Source of the DNA: a virus
Virus record (IMG/VR): IMGVR_UViG_3300044611_000147
Span: 1 to 41,407 of that record
Length of the DNA: 41,407 nucleotides
Strand: one strand, 5' to 3'
In this document: positions 1 through 41,407 of the stretch, one piece after another
Layout: every line of letters starts with the position of its first letter
Position numbering within the stretch: position 1 is the first letter of the stretch
Notes under the pieces: model-generated
Databases searched by the model: none
Told to the model about the DNA's origin: nothing
What the model saw: only the letters and a program-made list of their open reading frames with translations
Made by a program: the position numbers and the translations under genes

Positions 1-242
1 CCCCACTATCAGCTAAATAATTTTCACCAGAAGTAGGCTCTGACCTGCACTTTTGTTACACCAAGAAAAAAACTTTTAATTTGCTCTTGAAACACGCCGA
101 CGCTCTAGACCCCTATATAAGTATAGGGCGAATGCTAATGAGCCCCCAGAAGGCGGGCAATAAGCCCGCCAGTAAGTACTTATATGCAATAGTGGGGATA
201 CTTCTGTCCAGACCCCTGTGGACCCCTACAGGCACTGGAGGA
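1..242. other. Non-coding region upstream of terminase, possible packaging or promoter region
   Basis: An open frame runs through this stretch from position 81, but its translation does not resemble a terminase N-terminus, so I treat it as non-coding. It contains A/T-rich stretches (TATATAAG near 114-121), a GC hairpin and a 10-bp palindrome. A -35/-10-like pair, TTGTTA at 53-58 and TTTAAT at 75-80 with a 16-bp spacer, is possible but weak. The DNA just before the terminase genes is a common place for cos or pac sites; that role is inference from position only. Confidence 0.4.
152..182. repeat. GC hairpin followed by 10-bp palindrome
   Basis: GGCGGGC, AATAA, GCCCGCC at 152-170 forms a perfect 7-bp stem with a 5-nt loop. 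It is followed at 173-182 by the palindrome TAAGTACTTA. There is no T-tract, so it is not a typical intrinsic terminator. A similar GC stem with a CATAA loop lies at 40804-40822. Protein-binding or packaging-site roles are possible but unproven. Confidence 0.5.
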
Positions 243-2135
243 ATGTTGGAAAGACAATTAACACCAGAGGAAGCTCGTAAAGAACTTATCCTCTTGGTGC
301 GCCAAGGGCGCACTATTGCTGATGGTTTAAAAGTTATTGGTAGATCCAGATCTTGGTATGATACCCAACGCCGAGAAGCCGAGGGCTTCTCAGCTTTAAT
401 TGATAATGCTCGGTTTAGAACTGCAGACCTCGCTGGTGAAGCTCGGTCTAATTTGTCCGATTTCGCAGAGTTCTCTCAAAAGTATCTTGGTACTAAAGTA
501 CCGACCCACATGCTCAACGTTGTTGACATGTTGGAAGGCAGAGATCCTTCTTGGTTACATGATTCCATGGTTTATGAAAAGGGATCGGCGGGTCTATCCC
601 GCCTCTTGGTAAACGTACCCCCTAACCATGCCAAGACCATGACCATCACGATTAACTACGTAACTTATCGAGTAGTTAAGAATCCCAACATTAACGTCAT
701 GGTTATATCCAAGACACAAGAACAAGCAAAGAAGTTTTTGTATGCGATCAAGCAACGCTTGACGCATCCACGGTATGCCGACCTTCAGGTCGCCTTTGGT
801 CCTACCGATGGTTATAAAGCAACCGCCGACCAGTGGTCGGCTACCAAGGTTTATCTTGGTGCTGATGTTCGTGAGTCAGATGCTAAAGACCCAACCATTG
901 AAGCTATTGGTATGGGCGGACAGGTTTACGGAAACCGTGCCGATCTCATCGTCCTCGATGACGTGGTCACTCTGAGTAATGCTTCAGAGTGGTCTAAGCA
1001 ACAAGAATGGATTCGACAGGAAGTTGCCTCTCGTCTACCACCAGGCGGGGGTCAACTTCTTGTTGTCGGTACTAGAGTATCGGCAGTTGATCTATATAAA
1101 GAATTAAGAAATCCAAGCCACTACACCGATGGTGTACTCCCTTGGTCATATTTGTCCATGCCTGCAGTCTTAGAATATGCAGACGATCCAAAGGATTGGA
1201 AAACCCTTTGGGAAAAGACCGAAGAACCTCTTACGGATACTGACGTACCCGACGAGAATGGTTTATTTGATCGATGGACAGGACAGCGTCTAACGGCTGT
1301 CCGTAACGAGGCAGGACCATCTAAGTGGTCACTGGTTTACCAGAACCTCGATATTGCGGAGAATGCAATCTTCGACCCGATGTGCGTCAGAGGCGCAGTA
1401 AATGGAATGAGAAAATCGGGTGCTTTGGTTGCAGGCGCAGCAGGACATCCTGAGAACTCTAATAACTTTTATAGAGTCATTGGTATAGACCCAGCAATGT
1501 CTGGGGATACCGCTGCTGTTGCCTATGCGGTTGATCGCAGAACACAAAAACGCTACGTCATGGATGTTCACATCATGACAGCCCCTACACCTGCAGCAAT
1601 CCGTTCTCTAATCAAGGAGTGGACCGATGTGCATAAACCACATGTGGTCATTGTGGAATCAAATGCCTTTCAGCTTTTCCTTACACAAGACGAAGAGATT
1701 CGTAACTTCCTGTCGACACGAGGAATCAATTACAGACCTCATTACACAGGAAACAACAAACAGGATCCCGAGTTCGGCGTAGCCTCACTCGCTCCTTTAT
1801 TCGGCACCATTACCAAGCGGGATGGTGTCATGAATAACTTTAAGCATGCTGGCGATAACTTAATCGAATTACCAGATAGCTCAAAGAATGAACACGTAAA
1901 GAAGTTAATCGAACAACTTGTAACCTGGCAACCAGGAGTACAAGGCAAGAAACTCAAGATGGATGCCGTAATGGCATTATGGTTTTGTGAGATTGTAGCA
2001 AGAGAAACTTTACTTACTTCAGCAAATGTACCTAACTTTATGAGTAATCAATTTACCACTAGAGGAGACATCGAGTCTCGGTACATCATCAACTTAGATG
2101 ATCTAGCTGCATCGCAGCGGACTGCGAGATTGTGA
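243..2135 (+). CDS. terL: Terminase large subunit (TerL)
   Basis: This is the ATP-driven motor that packages phage DNA into the prohead and cuts concatemers. At about 630 residues it carries the expected order of motifs. A Walker-A-like loop (NVPPNHAKT) lies near residue 124, a Walker B (LIVLDD) near 234, and a coupling motif (LLVVGTR) follows it. The RNase-H-like nuclease domain has IGIDPAMSGD near 412, VIVES, and a C-terminal KMDAVMALW. The ATG at 243 is only 1 nt from GGAGG at 237-241, so the TTG at 246 is an equally credible start. In-frame starts further upstream give an implausible N-terminus. The 3' end overlaps the portal gene by 4 nt. No separate small subunit was recognised; the helical N-terminal region around TIADGLKVIGRS looks helix-turn-helix-like and may contribute DNA recognition. 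Confidence 0.93.
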   Translation: MLERQLTPEEARKELILLVRQGRTIADGLKVIGRSRSWYDTQRREAEGFSALIDNARFRTADLAGEARSNLSDFAEFSQKYLGTKVPTHMLNVVDMLEGRDPSWLHDSMVYEKGSAGLSRLLVNVPPNHAKTMTITINYVTYRVVKNPNINVMVISKTQEQAKKFLYAIKQRLTHPRYADLQVAFGPTDGYKATADQWSATKVYLGADVRESDAKDPTIEAIGMGGQVYGNRADLIVLDDVVTLSNASEWSKQQEWIRQEVASRLPPGGGQLLVVGTRVSAVDLYKELRNPSHYTDGVLPWSYLSMPAVLEYADDPKDWKTLWEKTEEPLTDTDVPDENGLFDRWTGQRLTAVRNEAGPSKWSLVYQNLDIAENAIFDPMCVRGAVNGMRKSGALVAGAAGHPENSNNFYRVIGIDPAMSGDTAAVAYAVDRRTQKRYVMDVHIMTAPTPAAIRSLIKEWTDVHKPHVVIVESNAFQLFLTQDEEIRNFLSTRGINYRPHYTGNNKQDPEFGVASLAPLFGTITKRDGVMNNFKHAGDNLIELPDSSKNEHVKKLIEQLVTWQPGVQGKKLKMDAVMALWFCEIVARETLLTSANVPNFMSNQFTTRGDIESRYIINLDDLAASQRTARL

Positions 2136-3907
2136 CATTAATGATAGAACTACAACAAGCCTTTGAGCAACTAAAAGCTCGTAACTCCGAACGTGATAAG
2201 CGCATGCGTGAGGTAGCCTTAGTAAGAGCTGGACAATCAGATCAAGTATTTCGAGGATTATTTCCCGAAGGTGTTTGGTCACGTCCTATTATTGCCAACC
2301 TTATTGACGTAGTTGCCAGAGATGTTTCTGAACAAGTCGGTGTTCTACCTACCATTACTGCTGCTGGGGATTCATCATTAGATGACAACCAGCGTACCAA
2401 GGCTGACAAGCGTACAAAGATTGCTAACTACTATGTAGCAGCATCCAGACTAGGTACAGAGTTACTGCGTGGCGCAGACCAACTAGCAACATACGGTTTC
2501 GTTCCTTTAAGGGTCGAACCAAACTTTAAAGATAAAAGACCCCACATCCATGTAGAAAACTCTATGGGTGCTTACTATGATATGGATCGCTTCGGTGTTG
2601 TAAACATCTACGCTCGTTTATATCATCGTAAGGCGGGAGATCTAGCAGCTCACTTCCCTGAGCATGCTAACCAAATTTTACAAACCAACACCTTTACTCG
2701 TGGTGATGGCAACTCATTACTACAAGTTGTGCGTTGGACAGATAAGAACAGAACAGTTTTATTTCTTCCAGACCGTGGAGGTTTAGTTCTTGCTACCACC
2801 CCAAACAAAACAGGCGTTGTTCCAATTGCTATTGCTCAGAGACCTTCACTTGATGGTGAAACCAGAGGACAGTTTGACGACGTATTACCAGTCTATGCAG
2901 CGAAGGCAAGACTTGCGCTCCTTACAATGGAAGCTGTTCAGAAGTCTGTTGAAGCTCCTCTTGCTCTTCCCAATGATGTTACTTCTCTATCCGTTGGTCC
3001 TGATTCAGTCATTCGTTCTAACTCCCCTGAGAAGATTCGTCGTGTCAATCTGGATGTACCTCAGTACGCATTTGCGGAGAATAATGTTCTAGCAGATGAA
3101 ATGAAACTAGGAACTCGCTTTCCTCAAGCTCGTGCAGGACAAGCAGAAGGTTCAGTTGTCACAGGTCAAGGTGTTAAAGCACTTATGGCTGGATACGATT
3201 CACAAGTTAAGATTTACCAATCAATTCTTGGCGAAGCAATAGGTCAAGCAATCTCATTTGCATTTGCAACTGATGAAGCTTACTTCACTGATCTAACTCG
3301 TGAAGTATCTGCAACAGCCAATGGAGTTCCATATAAATTAAAATACAAGCCAAGTTCAGACATTAATGGTAACTATGGCGTAACCGTTGAATACGGTTTA
3401 ATGGCAGGTTTAGATCCTAACCGAGCATTGGTATGGGGTCTACAAGCTCGAGGAGATAAGTTAATCTCTCGTGGAATGTTGCGTCGCAACCTTCCTATCT
3501 CACTAAATGCTGGTGAAGAAGAGCGAGCAATTGACATTGAAGAGATGCGTGATTCTCTTAAAGCTTCCGTATCGCAAATGGCTGCAGCAATTCCACAAAT
3601 GGTTGCACAAGGTCAAGATCCAATGAAGATTGTTGAAAAGATGGCAAGTGTTATTAATGACCGCAAGAAAGGCATTGCCTTAGAAGATGCGGTAGCAAAT
3701 GCATTTAAACCAGAACCAGCACCAAAAGAACAACCAGCACAACCAGGAATGCCAGAAGTTCCAGCAGGTCCTGAACCAATGGCTGCTGGTGGTCCAGCAC
3801 CACAACTTCCACAAGGTAGACCAGCAATGCAAGAACTTCTTGCAGGTCTTACAGGTGGAGGAAATCCAAATCTATCAGCGAGAGTTACTCGTCAAATACC
3901 AGCATAA
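2132..3907 (+). CDS. Portal protein
   Basis: The portal is the dodecameric ring at the capsid vertex through which DNA is packaged and ejected. The 591-residue product directly follows terL, which is the canonical order. It has the mixed alpha/beta body of SPP1-gp6-like or actinophage portals, with an N-terminal helical region, a central beta-rich clip/stem region and a long C-terminal helix. The tail beyond about residue 530 is rich in Pro, Gly and Gln and probably disordered. Start options are GTG 2132, overlapping the terL stop, and ATG 2141; neither has a strong ribosome binding site, which suggests translational coupling to terL. The call rests on position, length and general composition rather than on one diagnostic motif. 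Confidence 0.82.
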   Translation: MTLMIELQQAFEQLKARNSERDKRMREVALVRAGQSDQVFRGLFPEGVWSRPIIANLIDVVARDVSEQVGVLPTITAAGDSSLDDNQRTKADKRTKIANYYVAASRLGTELLRGADQLATYGFVPLRVEPNFKDKRPHIHVENSMGAYYDMDRFGVVNIYARLYHRKAGDLAAHFPEHANQILQTNTFTRGDGNSLLQVVRWTDKNRTVLFLPDRGGLVLATTPNKTGVVPIAIAQRPSLDGETRGQFDDVLPVYAAKARLALLTMEAVQKSVEAPLALPNDVTSLSVGPDSVIRSNSPEKIRRVNLDVPQYAFAENNVLADEMKLGTRFPQARAGQAEGSVVTGQGVKALMAGYDSQVKIYQSILGEAIGQAISFAFATDEAYFTDLTREVSATANGVPYKLKYKPSSDINGNYGVTVEYGLMAGLDPNRALVWGLQARGDKLISRGMLRRNLPISLNAGEEERAIDIEEMRDSLKASVSQMAAAIPQMVAQGQDPMKIVEKMASVINDRKKGIALEDAVANAFKPEPAPKEQPAQPGMPEVPAGPEPMAAGGPAPQLPQGRPAMQELLAGLTGGGNPNLSARVTRQIPA

Positions 3908-3920
3908 TAAGGAGAAACAA

Positions 3921-4070
3921 ATGATCGGAAAGCAAGGAAAGCCAGGAAAGGCTCCAACTTCAACTGCAATGATAGGCAAGAAGAATGGTGGCTCAGTTAA
4001 GGGTGGCGGAAACGTAAAGCAAGGAATCACCCCTAAAGGCATCAAAGGCAATACAAACAAGCTTAAGTAA
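3921..4070 (+). CDS. Small Lys/Gly-rich basic protein
   Basis: This 49-residue product is dominated by Lys, Gly, Pro and Asn, with no predicted membrane segment. GGAG at 3911-3914 lies 6 nt before the ATG, and the gene sits 13 nt after the portal stop, so expression is credible. I do not recognise the family. It resembles in style the short basic proteins encoded at 16493-17205. A DNA- or RNA-binding, or virion-associated, role is only inference from charge. Confidence 0.65.
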   Translation: MIGKQGKPGKAPTSTAMIGKKNGGSVKGGGNVKQGITPKGIKGNTNKLK

Positions 4071-4097
4071 ATATTAAAGTATTAGTAAAGGATAACT

Positions 4098-5738
4098 ATG
4101 GCAGCCAAGACTCCCAAGAAATTTAGGCAGGCACGTAAGGCTGCCAAAAAAGACGCTAAAAAAGTTTTTAGTGGAAAGAAGCAAGCAGGGTTAAAAGATA
4201 AAAGCCCTCTTATGAAATTTTCCGCTGATGACCAAAAGGCTCTTGATGATGTAAAGAAAGAAGCAAAAGGTAAGTTTATTACTGACGATAAAGGTAATAA
4301 AATTAAAACTACCAACATAACTTCTAAAGAAGCAGCAGCCGAATACAAGCGTGTTACCGATGCTCGTAACGAAGCATTTCGTTCCTCAATGCGAGCAGAG
4401 TTTGGTGAGTATGCTGGCAAAAAAGCTACTCAAGCAGATTATGACTCTAATCCAAAGTTTAAGGATAGAGCACCTAAAGCTGCTCCATCTAAGCCAGCAC
4501 CTAAAGTAACTGAGGCGGGTAAAGTTCGCAGTGCAGTAACTGCAACAGAGCCAAAGCCACAATCTTTTAAGATTGACAAGGATGGCAAGAAGATTAGACC
4601 TAAAGGATTTAAAACTGTTAAAAATGCTGGAGATGTTAGAAAAGCTGCAACAGCAGAAAAGAAAGTATTTAAATCAACCAAGACAATGGGTGAAATTAGC
4701 AAGGCAGTAGCCGATAAAACTAAAACACCAGTTGTTAAAAAAGGTTTTGCTGCAGGTAAAGAACTTAATGCAGAAGGTAAAGCCATCTATGACAAACTTA
4801 TTAAAGATGGTGTCAAACCTAAGTCTGCACTTAACAAGGCTTTATTCCGTCAGGAAAAGGGAGCAAAGGTAGCAGCTAAAGCTGCAGCACCTGTTGCTAA
4901 AGCAGCCAAGTCTGCTGCTACAGCGGTTAAGAAGCAAGGTCCAGTTAAGGCTCCATCTACCATGGGATCAATGGGAACAACTCGTCCAGAAGGCTTAACG
5001 CCAAAAGTACAAAAAGAAATAAAAGCAAAGTACAAAGCTTCTAATGCAGCAACTAAGCCTGCTGCTACACCTGCTGTTAAAAAAGCAGCTACTGTAAAGA
5101 AGGCAACTACTGTTAACAAAGCATCTACCGCTAGTAAGGTAGGAAAAGCAGTTCTTGAAGCAGGCAAAGCAACAGCAATGATTGCTGGTCCAGGTAAGTT
5201 TCTTAAAATTGGTGGGCTTGTTAAAGGCGCAGTTACTGGAACTAAAGCAGTAAAGGTTGCTAAGGCAGCATCTGCTGCCAAGCCAGGAACTAAAGTTCTT
5301 GCTGCAAATACTGCACGTAAAGCAGCCAATGTTGAGAAGAAAGCAAAGAAGGCTTCTATGTCTAAGGGCAAGAAAGCACTTCGTGCTACAGGAATTACAG
5401 CAGGTCTTTATGGAATAGGATCACTTCCAGTCGGAGGCGGTAAAGGAAAAGAATCCGCTACCACAACTCCACGTCCTGTTCGTCCTGCAGGAGCACTTCC
5501 AAAAGGTGGAGGCAAGGGTCTTAAGTTTGGTCCTAATGTTCAAGTTAATGCAGGTGGATCAACTACATCTTATACAATTAAAAAGGGTGACACGCTTTCA
5601 GGTGTTGCTAAAACATCTGGCGTAAAACTTTCAGAACTACTAGCTGCTAATCCAAAGATTGCCGACAAGAAATCTAAGTACAAAGGTGGCAGCATGGTTT
5701 GGTCAGGCACAAAGGTAAAAATTCCAACTAAGAAATAG
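4098..5738 (+). CDS. Lys/Ala-rich virion-associated protein with C-terminal LysM domain
   Basis: The 546-residue protein is strikingly rich in Lys and Ala over its first 400 residues (repeats such as KAAKKDAKK), so it is highly basic and probably helical or disordered. A short hydrophobic Gly-rich stretch lies near residues 425-455. The last 50 residues form a LysM domain: SYTIKKGDTLSGVAK, a following helix with ANP, then a GTKVKIP end. LysM domains bind N-acetylglucosamine polymers such as peptidoglycan. AAAGGA at 4087-4092 precedes the ATG. Its place between portal and internal-virion genes suggests a virion protein that contacts the cell wall or condenses DNA. The basic body and wall-binding end in one protein is unusual. 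The exact function is unknown. Confidence 0.75.
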   Translation: MAAKTPKKFRQARKAAKKDAKKVFSGKKQAGLKDKSPLMKFSADDQKALDDVKKEAKGKFITDDKGNKIKTTNITSKEAAAEYKRVTDARNEAFRSSMRAEFGEYAGKKATQADYDSNPKFKDRAPKAAPSKPAPKVTEAGKVRSAVTATEPKPQSFKIDKDGKKIRPKGFKTVKNAGDVRKAATAEKKVFKSTKTMGEISKAVADKTKTPVVKKGFAAGKELNAEGKAIYDKLIKDGVKPKSALNKALFRQEKGAKVAAKAAAPVAKAAKSAATAVKKQGPVKAPSTMGSMGTTRPEGLTPKVQKEIKAKYKASNAATKPAATPAVKKAATVKKATTVNKASTASKVGKAVLEAGKATAMIAGPGKFLKIGGLVKGAVTGTKAVKVAKAASAAKPGTKVLAANTARKAANVEKKAKKASMSKGKKALRATGITAGLYGIGSLPVGGGKGKESATTTPRPVRPAGALPKGGGKGLKFGPNVQVNAGGSTTSYTIKKGDTLSGVAKTSGVKLSELLAANPKIADKKSKYKGGSMVWSGTKVKIPTKK

Positions 5739-5745
5739 GTGACGC

Positions 5746-6165
5746 ATGTCGATGATTAATCCCGCTGCCGTTCCTATGCCAGGTCCAATGTCAAACAGAA
5801 GTGACTTGCCCCCATCACAAGGAGCAAAGCAACTTCCTAATGCAGCCTATGGCGAGCAAAAGCAATTCCAGGCAGAACAAGCAGCAGCACCAATGTCTAA
5901 AGCAGCAGATCCTTTGGCTAACATAGTTCCGCTAACTGCGGAAACACGTAGACCAAATGAGTTTGTTACTACAGGTGTTGATGCAGGTCCTGGTCCAGGT
6001 AAAGAAATACTTGGGCTTAACTCATACGTAGATAATCAAGTAAAAGATTTAACAATGATGGCTAAATATATGCCACTAATGCAAGCATATGCAGATTCAG
6101 ATCAATCATCAGGCACTATGAAAGCCTTTATTAAATTTATTCGGAGTCAAACAGGGAGTGTATAA
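5746..6165 (+). CDS. Hypothetical Pro/Ala/Gln-rich virion-module protein
   Basis: The product has 139 residues. The N-terminal 60 residues are rich in Pro, Met, Ala and Gln and look disordered; the C-terminal half contains a probable helix (DNQVKDLTMMAKYMPLMQAY). I do not recognise a family. An AGGTG motif precedes the ATG at 5746, and another in-frame ATG lies at 5752. It sits 7 nt after the LysM gene and directly abuts the next small gene, so it is part of the structural operon and probably a minor virion component. Confidence 0.65.
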   Translation: MSMINPAAVPMPGPMSNRSDLPPSQGAKQLPNAAYGEQKQFQAEQAAAPMSKAADPLANIVPLTAETRRPNEFVTTGVDAGPGPGKEILGLNSYVDNQVKDLTMMAKYMPLMQAYADSDQSSGTMKAFIKFIRSQTGSV

Positions 6166-6324
6166 ATGAGAATCTTAAAGAAATTTGAGGAGAACCTTGA
6201 ATATTTAGGATTTGATATGGCTCCTGTTGCTTGGGATCTAGCCCGAATTGATTTTGAAAATGATGATGAAAGATTTACTCTCCTTGAAGAGTTAACAACA
6301 AAGGGGAAGGCAATGAATGAGTAA
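6166..6324 (+). CDS. Small hypothetical acidic protein
   Basis: A 52-residue reading frame begins at the base after the preceding TAA and ends 8 nt inside the next gene. GGGAG at 6154-6158 serves as ribosome binding site. The product is acidic and helical (LKKFEENLEYLG, then DFENDDERFTLLEEL). No family is recognised. Tight packing on both sides and the conserved-looking amphipathic helices argue that it is a real gene. Confidence 0.6.
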   Translation: MRILKKFEENLEYLGFDMAPVAWDLARIDFENDDERFTLLEELTTKGKAMNE

Positions 6325-9300
6325 GTGGTCAGGCTGGGGAGACACCTTTGCAAATGAACCAGAGATTGACACGCCATCTCCTGTAAAGAAATTTGTTAAA
6401 GAACAAGCAACTGAGGTTGTTGATAAGACCAAGGCTGGAAAGATTGAAGCCAAGGCTGGTGAAGTCCTAACTAATGTTATTCAAAAAGGACAAGAAGGTA
6501 ATATTTTTACAAGAAATCTTACCAACGTTGCACTAAGTGCAATGAATCTTGCATCTAAAGTTATTGTTCCAATAACTCAAGGTGCTTCTACTTTAGCTTT
6601 AACACCACAAGCGGTTGCTCGTGGTAAAGGTCTTAATAGTTTTGCTTACGCAAAAGAGAAATCTAAAGAGATCTCTATGGGTCAAGCTGTTGCTGCACCT
6701 ATTGGTCAAGGAATTGGTAAGTTCATACCAGGAGATATTGGTCCATCATTTACTGATGAGGGCTTTGATGTCTTTAACGACCAACAAAGAAACAAAGCAT
6801 TCAAAGATGAATGGATTGGTATCTTTGCATCTGGGTCTACAGATCTAGCTCTTGCCACATTAGGAACTAAAGGTGCTAGGAATATAACTAGCGGTGCTAA
6901 GAATGCAGTAGTTGGACCAACTACAGTTCGCAATGGTGATCTAACCGCTTTTAGAGATAACCTTAAAGTTACAACTGATTGGGCTGCTCGTGCCGATGGC
7001 ACTCCGCCACCAAATGGTTTAGCGGTATTAGTGGACGATGCAGTAAAAGAAACAAACTTAACCAAGTTAGCTGCAAACCCACTCGTTACTGAAACAAATA
7101 ATCCAGTAAGAACAGCAACAATCTTATCTCGTCTTAATAACCACGATGATGTTGCGGATTATTTACTAGCAGAACGTGGTGATGCTGCAGCATTTACTAG
7201 ATTCATGCAACGTCAGCCCCTAGAGGCAGACCATATTGATAACTTTGGTATCAAAGATTATGCACCATTAAGCGACTGGGATCAGATCAAGGATGAACAC
7301 TTAACTCCAGATCTAACCAATCGCTATAAAAGAATTATTGAGGCTAAAAAAGCTAAAGATAAAACTTTTGCAAGCGCATTAGATGATTTTGCATCTATGG
7401 TTGGCGAAGGTGAGCGTGTAGATTTCGTTCCAGGCAAGTTTGCTAAATACGAACAACTACAGTTAGCCAAGAATAAGGTTAAACTTCAAGCCAAGTATGG
7501 TGATTTAAAACTATTTGGTGAAGATGGTGGTCAGGGATGGCGTTCAAAGCTATACCAGAGCAATCAATACGAACGTGGCGTTCGTGTTATTGCATATGTT
7601 GGATCAGGTCGTCCTCAAGGACACATAAATATTTCAAACCCACGCAGGTTTGAGGCTGCATCAGACCTATTATCTGACTTAAACCGTCTACAGTTCCTTC
7701 GTGGTACCGAAGGTACCCAGTTTAAGCGTAAGCAAGTTGAAAGATTCCTTGCTGCACAGACAGATACTCAACGTGCTATCGCTTTAGCCAAGATCGAAGA
7801 GAGTGTATTCATTGAACTCGGTAGAAAGTACGGAGTTAATGAGTTACTAGATGTTGCTAACCCCAATCTTGCTAAAGAGAACGCAGCAATCATTGAACAA
7901 ATTAGTAAATGGGTATCTGGCAAGACAGGAAGACGTCAGACTCTAAAGAAGTATGCGGTAGATAATGGAATGATCCCTGATGAACAGGGAACAATCAACA
8001 TTACTAACAACTTTACCTCTATCTCTAATGAAGCACAGACACTTCCAATGCTTGACTTCCGTAAACTAGAGACTGAAATCATTCTTCACGTAAATAGAGA
8101 ATTAAAAGAAGGACCAATTACACCTGGTCAAGTCAAGAGTGCTAGATTAACTCAAACAGGTATGGCTTTAAGCCAACTGTTCGATGTAGCCAACATGGTA
8201 TTTAGCAACTTAAACCTTCTGCGTATTGCATACATCCCAAAGAACTCTATCGTAGATCCTTTGGCTCGTGCATCCATGGCAACTGAAAGCCTAGAGCTAT
8301 TTCGTAATGCCATCCCAGCAGTTAAGAACGCTTTATACAATAACAGCGTCAGACTTACAAACTTATCCAAGTTTGTTCCTAACATGCCTGGCAATAAAGC
8401 CTATAAGGCTGAACAGCATGCACTAGAACAGATTCGTCAAATATCTAGAGATAAAGAGTTCCCTAAATATATCAAAGCATGGGATGAATCTAAAGTAAAA
8501 TTTGAGCAAGCGCAGAAAGAATTTGAAAAAGCCTTAGCGGTTCAAAAGAAAGCAGAGGCTGCTCTTGCAAAAGCTTCTAAAGCTAACAAGGCTAAAGCAA
8601 CCGATGCAAAACATGCAGCAGATGATTTGGCAATTGAGGCAGAAGAGAATTTTCTTTCTATACAGACTGAGTTAAATCGTAATGCTCATATTGTTCAAGG
8701 TATTTCTTCATTAATTGAAAAGCAAAGAGCTAAGGTTGCTCCAGGTATTATCGCTCGTGGCGATAAGAAACAGCAAAAGCGTTTAGGTCAAGTTGCAGAA
8801 CAATGGGAAATTGATGGTAAGACCTACACTATTAAAGGTTTACTAGATCCTAACCAACGTGGATCTCAGGCTTACATGACTGAAATCGATACCTTGGAAA
8901 ACTTCTATGCAACTGGAATGCGCTCTGAAATCAACAATCGTTTACGTGCCGAAGGTCGTAGATTCGTAAGTATTGATCGTGCAGATAGCGAAGCTTACTT
9001 TAATGCCTTAGCCCATATTGCAAATCGCCAGATTCGTAACGAACTTGAGTTACCACTTGGCATGATTATGCGTGGTGATAAAGACGGAGATGTCCTTAAT
9101 TGGATTTACCAATCTGGAAACGCAGGACGTGAATGGCGTCGCCGTATGGCAGACAGAGGATATACAACCAAGGATGAATACATTACTTGGATCAGTGAAA
9201 CTAAAGACAAGCTTCTTACAATGTATCCAAGTAAAGAAGTTAGAGATATTATTTTAGAGCGTCCAATTTCAACTGATGAAATAACCGCATTGATGAAGAA

Positions 9301-11275
9301 CCGTCCTGATCTTGCTGAAACAATTGAAGGACCAAACATCAATCTATCTGACCTTAATAAGGTAGATCGTATTGGTGCTCGAGTAGGCGGTACTACCGAT
9401 GCTGCTTGGAAGATTCTAGCGGATGCTGAAACCAAAATGGTTCGTGCTCCATTGTTTAAGAAATACTGGAGTGAAGAACTTAGAACATTAATTACTAATG
9501 CTCGTAGAACTGGTGCGGATCCATCAGATTATTTTATCAATAATCAACTTAACGATATTGCTAGACGTAAAGCTTTGGCTAGAGTAGAGCAGACACTTTA
9601 CTCATCTCGCCGTCTTACAAATGGTATGTATGCTGCTCGTTATGCAATGAGCTTTCCAGTAGCATTCTTTAACTCACAGGCTGTGGCTCTTCGCTTATTA
9701 GCGAAGAACCCTATGAATGCTTATTGGTATAGCAGTATTACCCAAGCATTAGATGAGTTTGAATCATATGAGGATAAAGAAGGAAACACTTACAAATCTA
9801 TTAAAGATGTTCCAACTGGAACACCAGTAACAGTTAAGTTCCCTATTTATAACAAGACACCAGATCAGATAAAATCCATATTGCGACCATTTGTTGATGA
9901 ACGTGGCGGTGGGCTAAGAGTAAATCCTAAGCAATTAGAGTTTATGATTGGCGATCCAAGCGTATCTTGGATTGGAAGTGGAACACTTTCCAGTCTAATC
10001 AATAATGGTTTTGGTCTTGGAACACCGTTTAATATTTACGGTGAAGAGATCGACAAGGGTCTACGTAAATTATTTGGTGATGACTTCTACGAGAACAGCG
10101 TTCTTTATGGAGGATATCCATCAGAGGGCAATACACTATTCCATACTTATGCATCAACAATGATGCCAGGATACATGCAATCATTGTTAAAGGTAATTGG
10201 TGTTGATAGAGGCGAACGTTGGTTTGATGGCGTTGCAGTAAGTTACAAGGCTGCAGTTGCTGAATGGGTTAGAAATGGTGAAGTTGGCGAACCGCCAACC
10301 TTTGACCAAGCAGCAAAGAATGAAGGATGGATGAACTTCCTCCGTGCTTCAGTTCAATTCTTTTCTCCTATATCAATTACATTTGATCCTGTAACTAGAT
10401 CAGCAATTGATTATTATGCTAAATTGGTTGAAGCCAACAAGGGTGATTACGATGCTGCAGATGCTCAGTTTAAAAAAGACTGGGGATATGATGGCTTTGT
10501 TTTACTAGGTTCAACAAGAAAGAATGTTGCTGGTCTTTCATCATCTTACGATGATGTAAAGATTCTTAGAGACAACCCAGATCTTCTAACAAAGATTGCA
10601 CGTACAAACATGAAGTACGCTGGAATGCTTTCAACTGGATATGGAAAAGAATTAACCAGTGAGTACTCCTCTGTAGTTGCATCTATCTATAAATATCTAG
10701 ATTATCCTGGTAAGTCTAAAACGCCTATCAGTAGGCAAAAGACTGAAGATGAAGTTCAAAAAGAGGTTGAATCAAACCTTGGTTGGATTGAGTTTAGTAG
10801 ATTAGAAGAGTTAAGAAACTCACGAATGTATGAATTTGGAGTAGGTTCTACCTACGACCCACGATATGAATTAAGTGGAATCCAAGATGATTACAAAGCC
10901 AGAGTTGAAGAACTTTCTGTTAAATACCCAGGCTGGGCAGATACCCGCAGAGATAACCAAAGAGAGTTTTGGACAGAACTTTTTCCTGTAGTTAAGGTCA
11001 TTGCAAGTGACATGAACTGGAGAAAGCAAGCCGACACGGAATCAAATAAATGGGCTGACATTGCTTTGTGGATAGAACAAGCTGAAGCATTTCATAAAAA
11101 ATATGAAGCTGCTGGAGCAACCGATGCTATGAGATATGACATGAGAGCATCTTTTTCACAATTCCATTTTGATTTCTTACAAAATGCATCTGATGAGTTT
11201 AGTGTATTTGCTACAAGATACTTAAACAGTATGCCTGAATTAAATCCAGATCTAGTAATGAGGAGACCTAAATAG
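6317..11275 (+). CDS. Giant putative internal virion (ejection) protein, 1652 aa
   Basis: This is the largest gene of the window. The product has no signal peptide and no catalytic motif I can identify. It is largely alpha-helical. A Lys/Ala/Glu coiled-coil stretch covers about residues 720-800, a hydrophobic Ala/Val-rich patch lies near 70-140, and a second membrane-like patch sits near residue 1110 (YAMSFPVAFFNSQAVALRLL). Size, position downstream of portal and the lack of a tape measure fit an internal core protein that is ejected with the DNA in short-tailed phages. The ATG at 6317 overlaps the preceding gene by 8 nt. The alternative is a tape-measure-like or polyvalent toxin-type protein, but the two discrete patches do not look like a tape measure's central transmembrane repeats. 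Function is inferred from context. Confidence 0.65.
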   Translation: MSKWSGWGDTFANEPEIDTPSPVKKFVKEQATEVVDKTKAGKIEAKAGEVLTNVIQKGQEGNIFTRNLTNVALSAMNLASKVIVPITQGASTLALTPQAVARGKGLNSFAYAKEKSKEISMGQAVAAPIGQGIGKFIPGDIGPSFTDEGFDVFNDQQRNKAFKDEWIGIFASGSTDLALATLGTKGARNITSGAKNAVVGPTTVRNGDLTAFRDNLKVTTDWAARADGTPPPNGLAVLVDDAVKETNLTKLAANPLVTETNNPVRTATILSRLNNHDDVADYLLAERGDAAAFTRFMQRQPLEADHIDNFGIKDYAPLSDWDQIKDEHLTPDLTNRYKRIIEAKKAKDKTFASALDDFASMVGEGERVDFVPGKFAKYEQLQLAKNKVKLQAKYGDLKLFGEDGGQGWRSKLYQSNQYERGVRVIAYVGSGRPQGHINISNPRRFEAASDLLSDLNRLQFLRGTEGTQFKRKQVERFLAAQTDTQRAIALAKIEESVFIELGRKYGVNELLDVANPNLAKENAAIIEQISKWVSGKTGRRQTLKKYAVDNGMIPDEQGTINITNNFTSISNEAQTLPMLDFRKLETEIILHVNRELKEGPITPGQVKSARLTQTGMALSQLFDVANMVFSNLNLLRIAYIPKNSIVDPLARASMATESLELFRNAIPAVKNALYNNSVRLTNLSKFVPNMPGNKAYKAEQHALEQIRQISRDKEFPKYIKAWDESKVKFEQAQKEFEKALAVQKKAEAALAKASKANKAKATDAKHAADDLAIEAEENFLSIQTELNRNAHIVQGISSLIEKQRAKVAPGIIARGDKKQQKRLGQVAEQWEIDGKTYTIKGLLDPNQRGSQAYMTEIDTLENFYATGMRSEINNRLRAEGRRFVSIDRADSEAYFNALAHIANRQIRNELELPLGMIMRGDKDGDVLNWIYQSGNAGREWRRRMADRGYTTKDEYITWISETKDKLLTMYPSKEVRDIILERPISTDEITALMKNRPDLAETIEGPNINLSDLNKVDRIGARVGGTTDAAWKILADAETKMVRAPLFKKYWSEELRTLITNARRTGADPSDYFINNQLNDIARRKALARVEQTLYSSRRLTNGMYAARYAMSFPVAFFNSQAVALRLLAKNPMNAYWYSSITQALDEFESYEDKEGNTYKSIKDVPTGTPVTVKFPIYNKTPDQIKSILRPFVDERGGGLRVNPKQLEFMIGDPSVSWIGSGTLSSLINNGFGLGTPFNIYGEEIDKGLRKLFGDDFYENSVLYGGYPSEGNTLFHTYASTMMPGYMQSLLKVIGVDRGERWFDGVAVSYKAAVAEWVRNGEVGEPPTFDQAAKNEGWMNFLRASVQFFSPISITFDPVTRSAIDYYAKLVEANKGDYDAADAQFKKDWGYDGFVLLGSTRKNVAGLSSSYDDVKILRDNPDLLTKIARTNMKYAGMLSTGYGKELTSEYSSVVASIYKYLDYPGKSKTPISRQKTEDEVQKEVESNLGWIEFSRLEELRNSRMYEFGVGSTYDPRYELSGIQDDYKARVEELSVKYPGWADTRRDNQREFWTELFPVVKVIASDMNWRKQADTESNKWADIALWIEQAEAFHKKYEAAGATDAMRYDMRASFSQFHFDFLQNASDEFSVFATRYLNSMPELNPDLVMRRPK

Positions 11276-12021
11276 TGGCTGACGAAACAGGCGTTGAATA
11301 TAATGTAAATAAAATTTACATTGAAGGTTTTACTAATAAACCTGGTGGTCGTGGTGCTTCAGTAGCCGAAGCCAAGAATTTTTTTAAAAACCTACGTGAA
11401 ACAAACTCAGGTGCATACGATGCATTAAAAAGGGCAGCAGCTGCAAGAGGTTTACCAACCGACCATAAGTCTTTAACAAAGATTATGGACGCTGCCGTTG
11501 ATTGGACACAAACAATCAACAACCCATTAAGAAGTCAAGCAATGGGTATTGACCCAGGCGCATATTTAGATTACATAAAACCTGGATCTATAGACTTTGG
11601 CGCACCTAAAGGACCTAAGTATGGAACGTCTAAACAGATTACTGAGCAGACAACCCAATACAGCCCATCTTCTGGTGCTCAAACAATCAGTGACACCATG
11701 GAGCAAGAACTTGGTCGCACCGCTTCCGCTGCTGAAATAGCAGCAGGAACAACAGGATTAAACGCTGCAGCACTAAAAGAACCTTCTAGATATGAAGGAA
11801 CTACAACCACCTCTCCTGGTGGTAAGGGTATTGCTCTTGGTCAAACTGTTACTAAGGGAACTCAAACAACTGGATTTGATCCAACCATGTTTGCTCGTAA
11901 CTTTGCTCGCAGCCAACCAGACTTTGCGGAATCATTTGCTGCTAAAAACTTTTTAAAACTAGTAAGCGGTTTATTAACAGACCCGAATGCTATTGGAGCG
12001 GTGGTGGGCGATGGCAGATAA
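11275..12021 (+). CDS. Hypothetical internal virion or structural protein
   Basis: The 248-residue product starts with GTG at 11275, overlapping the preceding stop codon by 1 nt. The N-terminal 100 residues look folded and helical (AEAKNFFKNLRE). The middle is Thr/Ser/Gly/Gln-rich and probably a flexible linker, and a short helical end follows (FARNFARSQPDFAESFAAKNF). No family is recognised. It lies between the giant protein and two LysM proteins and is presumably co-assembled with them. Confidence 0.65.
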   Translation: MADETGVEYNVNKIYIEGFTNKPGGRGASVAEAKNFFKNLRETNSGAYDALKRAAAARGLPTDHKSLTKIMDAAVDWTQTINNPLRSQAMGIDPGAYLDYIKPGSIDFGAPKGPKYGTSKQITEQTTQYSPSSGAQTISDTMEQELGRTASAAEIAAGTTGLNAAALKEPSRYEGTTTTSPGGKGIALGQTVTKGTQTTGFDPTMFARNFARSQPDFAESFAAKNFLKLVSGLLTDPNAIGAVVGDGR

Positions 12022-13264
12022 ATATACGGTTAAGTCTGGAGATACGCTTTCCAAGATTGCTGCTGCAAATAAAACAACTGTTGCTAAAATTATTGCTGCC
12101 AACCCAGCGTTGACAACAAATCCTAAATACAATGGTGGTAACACCATATTTTCTGGAACTAAACTTACCCTTCCTACAACAGTAAAAGATACCAAACCAG
12201 TAGTTAATACACCAGGTATTCCACCAGTAACTAGTGGAACAACAACCAGTTATTCTCCTGGCACCAGCACGGTTGTAGATACTGGCATCTCTTCTACAGG
12301 TGCTACCCAAATGGATACTTTATCCATGGCAACTTTGCAAGCAAAGTTTGGTATTGCTGCTGCGGTTATTGGATCGGATCAAAGTTTAAAAGATGCCTTG
12401 AATAAAATTCTTGGTCTTGATGGTAGCGGTACCATGATTACCGATCCATCTTTACAGCAACAAATAATTATGGGAACCACATGGTATAAAAACCAGACAG
12501 ACACCCAACGCAAATACACATACTTTAAAGAAACAAACCCTGGTCAGTATGCTGCAGATCTACAATTAAATGCAAGCAATATTGTTAAACAGTTTTATGG
12601 CAACGGAATAACTATCAGCTCTGCTGATGCTATTAAATATGCAGACCAAATGATGCAGCAAGCCATTATTAAAGACGGCAAGGTTATGAGATATGACCAA
12701 GACTTCTTGAACAAACTAATGGCTGACGCCATTAAGTTTGAAAAAACTAACTCTATTGACGGAAAGGTCATATATGACCTTGATGGAAAATTAGAAACAA
12801 TGGCTGATGCTTTATACCAAAGGGCTTATGACTACGGATATCCAGCCACAACATCAAACGCTGGCTTTACAAAATGGTTTGAAGCTACTGTAAAAGGTTT
12901 GGTTGCTGGAACATTGAATCCAGAAGATATTGATGACGAGCTAAAGTCTAGAGCAATGTCTTTATTTCCTGGTTTGAAAGATCCAATCATGCGTGGTCAA
13001 ACATTAAGAGATGCAGCGGATCCATACCTAAGTGCAATTGCACAAACATGGGAAGTAGATCCAGATACATTAGATCTTAATAACGACACAGTACAACAGG
13101 TTCTTAACTATACAGATGAAAAGGGAAACATTGTGCCAATGAATCTTTATGGGGCAAAGAAGACCGCTCGTAGACATTCAAACTTTGATTTCACCGAAAC
13201 AGCTAAAGAAGAAAAGACAAAGATTGCATCGACAATCCTTAAAGATCATGGGTTTCTAGCATGA
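12011..13264 (+). CDS. Virion protein with N-terminal LysM domain
   Basis: The 417-residue product starts at ATG 12011, overlapping the previous gene by 11 nt, with a G-rich Shine-Dalgarno-like stretch upstream. Residues 4-50 form a LysM domain (YTVKSGDTLSKIA, then ANPAL, PKYNGG, SGTKLTLP). A Thr/Pro/Ser linker covers about 55-95 and a long helical C-terminal body follows. LysM should bind cell-wall glycans. The same extended LysM, with the unusual NPKYxGG insert, recurs in the next gene and in degenerate form in the 4098 gene. I infer a structural protein that engages peptidoglycan during entry. No catalytic lysozyme or peptidase motif is visible in the C-terminal body. Confidence 0.75.
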   Translation: MADKYTVKSGDTLSKIAAANKTTVAKIIAANPALTTNPKYNGGNTIFSGTKLTLPTTVKDTKPVVNTPGIPPVTSGTTTSYSPGTSTVVDTGISSTGATQMDTLSMATLQAKFGIAAAVIGSDQSLKDALNKILGLDGSGTMITDPSLQQQIIMGTTWYKNQTDTQRKYTYFKETNPGQYAADLQLNASNIVKQFYGNGITISSADAIKYADQMMQQAIIKDGKVMRYDQDFLNKLMADAIKFEKTNSIDGKVIYDLDGKLETMADALYQRAYDYGYPATTSNAGFTKWFEATVKGLVAGTLNPEDIDDELKSRAMSLFPGLKDPIMRGQTLRDAADPYLSAIAQTWEVDPDTLDLNNDTVQQVLNYTDEKGNIVPMNLYGAKKTARRHSNFDFTETAKEEKTKIASTILKDHGFLA

Positions 13265-14820
13265 GCGCACAAGACGCAGCAAACTGGGCAAGAACTGTTG
13301 GTGCATTTCAAGAAGTATATAAAGCAGCAACTACTCCTGCACCTGTAGTTCCAAAGCCAGAGGTAAGTTATCGTGTTCAACCTGGTGATACATTAAGCCA
13401 GATTGCTAAAAACAATAACACAACTGTAAAAGAATTGCTTAAAATAAATCCAGCATTAACTAATAATCCTAAGTATGATGGTGGAAGAACTATCTTTTCT
13501 AATACAAAGATTGTTTTAGAACCAGCGGTTAAAGCACCAAAAGTGCAAACTACCCCAACTGCACCAACTACCCCAACGACTCCTACAGATCCAACAACCC
13601 CTACGGATCCAACAACTCCTACTACACCAACGACCCCAACGACCCCAACGACCCCAACAACTCCTACTACACCTACAACACCAACTACACCTACAACTCC
13701 TAGTAGTACTGAGTTTGTTAATCCAACATCAGCAGCAACTAATTCAATCAATGATCAACTTGCTGCATTAACAGCACAGATTGCAGCCATGCAAGCTGCA
13801 GCAGCTAAACCTGCTGCACCTACTGTTGCTGGTCAAAAGACTGTTCGTAAAACTGGTGGAGTAGTCGAAGTTTATCAAGTAATGTCTGATGGAACTCTTG
13901 GTGCAAAACTAGAAGAGTATAAAGATTTTGGTGCTCGTGATTCAGTAATGAAAATGTTTGAAAATACTGGATTAGGTCAGGCATACATTGATTCTCTTAT
14001 GCAATCAATTGATAAAGTTTACGAAGAAAACATTATGCCAACCGATGCCCAGGTTCTTAATAGTATTTATAATAGCCAGGCTTACAAGACTCGTTTTGCT
14101 GCCAATGAGGCAATTAAAAAGCGTATGGCAGATGGTAAAGGTCGTCCTGGAGACAGACTGCTAACACCATATGAGTACATTCAAACCGAAAAGGCATATG
14201 AGGAAATCCTTAGAGAAGCAGGTCTTCCTACTGGTTTCTATGACCAGCAAGAAGATTTTACTAATTTCATTGCTTTGGGTGTAAGCACGGCAGAGTTAAC
14301 AGATCGTGTAAACATAGCAAGGAATGCTTTAAATAATGCTGATCAAGGAATCAAAACAGCACTTAAAGATTTCTATGGTTTAACAGATCAAGATTTAACA
14401 GCCTATCTTCTTGATAAAGATAGAGCAATTAATGTTATTGATTCTAGATTTAAGTACACAACCGAAGAAGCCAAGAAGATGTATACATCTGCAGAGATTG
14501 GTGGAGCAGCACTACGTGCTGGTCAAATGTCTGATAAAGCTTTTGCGGAAGAAATTTATGGTGCTGGTAAAGCAGGTCAAGCAGAGTCTGCATTCCAGAC
14601 CGCTGCTGCTCAGCAAAAAGATTACCAACGCTTAATGAGTTTGTATGGAGAAACTGCTGGATCACAAGATGTTGCTCGTGAAGAGTTAGCACTTGCTGGT
14701 GGAACAGAAGTAACCATGAAGAAGAAGAGACTTGCCTCTCAAGAAAGAGCCAAGTTCCAACAAAGATCTGCAATTGACACGTCGTCTCTTGGACGCCGTG
14801 ATAAAACAACAAATATATAA
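13261..14820 (+). CDS. Virion protein with LysM domain and Thr-Thr-Pro repeat linker
   Basis: The 519-residue product overlaps the previous gene by the four bases ATGA. A short helical N-terminus is followed by a LysM domain at about 37-86 (YRVQPGDTLSQIA, PKYDGG). A rigid tandem Thr-Thr-Pro linker covers about 97-147. A long helical body rich in Ala, Gln and Glu occupies 155-519, ending with a basic segment. The layout of binding module, stiff spacer and helical body is typical of an anchored cell-wall-binding protein. It is the last gene before the 141-nt gap that precedes scaffold and capsid. It is probably part of the internal core or tail needed at infection, by inference from context. 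Confidence 0.75.
   Translation: MSAQDAANWARTVGAFQEVYKAATTPAPVVPKPEVSYRVQPGDTLSQIAKNNNTTVKELLKINPALTNNPKYDGGRTIFSNTKIVLEPAVKAPKVQTTPTAPTTPTTPTDPTTPTDPTTPTTPTTPTTPTTPTTPTTPTTPTTPTTPSSTEFVNPTSAATNSINDQLAALTAQIAAMQAAAAKPAAPTVAGQKTVRKTGGVVEVYQVMSDGTLGAKLEEYKDFGARDSVMKMFENTGLGQAYIDSLMQSIDKVYEENIMPTDAQVLNSIYNSQAYKTRFAANEAIKKRMADGKGRPGDRLLTPYEYIQTEKAYEEILREAGLPTGFYDQQEDFTNFIALGVSTAELTDRVNIARNALNNADQGIKTALKDFYGLTDQDLTAYLLDKDRAINVIDSRFKYTTEEAKKMYTSAEIGGAALRAGQMSDKAFAEEIYGAGKAGQAESAFQTAAAQQKDYQRLMSLYGETAGSQDVAREELALAGGTEVTMKKKRLASQERAKFQQRSAIDTSSLGRRDKTTNI
13549..13701 (+). repeat. Tandem Thr-Thr-Pro coding repeat
   Basis: About 17 in-frame 9-bp units encode TTP, with two TDP variants. The DNA units vary at third positions (ACC/ACA/ACG/ACT), so the peptide is better conserved than the DNA, which argues for selection on the rigid proline-rich linker. 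Such arrays commonly change copy number. Confidence 0.85.
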
Positions 14821-14961
14821 ATAGGTTCCGTTCCTGATCGACCAGCCCAGGTAACGTGTATAAGTCTGGTAGTCATCACGTCTATGAATCACTTCCCCTG
14901 GTGAGGAGTACGTGTGGTGCAAACCCGATGAGGGTTCAATCAACTAATAGGGAGAAACGCA
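14821..14961 (+). promoter_or_regulatory. 141-nt leader before scaffold and capsid genes
   Basis: No gene is seen in this gap, which is the longest in the virion module. It contains ACCAG and CTGGT arms around a TATAAG-like box near 14859-14864, and an AACCC, GATGA, GGGTT hairpin near 14924-14938, followed by GGGAGA as the ribosome binding site for the scaffold. A promoter or structured leader giving high capsid expression is plausible. No -35 box close to consensus was found. Confidence 0.35.
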
Positions 14962-15420
14962 ATGGCAGAATATACAGAGTACGACTTCGAAGACGATACC
15001 GAGGACTTTGGTACTGATCTAGTGAAGAAACTACGCAAGCAAGTTGATGTGCTTTCCAAGCAACTTAAGGAAAGAGATCAAGTTATTGAGGAGTTTCAGA
15101 CTTACAGTCACGAAGCTTCAGTCGGAGAAATCCTAGAGCAATTCGGACTCAATCCAAAAATCGCTCAGTTCATTCCATCGGAAATTGAAGCCGATGAGGA
15201 TGCAATATCTGAATGGTTAACAGAATACGGCGAAGCTTTTGGCATCACTGCTGTTGACGAGTCAGAGGCTGGTTATGAACCAGACGCTGATGCTCAATCT
15301 TTTGAGCAAATATCAGACTTTGAAGATGGCGATGTCGATCCAAATGTGGGTCGAGATATCTCTTCTTTGATTGCTAACGCAACAAGTGCAGAAGAGTTAA
15401 CCAACTTCTTGAAACGCTGA
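14962..15420 (+). CDS. Acidic capsid scaffold or assembly protein
   Basis: The 152-residue, strongly acidic product sits 32 nt before the major capsid gene, the usual site of a scaffold. It has an N-terminal Asp/Glu-rich segment, a coiled coil at about 20-48 (VKKLRKQVDVLSKQLKERDQ), a helical middle, and a short C-terminal helix ending in Lys-Arg, as often used by scaffolds to touch capsid protein. GGGAGA lies 7 nt before the ATG. The assignment rests on position, acidity and coiled coil. Confidence 0.78.
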   Translation: MAEYTEYDFEDDTEDFGTDLVKKLRKQVDVLSKQLKERDQVIEEFQTYSHEASVGEILEQFGLNPKIAQFIPSEIEADEDAISEWLTEYGEAFGITAVDESEAGYEPDADAQSFEQISDFEDGDVDPNVGRDISSLIANATSAEELTNFLKR

Positions 15421-15452
15421 TAGTCCACATTAAACCCTAATAGAAGGAAATT

Positions 15453-16427
15453 ATGCCTACTACACCAGCAACGTCAACTACGACATCAACGATGTCGAAT
15501 TTGATCCAGACGGCGTATGATAAGTATATCGAGTTTAACCTTCGCTCAGAACCAATGTTCCGCAAGTTTGCGGACAAGCGTCCTGTCGATGTGACAAACC
15601 CTGGTAATACTGTTGTATTCCAAGTTTACACAGATCTATCTCGTGCTACATCAGCACTAACCCAGACTGAAGATCCAGATGCAGTACAGTTGAACAACAC
15701 TAACAGAGTAAATGTTACTGTTGATGAATACGGTAACTCCGTAATTACAACTGAGCGTCTTGCTCTTGAGTCTCTATCTGCAATCGATCCAGCTGTTGCC
15801 GACATGTTGTCTTTCAACATGCGTGATTCTCTTGACAACTTAGTTTGGAGAAAACTAACAGGTCTAGCAACTGGTCGTTTCACAGGAACATCTTCAGCCA
15901 ACGAGTCAACACTTAATGGACAAGATGTATCTTCATCCACAACAGCAGCAAACATCACAGCAGCACTTGCTCGCCGTGGTGTAGCAAAGCTACGTGGTGC
16001 ATCAGTATCACCTCGTGATGGTGGCTTTTACACAGCGTTAATTCACCCAGATGTATCTTTTGACCTTCGTTCAGAAGCACAATCAAGTGGATCTGCTGTA
16101 TGGCAATTGCCTCATACCTATACAGAAGCAGGCGTAGGAAATCTATGGACTGGTGAGATCGGAATTTACGATCAGATCCGCTACATCGAAACTCCTCGTG
16201 CTGAGTCTCTATCTGGTTCAGGTGCTAACAAGGTCTACAACACAGTTATCCTAGGAAAGCAGGCTCTTCTTGAGGCTGTATCTTACGAGCCAAAGACTGT
16301 TATCGGTCCTGTTACAGATAAGTTAATGCGTTTCCGTCCAGCAGGATGGAAGGCTCTGATTGGTTGGAACATCTTCCGCCCAGAGGCACGTTACGTAATT
16401 ACAACCAAGTCAAGCATCGCTGCTTAG
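15453..16427 (+). CDS. Major capsid protein (HK97-like fold, N4-gp56-like)
   Basis: The 324-residue product forms the icosahedral shell. It follows the scaffold and has a Thr/Ser-rich N-terminal arm. An E-loop-like region follows, then a helix containing DSLDNLVWRKL, and a late beta-rich segment with ALIHPDV, a pattern seen in N4-gp56-like capsid proteins. It ends with a compact beta segment (PEARYVITTKSS). AGAAGGA upstream gives a good ribosome binding site. A strong GCAA-loop hairpin follows the stop. Capsid identity is well supported by context; the N4-gp56 subfamily is my best guess. Confidence 0.88.
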   Translation: MPTTPATSTTTSTMSNLIQTAYDKYIEFNLRSEPMFRKFADKRPVDVTNPGNTVVFQVYTDLSRATSALTQTEDPDAVQLNNTNRVNVTVDEYGNSVITTERLALESLSAIDPAVADMLSFNMRDSLDNLVWRKLTGLATGRFTGTSSANESTLNGQDVSSSTTAANITAALARRGVAKLRGASVSPRDGGFYTALIHPDVSFDLRSEAQSSGSAVWQLPHTYTEAGVGNLWTGEIGIYDQIRYIETPRAESLSGSGANKVYNTVILGKQALLEAVSYEPKTVIGPVTDKLMRFRPAGWKALIGWNIFRPEARYVITTKSSIAA

Positions 16428-16435
16428 TTTGGTGG

Positions 16436-16464
16436 GGAGGGGCTGGCAACAGCCCCTCCTATTT
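16436..16464 (+). terminator. Hairpin after the capsid gene, partial terminator or mRNA stabiliser
   Basis: A perfect 10-bp stem (GGAGGGGCTG with CAGCCCCTCC) closes a GCAA tetraloop at 16436-16459. It is followed by TATTT, a broken T-tract. Since genes of the same operon continue 30 nt further on, it probably reduces but does not stop transcription, or protects the capsid mRNA 3' end. Confidence 0.75.
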
Positions 16465-16492
16465 AAAATACTAATAGAAAAGAGAATAGATA

Positions 16493-16639
16493 ATGCCAAA
16501 TGTAGGCGGAATGAAATTTAGTTATGGACCAGCAGGAATGGCTGCAGCAAAAAAAGTAGCTAAGAAAACTGGTAAGAAGATGGTGGTAAAACCTGCTATG
16601 AAAAAAGCAATGGTTAAGAAAATGGGCAAGAAGAAGTAA
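16493..16639 (+). CDS. Small Lys/Met-rich basic protein
   Basis: The 48-residue product has about a third of its residues as Lys, plus Met, Gly and Ala (ending KKMGKKK). The first gene after the capsid hairpin, it has an AGA-rich weak ribosome binding site. Its stop codon overlaps the next ATG (TAATG), showing translational coupling. No family is recognised. A nucleic-acid- or capsid-binding role is only inferred from charge. Confidence 0.6.
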   Translation: MPNVGGMKFSYGPAGMAAAKKVAKKTGKKMVVKPAMKKAMVKKMGKKK

Positions 16640-16794
16640 TGAAAAAGAAAGTTTGGAATACGCCTAACCCAAAGAAGATTTCAAAACCCTTAACGTCATC
16701 TCAGAAAACTGCAGCAAAGGCTGCAGCTAAAGCTGCGGGTCGCAAGTATCCAAACCTTGTTGACAATATGAGGGCAGCAAAGAAGAAAAAGTAA
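16639..16794 (+). CDS. Small Lys/Ala-rich basic protein
   Basis: The 51-residue product is basic at both ends with an Ala/Lys helix in the middle (TAAKAAAKAAGRK). It is joined by TAATG overlaps to both neighbours, so the four genes from 16493 are translated as a coupled set. The family is not recognised. Confidence 0.6.
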   Translation: MKKKVWNTPNPKKISKPLTSSQKTAAKAAAKAAGRKYPNLVDNMRAAKKKK

Positions 16795-16946
16795 TGTCTA
16801 AGGGAACATCAAAGACTAAACATCCGTTTAATCCAATACAAATTAAAAGTGGAATGGTAGTTCGTCTCCGTAAAGATGGACGAGTCCAAACCATACTCGG
16901 CAAAGTTGGAGAGTATAAAAAGAATGGCGACAGACCCAAGGCTTAA
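16794..16946 (+). CDS. Small basic protein with beta-rich core
   Basis: The 50-residue product has a predicted beta-hairpin (SGMVVRLRKDGRVQTILG) and basic tails. It is coupled by TAATG to the upstream gene and overlaps the next gene by 23 nt. No family is recognised; it is possibly a minor head component by location. Confidence 0.6.
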   Translation: MSKGTSKTKHPFNPIQIKSGMVVRLRKDGRVQTILGKVGEYKKNGDRPKA

Positions 16947-17205
16947 AAGAGCAGGTGTATCTGGCTTTAACAAGCCAAAGCGTACACCTACCCATCCAAA
17001 GAAATCACATGTTGTTGTAGCCAAGTCTGGCTCACAAGTTAAAACCATTAGGTTCGGACAACAAGGTGTATCTGGATCCCCGAAGAAGTCTGGTGAGACC
17101 AAGTCTTATCGTCAGCGCAGGCAATCATTTAAAGCACGTCATGCCAAGAACATAAACAAAGGTGTTATGTCGGCAGCATATTGGGCAGATAAGGTGAAAT
17201 GGTAA
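16924..17205 (+). CDS. Conserved basic aquatic-phage protein (DUF6321-like)
   Basis: The 93-residue product has features I associate with a small protein family of marine and freshwater phages (DUF6321, from memory). These are AGVSGFNKPKRTP, PKKSHVVVAK, KTIRFGQQG, and a C-terminal MSAAYWADKVKW. Function is unknown. The start at 16924 matches the family N-terminus and lies inside the preceding gene. Basic composition and position next to the capsid gene suggest a virion or DNA-associated role. Family assignment is fairly confident; function is not. Confidence 0.72.
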   Translation: MATDPRLKRAGVSGFNKPKRTPTHPKKSHVVVAKSGSQVKTIRFGQQGVSGSPKKSGETKSYRQRRQSFKARHAKNINKGVMSAAYWADKVKW

Positions 17206-17459
17206 TGTCAAAGATATTCCGTGGACCTACATATCGATACAAGATTGGTCGCCCTTATGAACTTTGGTTTGTTTCTTACCCAGTAGGTAAGACTGTAATA
17301 AAAAACAATGGAACATGGCAAACAGTAATGGTTCCAAAAGATAGTGATTTAGCTACATACCAACGTGTATTACGTGGCGGGTATGACAATGTTATTACGG
17401 ACGCTGAGGCTGCTGAGTTAACAGCAGCAGGTTATGGAGATTATATCTACGATGAGTAA
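17205..17459 (+). CDS. Hypothetical head-module protein
   Basis: The 84-residue product begins at the ATG of a TAATG overlap; an in-frame ATG at 17199 is also possible. It is beta-rich in the first half (YRYKIGRPYELWFVSYPVGK) and ends in a short acidic helix. No family is recognised. It may be a small head-completion or connector protein by position. Confidence 0.6.
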   Translation: MSKIFRGPTYRYKIGRPYELWFVSYPVGKTVIKNNGTWQTVMVPKDSDLATYQRVLRGGYDNVITDAEAAELTAAGYGDYIYDE

Positions 17460-17694
17460 CTGTAGATCTGGTTGTAAGACACAAGACCATGCTAACTGGG
17501 GTGAATGTGCAAGAGCAGCAAATTTTAGTATTACAGATCCATTAGCTAATGCCGTATCTAAGCAAGCCAACTCGGAATTAGACGCATATAGAAATGCAAG
17601 AAAACAAGGTATTCAACCAAGGTCTACCAAAATGCATGACATCAAGGCTGCTGTCATGGCATCCGATACACTAGGAAAGGCGGTTCAAGCATAA
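17452..17694 (+). CDS. Conserved actinophage-type Cys-containing small protein
   Basis: The 80-residue product opens with MSNCRSGC, then HANWGECARAANF, a three-Cys pattern I recall from short proteins of unknown function in actinophage head modules. The remainder is helical. The ATG at 17452 overlaps the preceding gene by 8 nt, and its stop overlaps the next ATG. It may bind a metal through its Cys and His residues. Function is unknown. Confidence 0.6.
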   Translation: MSNCRSGCKTQDHANWGECARAANFSITDPLANAVSKQANSELDAYRNARKQGIQPRSTKMHDIKAAVMASDTLGKAVQA

Positions 17695-18587
17695 TGGCTA
17701 CACTCAGTCAGTTAACCGAACAAACAATTGGTGAAGTCAGTTCTTATGTTAGGAACCAAGAATCTGTAACGATTACCACAGCATTAACAACAGCATCTGA
17801 TTTAACTATAACAGTTGATGATGCCACCGCTTTAAGTAAAGGTATCGTAGAGATTAATGATGAACTTCTTTATGTAAAGAAGTCAGTTCAATCAAGCGGT
17901 ACAATTCAGATACTAGGTACTGCTGGTAATCCAACAGGTAGAGGATGGCGTGGTACTACCGCCACTAGTCACATCTCTGGCTCTGTTGTTAGAAACAATC
18001 CATTGTTTCCACGGACTCAAGTTAAACGAGCAATCCTTGAAACAATTAAAGGCATGAACTTTCCTGTCATAGCCAATGAAACATTTACATTTAATGGTAG
18101 CGATTATTCATACATAATGCCAGATTCACTAATAGATATTACTGGTGTGTCTACAGAACTACCAGACTCTACAGGAGTCTGGGCTTTAATCAAACGTTGG
18201 AGATTAGATACTAACTATCTAAACGGCAATACAACTGGGCAAGCGTTGATTCTCAATGAATCACCACAACCTGGTATGCCAGTTCGTGTTCAGTATACAA
18301 AGTATCCAACAACAATTACTGATAACCAAGATCTAACAGTTAGCGGTCTACCTTCATCATGTGAAGATGTAGTTCGTCTGGGTGCTATGTATCGTTTGTT
18401 ATCAACAGTTGATCCAGGAAAGGTTACTGCAACATCGGTATCTGCTGATGCGCTTGATCAACCTGTATCTGCTGGTGCCTCTACAAATGTAGCAAAATAT
18501 ATTTTCCAGCTTTATACCGTCCGCCTAGCGGAAGAGATATCAAAGCAACAAGCCAACTTCCTTAACACTATCCAGTACTCGAGGTAA
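17694..18587 (+). CDS. Putative head-tail adaptor or tail-tube-like protein
   Basis: The 297-residue product combines an N-terminal beta-rich domain (residues 20-95, with a VEINDELLYVKK strand pair seen in phage tail proteins) and a helical adaptor-like part. The latter begins near 105 (FPRTQVKRAILETIKGMN) and ends with paired helices (EDVVRLGAMYRLL, TVRLAEEISKQQANF). This arrangement and the place after the small head genes suggest the connector under the portal, comparable to gp11-type tail tube A proteins. That comparison is inference. It is coupled to the upstream gene by TAATG. Confidence 0.6.
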   Translation: MATLSQLTEQTIGEVSSYVRNQESVTITTALTTASDLTITVDDATALSKGIVEINDELLYVKKSVQSSGTIQILGTAGNPTGRGWRGTTATSHISGSVVRNNPLFPRTQVKRAILETIKGMNFPVIANETFTFNGSDYSYIMPDSLIDITGVSTELPDSTGVWALIKRWRLDTNYLNGNTTGQALILNESPQPGMPVRVQYTKYPTTITDNQDLTVSGLPSSCEDVVRLGAMYRLLSTVDPGKVTATSVSADALDQPVSAGASTNVAKYIFQLYTVRLAEEISKQQANFLNTIQYSR

Positions 18588-18589
18588 TA

Positions 18590-20167
18590 ATGCCATCACC
18601 ATCACGTTACTACAGTTCTACCGCTGCCAAGACAACCTTGGCTAATTCTATTTCCAATGTGTCTACAAGTCTTGAACTTGCAGCAGCAACAAACTTACCC
18701 GCTCAATATCCTTATACGCTTATCCTTGAAAAGGATACAGCCAATGAAGAGATCGTCGAAGTTACCAGTCTTGTAGGAACCGCCTACCAGATCACACGTA
18801 ACATAGATAACTCAGGTGCTAAGTCACACTCAGTTGGTGCTCTTGTAGAGCATGGTGTATCAGCAAGAGACTTTACAGAATCTCGTGCTCATGAAGTTGC
18901 AACTACTGCACATGGTGTAACTGGAGATGTGGTTGGTACTGGTGGCGCACAAACCCTTACAAGTAAAACTTTAACTACACCGATTATTGCTGGTGCTACC
19001 ATATCTGGAGCATTCACATCTACCGCAACAATTACTGGTGGAACTATTACTGGTGCGGTGGTAACTGGTCTTGCTACACCAACTGCTACATCAGACGCTG
19101 CTACTAAAGGATACATTGATACATCTGTAAATAGTGCTGCAGCCTCTGCTTCATCCGCTGCTATATCTGCATCTTCTGCTTTAACATCAGCCTCATCTGC
19201 ATCAACCTCAGCAGCCAGCGCATTAACTAGCCAAACTGCTGCAGCTTCTAGTGCAACCGCTGCTGCTACCTCAGCAGCGAGCGCAGCAACATCTGCAAGC
19301 ACTATGGCTGCAAGTGTTAGCTCGGCACAAACAAGTGCATCAAGTGCAGCGACAAGTGCTGCCTCTGCTTTAACATCACAAACTTCGGCAGCAACATCTG
19401 CAACAAGTGCTGCCACTTCGGCTACATCTGCTGCCAATAGTGCTACTGCTGCTGCATCATCTGCAACTACTGCTGCTGCATCTGTTGCAACGATTGCTGG
19501 TTATGCATCCGCTGCTGCGGCATCTGAAGCCAATGCTTTAACAAGTGCTAACTCGGCAGCCACATCAGCATCTAGTGCTGCTACTTCAGCATCTACTATG
19601 GCAGCCAGTGTTACATCTGCTGGTATATCAGCAAGTTCGGCTGCAACGAGTGCGTCATCTGCACAAACATCGGCAACTGCTGCAGCTACTTCGGCTGCTA
19701 GTGCGTCAACATCCGCATCCTCTGCTTTAACTAGCCAAGGATCAGCAGCTACTTCTGCTTCTTCTGCTTTAACTTCTCAAACCGCTGCAGCAACTAGTGC
19801 AACTAGTGCTGCAACATCAGCATCATCAGCATTGACATCTCAAACATCGGCTGCCACATCTGCCACATCTTCAGCAGCAAGCGCAACGCTTGCCTCTGAA
19901 TGGGCAACCAAAACTACTGGCACGGTAGATGGAACTGAATACTCTGCTAAGTATTATGCATCTATCGCTAACCCTGCTGGTGCAATTAACGCAGCAAGTT
20001 TTACCGCTAAGGGTGTAACCCTTGTCGGAACAGGTGTTGGAACATTCACCCAGCTTTCCGCTGGAACGAATAACCAATACCTAGTCGTAGATACTTCTAC
20101 GGCAACTGGTCTGAAGTACATAACACTTCCAGATCCGATTTCACCGCTACTACTGATGGGAGCCTAA
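18590..20167 (+). CDS. Tail fibre with Ser/Ala/Thr-rich repeat shaft
   Basis: The 525-residue product starts with a beta-rich anchor domain (about 1-95, ending in EHGVSARDF). A conserved tail-fibre-like segment with GAQTLTSKTLTTPII follows. A long Ser/Ala/Thr shaft covers about 182-435. The C-terminal EWATKTTGTV and EYSAKYYA motifs are common in phage fibres and precede a small beta domain. Such shafts form trimeric fibres that reach receptors on the cell. The extreme composition creates long false reading frames on the other strand. It is likely a receptor-contacting or adhesin-carrying fibre. Confidence 0.8.
   Translation: MPSPSRYYSSTAAKTTLANSISNVSTSLELAAATNLPAQYPYTLILEKDTANEEIVEVTSLVGTAYQITRNIDNSGAKSHSVGALVEHGVSARDFTESRAHEVATTAHGVTGDVVGTGGAQTLTSKTLTTPIIAGATISGAFTSTATITGGTITGAVVTGLATPTATSDAATKGYIDTSVNSAAASASSAAISASSALTSASSASTSAASALTSQTAAASSATAAATSAASAATSASTMAASVSSAQTSASSAATSAASALTSQTSAATSATSAATSATSAANSATAAASSATTAAASVATIAGYASAAAASEANALTSANSAATSASSAATSASTMAASVTSAGISASSAATSASSAQTSATAAATSAASASTSASSALTSQGSAATSASSALTSQTAAATSATSAATSASSALTSQTSAATSATSSAASATLASEWATKTTGTVDGTEYSAKYYASIANPAGAINAASFTAKGVTLVGTGVGTFTQLSAGTNNQYLVVDTSTATGLKYITLPDPISPLLLMGA
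19134..19890 (+). repeat. Degenerate Ser-Ala-Thr coding repeats of the fibre shaft
   Basis: Units such as TSAASALTSQT, SATSAATSA and STMAASV recur many times at the protein level, with variable codons. The DNA is therefore locally repetitive but not an exact tandem array. It may recombine and change shaft length. Confidence 0.75.
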
Positions 20168-20170
20168 CCA

Positions 20171-20500
20171 ATGGCAACAACATATAAAGTGCTGGGGCAA
20201 GTAAATCCTACAGCAGCAACGGCAACAACGTTATATACAGTACCAGCTGGTACACAGACAGTTGTATCAACAATCTCTGTGTGTAATTTAACTCAAGGAG
20301 AATTGTTGTTTCGTATAGCAATACGACCAGCTGGTGAAACATTAGCTACAAAACATTACATTGCATATGATGCAAAGGTAGCTGGCAATGACACAACTTT
20401 TATTACGGTTGGAGCAACACTTGGTGCTGGAGACATAATCACTGTTTATGAATCTGCAGCAGATATCACATTCAACGCATTTGGAAGCGAGATAGCATAA
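20171..20500 (+). CDS. Small beta-sandwich tail protein
   Basis: The 109-residue product is mostly beta strand (YTVPAGTQTVVSTISVCNLT, then LLFRIAIRPAGE) and resembles the small structural proteins often found beside phage fibres. It has no Cys pair or catalytic motif. It lies 3 nt after the fibre stop and its own stop overlaps the next ATG, so it is made together with the fibre and adhesin. The precise role is unknown; a fibre-linking or capping role is inferred. Confidence 0.65.
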   Translation: MATTYKVLGQVNPTAATATTLYTVPAGTQTVVSTISVCNLTQGELLFRIAIRPAGETLATKHYIAYDAKVAGNDTTFITVGATLGAGDIITVYESAADITFNAFGSEIA

Positions 20501-22461
20501 TGTCAGTATCTAAACTTTTACAAGGTGGTGGAGCTAATGATTTTAATATAGCTCTTACTGGTCCACAAAGTTCTGTTACACTCGATAAAGAATATTCTGT
20601 TGGTGCATACACAATTGCATCAGCTGGTGCAGATACATCTTTTGATATGTATGCATACAACTCGGCTGGAACATTAGTTGGTTATACAAACACTCCGTCA
20701 CTTGCAGTTAGTGGAGGATTTGTTAAACTAGTAATTTTAGGTGGAACAACTGGAGATCTTTTAAGCTTTACGTATAAAACAACTTACAATACCTCACCAG
20801 ATAATGATGAGGTTACAGCTGGTCCTTTCATCACATCGATGACTACTACAAGTTTTCCAACAACTACCAGCACTGCTGGCATTACAGGTGGAAACTTTGC
20901 ATCTGGAATAACTGGAACCTTTACATCAGCATCAACTTCAACTGTATATTCAGCAACGGTTACAAGAAATAGTGTTACATCTTTAACAGTACAAAGACCA
21001 GAAACATTGCCAACTGCTTACAACCCATACTTTCTTAAATTATCCAATCCTGGGGTTACCGATCCTACTGGTTCAAATGTAAATAGGTTTACTGTAAATG
21101 CTGGATCTGGTGTGCCAACATGGGTAACAACATCCCCATTAGCAACTTTTAATAAAGGTGTAGCTTATTCTGTAACGCTGTCAGCAACTGATGCTGATGG
21201 AGCGGTAACCTATTCTATTATTTCTGGTTCTCTTCCTAATGGTCTCACACTTAATGGAACAACTGGAGTTATTTCTGGAACACCAACAACGGAAACTCCA
21301 GCAACTATTGGAGTTCGAGCAACTGATACTGGCGGAAATATAGCTGACATTACATTAAGTCTTCCTAATACAATACCGTCAATCAGTAATACAACTCTTC
21401 AATTCCTTGGCGCAACGATGCCAACTCTTAATATTACTAACGATTCAGGCGGAAGTGTTACCGTAACAATTGCTGCTGGAGCATTACCATCAGGCGTATC
21501 AATGTCATCATCAGGAGTATTTTCTGGCACAGTTTCTGCAAGTGGAACTGGAACAATAACATTAACTATTACTGACTCTGGTGGACAATCATCAACTACA
21601 GGTGCTATTGCAACACTGTTTAGAACACAAGCAGCTGGAGGAACATTTACTTACAATGCTCTTCCTCCTTTCTACTTTCCAACTGACATTATTTCCAACT
21701 TCCCAGTAGGAACTGCAACAAGCTTTGCATTACCAGCAGGTATAAATTCATATAGAATTATTGTTGGCGGTGCAGGCGGATCAAGCCCAGGGCGAAGTGT
21801 TGGTGGAACTGGTGGATATGTCGCTGCTGATTACACAAATCTTGCACATCTAAATTCTCCAATTACTGTAACTGTTGGTGCTGGTGGTATGTCAGGTGGT
21901 GGAAACCAAGGCGGTGGCGGAGGTGGCTGGACTGGCGTAAAGCGCAGCGATAATACTCATTTATTGATAGCTGGTGCAGGTGGATCTGCTGGTGGCGAAG
22001 AAGGCAGTACTCCAGGTACTGGTGGTAATGGTGCTGGCGGAAACCTAAGCGGTACTGCTGGTGGTAATGCTGCATCTGGTGCACAAGGTGGTGCTGGTGG
22101 AACAACTAGCAGTGGTGGCAGTGGCGGATACGGAAACTATAACGGAACAGGCGGTTCTGGCTCTGCATTCCAAGGCGGTAGCGCACCTGGTGGAGATGGA
22201 AATGTAGAAGGCGGAGCACCTGGTGGTGGTAACGGTGGATACGGTTACGGCGGTGGCGGTGGCGGAGGAGCAGGTTACTACGGCGGTGGCGGTGGCGGAG
22301 CACAAAGCAATTCTTCATCAGGCGGAGGCGGGGGTAGTGGTTTCTATAACACCTCTTACGGAACGCTTGTTACTGCAACACAAGGTGGCGGTAGCGCAGG
22401 TGGATCTACATATGGTGGCACTGGCGGTAACGGATACGTAAGACTAGTTGTTCTTTCTTAA
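20500..22461 (+). CDS. Tail adhesin with Ig-like domains and glycine-rich tip
   Basis: The 653-residue product has an N-terminal beta domain (1-100) and IPT/TIG-like beta repeats (about 105-200). A putative Ig domain of the He_PIG type follows at 205-290 (YSIISGSLPNGLTLNGTTG, then ISGTPT) with a second similar unit (GALPSGVSMSSSGVFSGT). Next is a domain beginning FALPAGINSYRIIVGGAGG, then a glycine-rich C-terminus (about 430-653) ending YVRLVVLS. Runs of Gly separated by aromatic or Asn residues resemble the polyglycine sandwich of distal adhesins such as T4-like S16 gp38. That suggests receptor recognition at the fibre tip. The fold comparison is inference. Confidence 0.75.
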   Translation: MSVSKLLQGGGANDFNIALTGPQSSVTLDKEYSVGAYTIASAGADTSFDMYAYNSAGTLVGYTNTPSLAVSGGFVKLVILGGTTGDLLSFTYKTTYNTSPDNDEVTAGPFITSMTTTSFPTTTSTAGITGGNFASGITGTFTSASTSTVYSATVTRNSVTSLTVQRPETLPTAYNPYFLKLSNPGVTDPTGSNVNRFTVNAGSGVPTWVTTSPLATFNKGVAYSVTLSATDADGAVTYSIISGSLPNGLTLNGTTGVISGTPTTETPATIGVRATDTGGNIADITLSLPNTIPSISNTTLQFLGATMPTLNITNDSGGSVTVTIAAGALPSGVSMSSSGVFSGTVSASGTGTITLTITDSGGQSSTTGAIATLFRTQAAGGTFTYNALPPFYFPTDIISNFPVGTATSFALPAGINSYRIIVGGAGGSSPGRSVGGTGGYVAADYTNLAHLNSPITVTVGAGGMSGGGNQGGGGGGWTGVKRSDNTHLLIAGAGGSAGGEEGSTPGTGGNGAGGNLSGTAGGNAASGAQGGAGGTTSSGGSGGYGNYNGTGGSGSAFQGGSAPGGDGNVEGGAPGGGNGGYGYGGGGGGGAGYYGGGGGGAQSNSSSGGGGGSGFYNTSYGTLVTATQGGGSAGGSTYGGTGGNGYVRLVVLS

Positions 22462-22487
22462 ATAATTAAAATCAAAAGGAGAAATAA

Positions 22488-22676
22488 ATGAACGCACAAT
22501 TTAAAGCAGCATCTTTATCATGGTTTCGTGCAGCAGCATCTGCTGCAGTAGCACTATACCTAACAGGAGTAACGGATCTAAAGACACTAGGAGCTGCAGC
22601 ATTGGCTGGATTCCTTGGACCAGTTCTTAAGTATTTGGATTCATCAGCAACTGAGTTTGGACGAGGCGCAGAGTAA
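22488..22676 (+). CDS. Putative holin (r1t-like)
   Basis: The 62-residue product has two hydrophobic stretches (AAASAAVALYLTGV and LGAAALAGFLGPVLKYL) joined by a short polar turn, as in small r1t-type holins. Holins open the cytoplasmic membrane at the end of infection to release the endolysin. A strong AAAAGGAG ribosome binding site lies before the ATG. It begins the lysis cassette, which holds further membrane proteins and the M15-type lysin. Confidence 0.72.
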   Translation: MNAQFKAASLSWFRAAASAAVALYLTGVTDLKTLGAAALAGFLGPVLKYLDSSATEFGRGAE

Positions 22677-22679
22677 CAA

Positions 22680-22883
22680 ATGACACCTAACGAATGGGCT
22701 GGCATTGCCGTAGCCGTTTTCACTTTGACTGCTGGCTTTGCCAGCTTAGTTCGTTGGCTAGTAAAGCACTACCTTGTAGAGCTTAAACCAAATTCTGGAT
22801 CGAGTCTTCGTGACTCCGTCGATAGATTGGAGCGACAAGTTGAAGAGATTTATCGCATCCTTCTTTCTCGCAATAACTCTTAG
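22680..22883 (+). CDS. Membrane protein with coiled coil, inner-spanin-like or second holin
   Basis: The 67-residue product has one N-terminal transmembrane segment (about 7-27, IAVAVFTLTAGFASLVRWLV) and a C-terminal amphipathic coiled coil (LRDSVDRLERQVEEIYRILL). This architecture fits inner-membrane spanins, and also accessory holins of Gram-positive phages. It overlaps the following lipoprotein gene by 44 nt in another frame, a nesting typical of Rz/Rz1 pairs. In an actinobacterial host a classical spanin is unexpected, so the role stays open. Confidence 0.6.
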   Translation: MTPNEWAGIAVAVFTLTAGFASLVRWLVKHYLVELKPNSGSSLRDSVDRLERQVEEIYRILLSRNNS

Positions 22884-23031
22884 CGGTTGCGGTTACCAAG
22901 GCTGGGTTAGATATCCCTGCCAAGAGTTTGAGAATTGGGAAAAGCCTGAGTGTAATCCCCCACAATGTTTACCAACTGGTACTTGCACCAAAGACATTTT
23001 GCCTGGAGTATTTGATGAACCAAAGAAATAA
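22840..23031 (+). CDS. Small lipoprotein in the lysis cassette
   Basis: Starting at TTG 22840 (GGAG at 22829-22832, 7 nt spacing) the 63-residue product begins KRFIASFF and reaches a lipobox LSGC at residues 14-17, giving a predicted lipid-anchored protein. The mature part is short and rich in Pro and Cys (CNPPQCLPTGTC). An in-frame GTG at 22810 is the alternative start, but it lengthens the signal peptide with polar residues. It overlaps the upstream coiled-coil gene and the downstream membrane gene. It is reminiscent of an Rz1-type outer spanin, though in a monoderm host it would sit on the outer face of the plasma membrane. Confidence 0.6.
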   Translation: MKRFIASFFLAITLSGCGYQGWVRYPCQEFENWEKPECNPPQCLPTGTCTKDILPGVFDEPKK

Positions 23032-23290
23032 ATTAACCCCAGAAGAGCTACACGCAAGACTGATTGTAACAATTGGAATCATCCTTGCAATTGTATTTGC
23101 TGGTTCTGTCTTTGCATTGCTCTATGCACTGCTATTTATCACACAACCATTAGGCGAACAGGCACCTAACGATGCTGCATTTATTGATCTTGTTAGTACC
23201 TTGTGTGTATTTCTTACTGGTTCTCTTGCTGGAGTACTTGCAGGAAACGGATTAAAGTCTAAACCAAAAGAGAAAAAAGATGGAGAATAA
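23015..23290 (+). CDS. Two-helix membrane protein of the lysis cassette
   Basis: The 91-residue product has transmembrane segments at about 17-42 (IGIILAIVFAGSVFALLYAL) and 57-78 (LVSTLCVFLTGSLAGVLAG), with a Lys/Glu-rich tail (KSKPKEKKDGE). GGAG at 23004-23007 precedes the ATG at 23015, inside the lipoprotein gene. It may be a holin or antiholin. It overlaps the endolysin start by 1 nt, supporting a shared lysis function. Confidence 0.65.
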   Translation: MNQRNKLTPEELHARLIVTIGIILAIVFAGSVFALLYALLFITQPLGEQAPNDAAFIDLVSTLCVFLTGSLAGVLAGNGLKSKPKEKKDGE

Positions 23291-23796
23291 TGAAACCTGT
23301 AGCCAAGAGAGCCACGCCTGCTGCTCTTGCTGTGCTTCGCCAAGCGACGGCACTGCAACCAAAGCGGAAGAAAGCAAGCGATGGTCTTCTACCATCTGCT
23401 GCTCACCAGAAAGCGAGCCCCAATTCGGATCACAATACTGGGCTAGCAGTAGACCTTACCCATGATCCAGACAATGGTATTGACTGTGCAGAAATTTTTG
23501 AGAAACTTAAAGAAGACAAACGTGTTTCATATCTTATCTTTCAGGGTCGGATCTGGTCTAAAGAAAAATCCAAGCTGGGAGACAGACGGTACACTGGGAG
23601 TAATCCTCACAATAAGCATCTGCATATTTCTATTGTTGCTAGTGGTGCTGCCGATACTTCTCCTTGGTTTTGGTGGATGAATCAACCAAAGATTATTAAT
23701 CAAGTTAAGGCAGCCGTTGCTGCCATCCCAATAAAGAAAGCTTACCCAGCAGAAGATACATCTAAATGCTGTCAGCACTGTCCATCTAAGAAGTAG
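23290..23796 (+). CDS. Endolysin, M15-type (VanY/LAS) peptidase
   Basis: The 168-residue product carries a zinc site typical of D,D/L,D-peptidases of the M15 family: SDHNTGLAVDL with H48 and D55, and KHLHIS with H112. These enzymes cut peptide crosslinks of peptidoglycan. No signal peptide is seen, so export would depend on the holin. The C-terminus is basic with a Cys-rich end (KCCQHCPSKK) of unknown use. It lies directly after three membrane proteins, which supports the lysin call. Expected Asp/Glu assistance residues exist but were not mapped. Confidence 0.82.
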   Translation: MKPVAKRATPAALAVLRQATALQPKRKKASDGLLPSAAHQKASPNSDHNTGLAVDLTHDPDNGIDCAEIFEKLKEDKRVSYLIFQGRIWSKEKSKLGDRRYTGSNPHNKHLHISIVASGAADTSPWFWWMNQPKIINQVKAAVAAIPIKKAYPAEDTSKCCQHCPSKK

Positions 23797-23805
23797 GGGT
23801 AAATC

Positions 23806-25713
23806 GTGGCAACGACCAACAAATATCTTAAAGGCGATCTGCCTATTGTTATTAGTACCAATATCCCTACTGCATTGGTTAGATACCAACGTGATGACTT
23901 TGCTGCTAGTTATGCAATAGGTAATACCCCTTGGCTTTCAGCTGCATCTGACGACAATCGCATTAGTCGTATTACTACGACATATCAAAAAGAACGTATC
24001 GATCAAAGCTCTACTACTGGTGAGCAATCTCTTACTAACTGGTGGTTAAGATCTGCTACATCATGGCACCATGGTGCTGGTGAAAGATTCTATGACGCTG
24101 ACTCAAGCGACTTGTTTAGATTCTACGAATCAAACAATATAGATCCATGGACTCTTGGCGAGATTCAATTACTACCAGCTACCACTAACTTAAGCACCGC
24201 TGCTGCAAGCAGTCCTGCTACCGTGGCGGGTGGAACATTTTTTATATCAGGTGGTAACGTACATTTTTATAATGGAACTACATCCACATCTACATCTTTG
24301 GGAACATCAGCAACCGCACAGACATTAACATCAGATGGTACCTTTGCAATTGTTGGTGCTAGTAATGGTATCTATCAGGTGAGCACAGCCTTGGCTGTGA
24401 CTAAATTATGGAACAAACCAACCGCAGTAACAACACAAACCGTTCAATCAATTGGTTATGTTAAAGATCGTATTGTTGCTGGCATTAAACATGATAATAC
24501 TGATATGCATTTATATGAATTATCTCGCAACCCGAGCTCCCCTCCTGCCACTATGTCGAATTCAGAAGTTAGATTTACTTACCCAAATACATCATTAACA
24601 TTTAATTCTATATCAGAATTACCTGGTGCTATTATAGTTGGATACACACAGGGAACAGTATCTAAAGTACAGTCTTATACAATTAATCCGTCATCACCAT
24701 TAGCTGCAATTAGTGATCCTAGTATTATCGCAGAATTACCTAGAGGTGAAACATTAAATCAAATTCGTTTATACTTAAACGAGTTTGTTATTCTTGCTAC
24801 AACTAAAGGTGTTCGTGTAGGAATAGTATCAACAGATAATGCATCATTTACATATGGACCGCTTAATGTAGAAGGCGATGTCAAGGACATAGCCTTCAAT
24901 GAATCTTATGTATATGCATGTAGATCTGAATTGTATTCTGGCTCCGCTGGGTTATGGCGTTTAAATCTAGGTCAAGCCGTCGGCAGTGGTTATGCTTATG
25001 CATCCGATCTTGTAACAGATAGTAATGTTCCCAATGGTGTTGCTTTCATTGGAACATCTGGAAGAAAATTTATTACATCAGCTTCTGGTGTATGGATAGA
25101 ATCGGCAACAGTTAAAGCCACATCTGGTTATTTAAAATCTGGATGGATTCGATGGGGAACCTCAGAAAAAAAGCAACCAGTTAATCTTACATTGTCATCT
25201 ATGCCTGAAACTGGTGGAGTTTTAGGTATGGAAGTTGTTGATCAGACAGATCAATCTATATCTATTGGTTCCTTACCTTTGGGGCAATCAGTTGAAATTG
25301 GATTGTCTGGATCTATTCAACCAGCAGATCATTTTGAAATTACATTTAACTTTACACGCAGTACATCAGATACTACTAAGTCACCAATACTTGAGACTTG
25401 GCAGATACGTGCATTACCTGCACCGTTAAGATCAAGAACACTTACGATACCATTACTATGTTATGAAGAAGAAAGAGACCCTAATGGAAATGTTAAACAC
25501 TCAAACCCATGGGAGAGAATCTCTTACCTTGAACGTATTGAACAAAATGGTGGAGCAGTCTTATACCAAGACTTTTCAAGTGGAGAAGAAAGAGTCTGTG
25601 TTATCCGTGCTATTCAGTTTGAGCAAGCAGCACCTCCCACTTTTGCGAGCGGGTTTGGAGGAATAGTAACTATTCAGTTGCAAACTATTGATACTGAAAT
25701 TGCTATTCAATGA
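23806..25713 (+). CDS. Large beta-rich tail protein, putative nozzle or tail-tube-B-like
   Basis: The 635-residue product starts at GTG 23806. It is almost wholly beta structure with repeated blades (IVGASNGIYQVS, RIVAGIKHDN, VILATTKGVRVGIVS), suggesting a beta-propeller in about residues 100-430. A C-terminal beta domain follows (LRSRTLTIPLLCYEEERDPNG). In short-tailed phages such proteins form the tail nozzle. The FPS/fold comparison cannot be proven here; a fibre-base or receptor-binding role is the alternative. It lies after the lysin, so the lysis cassette is embedded within tail genes. Confidence 0.6.
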   Translation: MATTNKYLKGDLPIVISTNIPTALVRYQRDDFAASYAIGNTPWLSAASDDNRISRITTTYQKERIDQSSTTGEQSLTNWWLRSATSWHHGAGERFYDADSSDLFRFYESNNIDPWTLGEIQLLPATTNLSTAAASSPATVAGGTFFISGGNVHFYNGTTSTSTSLGTSATAQTLTSDGTFAIVGASNGIYQVSTALAVTKLWNKPTAVTTQTVQSIGYVKDRIVAGIKHDNTDMHLYELSRNPSSPPATMSNSEVRFTYPNTSLTFNSISELPGAIIVGYTQGTVSKVQSYTINPSSPLAAISDPSIIAELPRGETLNQIRLYLNEFVILATTKGVRVGIVSTDNASFTYGPLNVEGDVKDIAFNESYVYACRSELYSGSAGLWRLNLGQAVGSGYAYASDLVTDSNVPNGVAFIGTSGRKFITSASGVWIESATVKATSGYLKSGWIRWGTSEKKQPVNLTLSSMPETGGVLGMEVVDQTDQSISIGSLPLGQSVEIGLSGSIQPADHFEITFNFTRSTSDTTKSPILETWQIRALPAPLRSRTLTIPLLCYEEERDPNGNVKHSNPWERISYLERIEQNGGAVLYQDFSSGEERVCVIRAIQFEQAAPPTFASGFGGIVTIQLQTIDTEIAIQ

Positions 25714-25931
25714 TAGACACAAATAAATTACTAACACTTGTTGGACCAGATCAAAGAAGTGAGCTAGTTACGAAAGTTCGTATAGCTCTTAATGTTGCTG
25801 GAGATGATCTGCTTGATGCTCCCCTACAGGAAATGTTAAAAGGGTTGCAGCGTCGCTATGACATCCCAGCAGTCGGGTGCATCAATATAGCCACGCTGGA
25901 TGCGCTCGCAGTTGCTCCACCAGAATGGTAG
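25710..25931 (+). CDS. Peptidoglycan-binding-like small protein
   Basis: The 73-residue product has the helical pattern of PG_binding_1-type repeats: MLKGLQRRYDIPAVGCINIATLDAL mirrors the usual FQxxxGLxxxGxxxxxTxxAL signature (quoted only as a pattern). It overlaps the tail gene by ATGA and is the last gene before the terminator at 25943. It may add cell-wall affinity to a tail structure or to the lysin. Confidence 0.6.
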   Translation: MIDTNKLLTLVGPDQRSELVTKVRIALNVAGDDLLDAPLQEMLKGLQRRYDIPAVGCINIATLDALAVAPPEW

Positions 25932-25942
25932 GGCTAGAAGGA

Positions 25943-25975
25943 GAGGGGGATCTTAATTGATCCCCCTCTTTTTTT
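25943..25975 (+). terminator. Rho-independent terminator of the late operon
   Basis: A perfect 10-bp stem (GAGGGGGATC with GATCCCCCTC) around a TTAATT loop is followed by seven T residues. It ends the rightward virion operon 11 nt after its last gene. Confidence 0.95.
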
Positions 25976-25977
25976 AT

Positions 25978-26118
25978 TTAATAAGCGGATTTATCTTTGT
26001 TTAAAATTCTTAAAGCCCAATCCAATCCGTGATTGAACCCATCCATCCACTCGTAATCCTTATGTTCCTTGGGAAGATGCGTCTTCGCATCTTCTATTCT
26101 TTTAATGAATTCTTCCAT
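25978..26118 (-). CDS. Small hypothetical protein on the opposite strand
   Basis: A 46-residue frame (start ATG at 26118) encodes MEEFIKRIEDAK and then EWMDGFNHGLDWALRIL, a helix pattern common in small phage proteins. The frame is open up to 26169, but the extension is Arg/Gly-rich and less plausible. The ribosome binding site is weak (GAAAGA). The gene lies alone between two rightward modules and converges on the late terminator. Confidence 0.5.
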   Translation of the reverse strand: MEEFIKRIEDAKTHLPKEHKDYEWMDGFNHGLDWALRILNKDKSAY

Positions 26119-26245
26119 ATATCTTTCACGGCTCGCCTGAGCGAGCCTTTCCCTCCCACCTCCCCTCAACCCTATCAGATTGTTGGTAAGAATTACATGC
26201 GTGTCGTTGCACGAGATTGTCAGTGCCTTGGTTTATTCTACTGGT
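26119..26245. promoter_or_regulatory. Divergent intergenic region before the replication module
   Basis: This gap separates the leftward gene at 25978 from the rightward replication operon. It contains a GGCTCGCCTGAGCGAGCC inverted repeat at about 26130-26147 and a TATTCT box at 26234-26239, 6 nt before the first ATG. No convincing -35 at the right spacing was seen. The first gene lacks a Shine-Dalgarno, so a leaderless transcript is possible. Confidence 0.35.
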
Positions 26246-26437
26246 ATGAACGAACTTCCTCCGCATAGATCCTATAGTCAATTGTCTACTTGGCAATCCT
26301 GCCCACAAAAATACTATCTTAGCAAAGTGGCTATGGTTCCAGAGAAACCTGCGGTATATCTTGCTGCTGGTTCTGCTGTCCACTCCATGCTGGAGTGGCT
26401 TAACCATGAGCTCTACAAGAAGCAACTTGACAATTGA
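26246..26437 (+). CDS. RecB/Cas4-like nuclease, N-terminal fragment
   Basis: The 63-residue product matches the start of Cas4/RecB-family (PD-(D/E)XK) exonucleases from actinophages: RSYSQLSTWQSCPQKYYL, then AGSAVHSMLEWL. C19 corresponds to the single N-terminal Cys that normally joins three C-terminal Cys in a 4Fe-4S cluster. H46 fits the usual conserved His. The frame stops at 26437; the rest of the enzyme is encoded separately at 26617-27288. No Shine-Dalgarno is present and a TATTCT box lies just upstream. It is either a subunit of a two-part enzyme or the remnant of a broken gene. The clean frames on both sides favour a working pair. Confidence 0.72.
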   Translation: MNELPPHRSYSQLSTWQSCPQKYYLSKVAMVPEKPAVYLAAGSAVHSMLEWLNHELYKKQLDN

Positions 26438-26630
26438 CCAGCGTGGTATACCAAGCAATGAGTGTATCAACTGTGGGTCAAACATACAGGTTATTCGTGC
26501 CGTATTCAATAACTATGAATTGGTTATGTGGTTTCTTGATTCCTTCTGCGCTGAATGTGGTTCTCCAATGACAGCACCTACCCCTGTGGACAATCCAGAT
26601 TACAAGGAAGAAGACGATGACCTCTATTGA
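26406..26630 (+). CDS. Zinc-ribbon protein inserted between the nuclease halves
   Basis: The 74-residue product starts at ATG 26406 inside the preceding gene in another frame. It has two Cys pairs, CINC and CAEC, 27 residues apart, then GSPMTAPTPVDNPDY and an acidic end (EEDDDLY). This matches a style of small zinc-ribbon protein found in actinophage early regions. It overlaps the nuclease C-terminal gene by 14 nt, so three overlapping frames are translationally linked. It may bind nucleic acid or stabilise the split nuclease; neither is known. Confidence 0.68.
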   Translation: MSSTRSNLTIDQRGIPSNECINCGSNIQVIRAVFNNYELVMWFLDSFCAECGSPMTAPTPVDNPDYKEEDDDLY

Positions 26631-27288
26631 TTTGACACAGAAGTGGCTTGAGGTATTTAATGATGCCGTCAAGGAAGTCGAAGAGAAATCTGGTATTCCC
26701 TCGACAGAGTGGAAGACGGCTGGGCGTAAGACCACCTTGCGTCCAGACGGAGAAGATCTATCATTCTGGCAAAGTGATGGACTCAAGCAGGTTGAGGCGT
26801 ATCATAAATGGTACGAATCATCTGGTTGGAAAATTGCTAAGATGCCTGATGGTCGTCCTGGAATTGAATGGGCTGCTGATGTTCACTTCGGGGGAACACC
26901 AGTTCGCTTTATTGTTGATGCGATCTACCAAGTAGGGGAAGACTTGGTAATCGTTGATTACAAGACAGGTTCCAGGACACCATTCGGCATGATACAAGCA
27001 GGATTGTATGCATCTGGTATTGAAAAAGCTTTAGGTGTACGCCCCAAGTGGGGTGCATTCTTTATGACTAGACAAGGTACGCTTGACGATCTTATAGATC
27101 TGTCGCACCTAACAATAGAATATTTTGATTATGTATTTGGTGCAATGAACCATTCGGTATTGAACGGATGGTTCCCACCATCCGTAGGTGATTCATGTCG
27201 TATGTGTTCCTTCCAAGATAAATGCCCAGCAATGGGTAGCGTAGATTTCCCACTGCAAATACCAACAACCAAGGGAAAGAAAGGATGA
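26617..27288 (+). CDS. RecB/Cas4-like nuclease, C-terminal catalytic fragment
   Basis: The 223-residue product contains the catalytic core of a PD-(D/E)XK exonuclease: VDAIYQ with D101, VDYKTG with D114 and K116, and QAGLYASG with Q127. The three cysteines C194, C197 and C203 (CRMCSFQDKC) match the Fe-S cluster end of Cas4-type enzymes. It lacks the N-terminal Cys/His motif, which is in the 26246 gene. Such nucleases trim DNA ends in recombination or replication. Length with the N-part (about 286) equals that usual for single-chain homologues, supporting a split enzyme. Confidence 0.85.
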   Translation: MTSIDLTQKWLEVFNDAVKEVEEKSGIPSTEWKTAGRKTTLRPDGEDLSFWQSDGLKQVEAYHKWYESSGWKIAKMPDGRPGIEWAADVHFGGTPVRFIVDAIYQVGEDLVIVDYKTGSRTPFGMIQAGLYASGIEKALGVRPKWGAFFMTRQGTLDDLIDLSHLTIEYFDYVFGAMNHSVLNGWFPPSVGDSCRMCSFQDKCPAMGSVDFPLQIPTTKGKKG

Positions 27289-27294
27289 ACATAG

Positions 27295-27744
27295 ATGACT
27301 GAATCTAAGTTCTCATATACAGGCAAGCTAAACAGCACAGACCTATTCACCGTCCGAGGTGATAGTGCTGAGGAGTTTGCTAACAACATGCAAGCAGCAG
27401 TAAATGCAATCAAGGCTGCAACAGAACTACAGATCGCTTTAGGTGGTCGTGGTGGAATGACATCAATGGATAGGGCAGTACAAGCTTTAACCGATGGTGG
27501 ATTAAATCCAACCGTAGTTAGTTCTGGTCCTACTTCTATTGAAGTAGTCAAAGATAAATATAATAATGAATGGACATATGGACATCCAGATGCACCAGAT
27601 CTACCAGATGGTCGTGGCAAGTACGCCAAGAAGAAGGGCGTATCAAAGGCTGGTAAAGCATACGTAGGTTGGTTTGATCCTGCTAAAGGACCAAAGCCAT
27701 TTACAGTAGGCGCAGTCGAAGCCGAAACAATCTGGACTAAGTAA
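27295..27744 (+). CDS. Hypothetical replication-module protein
   Basis: The 149-residue product has an N-terminal beta-hairpin followed by a helix (FTVRGDSAEEFANNMQAA). A C-terminal beta region follows (GKYAKKKGVSKAGKAYVGWF) that resembles zinc-ribbon ends of actinophage proteins but has no Cys. AAAGGA lies 9 nt before the ATG. Position between nuclease and helicase suggests a DNA-binding helper such as a single-strand binding protein. That is a guess. Confidence 0.55.
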   Translation: MTESKFSYTGKLNSTDLFTVRGDSAEEFANNMQAAVNAIKAATELQIALGGRGGMTSMDRAVQALTDGGLNPTVVSSGPTSIEVVKDKYNNEWTYGHPDAPDLPDGRGKYAKKKGVSKAGKAYVGWFDPAKGPKPFTVGAVEAETIWTK

Positions 27745-27747
27745 TAA

Positions 27748-28581
27748 ATGCGTACCTTACTGCAGGTAGTAGGGGTCGAATCTCCAGCAGGGCATGCCCT
27801 ACCTGAGATTCTCCCTCAACTCACTGGTAACCAAGTTGTATTCCGTCAGGCACAACTACACTTGGTAGCAGCACAACCAGGTGGTGGCAAAACCATGCTT
27901 GCTTTATGGTACGCAATTACATCCAAGACCCCAGCATTATATTTTTCAGCAGACTCCGACTCACGGACGATTGCCCTTCGTGCAGGTGCGATCCTAATGG
28001 ACAAGTCGGTAACTGATGTTGAAAGAATGATGGACTCGGAAGCATCTGTCCTCCTAGAAGATGCACTGGCTGATGGTGCTGCACATGTTCGATTTAGTTT
28101 TGATCCCTCTCCTTCTTTGCAAGATATTGAAGAAGAGATAGAAGCTTGGATTGAATTGCACGGTGCTCCACCCTCAGCAATTTATATTGATAACTTAATG
28201 AATGTCGCTGCAGTCAGTGACAATGAATGGACAGCATTGCGTGATGCAATGTCTGCTTTTCATTACATGGCTAGAGAATATGAATCAGCATTCATAGTTC
28301 TACATCATGTGTCTGAGAACGAAAAGATGTCTAAGCCTAACTATCCAGCACCACGAAAGGCTTTGATGGGTAAGGTGTCAGCCTTACCTGAATTAGTATT
28401 AAGTGTGGCATTAGATGCCATTGGTAATGTATATCGAGTTGCAGTTGTAAAGAATCGCCATGGTAAGGCAGATCCAACTGCAGAAAATTATGTAACTTTA
28501 TCTGTTGAACCAAGTCATATGAGTTTGTATAACTCACCTGCTGAATTACAAAGAGCAAGGACGCTTCGACAATGGCAGTAA
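27748..28581 (+). CDS. DnaB-like RecA-fold helicase ATPase
   Basis: The 277-residue product is a single RecA-type domain. Walker A lies at 42-50 (AQPGGGKTM), an acidic/Asp motif near 69-71 (DSD), Walker B at 144-149 (AIYIDN), and a motif-3 region follows at 180-188 (AFIVLHHVS). It lacks the N-terminal domain of full-length DnaB, as in several phage helicases and RepA-like proteins. It probably unwinds DNA at the fork with the primase proteins encoded downstream. It ends 10 nt inside the next gene. Confidence 0.82.
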   Translation: MRTLLQVVGVESPAGHALPEILPQLTGNQVVFRQAQLHLVAAQPGGGKTMLALWYAITSKTPALYFSADSDSRTIALRAGAILMDKSVTDVERMMDSEASVLLEDALADGAAHVRFSFDPSPSLQDIEEEIEAWIELHGAPPSAIYIDNLMNVAAVSDNEWTALRDAMSAFHYMAREYESAFIVLHHVSENEKMSKPNYPAPRKALMGKVSALPELVLSVALDAIGNVYRVAVVKNRHGKADPTAENYVTLSVEPSHMSLYNSPAELQRARTLRQWQ

Positions 28582-29093
28582 TAGAATTAACTGAAGATGA
28601 GATCATGGGTGCTCTTAGGTTTATCCACAGGGTGAGGGCAAATAAAAAGGAGTTCGATGTTACGGATCGTAAGTTTGATAAAAATAATTCCTCGTATTCC
28701 GTTAATCTTATGGGTAGGTTGGGTGAGGTGGCAGCTGCTCGGCTCCTTGGGGTACCGACGGATGAAACGATTACGCCTGGCGGTGATAACGGACACGACT
28801 TGCAGACAGTATTGGGTAAATCTATACAGGTTAAGACGTCAACATTATCGCAATTAATATTTAATGCACCAGAATTATTTATATCTGATGTGGCTGTACT
28901 TGTAAAATTTTCTGGGGATAAACAACTTCCACATGTGGATAGTTTGTTTGATGTAATTGGTTGGACAACACGAGAAAACTTCCTTGCTAATCATTACTTA
29001 CATGACTACGGTTATGGCACTCGGTTAGTAATGGATGCTAACCAACTACAACCGATAGAGGTACTCATCAATGAAATATCCAGACTTCACTAG
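28572..29093 (+). CDS. PD-(D/E)XK endonuclease-like protein
   Basis: The 173-residue product has a restriction-endonuclease-like core with E52 (GRLGEVAAARLLG), D76 (NGHDLQ) and QVK at 86-88 (IQVKTS). The surrounding helices and strands fit the fold. It overlaps the helicase and WhiB genes. Function could be DNA repair, recombination or attack on host DNA. No methylase partner is seen, so a restriction-modification role is unlikely. Confidence 0.75.
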   Translation: MAVIELTEDEIMGALRFIHRVRANKKEFDVTDRKFDKNNSSYSVNLMGRLGEVAAARLLGVPTDETITPGGDNGHDLQTVLGKSIQVKTSTLSQLIFNAPELFISDVAVLVKFSGDKQLPHVDSLFDVIGWTTRENFLANHYLHDYGYGTRLVMDANQLQPIEVLINEISRLH

Positions 29094-29346
29094 TGCAACT
29101 TGCAGAGGAATTGGTTTAGAGTTTTTCTTTCAAGAGCACAACAATGCTACAAGTAGTGAAGAACGGAAAGCTAAATCAATATGTAAGGAGTGTCCAGTAA
29201 TGCAAGCTTGTTTAGAATGGGGTCTTGCCCATGAGTCACATGGTATATGGGGTGGCACTTCTCCGAGAGAGAGAATGCAAATCAGAAAAAAACTTGGTAT
29301 AGAAGTTAAACAAATATTGGTAAGTCATTATGTCAACACCAAGTAA
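29071..29346 (+). CDS. WhiB-like Fe-S transcription regulator
   Basis: The 91-residue product has the four Fe-S cysteines of WhiB proteins (C11, C38, C41, C47 in a C-x26-C-x2-C-x5-C layout) and the GIWGG turn at 58-62. A basic helix follows (SPRERMQIRKK) that binds DNA. WhiB proteins are confined to actinobacteria and their phages, so this gene is the best host indicator. It probably binds the host sigma factor to redirect or dampen transcription, as described for mycobacteriophage TM4 WhiB. The start at 29071 overlaps the nuclease gene by 23 nt. Confidence 0.93.
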   Translation: MKYPDFTSATCRGIGLEFFFQEHNNATSSEERKAKSICKECPVMQACLEWGLAHESHGIWGGTSPRERMQIRKKLGIEVKQILVSHYVNTK

Positions 29347-29683
29347 ACGCAAAGGCTCGCAGTATGAGCGTGATGTATCCAAGTGGTTAGTTGCTAATGG
29401 TTTCCCTTGTGCTGAGCGGGCGTATGGTGCAGGTAGGCACGACGACGTCGGCGATATTGATGGCATAGATGGTGTTGTAGTAGAATGTAAGAATGAAAAG
29501 AAGATAGATTTGTCTGGGTATATGAAAGAGTTAGACAATGAAATGACTCATGCAGATGCCGAGACTGGAGTGGTACTAGTAAAGAAACGTGGCACAACAA
29601 ATGTCTCAGAGTCGTATGCAGTAATGCCAGCGCAACTCTGGGTCGATCTGCTTAAACAGGCAGGTTACAATGGACATAGATAA
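29330..29683 (+). CDS. Holliday-junction-resolvase-like PD-(D/E)XK nuclease
   Basis: The 117-residue product has the Hjc/RecB-like pattern: KGSQYERDVSKWL with E13, GDIDGID with D42, and VECKNEKK with E52 and K54, plus a trailing helix. Such small nucleases cut branched DNA before packaging. It overlaps WhiB by 17 nt. A second branched-DNA nuclease of the T4 endonuclease VII type occurs at 32120, so one of them may serve another task. Confidence 0.82.
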   Translation: MSTPSKRKGSQYERDVSKWLVANGFPCAERAYGAGRHDDVGDIDGIDGVVVECKNEKKIDLSGYMKELDNEMTHADAETGVVLVKKRGTTNVSESYAVMPAQLWVDLLKQAGYNGHR

Positions 29684-29721
29684 CAAGGTGACAGTTAGTT
29701 ATCAAATGAAAAGAGGTAACT

Positions 29722-30099
29722 ATGCGGTTGATTGCAATGACCGTAACAACGGTGATGCTTCTATTGATATCACCAGCAAGAGCGGACTCTCCGTTAATGA
29801 CCTTGGAACATCGTATAGCTACACTGGACAAGGAAGAGGCGTTGGAGTTGGCTCTAACTACAGTAACAACAGACAAGAAAGAAGCTGCTTGTGCGAAGAA
29901 GATTGCGTACAAGGAGAGCCGTTACAACATCGACTCGTACAACAAATCGAGTGGAGCACGTGGAGTTTGGCAGTTACTCTGGGCAAAACCAGGTTGGTCA
30001 ATACTCAAACAAACATCAGAAGCACACAAGTATGTGCTTCATCGGTACGGAACTTGGTGCAAGGCGTTCGAGTTCCATCAAGAAAGGAATTGGTATTAA
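29722..30099 (+). CDS. Secreted lytic transglycosylase (SLT type)
   Basis: The 125-residue product has an N-terminal signal peptide (about 1-21, hydrophobic VTTVMLLLISPARA). The goose-lysozyme/SLT-like catalytic region carries E65 in YKESRYN and GARGVWQLLW at 78-87. The C-terminal HRYGTWCKAFEFHQERNWY is typical of actinophage lysozyme-like domains. AGAGG precedes the ATG. It cleaves glycan strands of peptidoglycan. Being encoded in the replication module rather than by the holin, it could act independently after export. Catalytic geometry looks complete. Confidence 0.85.
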   Translation: MRLIAMTVTTVMLLLISPARADSPLMTLEHRIATLDKEEALELALTTVTTDKKEAACAKKIAYKESRYNIDSYNKSSGARGVWQLLWAKPGWSILKQTSEAHKYVLHRYGTWCKAFEFHQERNWY

Positions 30100-30429
30100 A
30101 TGAATCAACCTGAATTTCTTGAAGCAGTGTTTAATCATTATGGTTTAACCTTGCCACAAGGGGAGAAGTCTATTCTCTGTCCAGTGCATGATGACTCTCG
30201 TAAATCTGCTTCAGTTAATTCAGAGAAGGGCGTCTGGGTATGTTATGCATGTCATGGCAGTGGCTCTGGTATACAGATAGTCATGGCTCGTGAGAACCTA
30301 ACATACTCAGAAGCTCGCAAGTGGGCTGATACTCACATAGGAGCAGAGAAGAGTAAAGAGTTTGCCACGCCAGTGCGTGGCAGACGACGAACAAACGGAC
30401 GGTGGACACCACCAAGATTGCGTAAGTGA
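30100..30429 (+). CDS. Primase zinc-finger (CHC2) protein
   Basis: The 109-residue product has the CHC2-type zinc site of DnaG primases: C27-PV-H30 (CPVHDDSRKSASVN) and C48-YA-C51 (WVCYACHGSGSGIQIV), followed by a helix and a basic Arg-rich tail. The TOPRIM catalytic part is a separate gene at 31158. AGAAAGGA at 30081-30088 precedes the ATG. The protein should bind template DNA and help the TOPRIM protein make RNA primers. The two parts are separated by two other genes. Confidence 0.87.
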   Translation: MNQPEFLEAVFNHYGLTLPQGEKSILCPVHDDSRKSASVNSEKGVWVCYACHGSGSGIQIVMARENLTYSEARKWADTHIGAEKSKEFATPVRGRRRTNGRWTPPRLRK

Positions 30430-30962
30430 TGACAACTATAATTGGTATACAAAGAGCAGATCATTGTGTCATTGCTGCAGACTCACGCACTACCACTGAA
30501 AAGGGTAGACCTTATTCTCATCCGATCATTACAAAGATTACCAAGCGTGGTAAGTATTTAATTGCTGGAGCTGGTACAACTATGCCATGCGATACGATTC
30601 AACATATTTGGAAACCGCCAGCACTACCACCTTCTACTAAAGATCAATATCATTTTATGATTACAGATATAGTACCAAGCATGCGTGAGTCTTTAAAAGA
30701 TAATGGTTGGGTGCCAGACGATAAGTCTGAAGATTATGAATTTTTATTTTTAATTGCGGTTAATGGAATTATCTATGAGATAGATGATACCTTCTCGGTA
30801 TTTCTTCGTGACGATGGGGTATATGGGATAGGATCTGGATCTTCATATGCAGTTGGAGCAATTCAACAAGGCGCAACATGGCGCAAGGCGTTGCAAATAG
30901 CAGCAAAGAATGATGTGTATACTGCACCTCCATTCATAATGCACAGGCAGGAGAAGAAGTAA
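30429..30962 (+). CDS. Proteasome/HslV-like Ntn hydrolase
   Basis: The 177-residue product begins Met-Thr-Thr, so removal of Met exposes an N-terminal Thr. Counting that Thr as 1, Asp lies at 17 (AADSR) and a Lys at 35 (TKITK) next to the strand leading to IAGAG, matching the Thr1/Asp17/Lys33 arrangement of proteasome beta and HslV subunits with a 2-residue shift. GIGSGSSYAVGAI resembles the HslV/proteasome GSG segment near residue 130. It begins at ATG 30429, overlapping the primase stop, and ends inside the next start. No ATPase partner is seen, so it would act alone or with host machinery. Substrate is unknown. Confidence 0.78.
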   Translation: MTTIIGIQRADHCVIAADSRTTTEKGRPYSHPIITKITKRGKYLIAGAGTTMPCDTIQHIWKPPALPPSTKDQYHFMITDIVPSMRESLKDNGWVPDDKSEDYEFLFLIAVNGIIYEIDDTFSVFLRDDGVYGIGSGSSYAVGAIQQGATWRKALQIAAKNDVYTAPPFIMHRQEKK

Positions 30963-31168
30963 TGGGAAGACTGAGTGTATATACAGGGTTTAATCGCACC
31001 TATTGCTGGGGCTTGGGGTTTGAATACCATACTATGGTGTCAGCCTATGAAGATCTGGATTCTCTTGACATCATTGAGTATGTAGATGCTCGTGTATTAA
31101 GAATAGATCTAGTAATATTTTATATTAACTTTACTTTATGGGCGAAGCAGGAGTGGGATGAGAACTAA
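30962..31168 (+). CDS. Small hypothetical protein
   Basis: The 68-residue product has beta-strand rich sequence with RIDLVIFYINFTLWAK near the end, a strand pattern seen in short actinophage proteins. It overlaps both neighbours by a few bases, so it belongs to the operon. No catalytic motif is visible. It resembles an accessory protein of the hydrolase or primase only by location. Confidence 0.6.
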   Translation: MGRLSVYTGFNRTYCWGLGFEYHTMVSAYEDLDSLDIIEYVDARVLRIDLVIFYINFTLWAKQEWDEN

Positions 31169-31802
31169 TCCAAAGCTAATTGAACTCTGGACTAGAGCAG
31201 CAAAGCAATACCACGAGAGCCTTGCTGGTTCACCAGCAGAGGCTTATCTAAAAGAGCGTGGGATTCTTGATGGTGCTAGTAAGTTCATGCTTGGATATGT
31301 ATCAGAGGTAGCACCTGGTCATGAGGATAGACTTAAGAATCACCTGTCTATTCCATACATAACCGAGGCTGGCGTAGTTGGATTTAAGTTCCGCCGTATA
31401 GATGGTGGCGACCCTAAGTACATGATACCTACTGGTCAGAAGCACCACCTATATAATGTTGATGCAATACTTAATGCCATTAACAAAGTACTAATAGTAG
31501 AAGGAGAAATAGATGCAATCAGTGCAACACTTATTGGTCATCCTGCTGTCGCTGTTGCAGGAGTTAACGCTTGGAAGCCTCACTTTGCTCGTTGCTTTGA
31601 TGGGATAGGTACAGTAGTAATCTGTACCGATAATGATGCCAAAGAAGATGGCTCAAATCCTGGGCAAGAATTGGCTAGGAGATTACAAGATGCAATACCA
31701 CAGGCTGTCCGTGTGTCGCTACCGCCTGACAGTGATGTTAATAGTATAATTTGTACCCAAGGAGCACAAGCATTGACTGACCTAGTCAATGCAATTAACT
31801 AA
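31158..31802 (+). CDS. Primase TOPRIM catalytic protein (DnaG-like)
   Basis: The 214-residue product carries a TOPRIM domain: VEGEIDA with catalytic E115 and VICTDNDAK with D158 and D160. An N-terminal part containing PAEAYLKERGI and FRRIDGG-like motifs is characteristic of phage primases. It lacks the zinc finger, which is provided by the gene at 30100. It overlaps the preceding gene by 11 nt. With the DnaB-like ATPase it would form the replication priming set. No helicase-interaction domain is evident. Confidence 0.87.
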   Translation: MRTNPKLIELWTRAAKQYHESLAGSPAEAYLKERGILDGASKFMLGYVSEVAPGHEDRLKNHLSIPYITEAGVVGFKFRRIDGGDPKYMIPTGQKHHLYNVDAILNAINKVLIVEGEIDAISATLIGHPAVAVAGVNAWKPHFARCFDGIGTVVICTDNDAKEDGSNPGQELARRLQDAIPQAVRVSLPPDSDVNSIICTQGAQALTDLVNAIN

Positions 31803-32139
31803 GAAAGGTGCTCCGTTGGCGACTGAAAAATCTGACCAGCTAATCCTCGAGTTCGAAGAGGATGCTCAAAAAATATATGATGAGTTGCTGGCAATCCTTG
31901 TAAAGAAACAAATAGATTATGGTCCATTCAATATCTGGAATGCGCCTGGCGGTGCAACCAATGGGTTAATGGTTCGTATGTCAGACAAGTTGGAGCGATT
32001 AAAGAATCTGATATATAAGAATGTTAAACCTAATAATGAATCTTTAGAAGATTCATTTGTTGATATTGCAAACTACGCAATCATTTCATTAATGGTACAG
32101 CGTGGAGTATGGGCTAAGTATGCCAAGAAATCGGAATAA
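31789..32139 (+). CDS. DUF1599/Nmad1-like protein
   Basis: The product (116 residues from ATG 31789, or 107 from TTG 31816, which has AAAGG upstream) has KKQIDYGPFNIWNAPGG, RMSDKLERLKNLI and DIANYAIISLMV. This is the all-helical pattern of DUF1599 or nucleotide-modification-associated domain 1 proteins. Such proteins are found in phages and are linked by genome context to nucleotide or DNA modification. No other modification enzyme is apparent except the glycosyltransferase at 33198. Confidence 0.72.
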   Translation: MQLTKKGAPLATEKSDQLILEFEEDAQKIYDELLAILVKKQIDYGPFNIWNAPGGATNGLMVRMSDKLERLKNLIYKNVKPNNESLEDSFVDIANYAIISLMVQRGVWAKYAKKSE

Positions 32140-32407
32140 GACTTACGAAGAACAGCGTATCTCTCGCATTAGAATGTATGGGATAAGCGTCGATGATTAT
32201 AATCGTATGCTTGAAGAACAAAACCATGGATGCTATATCTGTGGAAAGTCAACTACGAATCGTGCTCTTGATATTGATCATGACCACAAGACTGGCAAAG
32301 TGCGGGGTCTCCTGTGTTCGGTTCACAATAGAGTGTTAGGTTTATTTGATGACGATCCTGAATTGCTACTAGCAGCCCATGCATACCTTACTAAAAACCA
32401 TGACTGA
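32120..32407 (+). CDS. Recombination endonuclease VII-like protein
   Basis: The 95-residue product has the zinc and His-Me finger features of T4 endonuclease VII: CYICG with C38 and C41, IDHDHKTGKVRGLLC with D53, H54, D55, H56 and C66, and N70. It resolves branched DNA and clears junctions before packaging. The start at 32120 overlaps the previous gene, and its end overlaps the sigma-like gene. Confidence 0.88.
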   Translation: MPRNRNKTYEEQRISRIRMYGISVDDYNRMLEEQNHGCYICGKSTTNRALDIDHDHKTGKVRGLLCSVHNRVLGLFDDDPELLLAAHAYLTKNHD

Positions 32408-33038
32408 ACTAGACAGAAGTCACCCTATATGGGATGAGGTTAATGAGATAACAACAAGCTTGGCTTGGAGTTTATCTAAGCGTTACCATAGATTTGTAGA
32501 ACTTGATGACATAAGACAAGCCATGAATGAGTATGCCTGGAAGCGTAAAGATAAAGTCGCTGAGTATTTAATTCGTGAAGATCCAATTGAAATCAAACAA
32601 GGATACAAAGCATTCTCTACCTTCATGCGTAGGGCAGGTGAGCGATACGCTCGCAAAGAGAAAGCTCGCACACTTGGTTATGAACTTGGTGATGAATACT
32701 TCTATCGCTTGGAACTAATTGAGAATCTAATTAAAGTTGCTGGCTCTGGTGAATCTTACTTGACCAATCAAGTATTTGACCCAGATGTTCATGGGGTTAA
32801 GGCTAAGAAGCCAGCCAATGAGGGTAACAATTTAGCAGCAATGATTGCTGATGTTAGTAGAGCCATGACTAAACTAGATCCAAGAATGCAGGGCATTCTT
32901 ACATCTAGATTTGTTAATGACATGCCACTGGCAGACATAGCAGAGGCTTGGGATATCTCACCTCAGCGTGTTGAACAGTTGGTTGCTAAAGGAATAAAAG
33001 AAATTGCAGACAAACTCGGAGGGATGACACCGTACTAA
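32400..33038 (+). CDS. Sigma-like RNA polymerase factor
   Basis: The 212-residue product has helical character. An N-terminal region (ITTSLAWSLSKRYHRFVELDDIRQ) resembles sigma region 2, and a C-terminal region-4-like helix-turn-helix follows (MPLADIAEAWDISPQRVEQLVAKGIKEI). Sigma-like phage proteins of this type steer RNA polymerase to late or middle promoters. The ATG at 32400 overlaps the endonuclease VII stop. A direct role needs its promoter consensus, which I could not define. Confidence 0.7.
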   Translation: MTELDRSHPIWDEVNEITTSLAWSLSKRYHRFVELDDIRQAMNEYAWKRKDKVAEYLIREDPIEIKQGYKAFSTFMRRAGERYARKEKARTLGYELGDEYFYRLELIENLIKVAGSGESYLTNQVFDPDVHGVKAKKPANEGNNLAAMIADVSRAMTKLDPRMQGILTSRFVNDMPLADIAEAWDISPQRVEQLVAKGIKEIADKLGGMTPY

Positions 33039-33211
33039 TGCCAACATTTGATTTTAAATGCAACAACTGCGAATCAGTTGTTGAACTGATCGTCACTGAC
33101 GATCCGTTTCCTAAGTGTGAGAGATGTGATATGACTCTTACTAAAGTATTTACGCCACCTGCTATTCATTTCAAAGGTGGGGGATGGGGTGGTGAACATG
33201 TCAAAAGCTAA
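33038..33211 (+). CDS. FmdB-like small zinc ribbon protein
   Basis: The 57-residue product has CNNC (residues 8-11) and CERC (29-32) as zinc ligands, and ends with an HFKGGGWGG stretch like FmdB-family regulatory ribbons. It starts at the TAATG overlap with the sigma-like gene and overlaps the glycosyltransferase start by 14 nt. Possible functions are transcription regulation or protein binding. Confidence 0.72.
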   Translation: MPTFDFKCNNCESVVELIVTDDPFPKCERCDMTLTKVFTPPAIHFKGGGWGGEHVKS

Positions 33212-33947
33212 TAGTAGCCAATATCCTGATGGCAGAATCATGCTTGGTTGGTGTGACAACGGTAATGTTGATGGCAAGTTTACCGAAGGACTTGTGTACA
33301 CAATTCTAACTAGCGGTATACCCATTGCTGGCGCAGCCAGAGTTCAAGGTAACCAGATCGGACGCCAGCGTGAGCAGTTGTTTGACATGTGGCACAAGAA
33401 GACAGACTTTGATTGGATGCTTTGGGTTGACTCAGACATTGTGCTTACCAATGAAAGCCTAAGAAAAGTTTGGGATTCAGTTCATGCTGAGGATAGACCC
33501 ATAGTAAGTGGTACTTATTTTATTTCCAAGCAGATGGAAAGTTCGATCATGATGCCACATGCTTGTCTGTTCATGGCAGATGATGGAGATGACAAATACA
33601 CAATGAGATGGATTCATCCTTTACCAAAGGATGAATTACTTAAGGTTGATTATGCTGGCTTCGGTTTCCTACTTATGCATCGATCAGTTGCCGATAAGAT
33701 GAGAGCATTCCATGGAGATACTGCTTTGTTTATGGAATCTTCTGGTGCTGTTGGAGATAAAGATACATTCATTGGTGAGGACATCCAGTTCTTCATGAAG
33801 ATGAAGGAGGCTGGGATTCCATTACATGCACACACTGGCGCAACAGTTAAACATATGAAACGATTCTCATTTGATGAGGACTATTACAAGTTGTATTGGG
33901 TCACGCACATAGCTGCAGAGGCGCATGAAAAAAAGGCGGAGGCATAA
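33198..33947 (+). CDS. GT-A family glycosyltransferase-like protein
   Basis: The 249-residue product has a GT-A style nucleotide-sugar site. The metal-binding motif DSD is at 78-80 (MLWVDSDIV), followed by the VDYAGFGFLLMHRS acceptor-side region and EDIQFFMKMKEAG near residue 195, as in family-2-like enzymes. It could modify phage DNA, virion proteins or host surface glycans. The ATG at 33198 overlaps FmdB; it is the last gene of the rightward replication module and ends within the terminator. The DUF1599-like protein upstream makes DNA base modification a possible link. Confidence 0.75.
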   Translation: MSKANSSQYPDGRIMLGWCDNGNVDGKFTEGLVYTILTSGIPIAGAARVQGNQIGRQREQLFDMWHKKTDFDWMLWVDSDIVLTNESLRKVWDSVHAEDRPIVSGTYFISKQMESSIMMPHACLFMADDGDDKYTMRWIHPLPKDELLKVDYAGFGFLLMHRSVADKMRAFHGDTALFMESSGAVGDKDTFIGEDIQFFMKMKEAGIPLHAHTGATVKHMKRFSFDEDYYKLYWVTHIAAEAHEKKAEA

Positions 33948-33968
33948 GCCCCCGCCCCTTTTTTATTT
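33928..33968. terminator. Bidirectional terminator between convergent modules
   Basis: A 9-bp stem with one mismatch (GGCGGAGGC and GCCCCCGCC around an ATAA loop) is flanked by seven A residues on the left and CCTTTTTT on the right. It can stop transcripts from both directions. It overlaps the glycosyltransferase 3' end and the stop of the first leftward-reading gene. Confidence 0.93.
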
Positions 33969-34142
33969 TACGCTGTATTTCTTGCTGACTTCTGCAAAGA
34001 AGTCTCTTGTTTCTGTATTGCTTTTCATGCATCTCTTGTACATATCAATGCCACCTCGTTGGTATCCATAGTGGCGACCAATCCAGTATGCAGTTACACC
34101 TGCAAGTAGTTGCATTAGCAAAGTGAATCCATTGTAAAACAT
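33963..34142 (-). CDS. Small membrane protein
   Basis: The 59-residue product has one N-terminal transmembrane segment (about 5-22, GFTLLMQLLAGVTAYWIG) and a polar, basic tail. It is the last gene of the leftward operon. Its start codon overlaps the preceding stop. No family is recognised. Confidence 0.62.
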   Translation of the reverse strand: MFYNGFTLLMQLLAGVTAYWIGRHYGYQRGGIDMYKRCMKSNTETRDFFAEVSKKYSVK

Positions 34143-34462
34143 TATTTGATTGCTCCTATTCGTTTGAGTAAATCATCTGGATTTTCCAGACGAACGATTG
34201 TTCCTCTGCCACCTGTGTCTGGTGACGAAAGATTGGGGAAGAACTTCTCCGCTTGTAAGCGGGTGTTGAACTCACCCCATGCCTGAACTGGAACCCAATC
34301 TGCCAATCTTGCTACGACAATAAACGATTCTCGCTTCAGCCTAGATTTATCTAGTGCCTCAATGATTTCAGTCGCTAGTTCCGCAGCATCTTCGGAGTTC
34401 TCAGCATCTGGATCCAGTAGCTTTGCTACTAGTTTTACTTCTGTTGGACGTGGCTTGCCCAT
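34142..34462 (-). CDS. Hypothetical acidic protein
   Basis: The 106-residue product contains helices (EDAAELATEIIEALDKSRLK) and a beta segment (FIVVARLADWVPVQAWGEF). It starts at the TGATG overlap with the 34462-34593 gene; the longer frame from GTG 34480 is less likely. No family is recognised. Confidence 0.6.
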   Translation of the reverse strand: MGKPRPTEVKLVAKLLDPDAENSEDAAELATEIIEALDKSRLKRESFIVVARLADWVPVQAWGEFNTRLQAEKFFPNLSSPDTGGRGTIVRLENPDDLLKRIGAIK

Positions 34463-34593
34463 CAGTAGTTCTTCATGCACTGAATGTACTGTTGATGGTA
34501 CGCCAATGCCTCTTCTGCTTCACGTTCAGTCCTACGTTCTATCTCTGCATTGCAGTATGGACAAATAAGGATTACGCTACTTAGGTATATCAT
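34462..34593 (-). CDS. Small hypothetical protein with one CxxC
   Basis: The 43-residue product starts at ATG 34593 behind AAAGGAG. It has CPYC at 11-14 and a charged helix (EIERRTEREAEEALAYHQQY). It overlaps both neighbours by ATGA/TGATG junctions. Confidence 0.58.
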   Translation of the reverse strand: MIYLSSVILICPYCNAEIERRTEREAEEALAYHQQYIQCMKNY

Positions 34594-34820
34594 ATTTTCT
34601 CCTTTACCACTGTATGTTTCTTGGTAATGATGTCGCAGTTATCACCATTAGGTTCATGGTAATACATGTGAGCACCAGCCATGAACAAGACTTCTTGTTC
34701 AGTATCACCGCTGCCCATGGTGTCGTGATACGGACAGTACCACGACCACCCAGCCAATTGTTTAACCTGCAAACTAGGTGGTCTAGTCTGCAGGATTTCT
34801 TTACTTAGTAACTTACCCAT
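34590..34820 (-). CDS. Small hypothetical protein with Cys/His residues
   Basis: The 76-residue product starts at ATG 34820 with GGAG upstream. It has a YCPYHD segment and later MYYHEPNGDNCD, so a metal site is possible. It is coupled to the next gene by ATGA. No family is recognised. Confidence 0.6.
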   Translation of the reverse strand: MGKLLSKEILQTRPPSLQVKQLAGWSWYCPYHDTMGSGDTEQEVLFMAGAHMYYHEPNGDNCDIITKKHTVVKEKI

Positions 34821-35046
34821 TTGCTGTCTCCTCTGGAGATAGAACCACAATGTCTACCATTGCTTCCTCTGCCTCCTGATGTATGTCCGACTCTATAAGT
34901 TCGGGCTGGTCTTTCTCACCTGCATAAATATGCAGGTGATCTAGAGCCTTGATTATATAGTTAGCAACACGAACGGATATGCTTGGTTGTGCATATGGCG
35001 TTGGATTATCCAGCGCATCTGCATATTTTTGTAATGGATTCTCCAT
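34813..35046 (-). CDS. Small hypothetical acidic protein
   Basis: The 77-residue product is acidic, with a helix around residues 22-40 (SVRVANYIIKALDHLHIY) and an acidic C-terminus. GAAAGGA precedes the ATG. It follows the DUF932 gene with a 1-nt overlap. Confidence 0.6.
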   Translation of the reverse strand: MENPLQKYADALDNPTPYAQPSISVRVANYIIKALDHLHIYAGEKDQPELIESDIHQEAEEAMVDIVVLSPEETANG

Positions 35047-36026
35047 TAGATTCCTTTCGTTAGTAGGTCAAGAGCTTTGCTCTTAATACGGTCAGCCGAA
35101 CCAGTGATGATGCGCTCGGCTCTAACTGAATCAGCCTTGTGACTGTAGTGATCTGCATACTCCACGATAGATTGGAACACACCGAACCTAGTTCCATTTA
35201 GTTCTTCCTGAGTACCAGTCTCACCACGATAGATTGCTTTAGCAGTAGCACGAGCCACTGTTGCTGAGTTGTACTGACGCTTCTGTCCTGCACTTAGCAG
35301 TGCATAAGGTGAGTTCTCAATGATGTTTGGTATAGACCACATCTTATTAAAGATGGCATCCACTTCTGCATCTGAGATCTTCTCGTTGATAAGTTTGTTA
35401 CCGATAAGTTCGTAGAACTTGATACCTTCATAGGTAACTGGGATGATGCGCTTGATATCTTCGATCTTGAACTCAGCATTGGTTGTGTGCTTGAGTGTGT
35501 ATGTACCAGTCTTAGCGAAGATGCCAGCAATCTGATTAGTGCAGCGTAATCTAGTTACACTAGGTGATATCTGCAGTGCAGTTGAACCATCATGGGAAGT
35601 TCTTGCTACAAGGTAGCAAGCATGTGGATCATTGGCTATCTTAACTTCGTTAGGTAGCTCGAGCACCATGTATACCTGCGCTCCACCTTTAACCTCACCA
35701 GCAAATGCATACCTTGCATCTCCTGAATCAACCAGTGCATCTAGACCTGAGAACATCTCATCATTCTGAAACACCTTGTATCTACCACCGACAGTGCCAA
35801 GCACTGACTGTGTTGCGTCCTTATTAGTACGGACAGTTGCGAATGTTGATGGTACTTCGAGGGTATTAACACCATCATTCGATACGGCTAACGCTTGTAC
35901 GTCAGCCAGTTGTACATGCCAGTCAAGACCAGCCTGTTGTGCTGCATCTCGTGCAGATGTAGCGGTGACTGCCTCACCTATGATGCTGTAAGCATTACGG
36001 CGAGAGCGGATTGTTTGTTGTGTCAT
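35046..36026 (-). CDS. DUF932 family protein
   Basis: The 326-residue product matches the DUF932 (phage/plasmid-like) family in length and in the LGTVGGRYKVFQNDEMF core motif near residue 75-90. A beta-rich centre follows, then a helical C-terminal half (SADRIKSKALDLL). The family is common in phages and plasmids and its function is unsettled. GGAGAAACACA precedes the ATG. It is the largest gene of the leftward operon. Confidence 0.85.
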   Translation of the reverse strand: MTQQTIRSRRNAYSIIGEAVTATSARDAAQQAGLDWHVQLADVQALAVSNDGVNTLEVPSTFATVRTNKDATQSVLGTVGGRYKVFQNDEMFSGLDALVDSGDARYAFAGEVKGGAQVYMVLELPNEVKIANDPHACYLVARTSHDGSTALQISPSVTRLRCTNQIAGIFAKTGTYTLKHTTNAEFKIEDIKRIIPVTYEGIKFYELIGNKLINEKISDAEVDAIFNKMWSIPNIIENSPYALLSAGQKRQYNSATVARATAKAIYRGETGTQEELNGTRFGVFQSIVEYADHYSHKADSVRAERIITGSADRIKSKALDLLTKGI

Positions 36027-36064
36027 TGTGTTTCTCCTATTCGTTTGGTTGTGGGATTAGTATC

Positions 36065-36319
36065 TCATATACGGCTGTTGAAATCAACAACTGCATCTGA
36101 GAGTTGGTCATGATAATGACCATTGCTGCAACGGATTGACCCCTCTTCCGAGCGGGCAAACCATGTTACATACGGATCGGATATCCGTGTGTGGGGTTGT
36201 GATTGGGTGTCATTAATCCACAGGCATAGGACAATTGAACCTGAGTTATCCCATGCCTGCTTGCAGTCTATGACAACGGCTCCGTTGTCACAGACATCTC
36301 CTCTGTTTATTGCTGTCAC
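36065..36319 (-). CDS. Hypothetical small protein
   Basis: The 84-residue product begins with GTG at 36319 overlapping the preceding TGA. It is beta-rich (GSIVLCLWIND, DPYVTWF) with Cys in IRCSNGHYHD. No family is recognised. Confidence 0.55.
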   Translation of the reverse strand: MTAINRGDVCDNGAVVIDCKQAWDNSGSIVLCLWINDTQSQPHTRISDPYVTWFARSEEGSIRCSNGHYHDQLSDAVVDFNSRI

Positions 36320-36537
36320 TTAACTACACCTGCTTTCTTTAGTCGTTCATCTACAATGAAGGCTGTATTGTCATAACTCTGAGCACCTTCACCATCTGCA
36401 CCTTCTAGCCACAAGATTACATTCTTGTGTCTAATGGTTGAGCCACTACCATACAAGCTCATGAGTAATGCACCTGCTTCATACTCATATATATCAGCGA
36501 TTACCTGACCACTTGGGTCATGTACTTTTAACTTCAT
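36316..36537 (-). CDS. Hypothetical small protein
   Basis: The 73-residue product begins KLKVHDPSG and is rich in beta structure with a mid helix (EAGALLMSLYG). AAGGAG precedes ATG 36537. No family is recognised. Confidence 0.57.
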   Translation of the reverse strand: MKLKVHDPSGQVIADIYEYEAGALLMSLYGSGSTIRHKNVILWLEGADGEGAQSYDNTAFIVDERLKKAGVVK

Positions 36538-36728
36538 TCGCTTGCTCCTTTCTCTGACATAGGACGCACTGTTGCACCCCATGTTTTCGTTCCTTGCTGG
36601 ATCATGATTTCTTGCTTGCGTCTTGCTTCAGCCCGAAGGCTTGTTGCTTTTTCAAACAATCCATGAGCCATGTCCTCGGCTTGATTAGCCAAGTTCAACA
36701 ACTCAATTGGATTCATATCTTCATTCAT
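36534..36728 (-). CDS. Hypothetical helical small protein
   Basis: The 64-residue product is helical (LLNLANQAEDMAHGLFEKAT and SLRAEARRKQE). GAAAGGAG precedes ATG 36728. It follows the hairpin leader at 36768-36786, so it opens a transcript segment of its own. No family is recognised. Confidence 0.58.
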   Translation of the reverse strand: MNEDMNPIELLNLANQAEDMAHGLFEKATSLRAEARRKQEIMIQQGTKTWGATVRPMSEKGASE

Positions 36729-36764
36729 TTGGTTCTCCTTTCGGTTGGTGTTGCTGCCATATAT

Positions 36765-37082
36765 CTAAACAGATCTTTGATCTGTTATCAATGAAAGACT
36801 GGTGCGCCCCACATAACGAGGGTGACCCCATGATTCGAGCATGCTATCGCTTGTCTTATGGTCATCAAGCAGGGCATCAGTTATATTACATACCTCTTCT
36901 GGAAACTTGTGCCAGTTATCAGCGTTGTAATTGAACTCTCCACCTGTGGGTGGGAGGATACGTGCATCTATGTCTACGACTTGGGCTGTGCCGTCCTCGT
37001 ATTCTTCCAACTCACCCCATAGGTGGATGCCCCACTCCTTACCATCAACTGTTATCCAGTTGTATTGTGTTATGTCAGTCAT
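36765..37082 (-). CDS. Hypothetical acidic protein
   Basis: The 105-residue product is beta-rich (ITVDGKEWGIHLWGELEEY) and acidic, with a helix near ITDALLDDHKTSD. It overlaps the upstream gene by 8 nt. The family is not recognised. The hairpin is translated as the C-terminus (SLITDQRSV). Confidence 0.6.
   Translation of the reverse strand: MTDITQYNWITVDGKEWGIHLWGELEEYEDGTAQVVDIDARILPPTGGEFNYNADNWHKFPEEVCNITDALLDDHKTSDSMLESWGHPRYVGRTSLSLITDQRSV
36768..36786 (-). repeat. Leftward intercistronic hairpin 1
   Basis: AACAGATC, TTT, GATCTGTT is a perfect 8-bp stem with a 3-nt loop. It lies at the 3' end of the 36765 gene, encoding its last residues, and 40 nt before the next gene's start. It belongs to a family of four similar hairpins (38152, 40257, 40698) with different but complementary stems. 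Confidence 0.8.
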
Positions 37083-37380
37083 TATCTATCTCCTTTACTA
37101 GTTGGTTATCCTTGAGATACTCAAGGGTAAGTTCGTCGATAGTTTCGTAGTCCAATCCGTAGAAGTGTTGACCCATATCTACGAACCAATTGTCTTTGAC
37201 AATTTTATCGAAGGCTTCTTCACGAGTGGACAATAGGGTTAGGTCATGTAGTTCAGGTCGCTTGTATATATCCTCAAGCGTTTGCCATATGGCAAGGTCT
37301 TGCATCCCTAACCTTTTATAGTAACTGGTGTAATTAGATAGCGTTGTTTCTACTTGCGTGATCATAAATGATGCTTCCAT
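37075..37380 (-). CDS. Hypothetical protein
   Basis: The 101-residue product is helical and acidic (AIWQTLEDIYKRPEL, EAFDKIVKDNWF). GAGG precedes the ATG at 37380. No family is recognised. Confidence 0.6.
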   Translation of the reverse strand: MEASFMITQVETTLSNYTSYYKRLGMQDLAIWQTLEDIYKRPELHDLTLLSTREEAFDKIVKDNWFVDMGQHFYGLDYETIDELTLEYLKDNQLVKEIDND

Positions 37381-37388
37381 TTGTTACC

Positions 37389-38111
37389 TCATTTCTTGGT
37401 TGAACTGAATCGGATATCGGCTTTGCCGAATACACATAGCCCGCAGCTAACACAGGCTGACCCACTGGTAGAGATGAGTGGGATTTGCTTGGTCAATGCT
37501 GGACATTTAGCACCGACCTTGCCAGTGATGCGAAGCATTTCATCCTCCGCATTTGCGAATGTATCTGACAGCCACGCTAGTTTAGTGTCTGTCTCACGCC
37601 GAACTTGTTCGGCAATGTGTTTGTTCTCTTTGTCTGCACTGTAATACAGTGACAGATTGTCGAGACCAGAGAGTGAGTAAGCAGCAGATCGCACTCGTGT
37701 GTAGCACCAGAACTGCACGTCCTCATGCATCATGATTACTTTCTGCCATGCATACTCATATGTTTGGTTGAAGAAGTCGCCGTCCCAGTGGATGCGGAAT
37801 AACTTCGGGGCATTCCGTTTCTCACAGTCCTTGACGAAGTCATTGATCATGTCGTCAAGTAGTTCAACCATTTGGTTGATGTCAGCGTCCTTCAATAGTT
37901 GCCAGTTGTGAAGCAACACTTGCTTCACTCCCTTATATACACGCTCGAGCTTGCCTGCATAGCAGACCTTCTCGCATACTGAAGTGGCTTCAGGACAGGA
38001 GAACTGCTTGCCTGCTGGTAACCCGAAAGCATTAGCAATTGCTGGCGTCTTGCCACTTCTTGCTACTAGGTTGGTGACCTTGCGGTCTTTACTTCTAATC
38101 AGCGATAGCAT
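37389..38111 (-). CDS. Gp88-like Cys-rich protein
   Basis: The 240-residue product matches actinophage Gp88-type proteins: AFGLPAGKQFSCPEA, VCEKVCYAGK, a central segment with LFRIHWDGDFF, and a C-terminal CVSCGLCVFGKADIRF. It has at least seven conserved-looking Cys, suggestive of a metal or Fe-S centre. The function of the family is unknown. GAAAGGA precedes the ATG at 38111 and the gene follows hairpin 2. Confidence 0.8.
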   Translation of the reverse strand: MLSLIRSKDRKVTNLVARSGKTPAIANAFGLPAGKQFSCPEATSVCEKVCYAGKLERVYKGVKQVLLHNWQLLKDADINQMVELLDDMINDFVKDCEKRNAPKLFRIHWDGDFFNQTYEYAWQKVIMMHEDVQFWCYTRVRSAAYSLSGLDNLSLYYSADKENKHIAEQVRRETDTKLAWLSDTFANAEDEMLRITGKVGAKCPALTKQIPLISTSGSACVSCGLCVFGKADIRFSSTKK

Positions 38112-38151
38112 TCCGTTCCTTTCTGTTGGTTAGTTGTTGCCCTATATTTAA

Positions 38152-38170
38152 AGCACATCTTTGATGTGCT
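38152..38170 (-). repeat. Leftward intercistronic hairpin 2
   Basis: AGCACATC, TTT, GATGTGCT is a perfect 8-bp stem with a 3-nt loop. It overlaps the stop of the 38169 gene and precedes the Gp88 gene by about 40 nt. The downstream leader (TTTAAATATAGGGCA on the minus strand) resembles that after hairpin 1. Confidence 0.82.
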
Positions 38171-38393
38171 ATTTATTGCGGATAGCCCACATCATGTCGT
38201 CCGCATAGCGTCGGCTATCAGCCCATGCATTCTCTCCATAAAAGTATTTGGTTCTAATGTTAGAACCACCTACCTTGAAGAAGAAGTCGTCGATATCAGC
38301 AGTGAATACTTGGACATACTCATTGCCGTTCTCGTGTGGGATCCATTGCTTAACCTCACCTACCTTTGGCTTTGTTAATCGTGATTTATACAT
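38169..38393 (-). CDS. Hypothetical small protein
   Basis: The 74-residue product starts MYKSRLTKPKVGEVKQW and has beta-rich centre (YVQVFTADIDDFFFKVGG) with a helical end. Its start overlaps the upstream gene by 8 nt. No family is recognised. Confidence 0.6.
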   Translation of the reverse strand: MYKSRLTKPKVGEVKQWIPHENGNEYVQVFTADIDDFFFKVGGSNIRTKYFYGENAWADSRRYADDMMWAIRNK

Positions 38394-38553
38394 TGCCTTC
38401 CTCCTCTCCTTCTACATAGCCTTCGGCTAGTAGTCCTTCGAAAAAGTCCCATACTTTTAGCAGACTTATCCTGTCTTGTTCGTTGGCTACACTTAAAGCA
38501 CGATTGAGTGCGCCACCAAACTCTTGTATGTCCTTATACTTGTAGCCCATCAT
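38386..38553 (-). CDS. Small hypothetical helical protein
   Basis: The 55-residue product (ATG 38553, or 38550) is helical and acidic (FGGALNRALSVANEQDR, LKVWDFFEGLLAEGY). AAGGAG lies upstream. It overlaps both neighbours by a few bases. Confidence 0.6.
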   Translation of the reverse strand: MMGYKYKDIQEFGGALNRALSVANEQDRISLLKVWDFFEGLLAEGYVEGEEEGNV

Positions 38554-38747
38554 GATTGCTCCTCCTTAAAGTCGCCTTCTCTTAGGCGAGTGATTACTTC
38601 ATCAACAATTTCATTGTAGAAATTGTCTGTTCGTCCTTGTATTTCATCTATTGCTGAGGATAATTCATCCTCACTAGGCATAGTTGCCTCATCTTCGAAC
38701 TCGCTCTCGAATAGATAGAGCAGTTGTGCGTTGGTCATATCACACAT
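38550..38747 (-). CDS. Small hypothetical acidic protein
   Basis: The 65-residue product is strongly acidic (LFESEFEDEATMPSEDE), with a helical C-terminus. GGAG precedes the ATG at 38747. Acidic, small phage proteins of early regions are often DNA mimics or inhibitors of host enzymes; that is speculation. Confidence 0.6.
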   Translation of the reverse strand: MCDMTNAQLLYLFESEFEDEATMPSEDELSSAIDEIQGRTDNFYNEIVDEVITRLREGDFKEEQS

Positions 38748-39375
38748 TGGCTTTCTCCTTATCTTCTATGGCGTAGCCATTGGCTTCGCACTTGTGTTGG
38801 TGTTCATCTTCGTCATACTCATTCCAGTATTCCTCGCCGTGTTCCCATTGCTTGCCACATGCGTAGCATTTCTGGGCGAACTCGTTGATTGTTTGACATA
38901 CACCATTGGTGAACTCAAGTTCACCACCCCAGCCTGTCTCTTCCTCAAAGTCAAGGTTGAAACTGACATCAGGGTATTGCTCTGAAAGAGCAGTCAATGC
39001 TCCTTCAGCAACACCCCAAGGGGTATGGAATTGGTATTGAAGTGAGGTCTCGTCCGCTTCCGTGAGCTCGCACTCACTGGCGTCCCACTTGACACCCCAA
39101 TTGTTTATGTTCCAGTTATACCAATTGAACTCAGTATCTCCGACCTTTCCGTCTGCGGTATAGCCGTGAGTGCCGTGATACTCACCGAGTTTCTCGGCAG
39201 GTGGGCGAATGATGTTCCAAAAAGATAAATCTTTTTGAACAGTTTCAGTTATCCACTCATCAGAAGGAAACTTCTGATAGGTAGATTCATAAGGCGCAGA
39301 TAACTGCGCCTTAATCTTGGCGATTACTTGAGGCTCAGCCTCAATTAGTAGTGTGTTGTAGCACCAGTTAGGCAT
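38740..39375 (-). CDS. Api92/DUF1281-like ferredoxin-fold protein
   Basis: The 211-residue product begins MPNWCYNTLLIEA and has NWNINNWGVKWDASE near residue 90, the hallmark of Api92/YubB-type proteins. A C-terminal extension carries CYACGKQWEHG plus CEANGY, giving a Cys/His cluster. The family function is unknown. The start overlaps the upstream gene by 8 nt. Confidence 0.82.
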   Translation of the reverse strand: MPNWCYNTLLIEAEPQVIAKIKAQLSAPYESTYQKFPSDEWITETVQKDLSFWNIIRPPAEKLGEYHGTHGYTADGKVGDTEFNWYNWNINNWGVKWDASECELTEADETSLQYQFHTPWGVAEGALTALSEQYPDVSFNLDFEEETGWGGELEFTNGVCQTINEFAQKCYACGKQWEHGEEYWNEYDEDEHQHKCEANGYAIEDKEKANV

Positions 39376-39733
39376 TTTGGTATTCCCCTTTCGCTAGTCC
39401 ATACTTTACGAATGTATCAAAGGCAACTCCGTCAACAGTTTTCTTGACGAAGTCAATCTCTACGGACAGATCCCATGTAGGTGGGGTGTCTGTGATTGCG
39501 TAGATACCGAAGCCAAGTAATGACTTCCATTGTTCTCCAATTAAATTGGAGATGACGATACGAGTGGCATAAGAAGGGTCATCCCAGCGTGGCTCTGCTA
39601 CAGACAGAGCGCAAGCCAAGTCAACCTCCCATGTATCTGCCCCCCAGTGTGAGTAAAGCACCACCTTTGGTGATGCTGGTTCTCCGATTGCTGACTCATC
39701 TTCATTGAAGATGAAGTTAACTCTTGCTCCCAT
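39368..39733 (-). CDS. Hypothetical protein
   Basis: The 121-residue product starts MGARVNFIFNEDES and contains VVLYSHWGAD and a WDLSVEIDFVKKTVDG strand pair. The N-terminal half has beta-sheet character, as in small phage proteins called upstream of Api92-like genes. AAAGGAG precedes the ATG. Function is unknown. Confidence 0.63.
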   Translation of the reverse strand: MGARVNFIFNEDESAIGEPASPKVVLYSHWGADTWEVDLACALSVAEPRWDDPSYATRIVISNLIGEQWKSLLGFGIYAITDTPPTWDLSVEIDFVKKTVDGVAFDTFVKYGLAKGEYQNA

Positions 39734-39735
39734 GT

Positions 39736-39963
39736 TTATTTCTCCTTTGCTAGTCGTGATTTGGCTTCGTATATTGCTTGCTCTATTGCATAACGCATGT
39801 CTGATAGTTCGTATCTATCGAAGATAGCGTTGGCTAACTCCCATTCTTCGGTAGTTAGAGTGTCGCCTTCGTAGGTCATGTCCTCTTGGTCATACCATTG
39901 GCAGGCGATTTCAGCATTAGGGTCTAACTCCTGTAGGAGTTTGATTGCGTTTGCTACTATCAT
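39736..39963 (-). CDS. Hypothetical small acidic protein
   Basis: The 75-residue product is acidic and helical, with IVANAIKLLQELDPNAEIACQW at the start (pattern similar to short DUF-type proteins that begin with LLxxxDPxA). It abuts its neighbours within 3 nt. No family is recognised. Confidence 0.6.
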   Translation of the reverse strand: MIVANAIKLLQELDPNAEIACQWYDQEDMTYEGDTLTTEEWELANAIFDRYELSDMRYAIEQAIYEAKSRLAKEK

Positions 39964-40197
39964 TTATTCCTCCTCATCTTCGCAACTGCCGAACAACTCT
40001 TGCCAGCAGGTATCACATGTGCCAGAGATAAGCAATTCCCTATCTCCGATAGAGAGATTAGGGAAGATGTCTTGCATGAACATGCGCTCGCTGCGAGGCT
40101 TGTTCATTTCTATGACTTGCCATTCCTCGCACTGAATGTGTGAGGTGTTTCCGCAGAGACGGCAGTCAACTGCGAGGTCAATGATTAGTGCGGTCAT
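39964..40197 (-). CDS. Small zinc-ribbon protein
   Basis: The 77-residue product has two Cys pairs, CRLC (12-15) and CDTC (near 64), framing a mixed alpha/beta middle, which suggests a zinc ribbon. AAAGGAG precedes ATG 40197. It is the first gene after the terminator at 40219, so an internal promoter or read-through must drive it. Confidence 0.62.
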   Translation of the reverse strand: MTALIIDLAVDCRLCGNTSHIQCEEWQVIEMNKPRSERMFMQDIFPNLSIGDRELLISGTCDTCWQELFGSCEDEEE

Positions 40198-40218
40198 TTG
40201 TTGCTCCTTTCTAAGCGA

Positions 40219-40248
40219 CAAAAGAGGGGTCAGCGATTTGCCGACCCC
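40219..40248 (-). terminator. Leftward intrinsic terminator or attenuator
   Basis: On the minus strand a 9-bp stem (GGGGTCGGC and GCTGACCCC with one G-T pair, AAATC loop) is followed by TCTTTT. It lies between hairpin 3 and the 39964 gene. Confidence 0.85.
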
Positions 40249-40256
40249 CCTTAATA

Positions 40257-40275
40257 AGCAGACTTTCAGTCTGCT
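40257..40275 (-). repeat. Leftward intercistronic hairpin 3
   Basis: AGCAGACT, TTC, AGTCTGCT is a perfect 8-bp stem with a 3-nt loop (GAA on the transcript). It overlaps the stop codon of the 40274 gene, as hairpin 2 does with its gene. A terminator follows immediately. Confidence 0.82.
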
Positions 40276-40402
40276 ATCTTTGACGAGCGAGCCACTCACG
40301 GACTGCCCGACGAGCGACGAGCATGCCTAGAGTAAAGCCACTCATAAACAAAGCGATTGCAATAGCAATCAAGTCTGTGTAAAGCAGTGGTAATGTAGTC
40401 AT
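40274..40402 (-). CDS. Small membrane protein
   Basis: The 42-residue product has one transmembrane segment (about 8-29, TDLIAIAIALFMSGFTLGML) and a basic end (RRAVREWLARQR). It is joined to the upstream gene by a TAATG overlap. Confidence 0.6.
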   Translation of the reverse strand: MTTLPLLYTDLIAIAIALFMSGFTLGMLVARRAVREWLARQR

Positions 40403-40647
40403 TAGGCGACACTTCCTTTCAGGGTTAGGTAAGCCTTTGGCTCAACCTTGGCTATCTCGCTTGATACAAGCGTGAAGTTTGGATAAGCCTTGAATGATGC
40501 TAGAATTGCCTCAATCTTCTTAGAAGATTTGGCGGTGTTGGTAGTGATGCGAACCTTGGCGAAGACACGCTTGTCATCTGCCTTGGCTATGTGAATTACG
40601 CCGTTCTTTACGACACCGACTAGTGTCTTAGTTTCAACTGTTCTCAT
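40402..40647 (-). CDS. Hypothetical first gene of the leftward operon
   Basis: The 81-residue product is basic and mixed alpha/beta (TLVGVVKNGVIHIAKADD, IEAILASFKAYP). It follows hairpin 4 and a 50-nt leader; GGAA precedes the ATG weakly. It is the promoter-proximal, hence probably earliest, product. Unknown family. Confidence 0.6.
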   Translation of the reverse strand: MRTVETKTLVGVVKNGVIHIAKADDKRVFAKVRITTNTAKSSKKIEAILASFKAYPNFTLVSSEIAKVEPKAYLTLKGSVA

Positions 40648-40902
40648 TGTCGTTCCAATCTGCCTTTCGGGATTTCCTATTCGGCGACATCTATCAAAGC
40701 AAATCTTTGATTTGCTATCAAAGAAAGACAGGCGTGATCACGAGCTCGTGCGTCATGCGCTCGTAATAGCCCATCCGCTATGAAGCCATCGCCCGCCCCC
40801 AGAGCGGGCGCATAACGCCCGCACAGGGCGTATGTGGTGTGTGTATGGGGTGTGTGTATGTGTGCTTGGTGAGCCGACATGCCGTTCATTTACGCTCAGT
40901 GT
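40648..40902. promoter_or_regulatory. Divergent control region with palindromes and tandem repeats
   Basis: No convincing gene is present. It contains hairpin 4 (40698-40716), the 12-bp palindrome CACGAGCTCGTG at 40739-40750, a GC hairpin (GCGGGCG, CATAA, CGCCCGC at 40804-40822), and two copies of GGTGTGTGTATG at 40836-40847 and 40849-40860. This looks like an operator and leader region for the leftward operon and may also be an origin. I could not find a clear leftward -35/-10 pair. Confidence 0.55.
40698..40716 (-). repeat. Leftward leader hairpin 4
   Basis: AGCAAATC, TTT, GATTTGCT is a perfect 8-bp stem with a 3-nt loop. Flanking sequence matches that of hairpin 1 over about 35 nt (CTATCAAAGAAAGACAGG versus TTATCAATGAAAGACTGG on the plus strand), showing common descent. 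It lies in the 5' leader of the leftward operon. Confidence 0.82.
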
Positions 40903-40931
40903 TTGACATTGGGCTGAATGTATGAGATAAT
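40903..40931 (+). promoter_or_regulatory. Strong sigma-70-type promoter
   Basis: A consensus -35 box TTGACA (40903-40908) and a near-consensus -10 box GATAAT (40926-40931) are separated by 17 bp. Transcription would start near 40938 and lead to the gene at 40979. It is the best promoter seen in the window. Confidence 0.88.
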
Positions 40932-40978
40932 TCTCGGTGTTGGTTGAGGTGGTCTCAACAACAGTCTGAAAGGACAGC

Positions 40979-41245
40979 ATGATGAATACATACGCAAATG
41001 AAGACCTATTCGCAGACCTAACCGCAGAGATTGCGGAGGTTAGAGCGTTCTATAATGTGCCTACGCTGGAGCATGTGCCTGACTTCGAACTCAGTTCACT
41101 ATCCCACGCACACGCAGGCGACCTAGTTCGCAAAGGTAAGCATGTTGGTATCGTGTTTGATGTAATCGCATGCGGAGGTAATGAGGCTCTTCGCATAGTG
41201 TTCAATAGTGGGCGCACTACTACACACACACGCAAGCCTCTATAG
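40979..41245 (+). CDS. Isolated rightward hypothetical protein
   Basis: The 88-residue product starts at ATG 40979 (ATG 40982 also possible) with AAAGGA 5 nt upstream. It begins MNTYANEDLFADLTAEIAEV and has a beta-rich middle (DLVRKGKHVGIVFDVIACGG). It is a single-gene unit with its own promoter and terminator, on the opposite strand to its neighbours. No family is recognised. Strong expression soon after entry is expected, so a host-takeover role is possible. Confidence 0.75.
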   Translation: MMNTYANEDLFADLTAEIAEVRAFYNVPTLEHVPDFELSSLSHAHAGDLVRKGKHVGIVFDVIACGGNEALRIVFNSGRTTTHTRKPL

Positions 41246-41317
41246 ATAGTTAGGCGAAGCCCTGCGCTCAGTAGCATGAGCGTGGGGTTTTGTCAAGTTT
41301 GAGCGTCAAATACGCTG

Positions 41318-41347
41318 GGGCAGGGGGCAACCTCTGCCCTTTTTTTT
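41318..41347 (+). terminator. Intrinsic terminator with GCAA loop
   Basis: A 9-bp stem (GGGCAGGGG with CCTCTGCCC, one G-T pair) and a GCAA loop are followed by eight T residues. Two weaker hairpins precede it (CGCTCA/TGAGCG at 41265-41282, AGCGT/ACGCT at 41302-41316). It ends the transcript of the 40979 gene. Confidence 0.95.
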
Positions 41348-41407
41348 GTGTCCGCAACCCTATGCGACCCCCCTGTTGTTTAACACCGCCCCCCACCCCC
41401 ACCCCAC
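41348..41407. other. C-rich right end of the window
   Basis: The last bases form C-runs of four to six separated by single A (from 41382). On the minus strand this gives several G-runs able to form a quadruplex. The final six bases CCCCAC equal the first six of the window. No gene is present here. Confidence 0.6.

Follow-up and report, generated by a model that had tools for sequence, protein, structure and literature searches.

A Cas4/RecB-type PD-(D/E)XK exonuclease is encoded by two separate genes in the window, the whole stretch of viral DNA analysed here (41,407 nucleotides; IMG/VR record IMGVR_UViG_3300044611_000147), and in 296 of the 297 contig loci of two related clades, A and B, in which both parts were in view. 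The host group of the phages carrying this split nuclease is the freshwater actinobacteria. The N-terminal (N) and C-terminal (C) products probably make up a two-subunit exonuclease of the Cas4/RecB/AddB iron-staple type, in which a single metal cluster would be common to both chains.

The window N-part matched Pfam PDDEXK_1 (PF12705; E=1.7e-7, profile positions 3-53) and phrog_69 (8e-12) and corresponds to positions 11-67 of 313 in PHROG 1870. The C-part matched phrog_1870 (6e-58, profile positions 75-292 of 313) and PF12705 (2e-7, positions 86-247). Since N and C jointly cover one nuclease model, little or nothing is absent and the enzyme is cut at one place. A zinc-ribbon gene, Z, lies across the gap, sharing 32 nt with N and 14 nt with C. 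Rechecking of the open reading frames reproduced these overlaps, the coordinates and the frames given in an earlier sequence-only reading of the locus, and the matches of both parts to one nuclease model bear out its claim that a Cas4/RecB-type nuclease is truly split in two. Positions of the features are listed in Table 1.

Table 1. The split nuclease locus of the window, genes downstream of it, and genes found between N and C in clade-B loci.
Feature	Sequence	Position	Strand	Remarks
N-part of split nuclease	window	26246..26437	+	ATG at 26246, stop at 26437; 63 aa; N-terminal-lobe helices
Zinc-ribbon gene Z	window	26406..26630	+	ATG at 26406; 74 aa; CxxC...CxxC
C-part of split nuclease	window	26617..27288	+	223 aa; D101, D114, K116 core; Q127/Y131 motif; C194, C197, C203
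Cys19 codon of N-part, predicted first cluster ligand	window	26300..26302	+	from alignment with fused relatives; kept in split loci
Cys194, Cys197 and Cys203 codons of C-part (C-x2-C-x5-C), three remaining predicted cluster ligands	window	27196..27225	+	invariant in alignments
Putative -10 element TATTCT	window	26234..26239	+	6 nt upstream of N start codon; from sequence and upstream alignment
GGAG, possible ribosome-binding site for Z	window	26392..26395	+	within N gene; GGAG/GGAA kept across clade A
AAGGA, possible ribosome-binding site for C gene	window	26604..26608	+	purine-rich stretch in most relatives
DnaB-like helicase	window	27748-28581		downstream of nuclease
WhiB	window	29071-29346		downstream of nuclease
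RusA-like resolvase	window	29330-29683		downstream of nuclease
One junction gene of 109-114 aa	L225, L231	L225:2682-3011 (109 aa); L231:2661-3005 (114 aa)		between N and C
Two junction genes, 107 + 218 aa	L197, L198, L200, L241, L242	L197:2045-3017		at junction
One junction gene of 71 aa	L289, L292	L289:2786-3001		at junction

Residues D101, D114, K116, Q127 and Y131 were invariant over the split and fused sets, and the four-cysteine pattern of the family was present, with C19 in N and C194, C197 and C203 (C-x2-C-x5-C) at the C-terminus of the C-part. The family fold was recovered in structure models of the window C-part alone and of a naturally re-fused protein, L268, described below. Split loci depart from the family in not encoding a single polypeptide; the two reading frames represent a variant, and the enzyme was therefore classed as a split form of the Cas4/RecB-type (iron-staple) PD-(D/E)XK exonucleases. 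The iron-staple nucleases AddB/AdnB, Dna2, Exo5 and Sulfolobus Cas4 Sso0001 have the same order of motifs, C...(D, DxK, Q...Y)...C-x2-C-x5-C, and the same fold (PMC3466216). In these enzymes the staple closes one chain, whereas in the split form it would bridge two. The alignments agree with the earlier proposal on this point: since N supplies one cysteine and C supplies three, the cluster, if formed, must form between two chains. Zinc has been reported at the corresponding site of a DUF3799 relative, 3L0A (PMC3466216), and by analogy it is possible that the site carries zinc instead of a [4Fe-4S] or [2Fe-2S] cluster. Identity as a CRISPR-associated Cas4 was rejected, as the C-part (25.3 bits) and L268 (24.5 bits) scored far under the curated cut-off of 65 for TIGR00372 and neither cas1 nor cas2 was present among the downstream neighbours of the nuclease to position 29683. 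Strain LanE-43, the cultured host of clade-B phages, has no CRISPR-cas (PMC10202952).

A TAnnnT motif is kept upstream of N in clade A (alignment of 61 distinct upstream regions), although a generic promoter scan gave the TATTCT box of the window no score. The distance of only 6 nt between this box and the N start codon suggests an operon that begins with a leaderless N message. Stretches resembling ribosome-binding sites are found upstream of Z and, in most clade-A loci, of C. If the operon reading is right, Z is expressed together with the nuclease. The neighbours downstream, to position 29683, are a 149-aa protein, the DnaB-like helicase, a DUF6998-like protein, WhiB and the RusA-like resolvase. 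The 149-aa protein (27295-27744) directly follows the nuclease and has no convincing family match; a protein of 127-142 aa with a Cys-containing C-terminus also follows the nuclease in clade B. Given their similar size and place in both clades, these proteins may work with the nuclease. Further along the window, the frame at 30426-30962 (MTTIIGIQRADHCVIAADSR...) resembles by eye an HslV/proteasome-like Ntn hydrolase. Three proteins, at 4098-5738, 11987-13264 and 13261-14820, contain LysM-like repeats by eye (xxSGDTLSKIAxxN), the last of them with a long TTP repeat in addition.

Window-type relatives (clade A) were collected by profile scans of a viral contig collection; bacterial genomes scanned with the clade-A profile yielded no relatives. 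The absence of the split from close relatives was looked for, and every one with both parts in view was split: 148 of 148 loci, some being overlapping fetches of the same contigs, with the same N-to-C relative frame throughout. All three frames are kept in about 150 viral loci. Across the 79 distinct sequences, dN/dS was 0.016 for N, 0.066 for Z and 0.119 for C, making N the most constrained part of the clade-A locus, while a control frame of the Z region contained stops in all 79 rows and gave a ratio near 1. The start codon of Z was ATG in 69 sequences, GTG in eight and ACG in two; the ACG codons replace ATG in two related contigs, L019 and L027. One clade-A N-part (L051:975-1076) lacks about 26 internal codons with its frame preserved and is either a variant or an assembly artefact.

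The best match in the phage collection by E-value was OX376641, Planktophila phage LanE43AprF5 (F5). F5 and its sister LanE43AprE7 (E7; OX376640), both lytic, were the first two phages of 'Ca. Nanopelagicales' to be brought into culture (PMC10202952). In F5 an N-part of 61 aa and a C-part of 202 aa overlap directly by 17 nt with no zinc ribbon between them, and E7 has the same split arrangement. These phages resemble the window in the split nuclease and in a large terminase subunit (TerL) 46% identical to that of the window; they differ in the direct overlap and in the placement of a zinc-ribbon homologue elsewhere. The main text of the paper describing them mentions neither the split nor an exonuclease (PMC10202952). 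About 300 stretches of this type (clade B) were found in the viral contig scan. Of those examined with both parts in view, 148 of 149 were split, L268 being the exception. Across the loci surveyed, 12 lacked an N match, and in these the C frame lay near the contig edge. The N/C junctions are mostly overlaps of the ATGACTAA, ATGGTTAA or AATGAATGA type. Clade-B dN/dS was 0.048 for N and 0.090 for C, and the N cysteine and the C-x2-C-x5-C motif are kept in split loci.

In most of clade B nothing lies between N and C, and nine clade-B loci have other genes there (Table 1). The 218-aa gene has a weak match to DUF7574; the clade-B junction genes are otherwise of unassigned function. No homing-endonuclease match was obtained for Z or for the clade-B junction genes tested. 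A search of the gap for group I/II introns or other known RNA elements gave no Rfam match at E<=1, and the flanks of Z contained no direct repeats spanning the gap that could excise it. The Z homologue of E7/F5-type phages is a separate gene (26778-26939 of the F5 record). The search match is weak by itself (E=0.2), and the claim of homology is carried by a shared pattern of RGxP...CxxCG-like, VxW and CxxCG...TxPTPxD features. The E7/F5-type protein is encoded in 115 contig stretches; among the 80 loci kept, no nuclease part was found within about 2.5 kb of its gene. From its occurrence away from the nuclease in E7/F5-type phages, Z is probably a family in its own right, located at the nuclease junction in the clade of the window.

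A single contig, L268 (L268:2203-2964), provides a natural reversal of the split. It lies in clade B, shares 90% identical DNA with close split relatives and has a 16-nt deletion at the overlap, so that N and C are re-fused into one chain of 253 aa. This protein matched PDDEXK_1 (PF12705) end to end (E=3e-18). Its structure model (pLDDT 92.9) placed the junction in a loop between helices 42-53 and 58-68, and the position of the cut in a loop between two N-terminal-lobe helices may explain why it is tolerated. The closest solved folds were AdnA nuclease, Argonaute-associated Cas4 family proteins, Dna2, Exo5 and Cas4. The window C-part modelled alone kept the core and matched AdnA, an Argonaute-associated Cas4 family protein and Cas4. 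Its cysteine region had a pLDDT of about 52, compared with about 90 in the single-chain L268 model, a contrast that is only suggestive because the alignments behind the models were of unequal depth (54 vs 25 rows); it gives a hint that N may be needed to order the cluster region.

Fused counterparts are known from other phages. The nucleases of Mycobacterium, Gordonia, Streptomyces, Thermobifida and Cutibacterium phages (phrog_1870, phrog_69, PF12705) have the same domain, motifs and four-cysteine arrangement, occur in the same neighbourhood of DnaB-like helicase, resolvase and primase, and show about 30% identity in the C-part. Where examined by sequence they form one chain, whereas the window has two genes with cargo between them. 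A single chain was seen in the translated Mycobacterium, Gordonia, Streptomyces and Thermobifida phage nucleases and in each of the 80 contigs retrieved with a profile of the fused form; the Cutibacterium phage entries, known here from annotation alone, carry a single exonuclease annotation. In a tree of N plus C for 63 representatives, the split forms of clades A and B and L268 fell on one side of a branch (support 100/99) from all fused forms, with L268 inside clade B. The split group remained intact in a second tree to which the nuclease of Streptomyces phage FlowerPower, whose TerL is among the closest to that of the window, had been added. A single origin of the split is likely; it falls short of proof because the split branches are long and long-branch attraction could give part of the signal. 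In the simplest history, the nuclease was split once, in an ancestor of A and B; Z was later inserted in clade A, other genes entered the junction in some clade-B lineages, and the split was reversed once.

A view of one contig could mislead, and an indel in sequencing or assembly, or recent decay into a pseudogene, might give the same picture. The chance of this is negligible, as the relatives refute it: about 296 loci from many contigs are split, as are two phage isolates, dN/dS is far below 1, and the gap holds a conserved gene. The sequence-only reading had likewise argued against decay or indel error. Another possibility is that programmed frameshifts or ribosome bypass yield a single chain from N, Z and C or from N and C alone, and the tight gene overlaps and the frames of clade A, always offset the same way, are compatible with such recoding. 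It is nonetheless very improbable. The overlaps share no conserved slippery sequence, ribosome-binding-site-like stretches precede the start codons of Z and C, and the N-to-C offset differs between phages and forms (+1, +2 or 0). In some phages N and C are also separated by other genes, 71, about 110, or 107 plus 218 codons in length. The varying offset and the different intervening genes indicate that N and C are separate genes.

The C-part might instead work alone, with N either vestigial or acting as a distinct small peptide in DNA binding or regulation, for C has every PD-(D/E)XK residue and gives a nuclease core when modelled by itself. This is improbable given that N is under the tightest constraint of the clade-A parts, keeps its cysteine and the nuclease N-terminal motif, retains its place upstream of C and was re-fused to it in L268. 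The cysteine region of C also models poorly without N, and in Cas4 Sso0001 a change to any one of the four cysteines rendered the protein insoluble, each being needed for solubility (PMC3466216). Only slightly less doubtful is a role for the zinc ribbon as a true third subunit, or as a metal or cluster chaperone, in the clade of the window. In its favour, Z is under purifying selection, has its CxxC...CxxC in 79 of 79 distinct clade-A loci, and overlaps both halves, so it should be co-expressed with them; against it, most of clade B has nothing at the junction, E7/F5-type genomes encode the homologue elsewhere, and some phages have other genes in its place. As a general rule, Z as an obligate partner is rejected by clade B. 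Co-conservation of the zinc ribbon with the nuclease, which the sequence-only reading put forward as a check, holds for clade A and fails at the clade-B junction, and the view in that reading of Z as part of the enzyme was not sustained, given the second clade without Z, the homologue elsewhere and the unrelated junction genes. With that second clade and the E7/F5 relatives in mind, Z is interpreted from these comparisons as cargo of a permissive junction and not as a needed third part.

The two-subunit reading accommodates these observations as follows. A single message would give N (63 aa) and C (223 aa) as distinct proteins, with translation of the genes after N relying on their own ribosome-binding sites, on re-initiation at the overlaps, or on both. 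The two proteins would then associate into the usual fold of the family, and one metal cluster, held by Cys19 of N and by Cys194, Cys197 and Cys203 of C, would span the interface between them, an arrangement proposed by analogy with the clusters of AddB, Dna2 and Cas4. The enzyme most likely trims DNA ends in phage replication and recombination, a role in DNA-end processing suggested by the neighbouring DnaB-like helicase and RusA-like resolvase. The junction would later have become an insertion place for small genes such as the zinc ribbon. It is conceivable, though unlikely, that the cluster is itself the bond between subunits, with N and C joining only once a cluster has been assembled between them, that the nuclease is thereby gated by the iron-sulphur (redox) state of the infected cell, and that the co-expressed zinc ribbon aids assembly in the clade of the window.

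Phage enzymes in pieces are known, including Aeh1 NrdA, gp43A/B of phages 25 and 44RR and T4 topoisomerase gp39/gp60 (PMC2988022). As here, one enzyme is encoded as two genes and the pieces are kept. Those precedents involve homing endonucleases or untranslated spacers (PMC2988022), whereas the inserts found in the split nuclease are a zinc ribbon and small genes of other kinds that gave no endonuclease match, and in many members the junction is empty. With homing-endonuclease genes in pieces it has in common that both pieces are under selection (dN/dS 0.016-0.119), while an endonuclease at the junction was not found. The split nuclease differs further in that a metal site is divided between chains, and its reconstitution is a prediction. 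A search of the open-access literature found no paper on a split Cas4 or split exonuclease, which does not prove that none exists. Split phage enzymes and the single-chain nuclease are both already known; the two-gene Cas4-type version is a new variant.

What stands out is the divided metal site, along with the conservation of the split, the way in which the junction cargo varies, the natural re-fusion in L268 and the presence of the split in cultured phages. The split also bears on annotation, since an N-part of about 60 aa can easily be overlooked or labelled hypothetical. A gene junction of this kind, once made, appears to turn into a landing place for small genes. With L268 as a natural re-fused control, the split form of this widespread nuclease offers a clean system for learning whether two proteins can be joined by a metal cluster, and what leads a phage lineage to retain a divided enzyme.

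Follow-up and report, generated by a model that had tools for sequence, protein, structure and literature searches.

What does a proteasome-like hydrolase gene do in a phage genome, and to which of the known proteasome homologs does its product belong? The gene in question lies in IMG/VR record IMGVR_UViG_3300044611_000147, a 41.4 kb virus contig with 43% G+C; the whole stretch (41,407 nucleotides) was analyzed and is referred to here as the window. Besides genes for terminase, portal and major head protein, the window encodes a WhiB-like regulator, a sigma-70-like factor, endonuclease VII and a split primase (Table 1). Homologues of most window genes are found in OX376640, the record of Planktophila phage LanE43AprE7 (E7 below), which belongs to the first pair of phages brought into culture on 'Ca. 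Nanopelagicales' (PMC10202952). A freshwater actinobacterium is well supported as the host; the actinobacterial host named by the first-pass annotation, made from the letters of the window, agrees with both the WhiB gene and the relatives in cultured 'Ca. Planktophila' phages. No paper that connects Nanopelagicales or Planktophila with a proteasome turned up in a literature search.

Table 1. Positions of the hydrolase gene, its key residues and other features in the window (residues numbered from Thr1 unless stated).
Feature	Position	Strand	Remark
Terminase	81-2135
Portal	2132-3907
Major head protein	15453-16427
AAA_25 gene	27748-28581		DnaB/RepA-like
WhiB-like regulator	29071-29346	+	marks actinobacterial host
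CHC2 zinc-finger DnaG-type protein, upstream half of split primase	30100-30429	+	stop overlaps start of hydrolase gene
Proteasome-like Ntn hydrolase gene (PHROG 1040)	30429-30962	+	177 aa, ATG start
Catalytic Thr1 codon	30432-30434	+	T in 56/57 sequences, S in 1
Asp17 codon	30480-30482	+	57/57 sequences
Lys35 codon (= proteasome Lys33)	30534-30536	+	56/57 sequences
Gly48 codon (= oxyanion-hole Gly47)	30573-30575	+	56/57 sequences
Clade motif CDxxQHxW, helix H1	30588-30611	+	residues 54-61 counting Met
Acidic loop NGWVPDDKSEDYE, between H2 and next strand	30702-30740	+	BPH/HslV pore-loop position
Toprim protein, other primase half	31158-31802	+	downstream of hydrolase gene

The reading frame and the Met-Thr-Thr start described in the first-pass annotation were exact, on the (+) strand and with a product of 177 aa. 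An in-frame GTG at 30426 could lengthen the ORF by one codon; since most close relatives (92-95% identity) have GTA at this position, the ATG at 30429 is the likely start. The translation opens MTTIIGIQ (MTTIIGIQRADHCVIAADSRTT). Methionine aminopeptidase typically removes a Met that precedes Thr, so the threonine would be exposed without a propeptide, and residues are numbered here for the mature protein (Met removed, Thr = 1). The PHROG 1040 'peptidase HslV family' profile matched residues 1-176 with E=5.7e-25, and a PDB sequence search returned BPH (E 0.0025) and HslV (E 0.0088). With these matches and the AlphaFold and Foldseek results given below, the hydrolase assignment is far beyond chance. 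Furthermore, the window gene compared pairwise with its close relatives gave dN/dS values of 0.023-0.091, which indicate strong purifying selection.

Thr1 is the nucleophile in the chemistry of the proteasome superfamily, as in the 20S proteasome. To see how widely the catalytic residues are kept, 57 sequences from actinophages and from phages of E. coli, Vibrio, Erythrobacter and Tenacibaculum were compared, with identities down to ~23%. Thr1, Asp17, Lys35 and Gly48 were retained in nearly all of them (Table 1); an insertion of two residues shifts the lysine to 35 from the place of Lys33 in HslV and the 20S proteasome. The Thr and Asp first seen in the window protein were thus borne out and hold in the homologues of other actinophages, as in 56-57 of all 57 sequences compared, the lysine was placed at 35, and the GSG segment matched HslV, with GIGSGSSYAVGAI aligning with IGSGGPYA. 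Because these residues are kept in nearly all sequences and dN/dS is low (0.02-0.09), the protein is likely an active enzyme. Just past the oxyanion glycine lies the motif CDxxQHxW, which is absent from E. coli HslV and whose C, D, Q and H are invariant in all 46 freshwater phage sequences. In addition, the loop at residues 92-104 carries a net negative charge in 46/46 freshwater sequences (median -3), over a length of only ~13 residues.

A single chain was then modelled with AlphaFold2 from an alignment of the 46 freshwater phage sequences (mean pLDDT 94.9, pTM 0.90). The top Foldseek match of this model was BPH (E 2.7e-10), followed by HslV and 20S chains, and 967 PDB entries matched at E<=0.001. 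VIA-align gave Z scores of 18.8 for BPH (5ovt), 18.2 for HslV, 17.3 for Anbu and 17.1 for the M. tuberculosis 20S proteasome, within a range of 16.8-18.8 over 156-168 residues for these four folds. The model is compact and HslV/BPH-like, contains helix H2 (residues 73-91) and has no connectase-type insertion. The predicted structure, whose fold the first-pass annotation had proposed to check, is thus of the alpha-beta-beta-alpha proteasome-type Ntn-hydrolase kind. Neither of the two refuting outcomes named there, a fold of another type or homologues without the Thr and Asp, was seen. That annotation's label, a proteasome/HslV-like Ntn hydrolase, stood for the fold and the residues; identity as HslV or as a 20S beta subunit did not stand against curated thresholds, and among solved folds BPH comes nearest.

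Several known classes were considered for the protein. Scores against the HslV models TIGR03692 and NF003964 (25.6 vs 157.75 and 25.7 vs 137 bits) were far below the curated cut-offs and the window record holds no HslU (PF07724/PF00004), so HslV was rejected. A 20S beta subunit was rejected likewise, with 18.7 vs 22.4 bits for Pfam PF00227 and 23 vs 224 bits for TIGR03634. HslV (ClpQ) shares with the phage protein the fold (Z ~18), the Thr1/Asp17/Lys33 chemistry and the GSG segment, but it has a short basic loop where the phage protein has a longer acidic one. PPH is also phage-borne and a group I proteasome homolog; at ~140 aa and without H2, it was set aside against 177 aa with H2. BPH (PDB 5ovs/5ovt/5ovu) is the closest solved fold; the phage protein resembles it in an acidic loop at the pore position and in a record free of unfoldase genes, and by sequence its membership in BPH is no more than possible. 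BPH is cellular, only ~20-24% identical, and has a solved ring where that of the phage protein is putative. It forms a tetradecameric double ring with an acidic pore loop and has no unfoldase (PMC5777263).

AAH shares the compact ~180 aa form. The best cellular matches were Rhizobium, Sinorhizobium and Streptomyces plasmid proteins (27-29% identity for the Rhizobium and Streptomyces hits), which is the reported distribution of AAH. In the tree, the Rhizobium and Streptomyces plasmid proteins grouped with Vibrio phage proteins, on long branches that leave this placement unsure. By distribution and anatomy, judged from its published description, AAH is the most plausible candidate class; it differs in that no actinobacteria-specific phage encoding AAH was found in the 2021 survey (Fuchs 2021, PMC8665760). 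The phage-borne homologs PPH, AAH and CPH had already been described there, with few clues to their function. The protein fits this survey of proteasome homologs, nearest to AAH/BPH, and is one more phage protease of a catalogued type. The novelty implied by the first-pass annotation therefore holds in that the enzyme is phage-encoded, but not in its being exceptional, as proteasome homologs of phages have been described as a group before. A literature search by the phrases phage-encoded proteasome and phage-encoded HslV returned no paper.

Relatives of the gene are widespread in phages. PHROG 1040, likewise found in actinophages and matched over its full length by the window protein, includes proteins of Planktophila phages E7 and F5, Arthrobacter phage Pitbull (gp77) and Microbacterium phage LeeroyJenkins (gp16) with the same residues and size. 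Identity of the window protein to these proteins of named phages is only 23-41%, and from them CDxxQHxW sets its clade apart as a motif of its own. Relatives are encoded in >100 records of a public phage collection, and Arthrobacter and Microbacterium phages carry relatives annotated 'protease'. Single-sequence and clade-profile scans of 84,980 cellular species genomes found no close relative; these scans need near-exact short patterns and so speak for close cellular relatives only. New here are the clade motif, the acidic BPH-like pore loop, the moving gene position described below, the lack of a close relative among the cellular genomes scanned, and at least 558 viral relatives, as confirmed in viral contigs by a profile scan of IMG/VR.

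The position of the gene changes between phages. In the window clade it sits between the CHC2 and Toprim primase genes, and in the window itself it shares this interval with a 68-aa ORF; the two primase ORFs of E7 directly overlap each other, and no protease gene separates them. The E7 homologue (7500-8036, GTG start) instead lies directly after the portal, and in E7 and nine other loci the gene directly follows terminase and portal. Other relatives have it after Toprim, before a PDDEXK gene or after a sigma gene, and further groups have it beside an endolysin, near RecT/exonuclease or near SSB/HNH genes. On a maximum-likelihood tree whose deep branches are long and unsure, ~17 place changes were needed, with 8 as the minimum and 40 expected by shuffling. 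The portal-adjacent place is not one clade, and well-supported branches force at least three changes. Since phages retain the gene but vary its place, a self-contained function fits better than a part in one module.

No match to the AAA_2 or AAA families (PF07724, PF00004) was found in the window while the controls were positive, so that an unfoldase partner encoded in the window itself was rejected and the earlier statement that no ATPase partner is present holds in this record. In five related phage records, matches were limited to a helicase-type AAA gene in E7/F5 and to two AAA hits in DSL-LC01 (129 kb). Because BPH is the closest characterized protein, the loop is acidic, opposite to the basic HslV pore, and the window has no unfoldase, the reading that we favour is an unfoldase-independent, self-compartmentalizing threonine protease acting inside the host; we hold it with about even confidence, ring, activity and substrate being inferred. 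Host methionine aminopeptidase would strip the Met and expose Thr1. Aided by Asp17, Lys35 and the oxyanion hole at Gly48, this threonine would cleave peptide bonds as in 20S, HslV and BPH. Identical subunits would form a ring enclosing the active sites, and this ring would need no AAA+ unfoldase, a mode of action also proposed for BPH. The acidic pore loop may admit only unfolded, short or specifically recognized polypeptides. The enzyme would then act in the infected cell as a host-takeover or protein-turnover factor rather than as a component of one assembly module. The roles named in the first-pass annotation, namely a changed host protein turnover, degradation of defence proteins and help in virion maturation, are each hypothetical. 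BPH was inactive on model substrates (PMC5777263), so the analogy supplies no substrate.

The lack of an unfoldase in the phage leaves room for one supplied by the host. Folded substrates require an unfoldase for both HslV and 20S, and Actinobacteria carry Mpa and Clp ATPases; a phage ring with no unfoldase of its own could supply the peptidase of a hybrid machine in which an AAA+ unfoldase of the host (Mpa/ARC, ClpX, ClpC) feeds it, so that targeted degradation by the host is redirected. We consider this unlikely, as an acidic loop replaces the HslV-like basic pore, relatives are found in phages of unrelated hosts, and BPH, also acidic-looped, has no known partner (PMC5777263). The protein might instead be an inactive structural or regulatory relic, in favour of which nothing was found; catalytic residues kept family-wide and strong purifying selection make this highly improbable.

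The shifting neighbourhoods bear on a further alternative, namely that the gene encodes a maturation protease of the prohead or virion, standing in for the usual capsid protease. The spot after terminase and portal, which it occupies in cultured E7 and several contigs, is the classic site of capsid maturation proteases, and no recognized maturation protease was found among the head genes of the window. However, the terminase-portal module of the window lacks the gene, which lies between primase genes, and elsewhere it adjoins endolysin, RecT or SSB genes; moreover, Microbacterium phage LeeroyJenkins has both a homologue and a separate annotated capsid maturation protease, and we regard a maturation role as improbable. 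Connectase is a ligase of the same superfamily, and by analogy the family of the phage protein could include non-proteolytic Ntn enzymes. A non-degradative job in specific processing, ligation or amide hydrolysis would suit the invariant H1 motif, which is absent from HslV and suggests a dedicated pocket, and functional diversity among proteasome homologs is expected (Fuchs 2021, PMC8665760). The anatomy is nevertheless compact like that of HslV and BPH, with no connectase-type insertion, and such a job seems to us unlikely as well.

Beyond the favoured unfoldase-independent protease, a wider reading, which we put forward as possible though doubtful, is that of a host-takeover proteasome. In this reading, freshwater actinophages would share a large family of proteasome-like proteases, viral for the most part or entirely, that need no unfoldase, are marked by CDxxQHxW and have a specific host substrate; selection for it would be so widespread that modules for replication, head, lysis and recombination have repeatedly received the gene by relocation or re-acquisition. 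What is known of phage proteasome homologs comes mainly from sequence, and the literature found assigns a function to none of them. An unfoldase-free threonine protease in host takeover, if true, would give the orphan BPH/AAH/PPH group its first biological role. Many phages that infect abundant freshwater actinobacteria have conserved the gene, and the presence of a relative in two cultured phages, E7 and F5 on Planktophila LanE-43, makes such a role testable. In addition, the clade of the window, together with the genes annotated 'protease' in Arthrobacter and Microbacterium phages, may fill the actinophage-AAH gap of the 2021 survey (PMC8665760). The clade and its context are of interest; no new principle is shown.

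Other genes of the window were also noted. Between the portal and the major head protein, three proteins (4098-5738, 11987-13264 and 13261-14820) contain LysM-like repeats, the last of them together with a long TTP repeat, and these may be virion-borne cell-wall binders. Much of the head module is filled by a 1652-aa protein of unassigned function (6317-11275, PHROG 10618), whose E7 counterpart has 1764 aa and the same place and is without a PHROG match. A glycosyltransferase at 33177-33947 (PHROG 34859, host-takeover category) is 55% identical to that of Planktophila phage E7. A leftward gene block includes a DUF932 protein (35046-36026, -) and a GP88 protein (37389-38111, -), both from families of unknown function.
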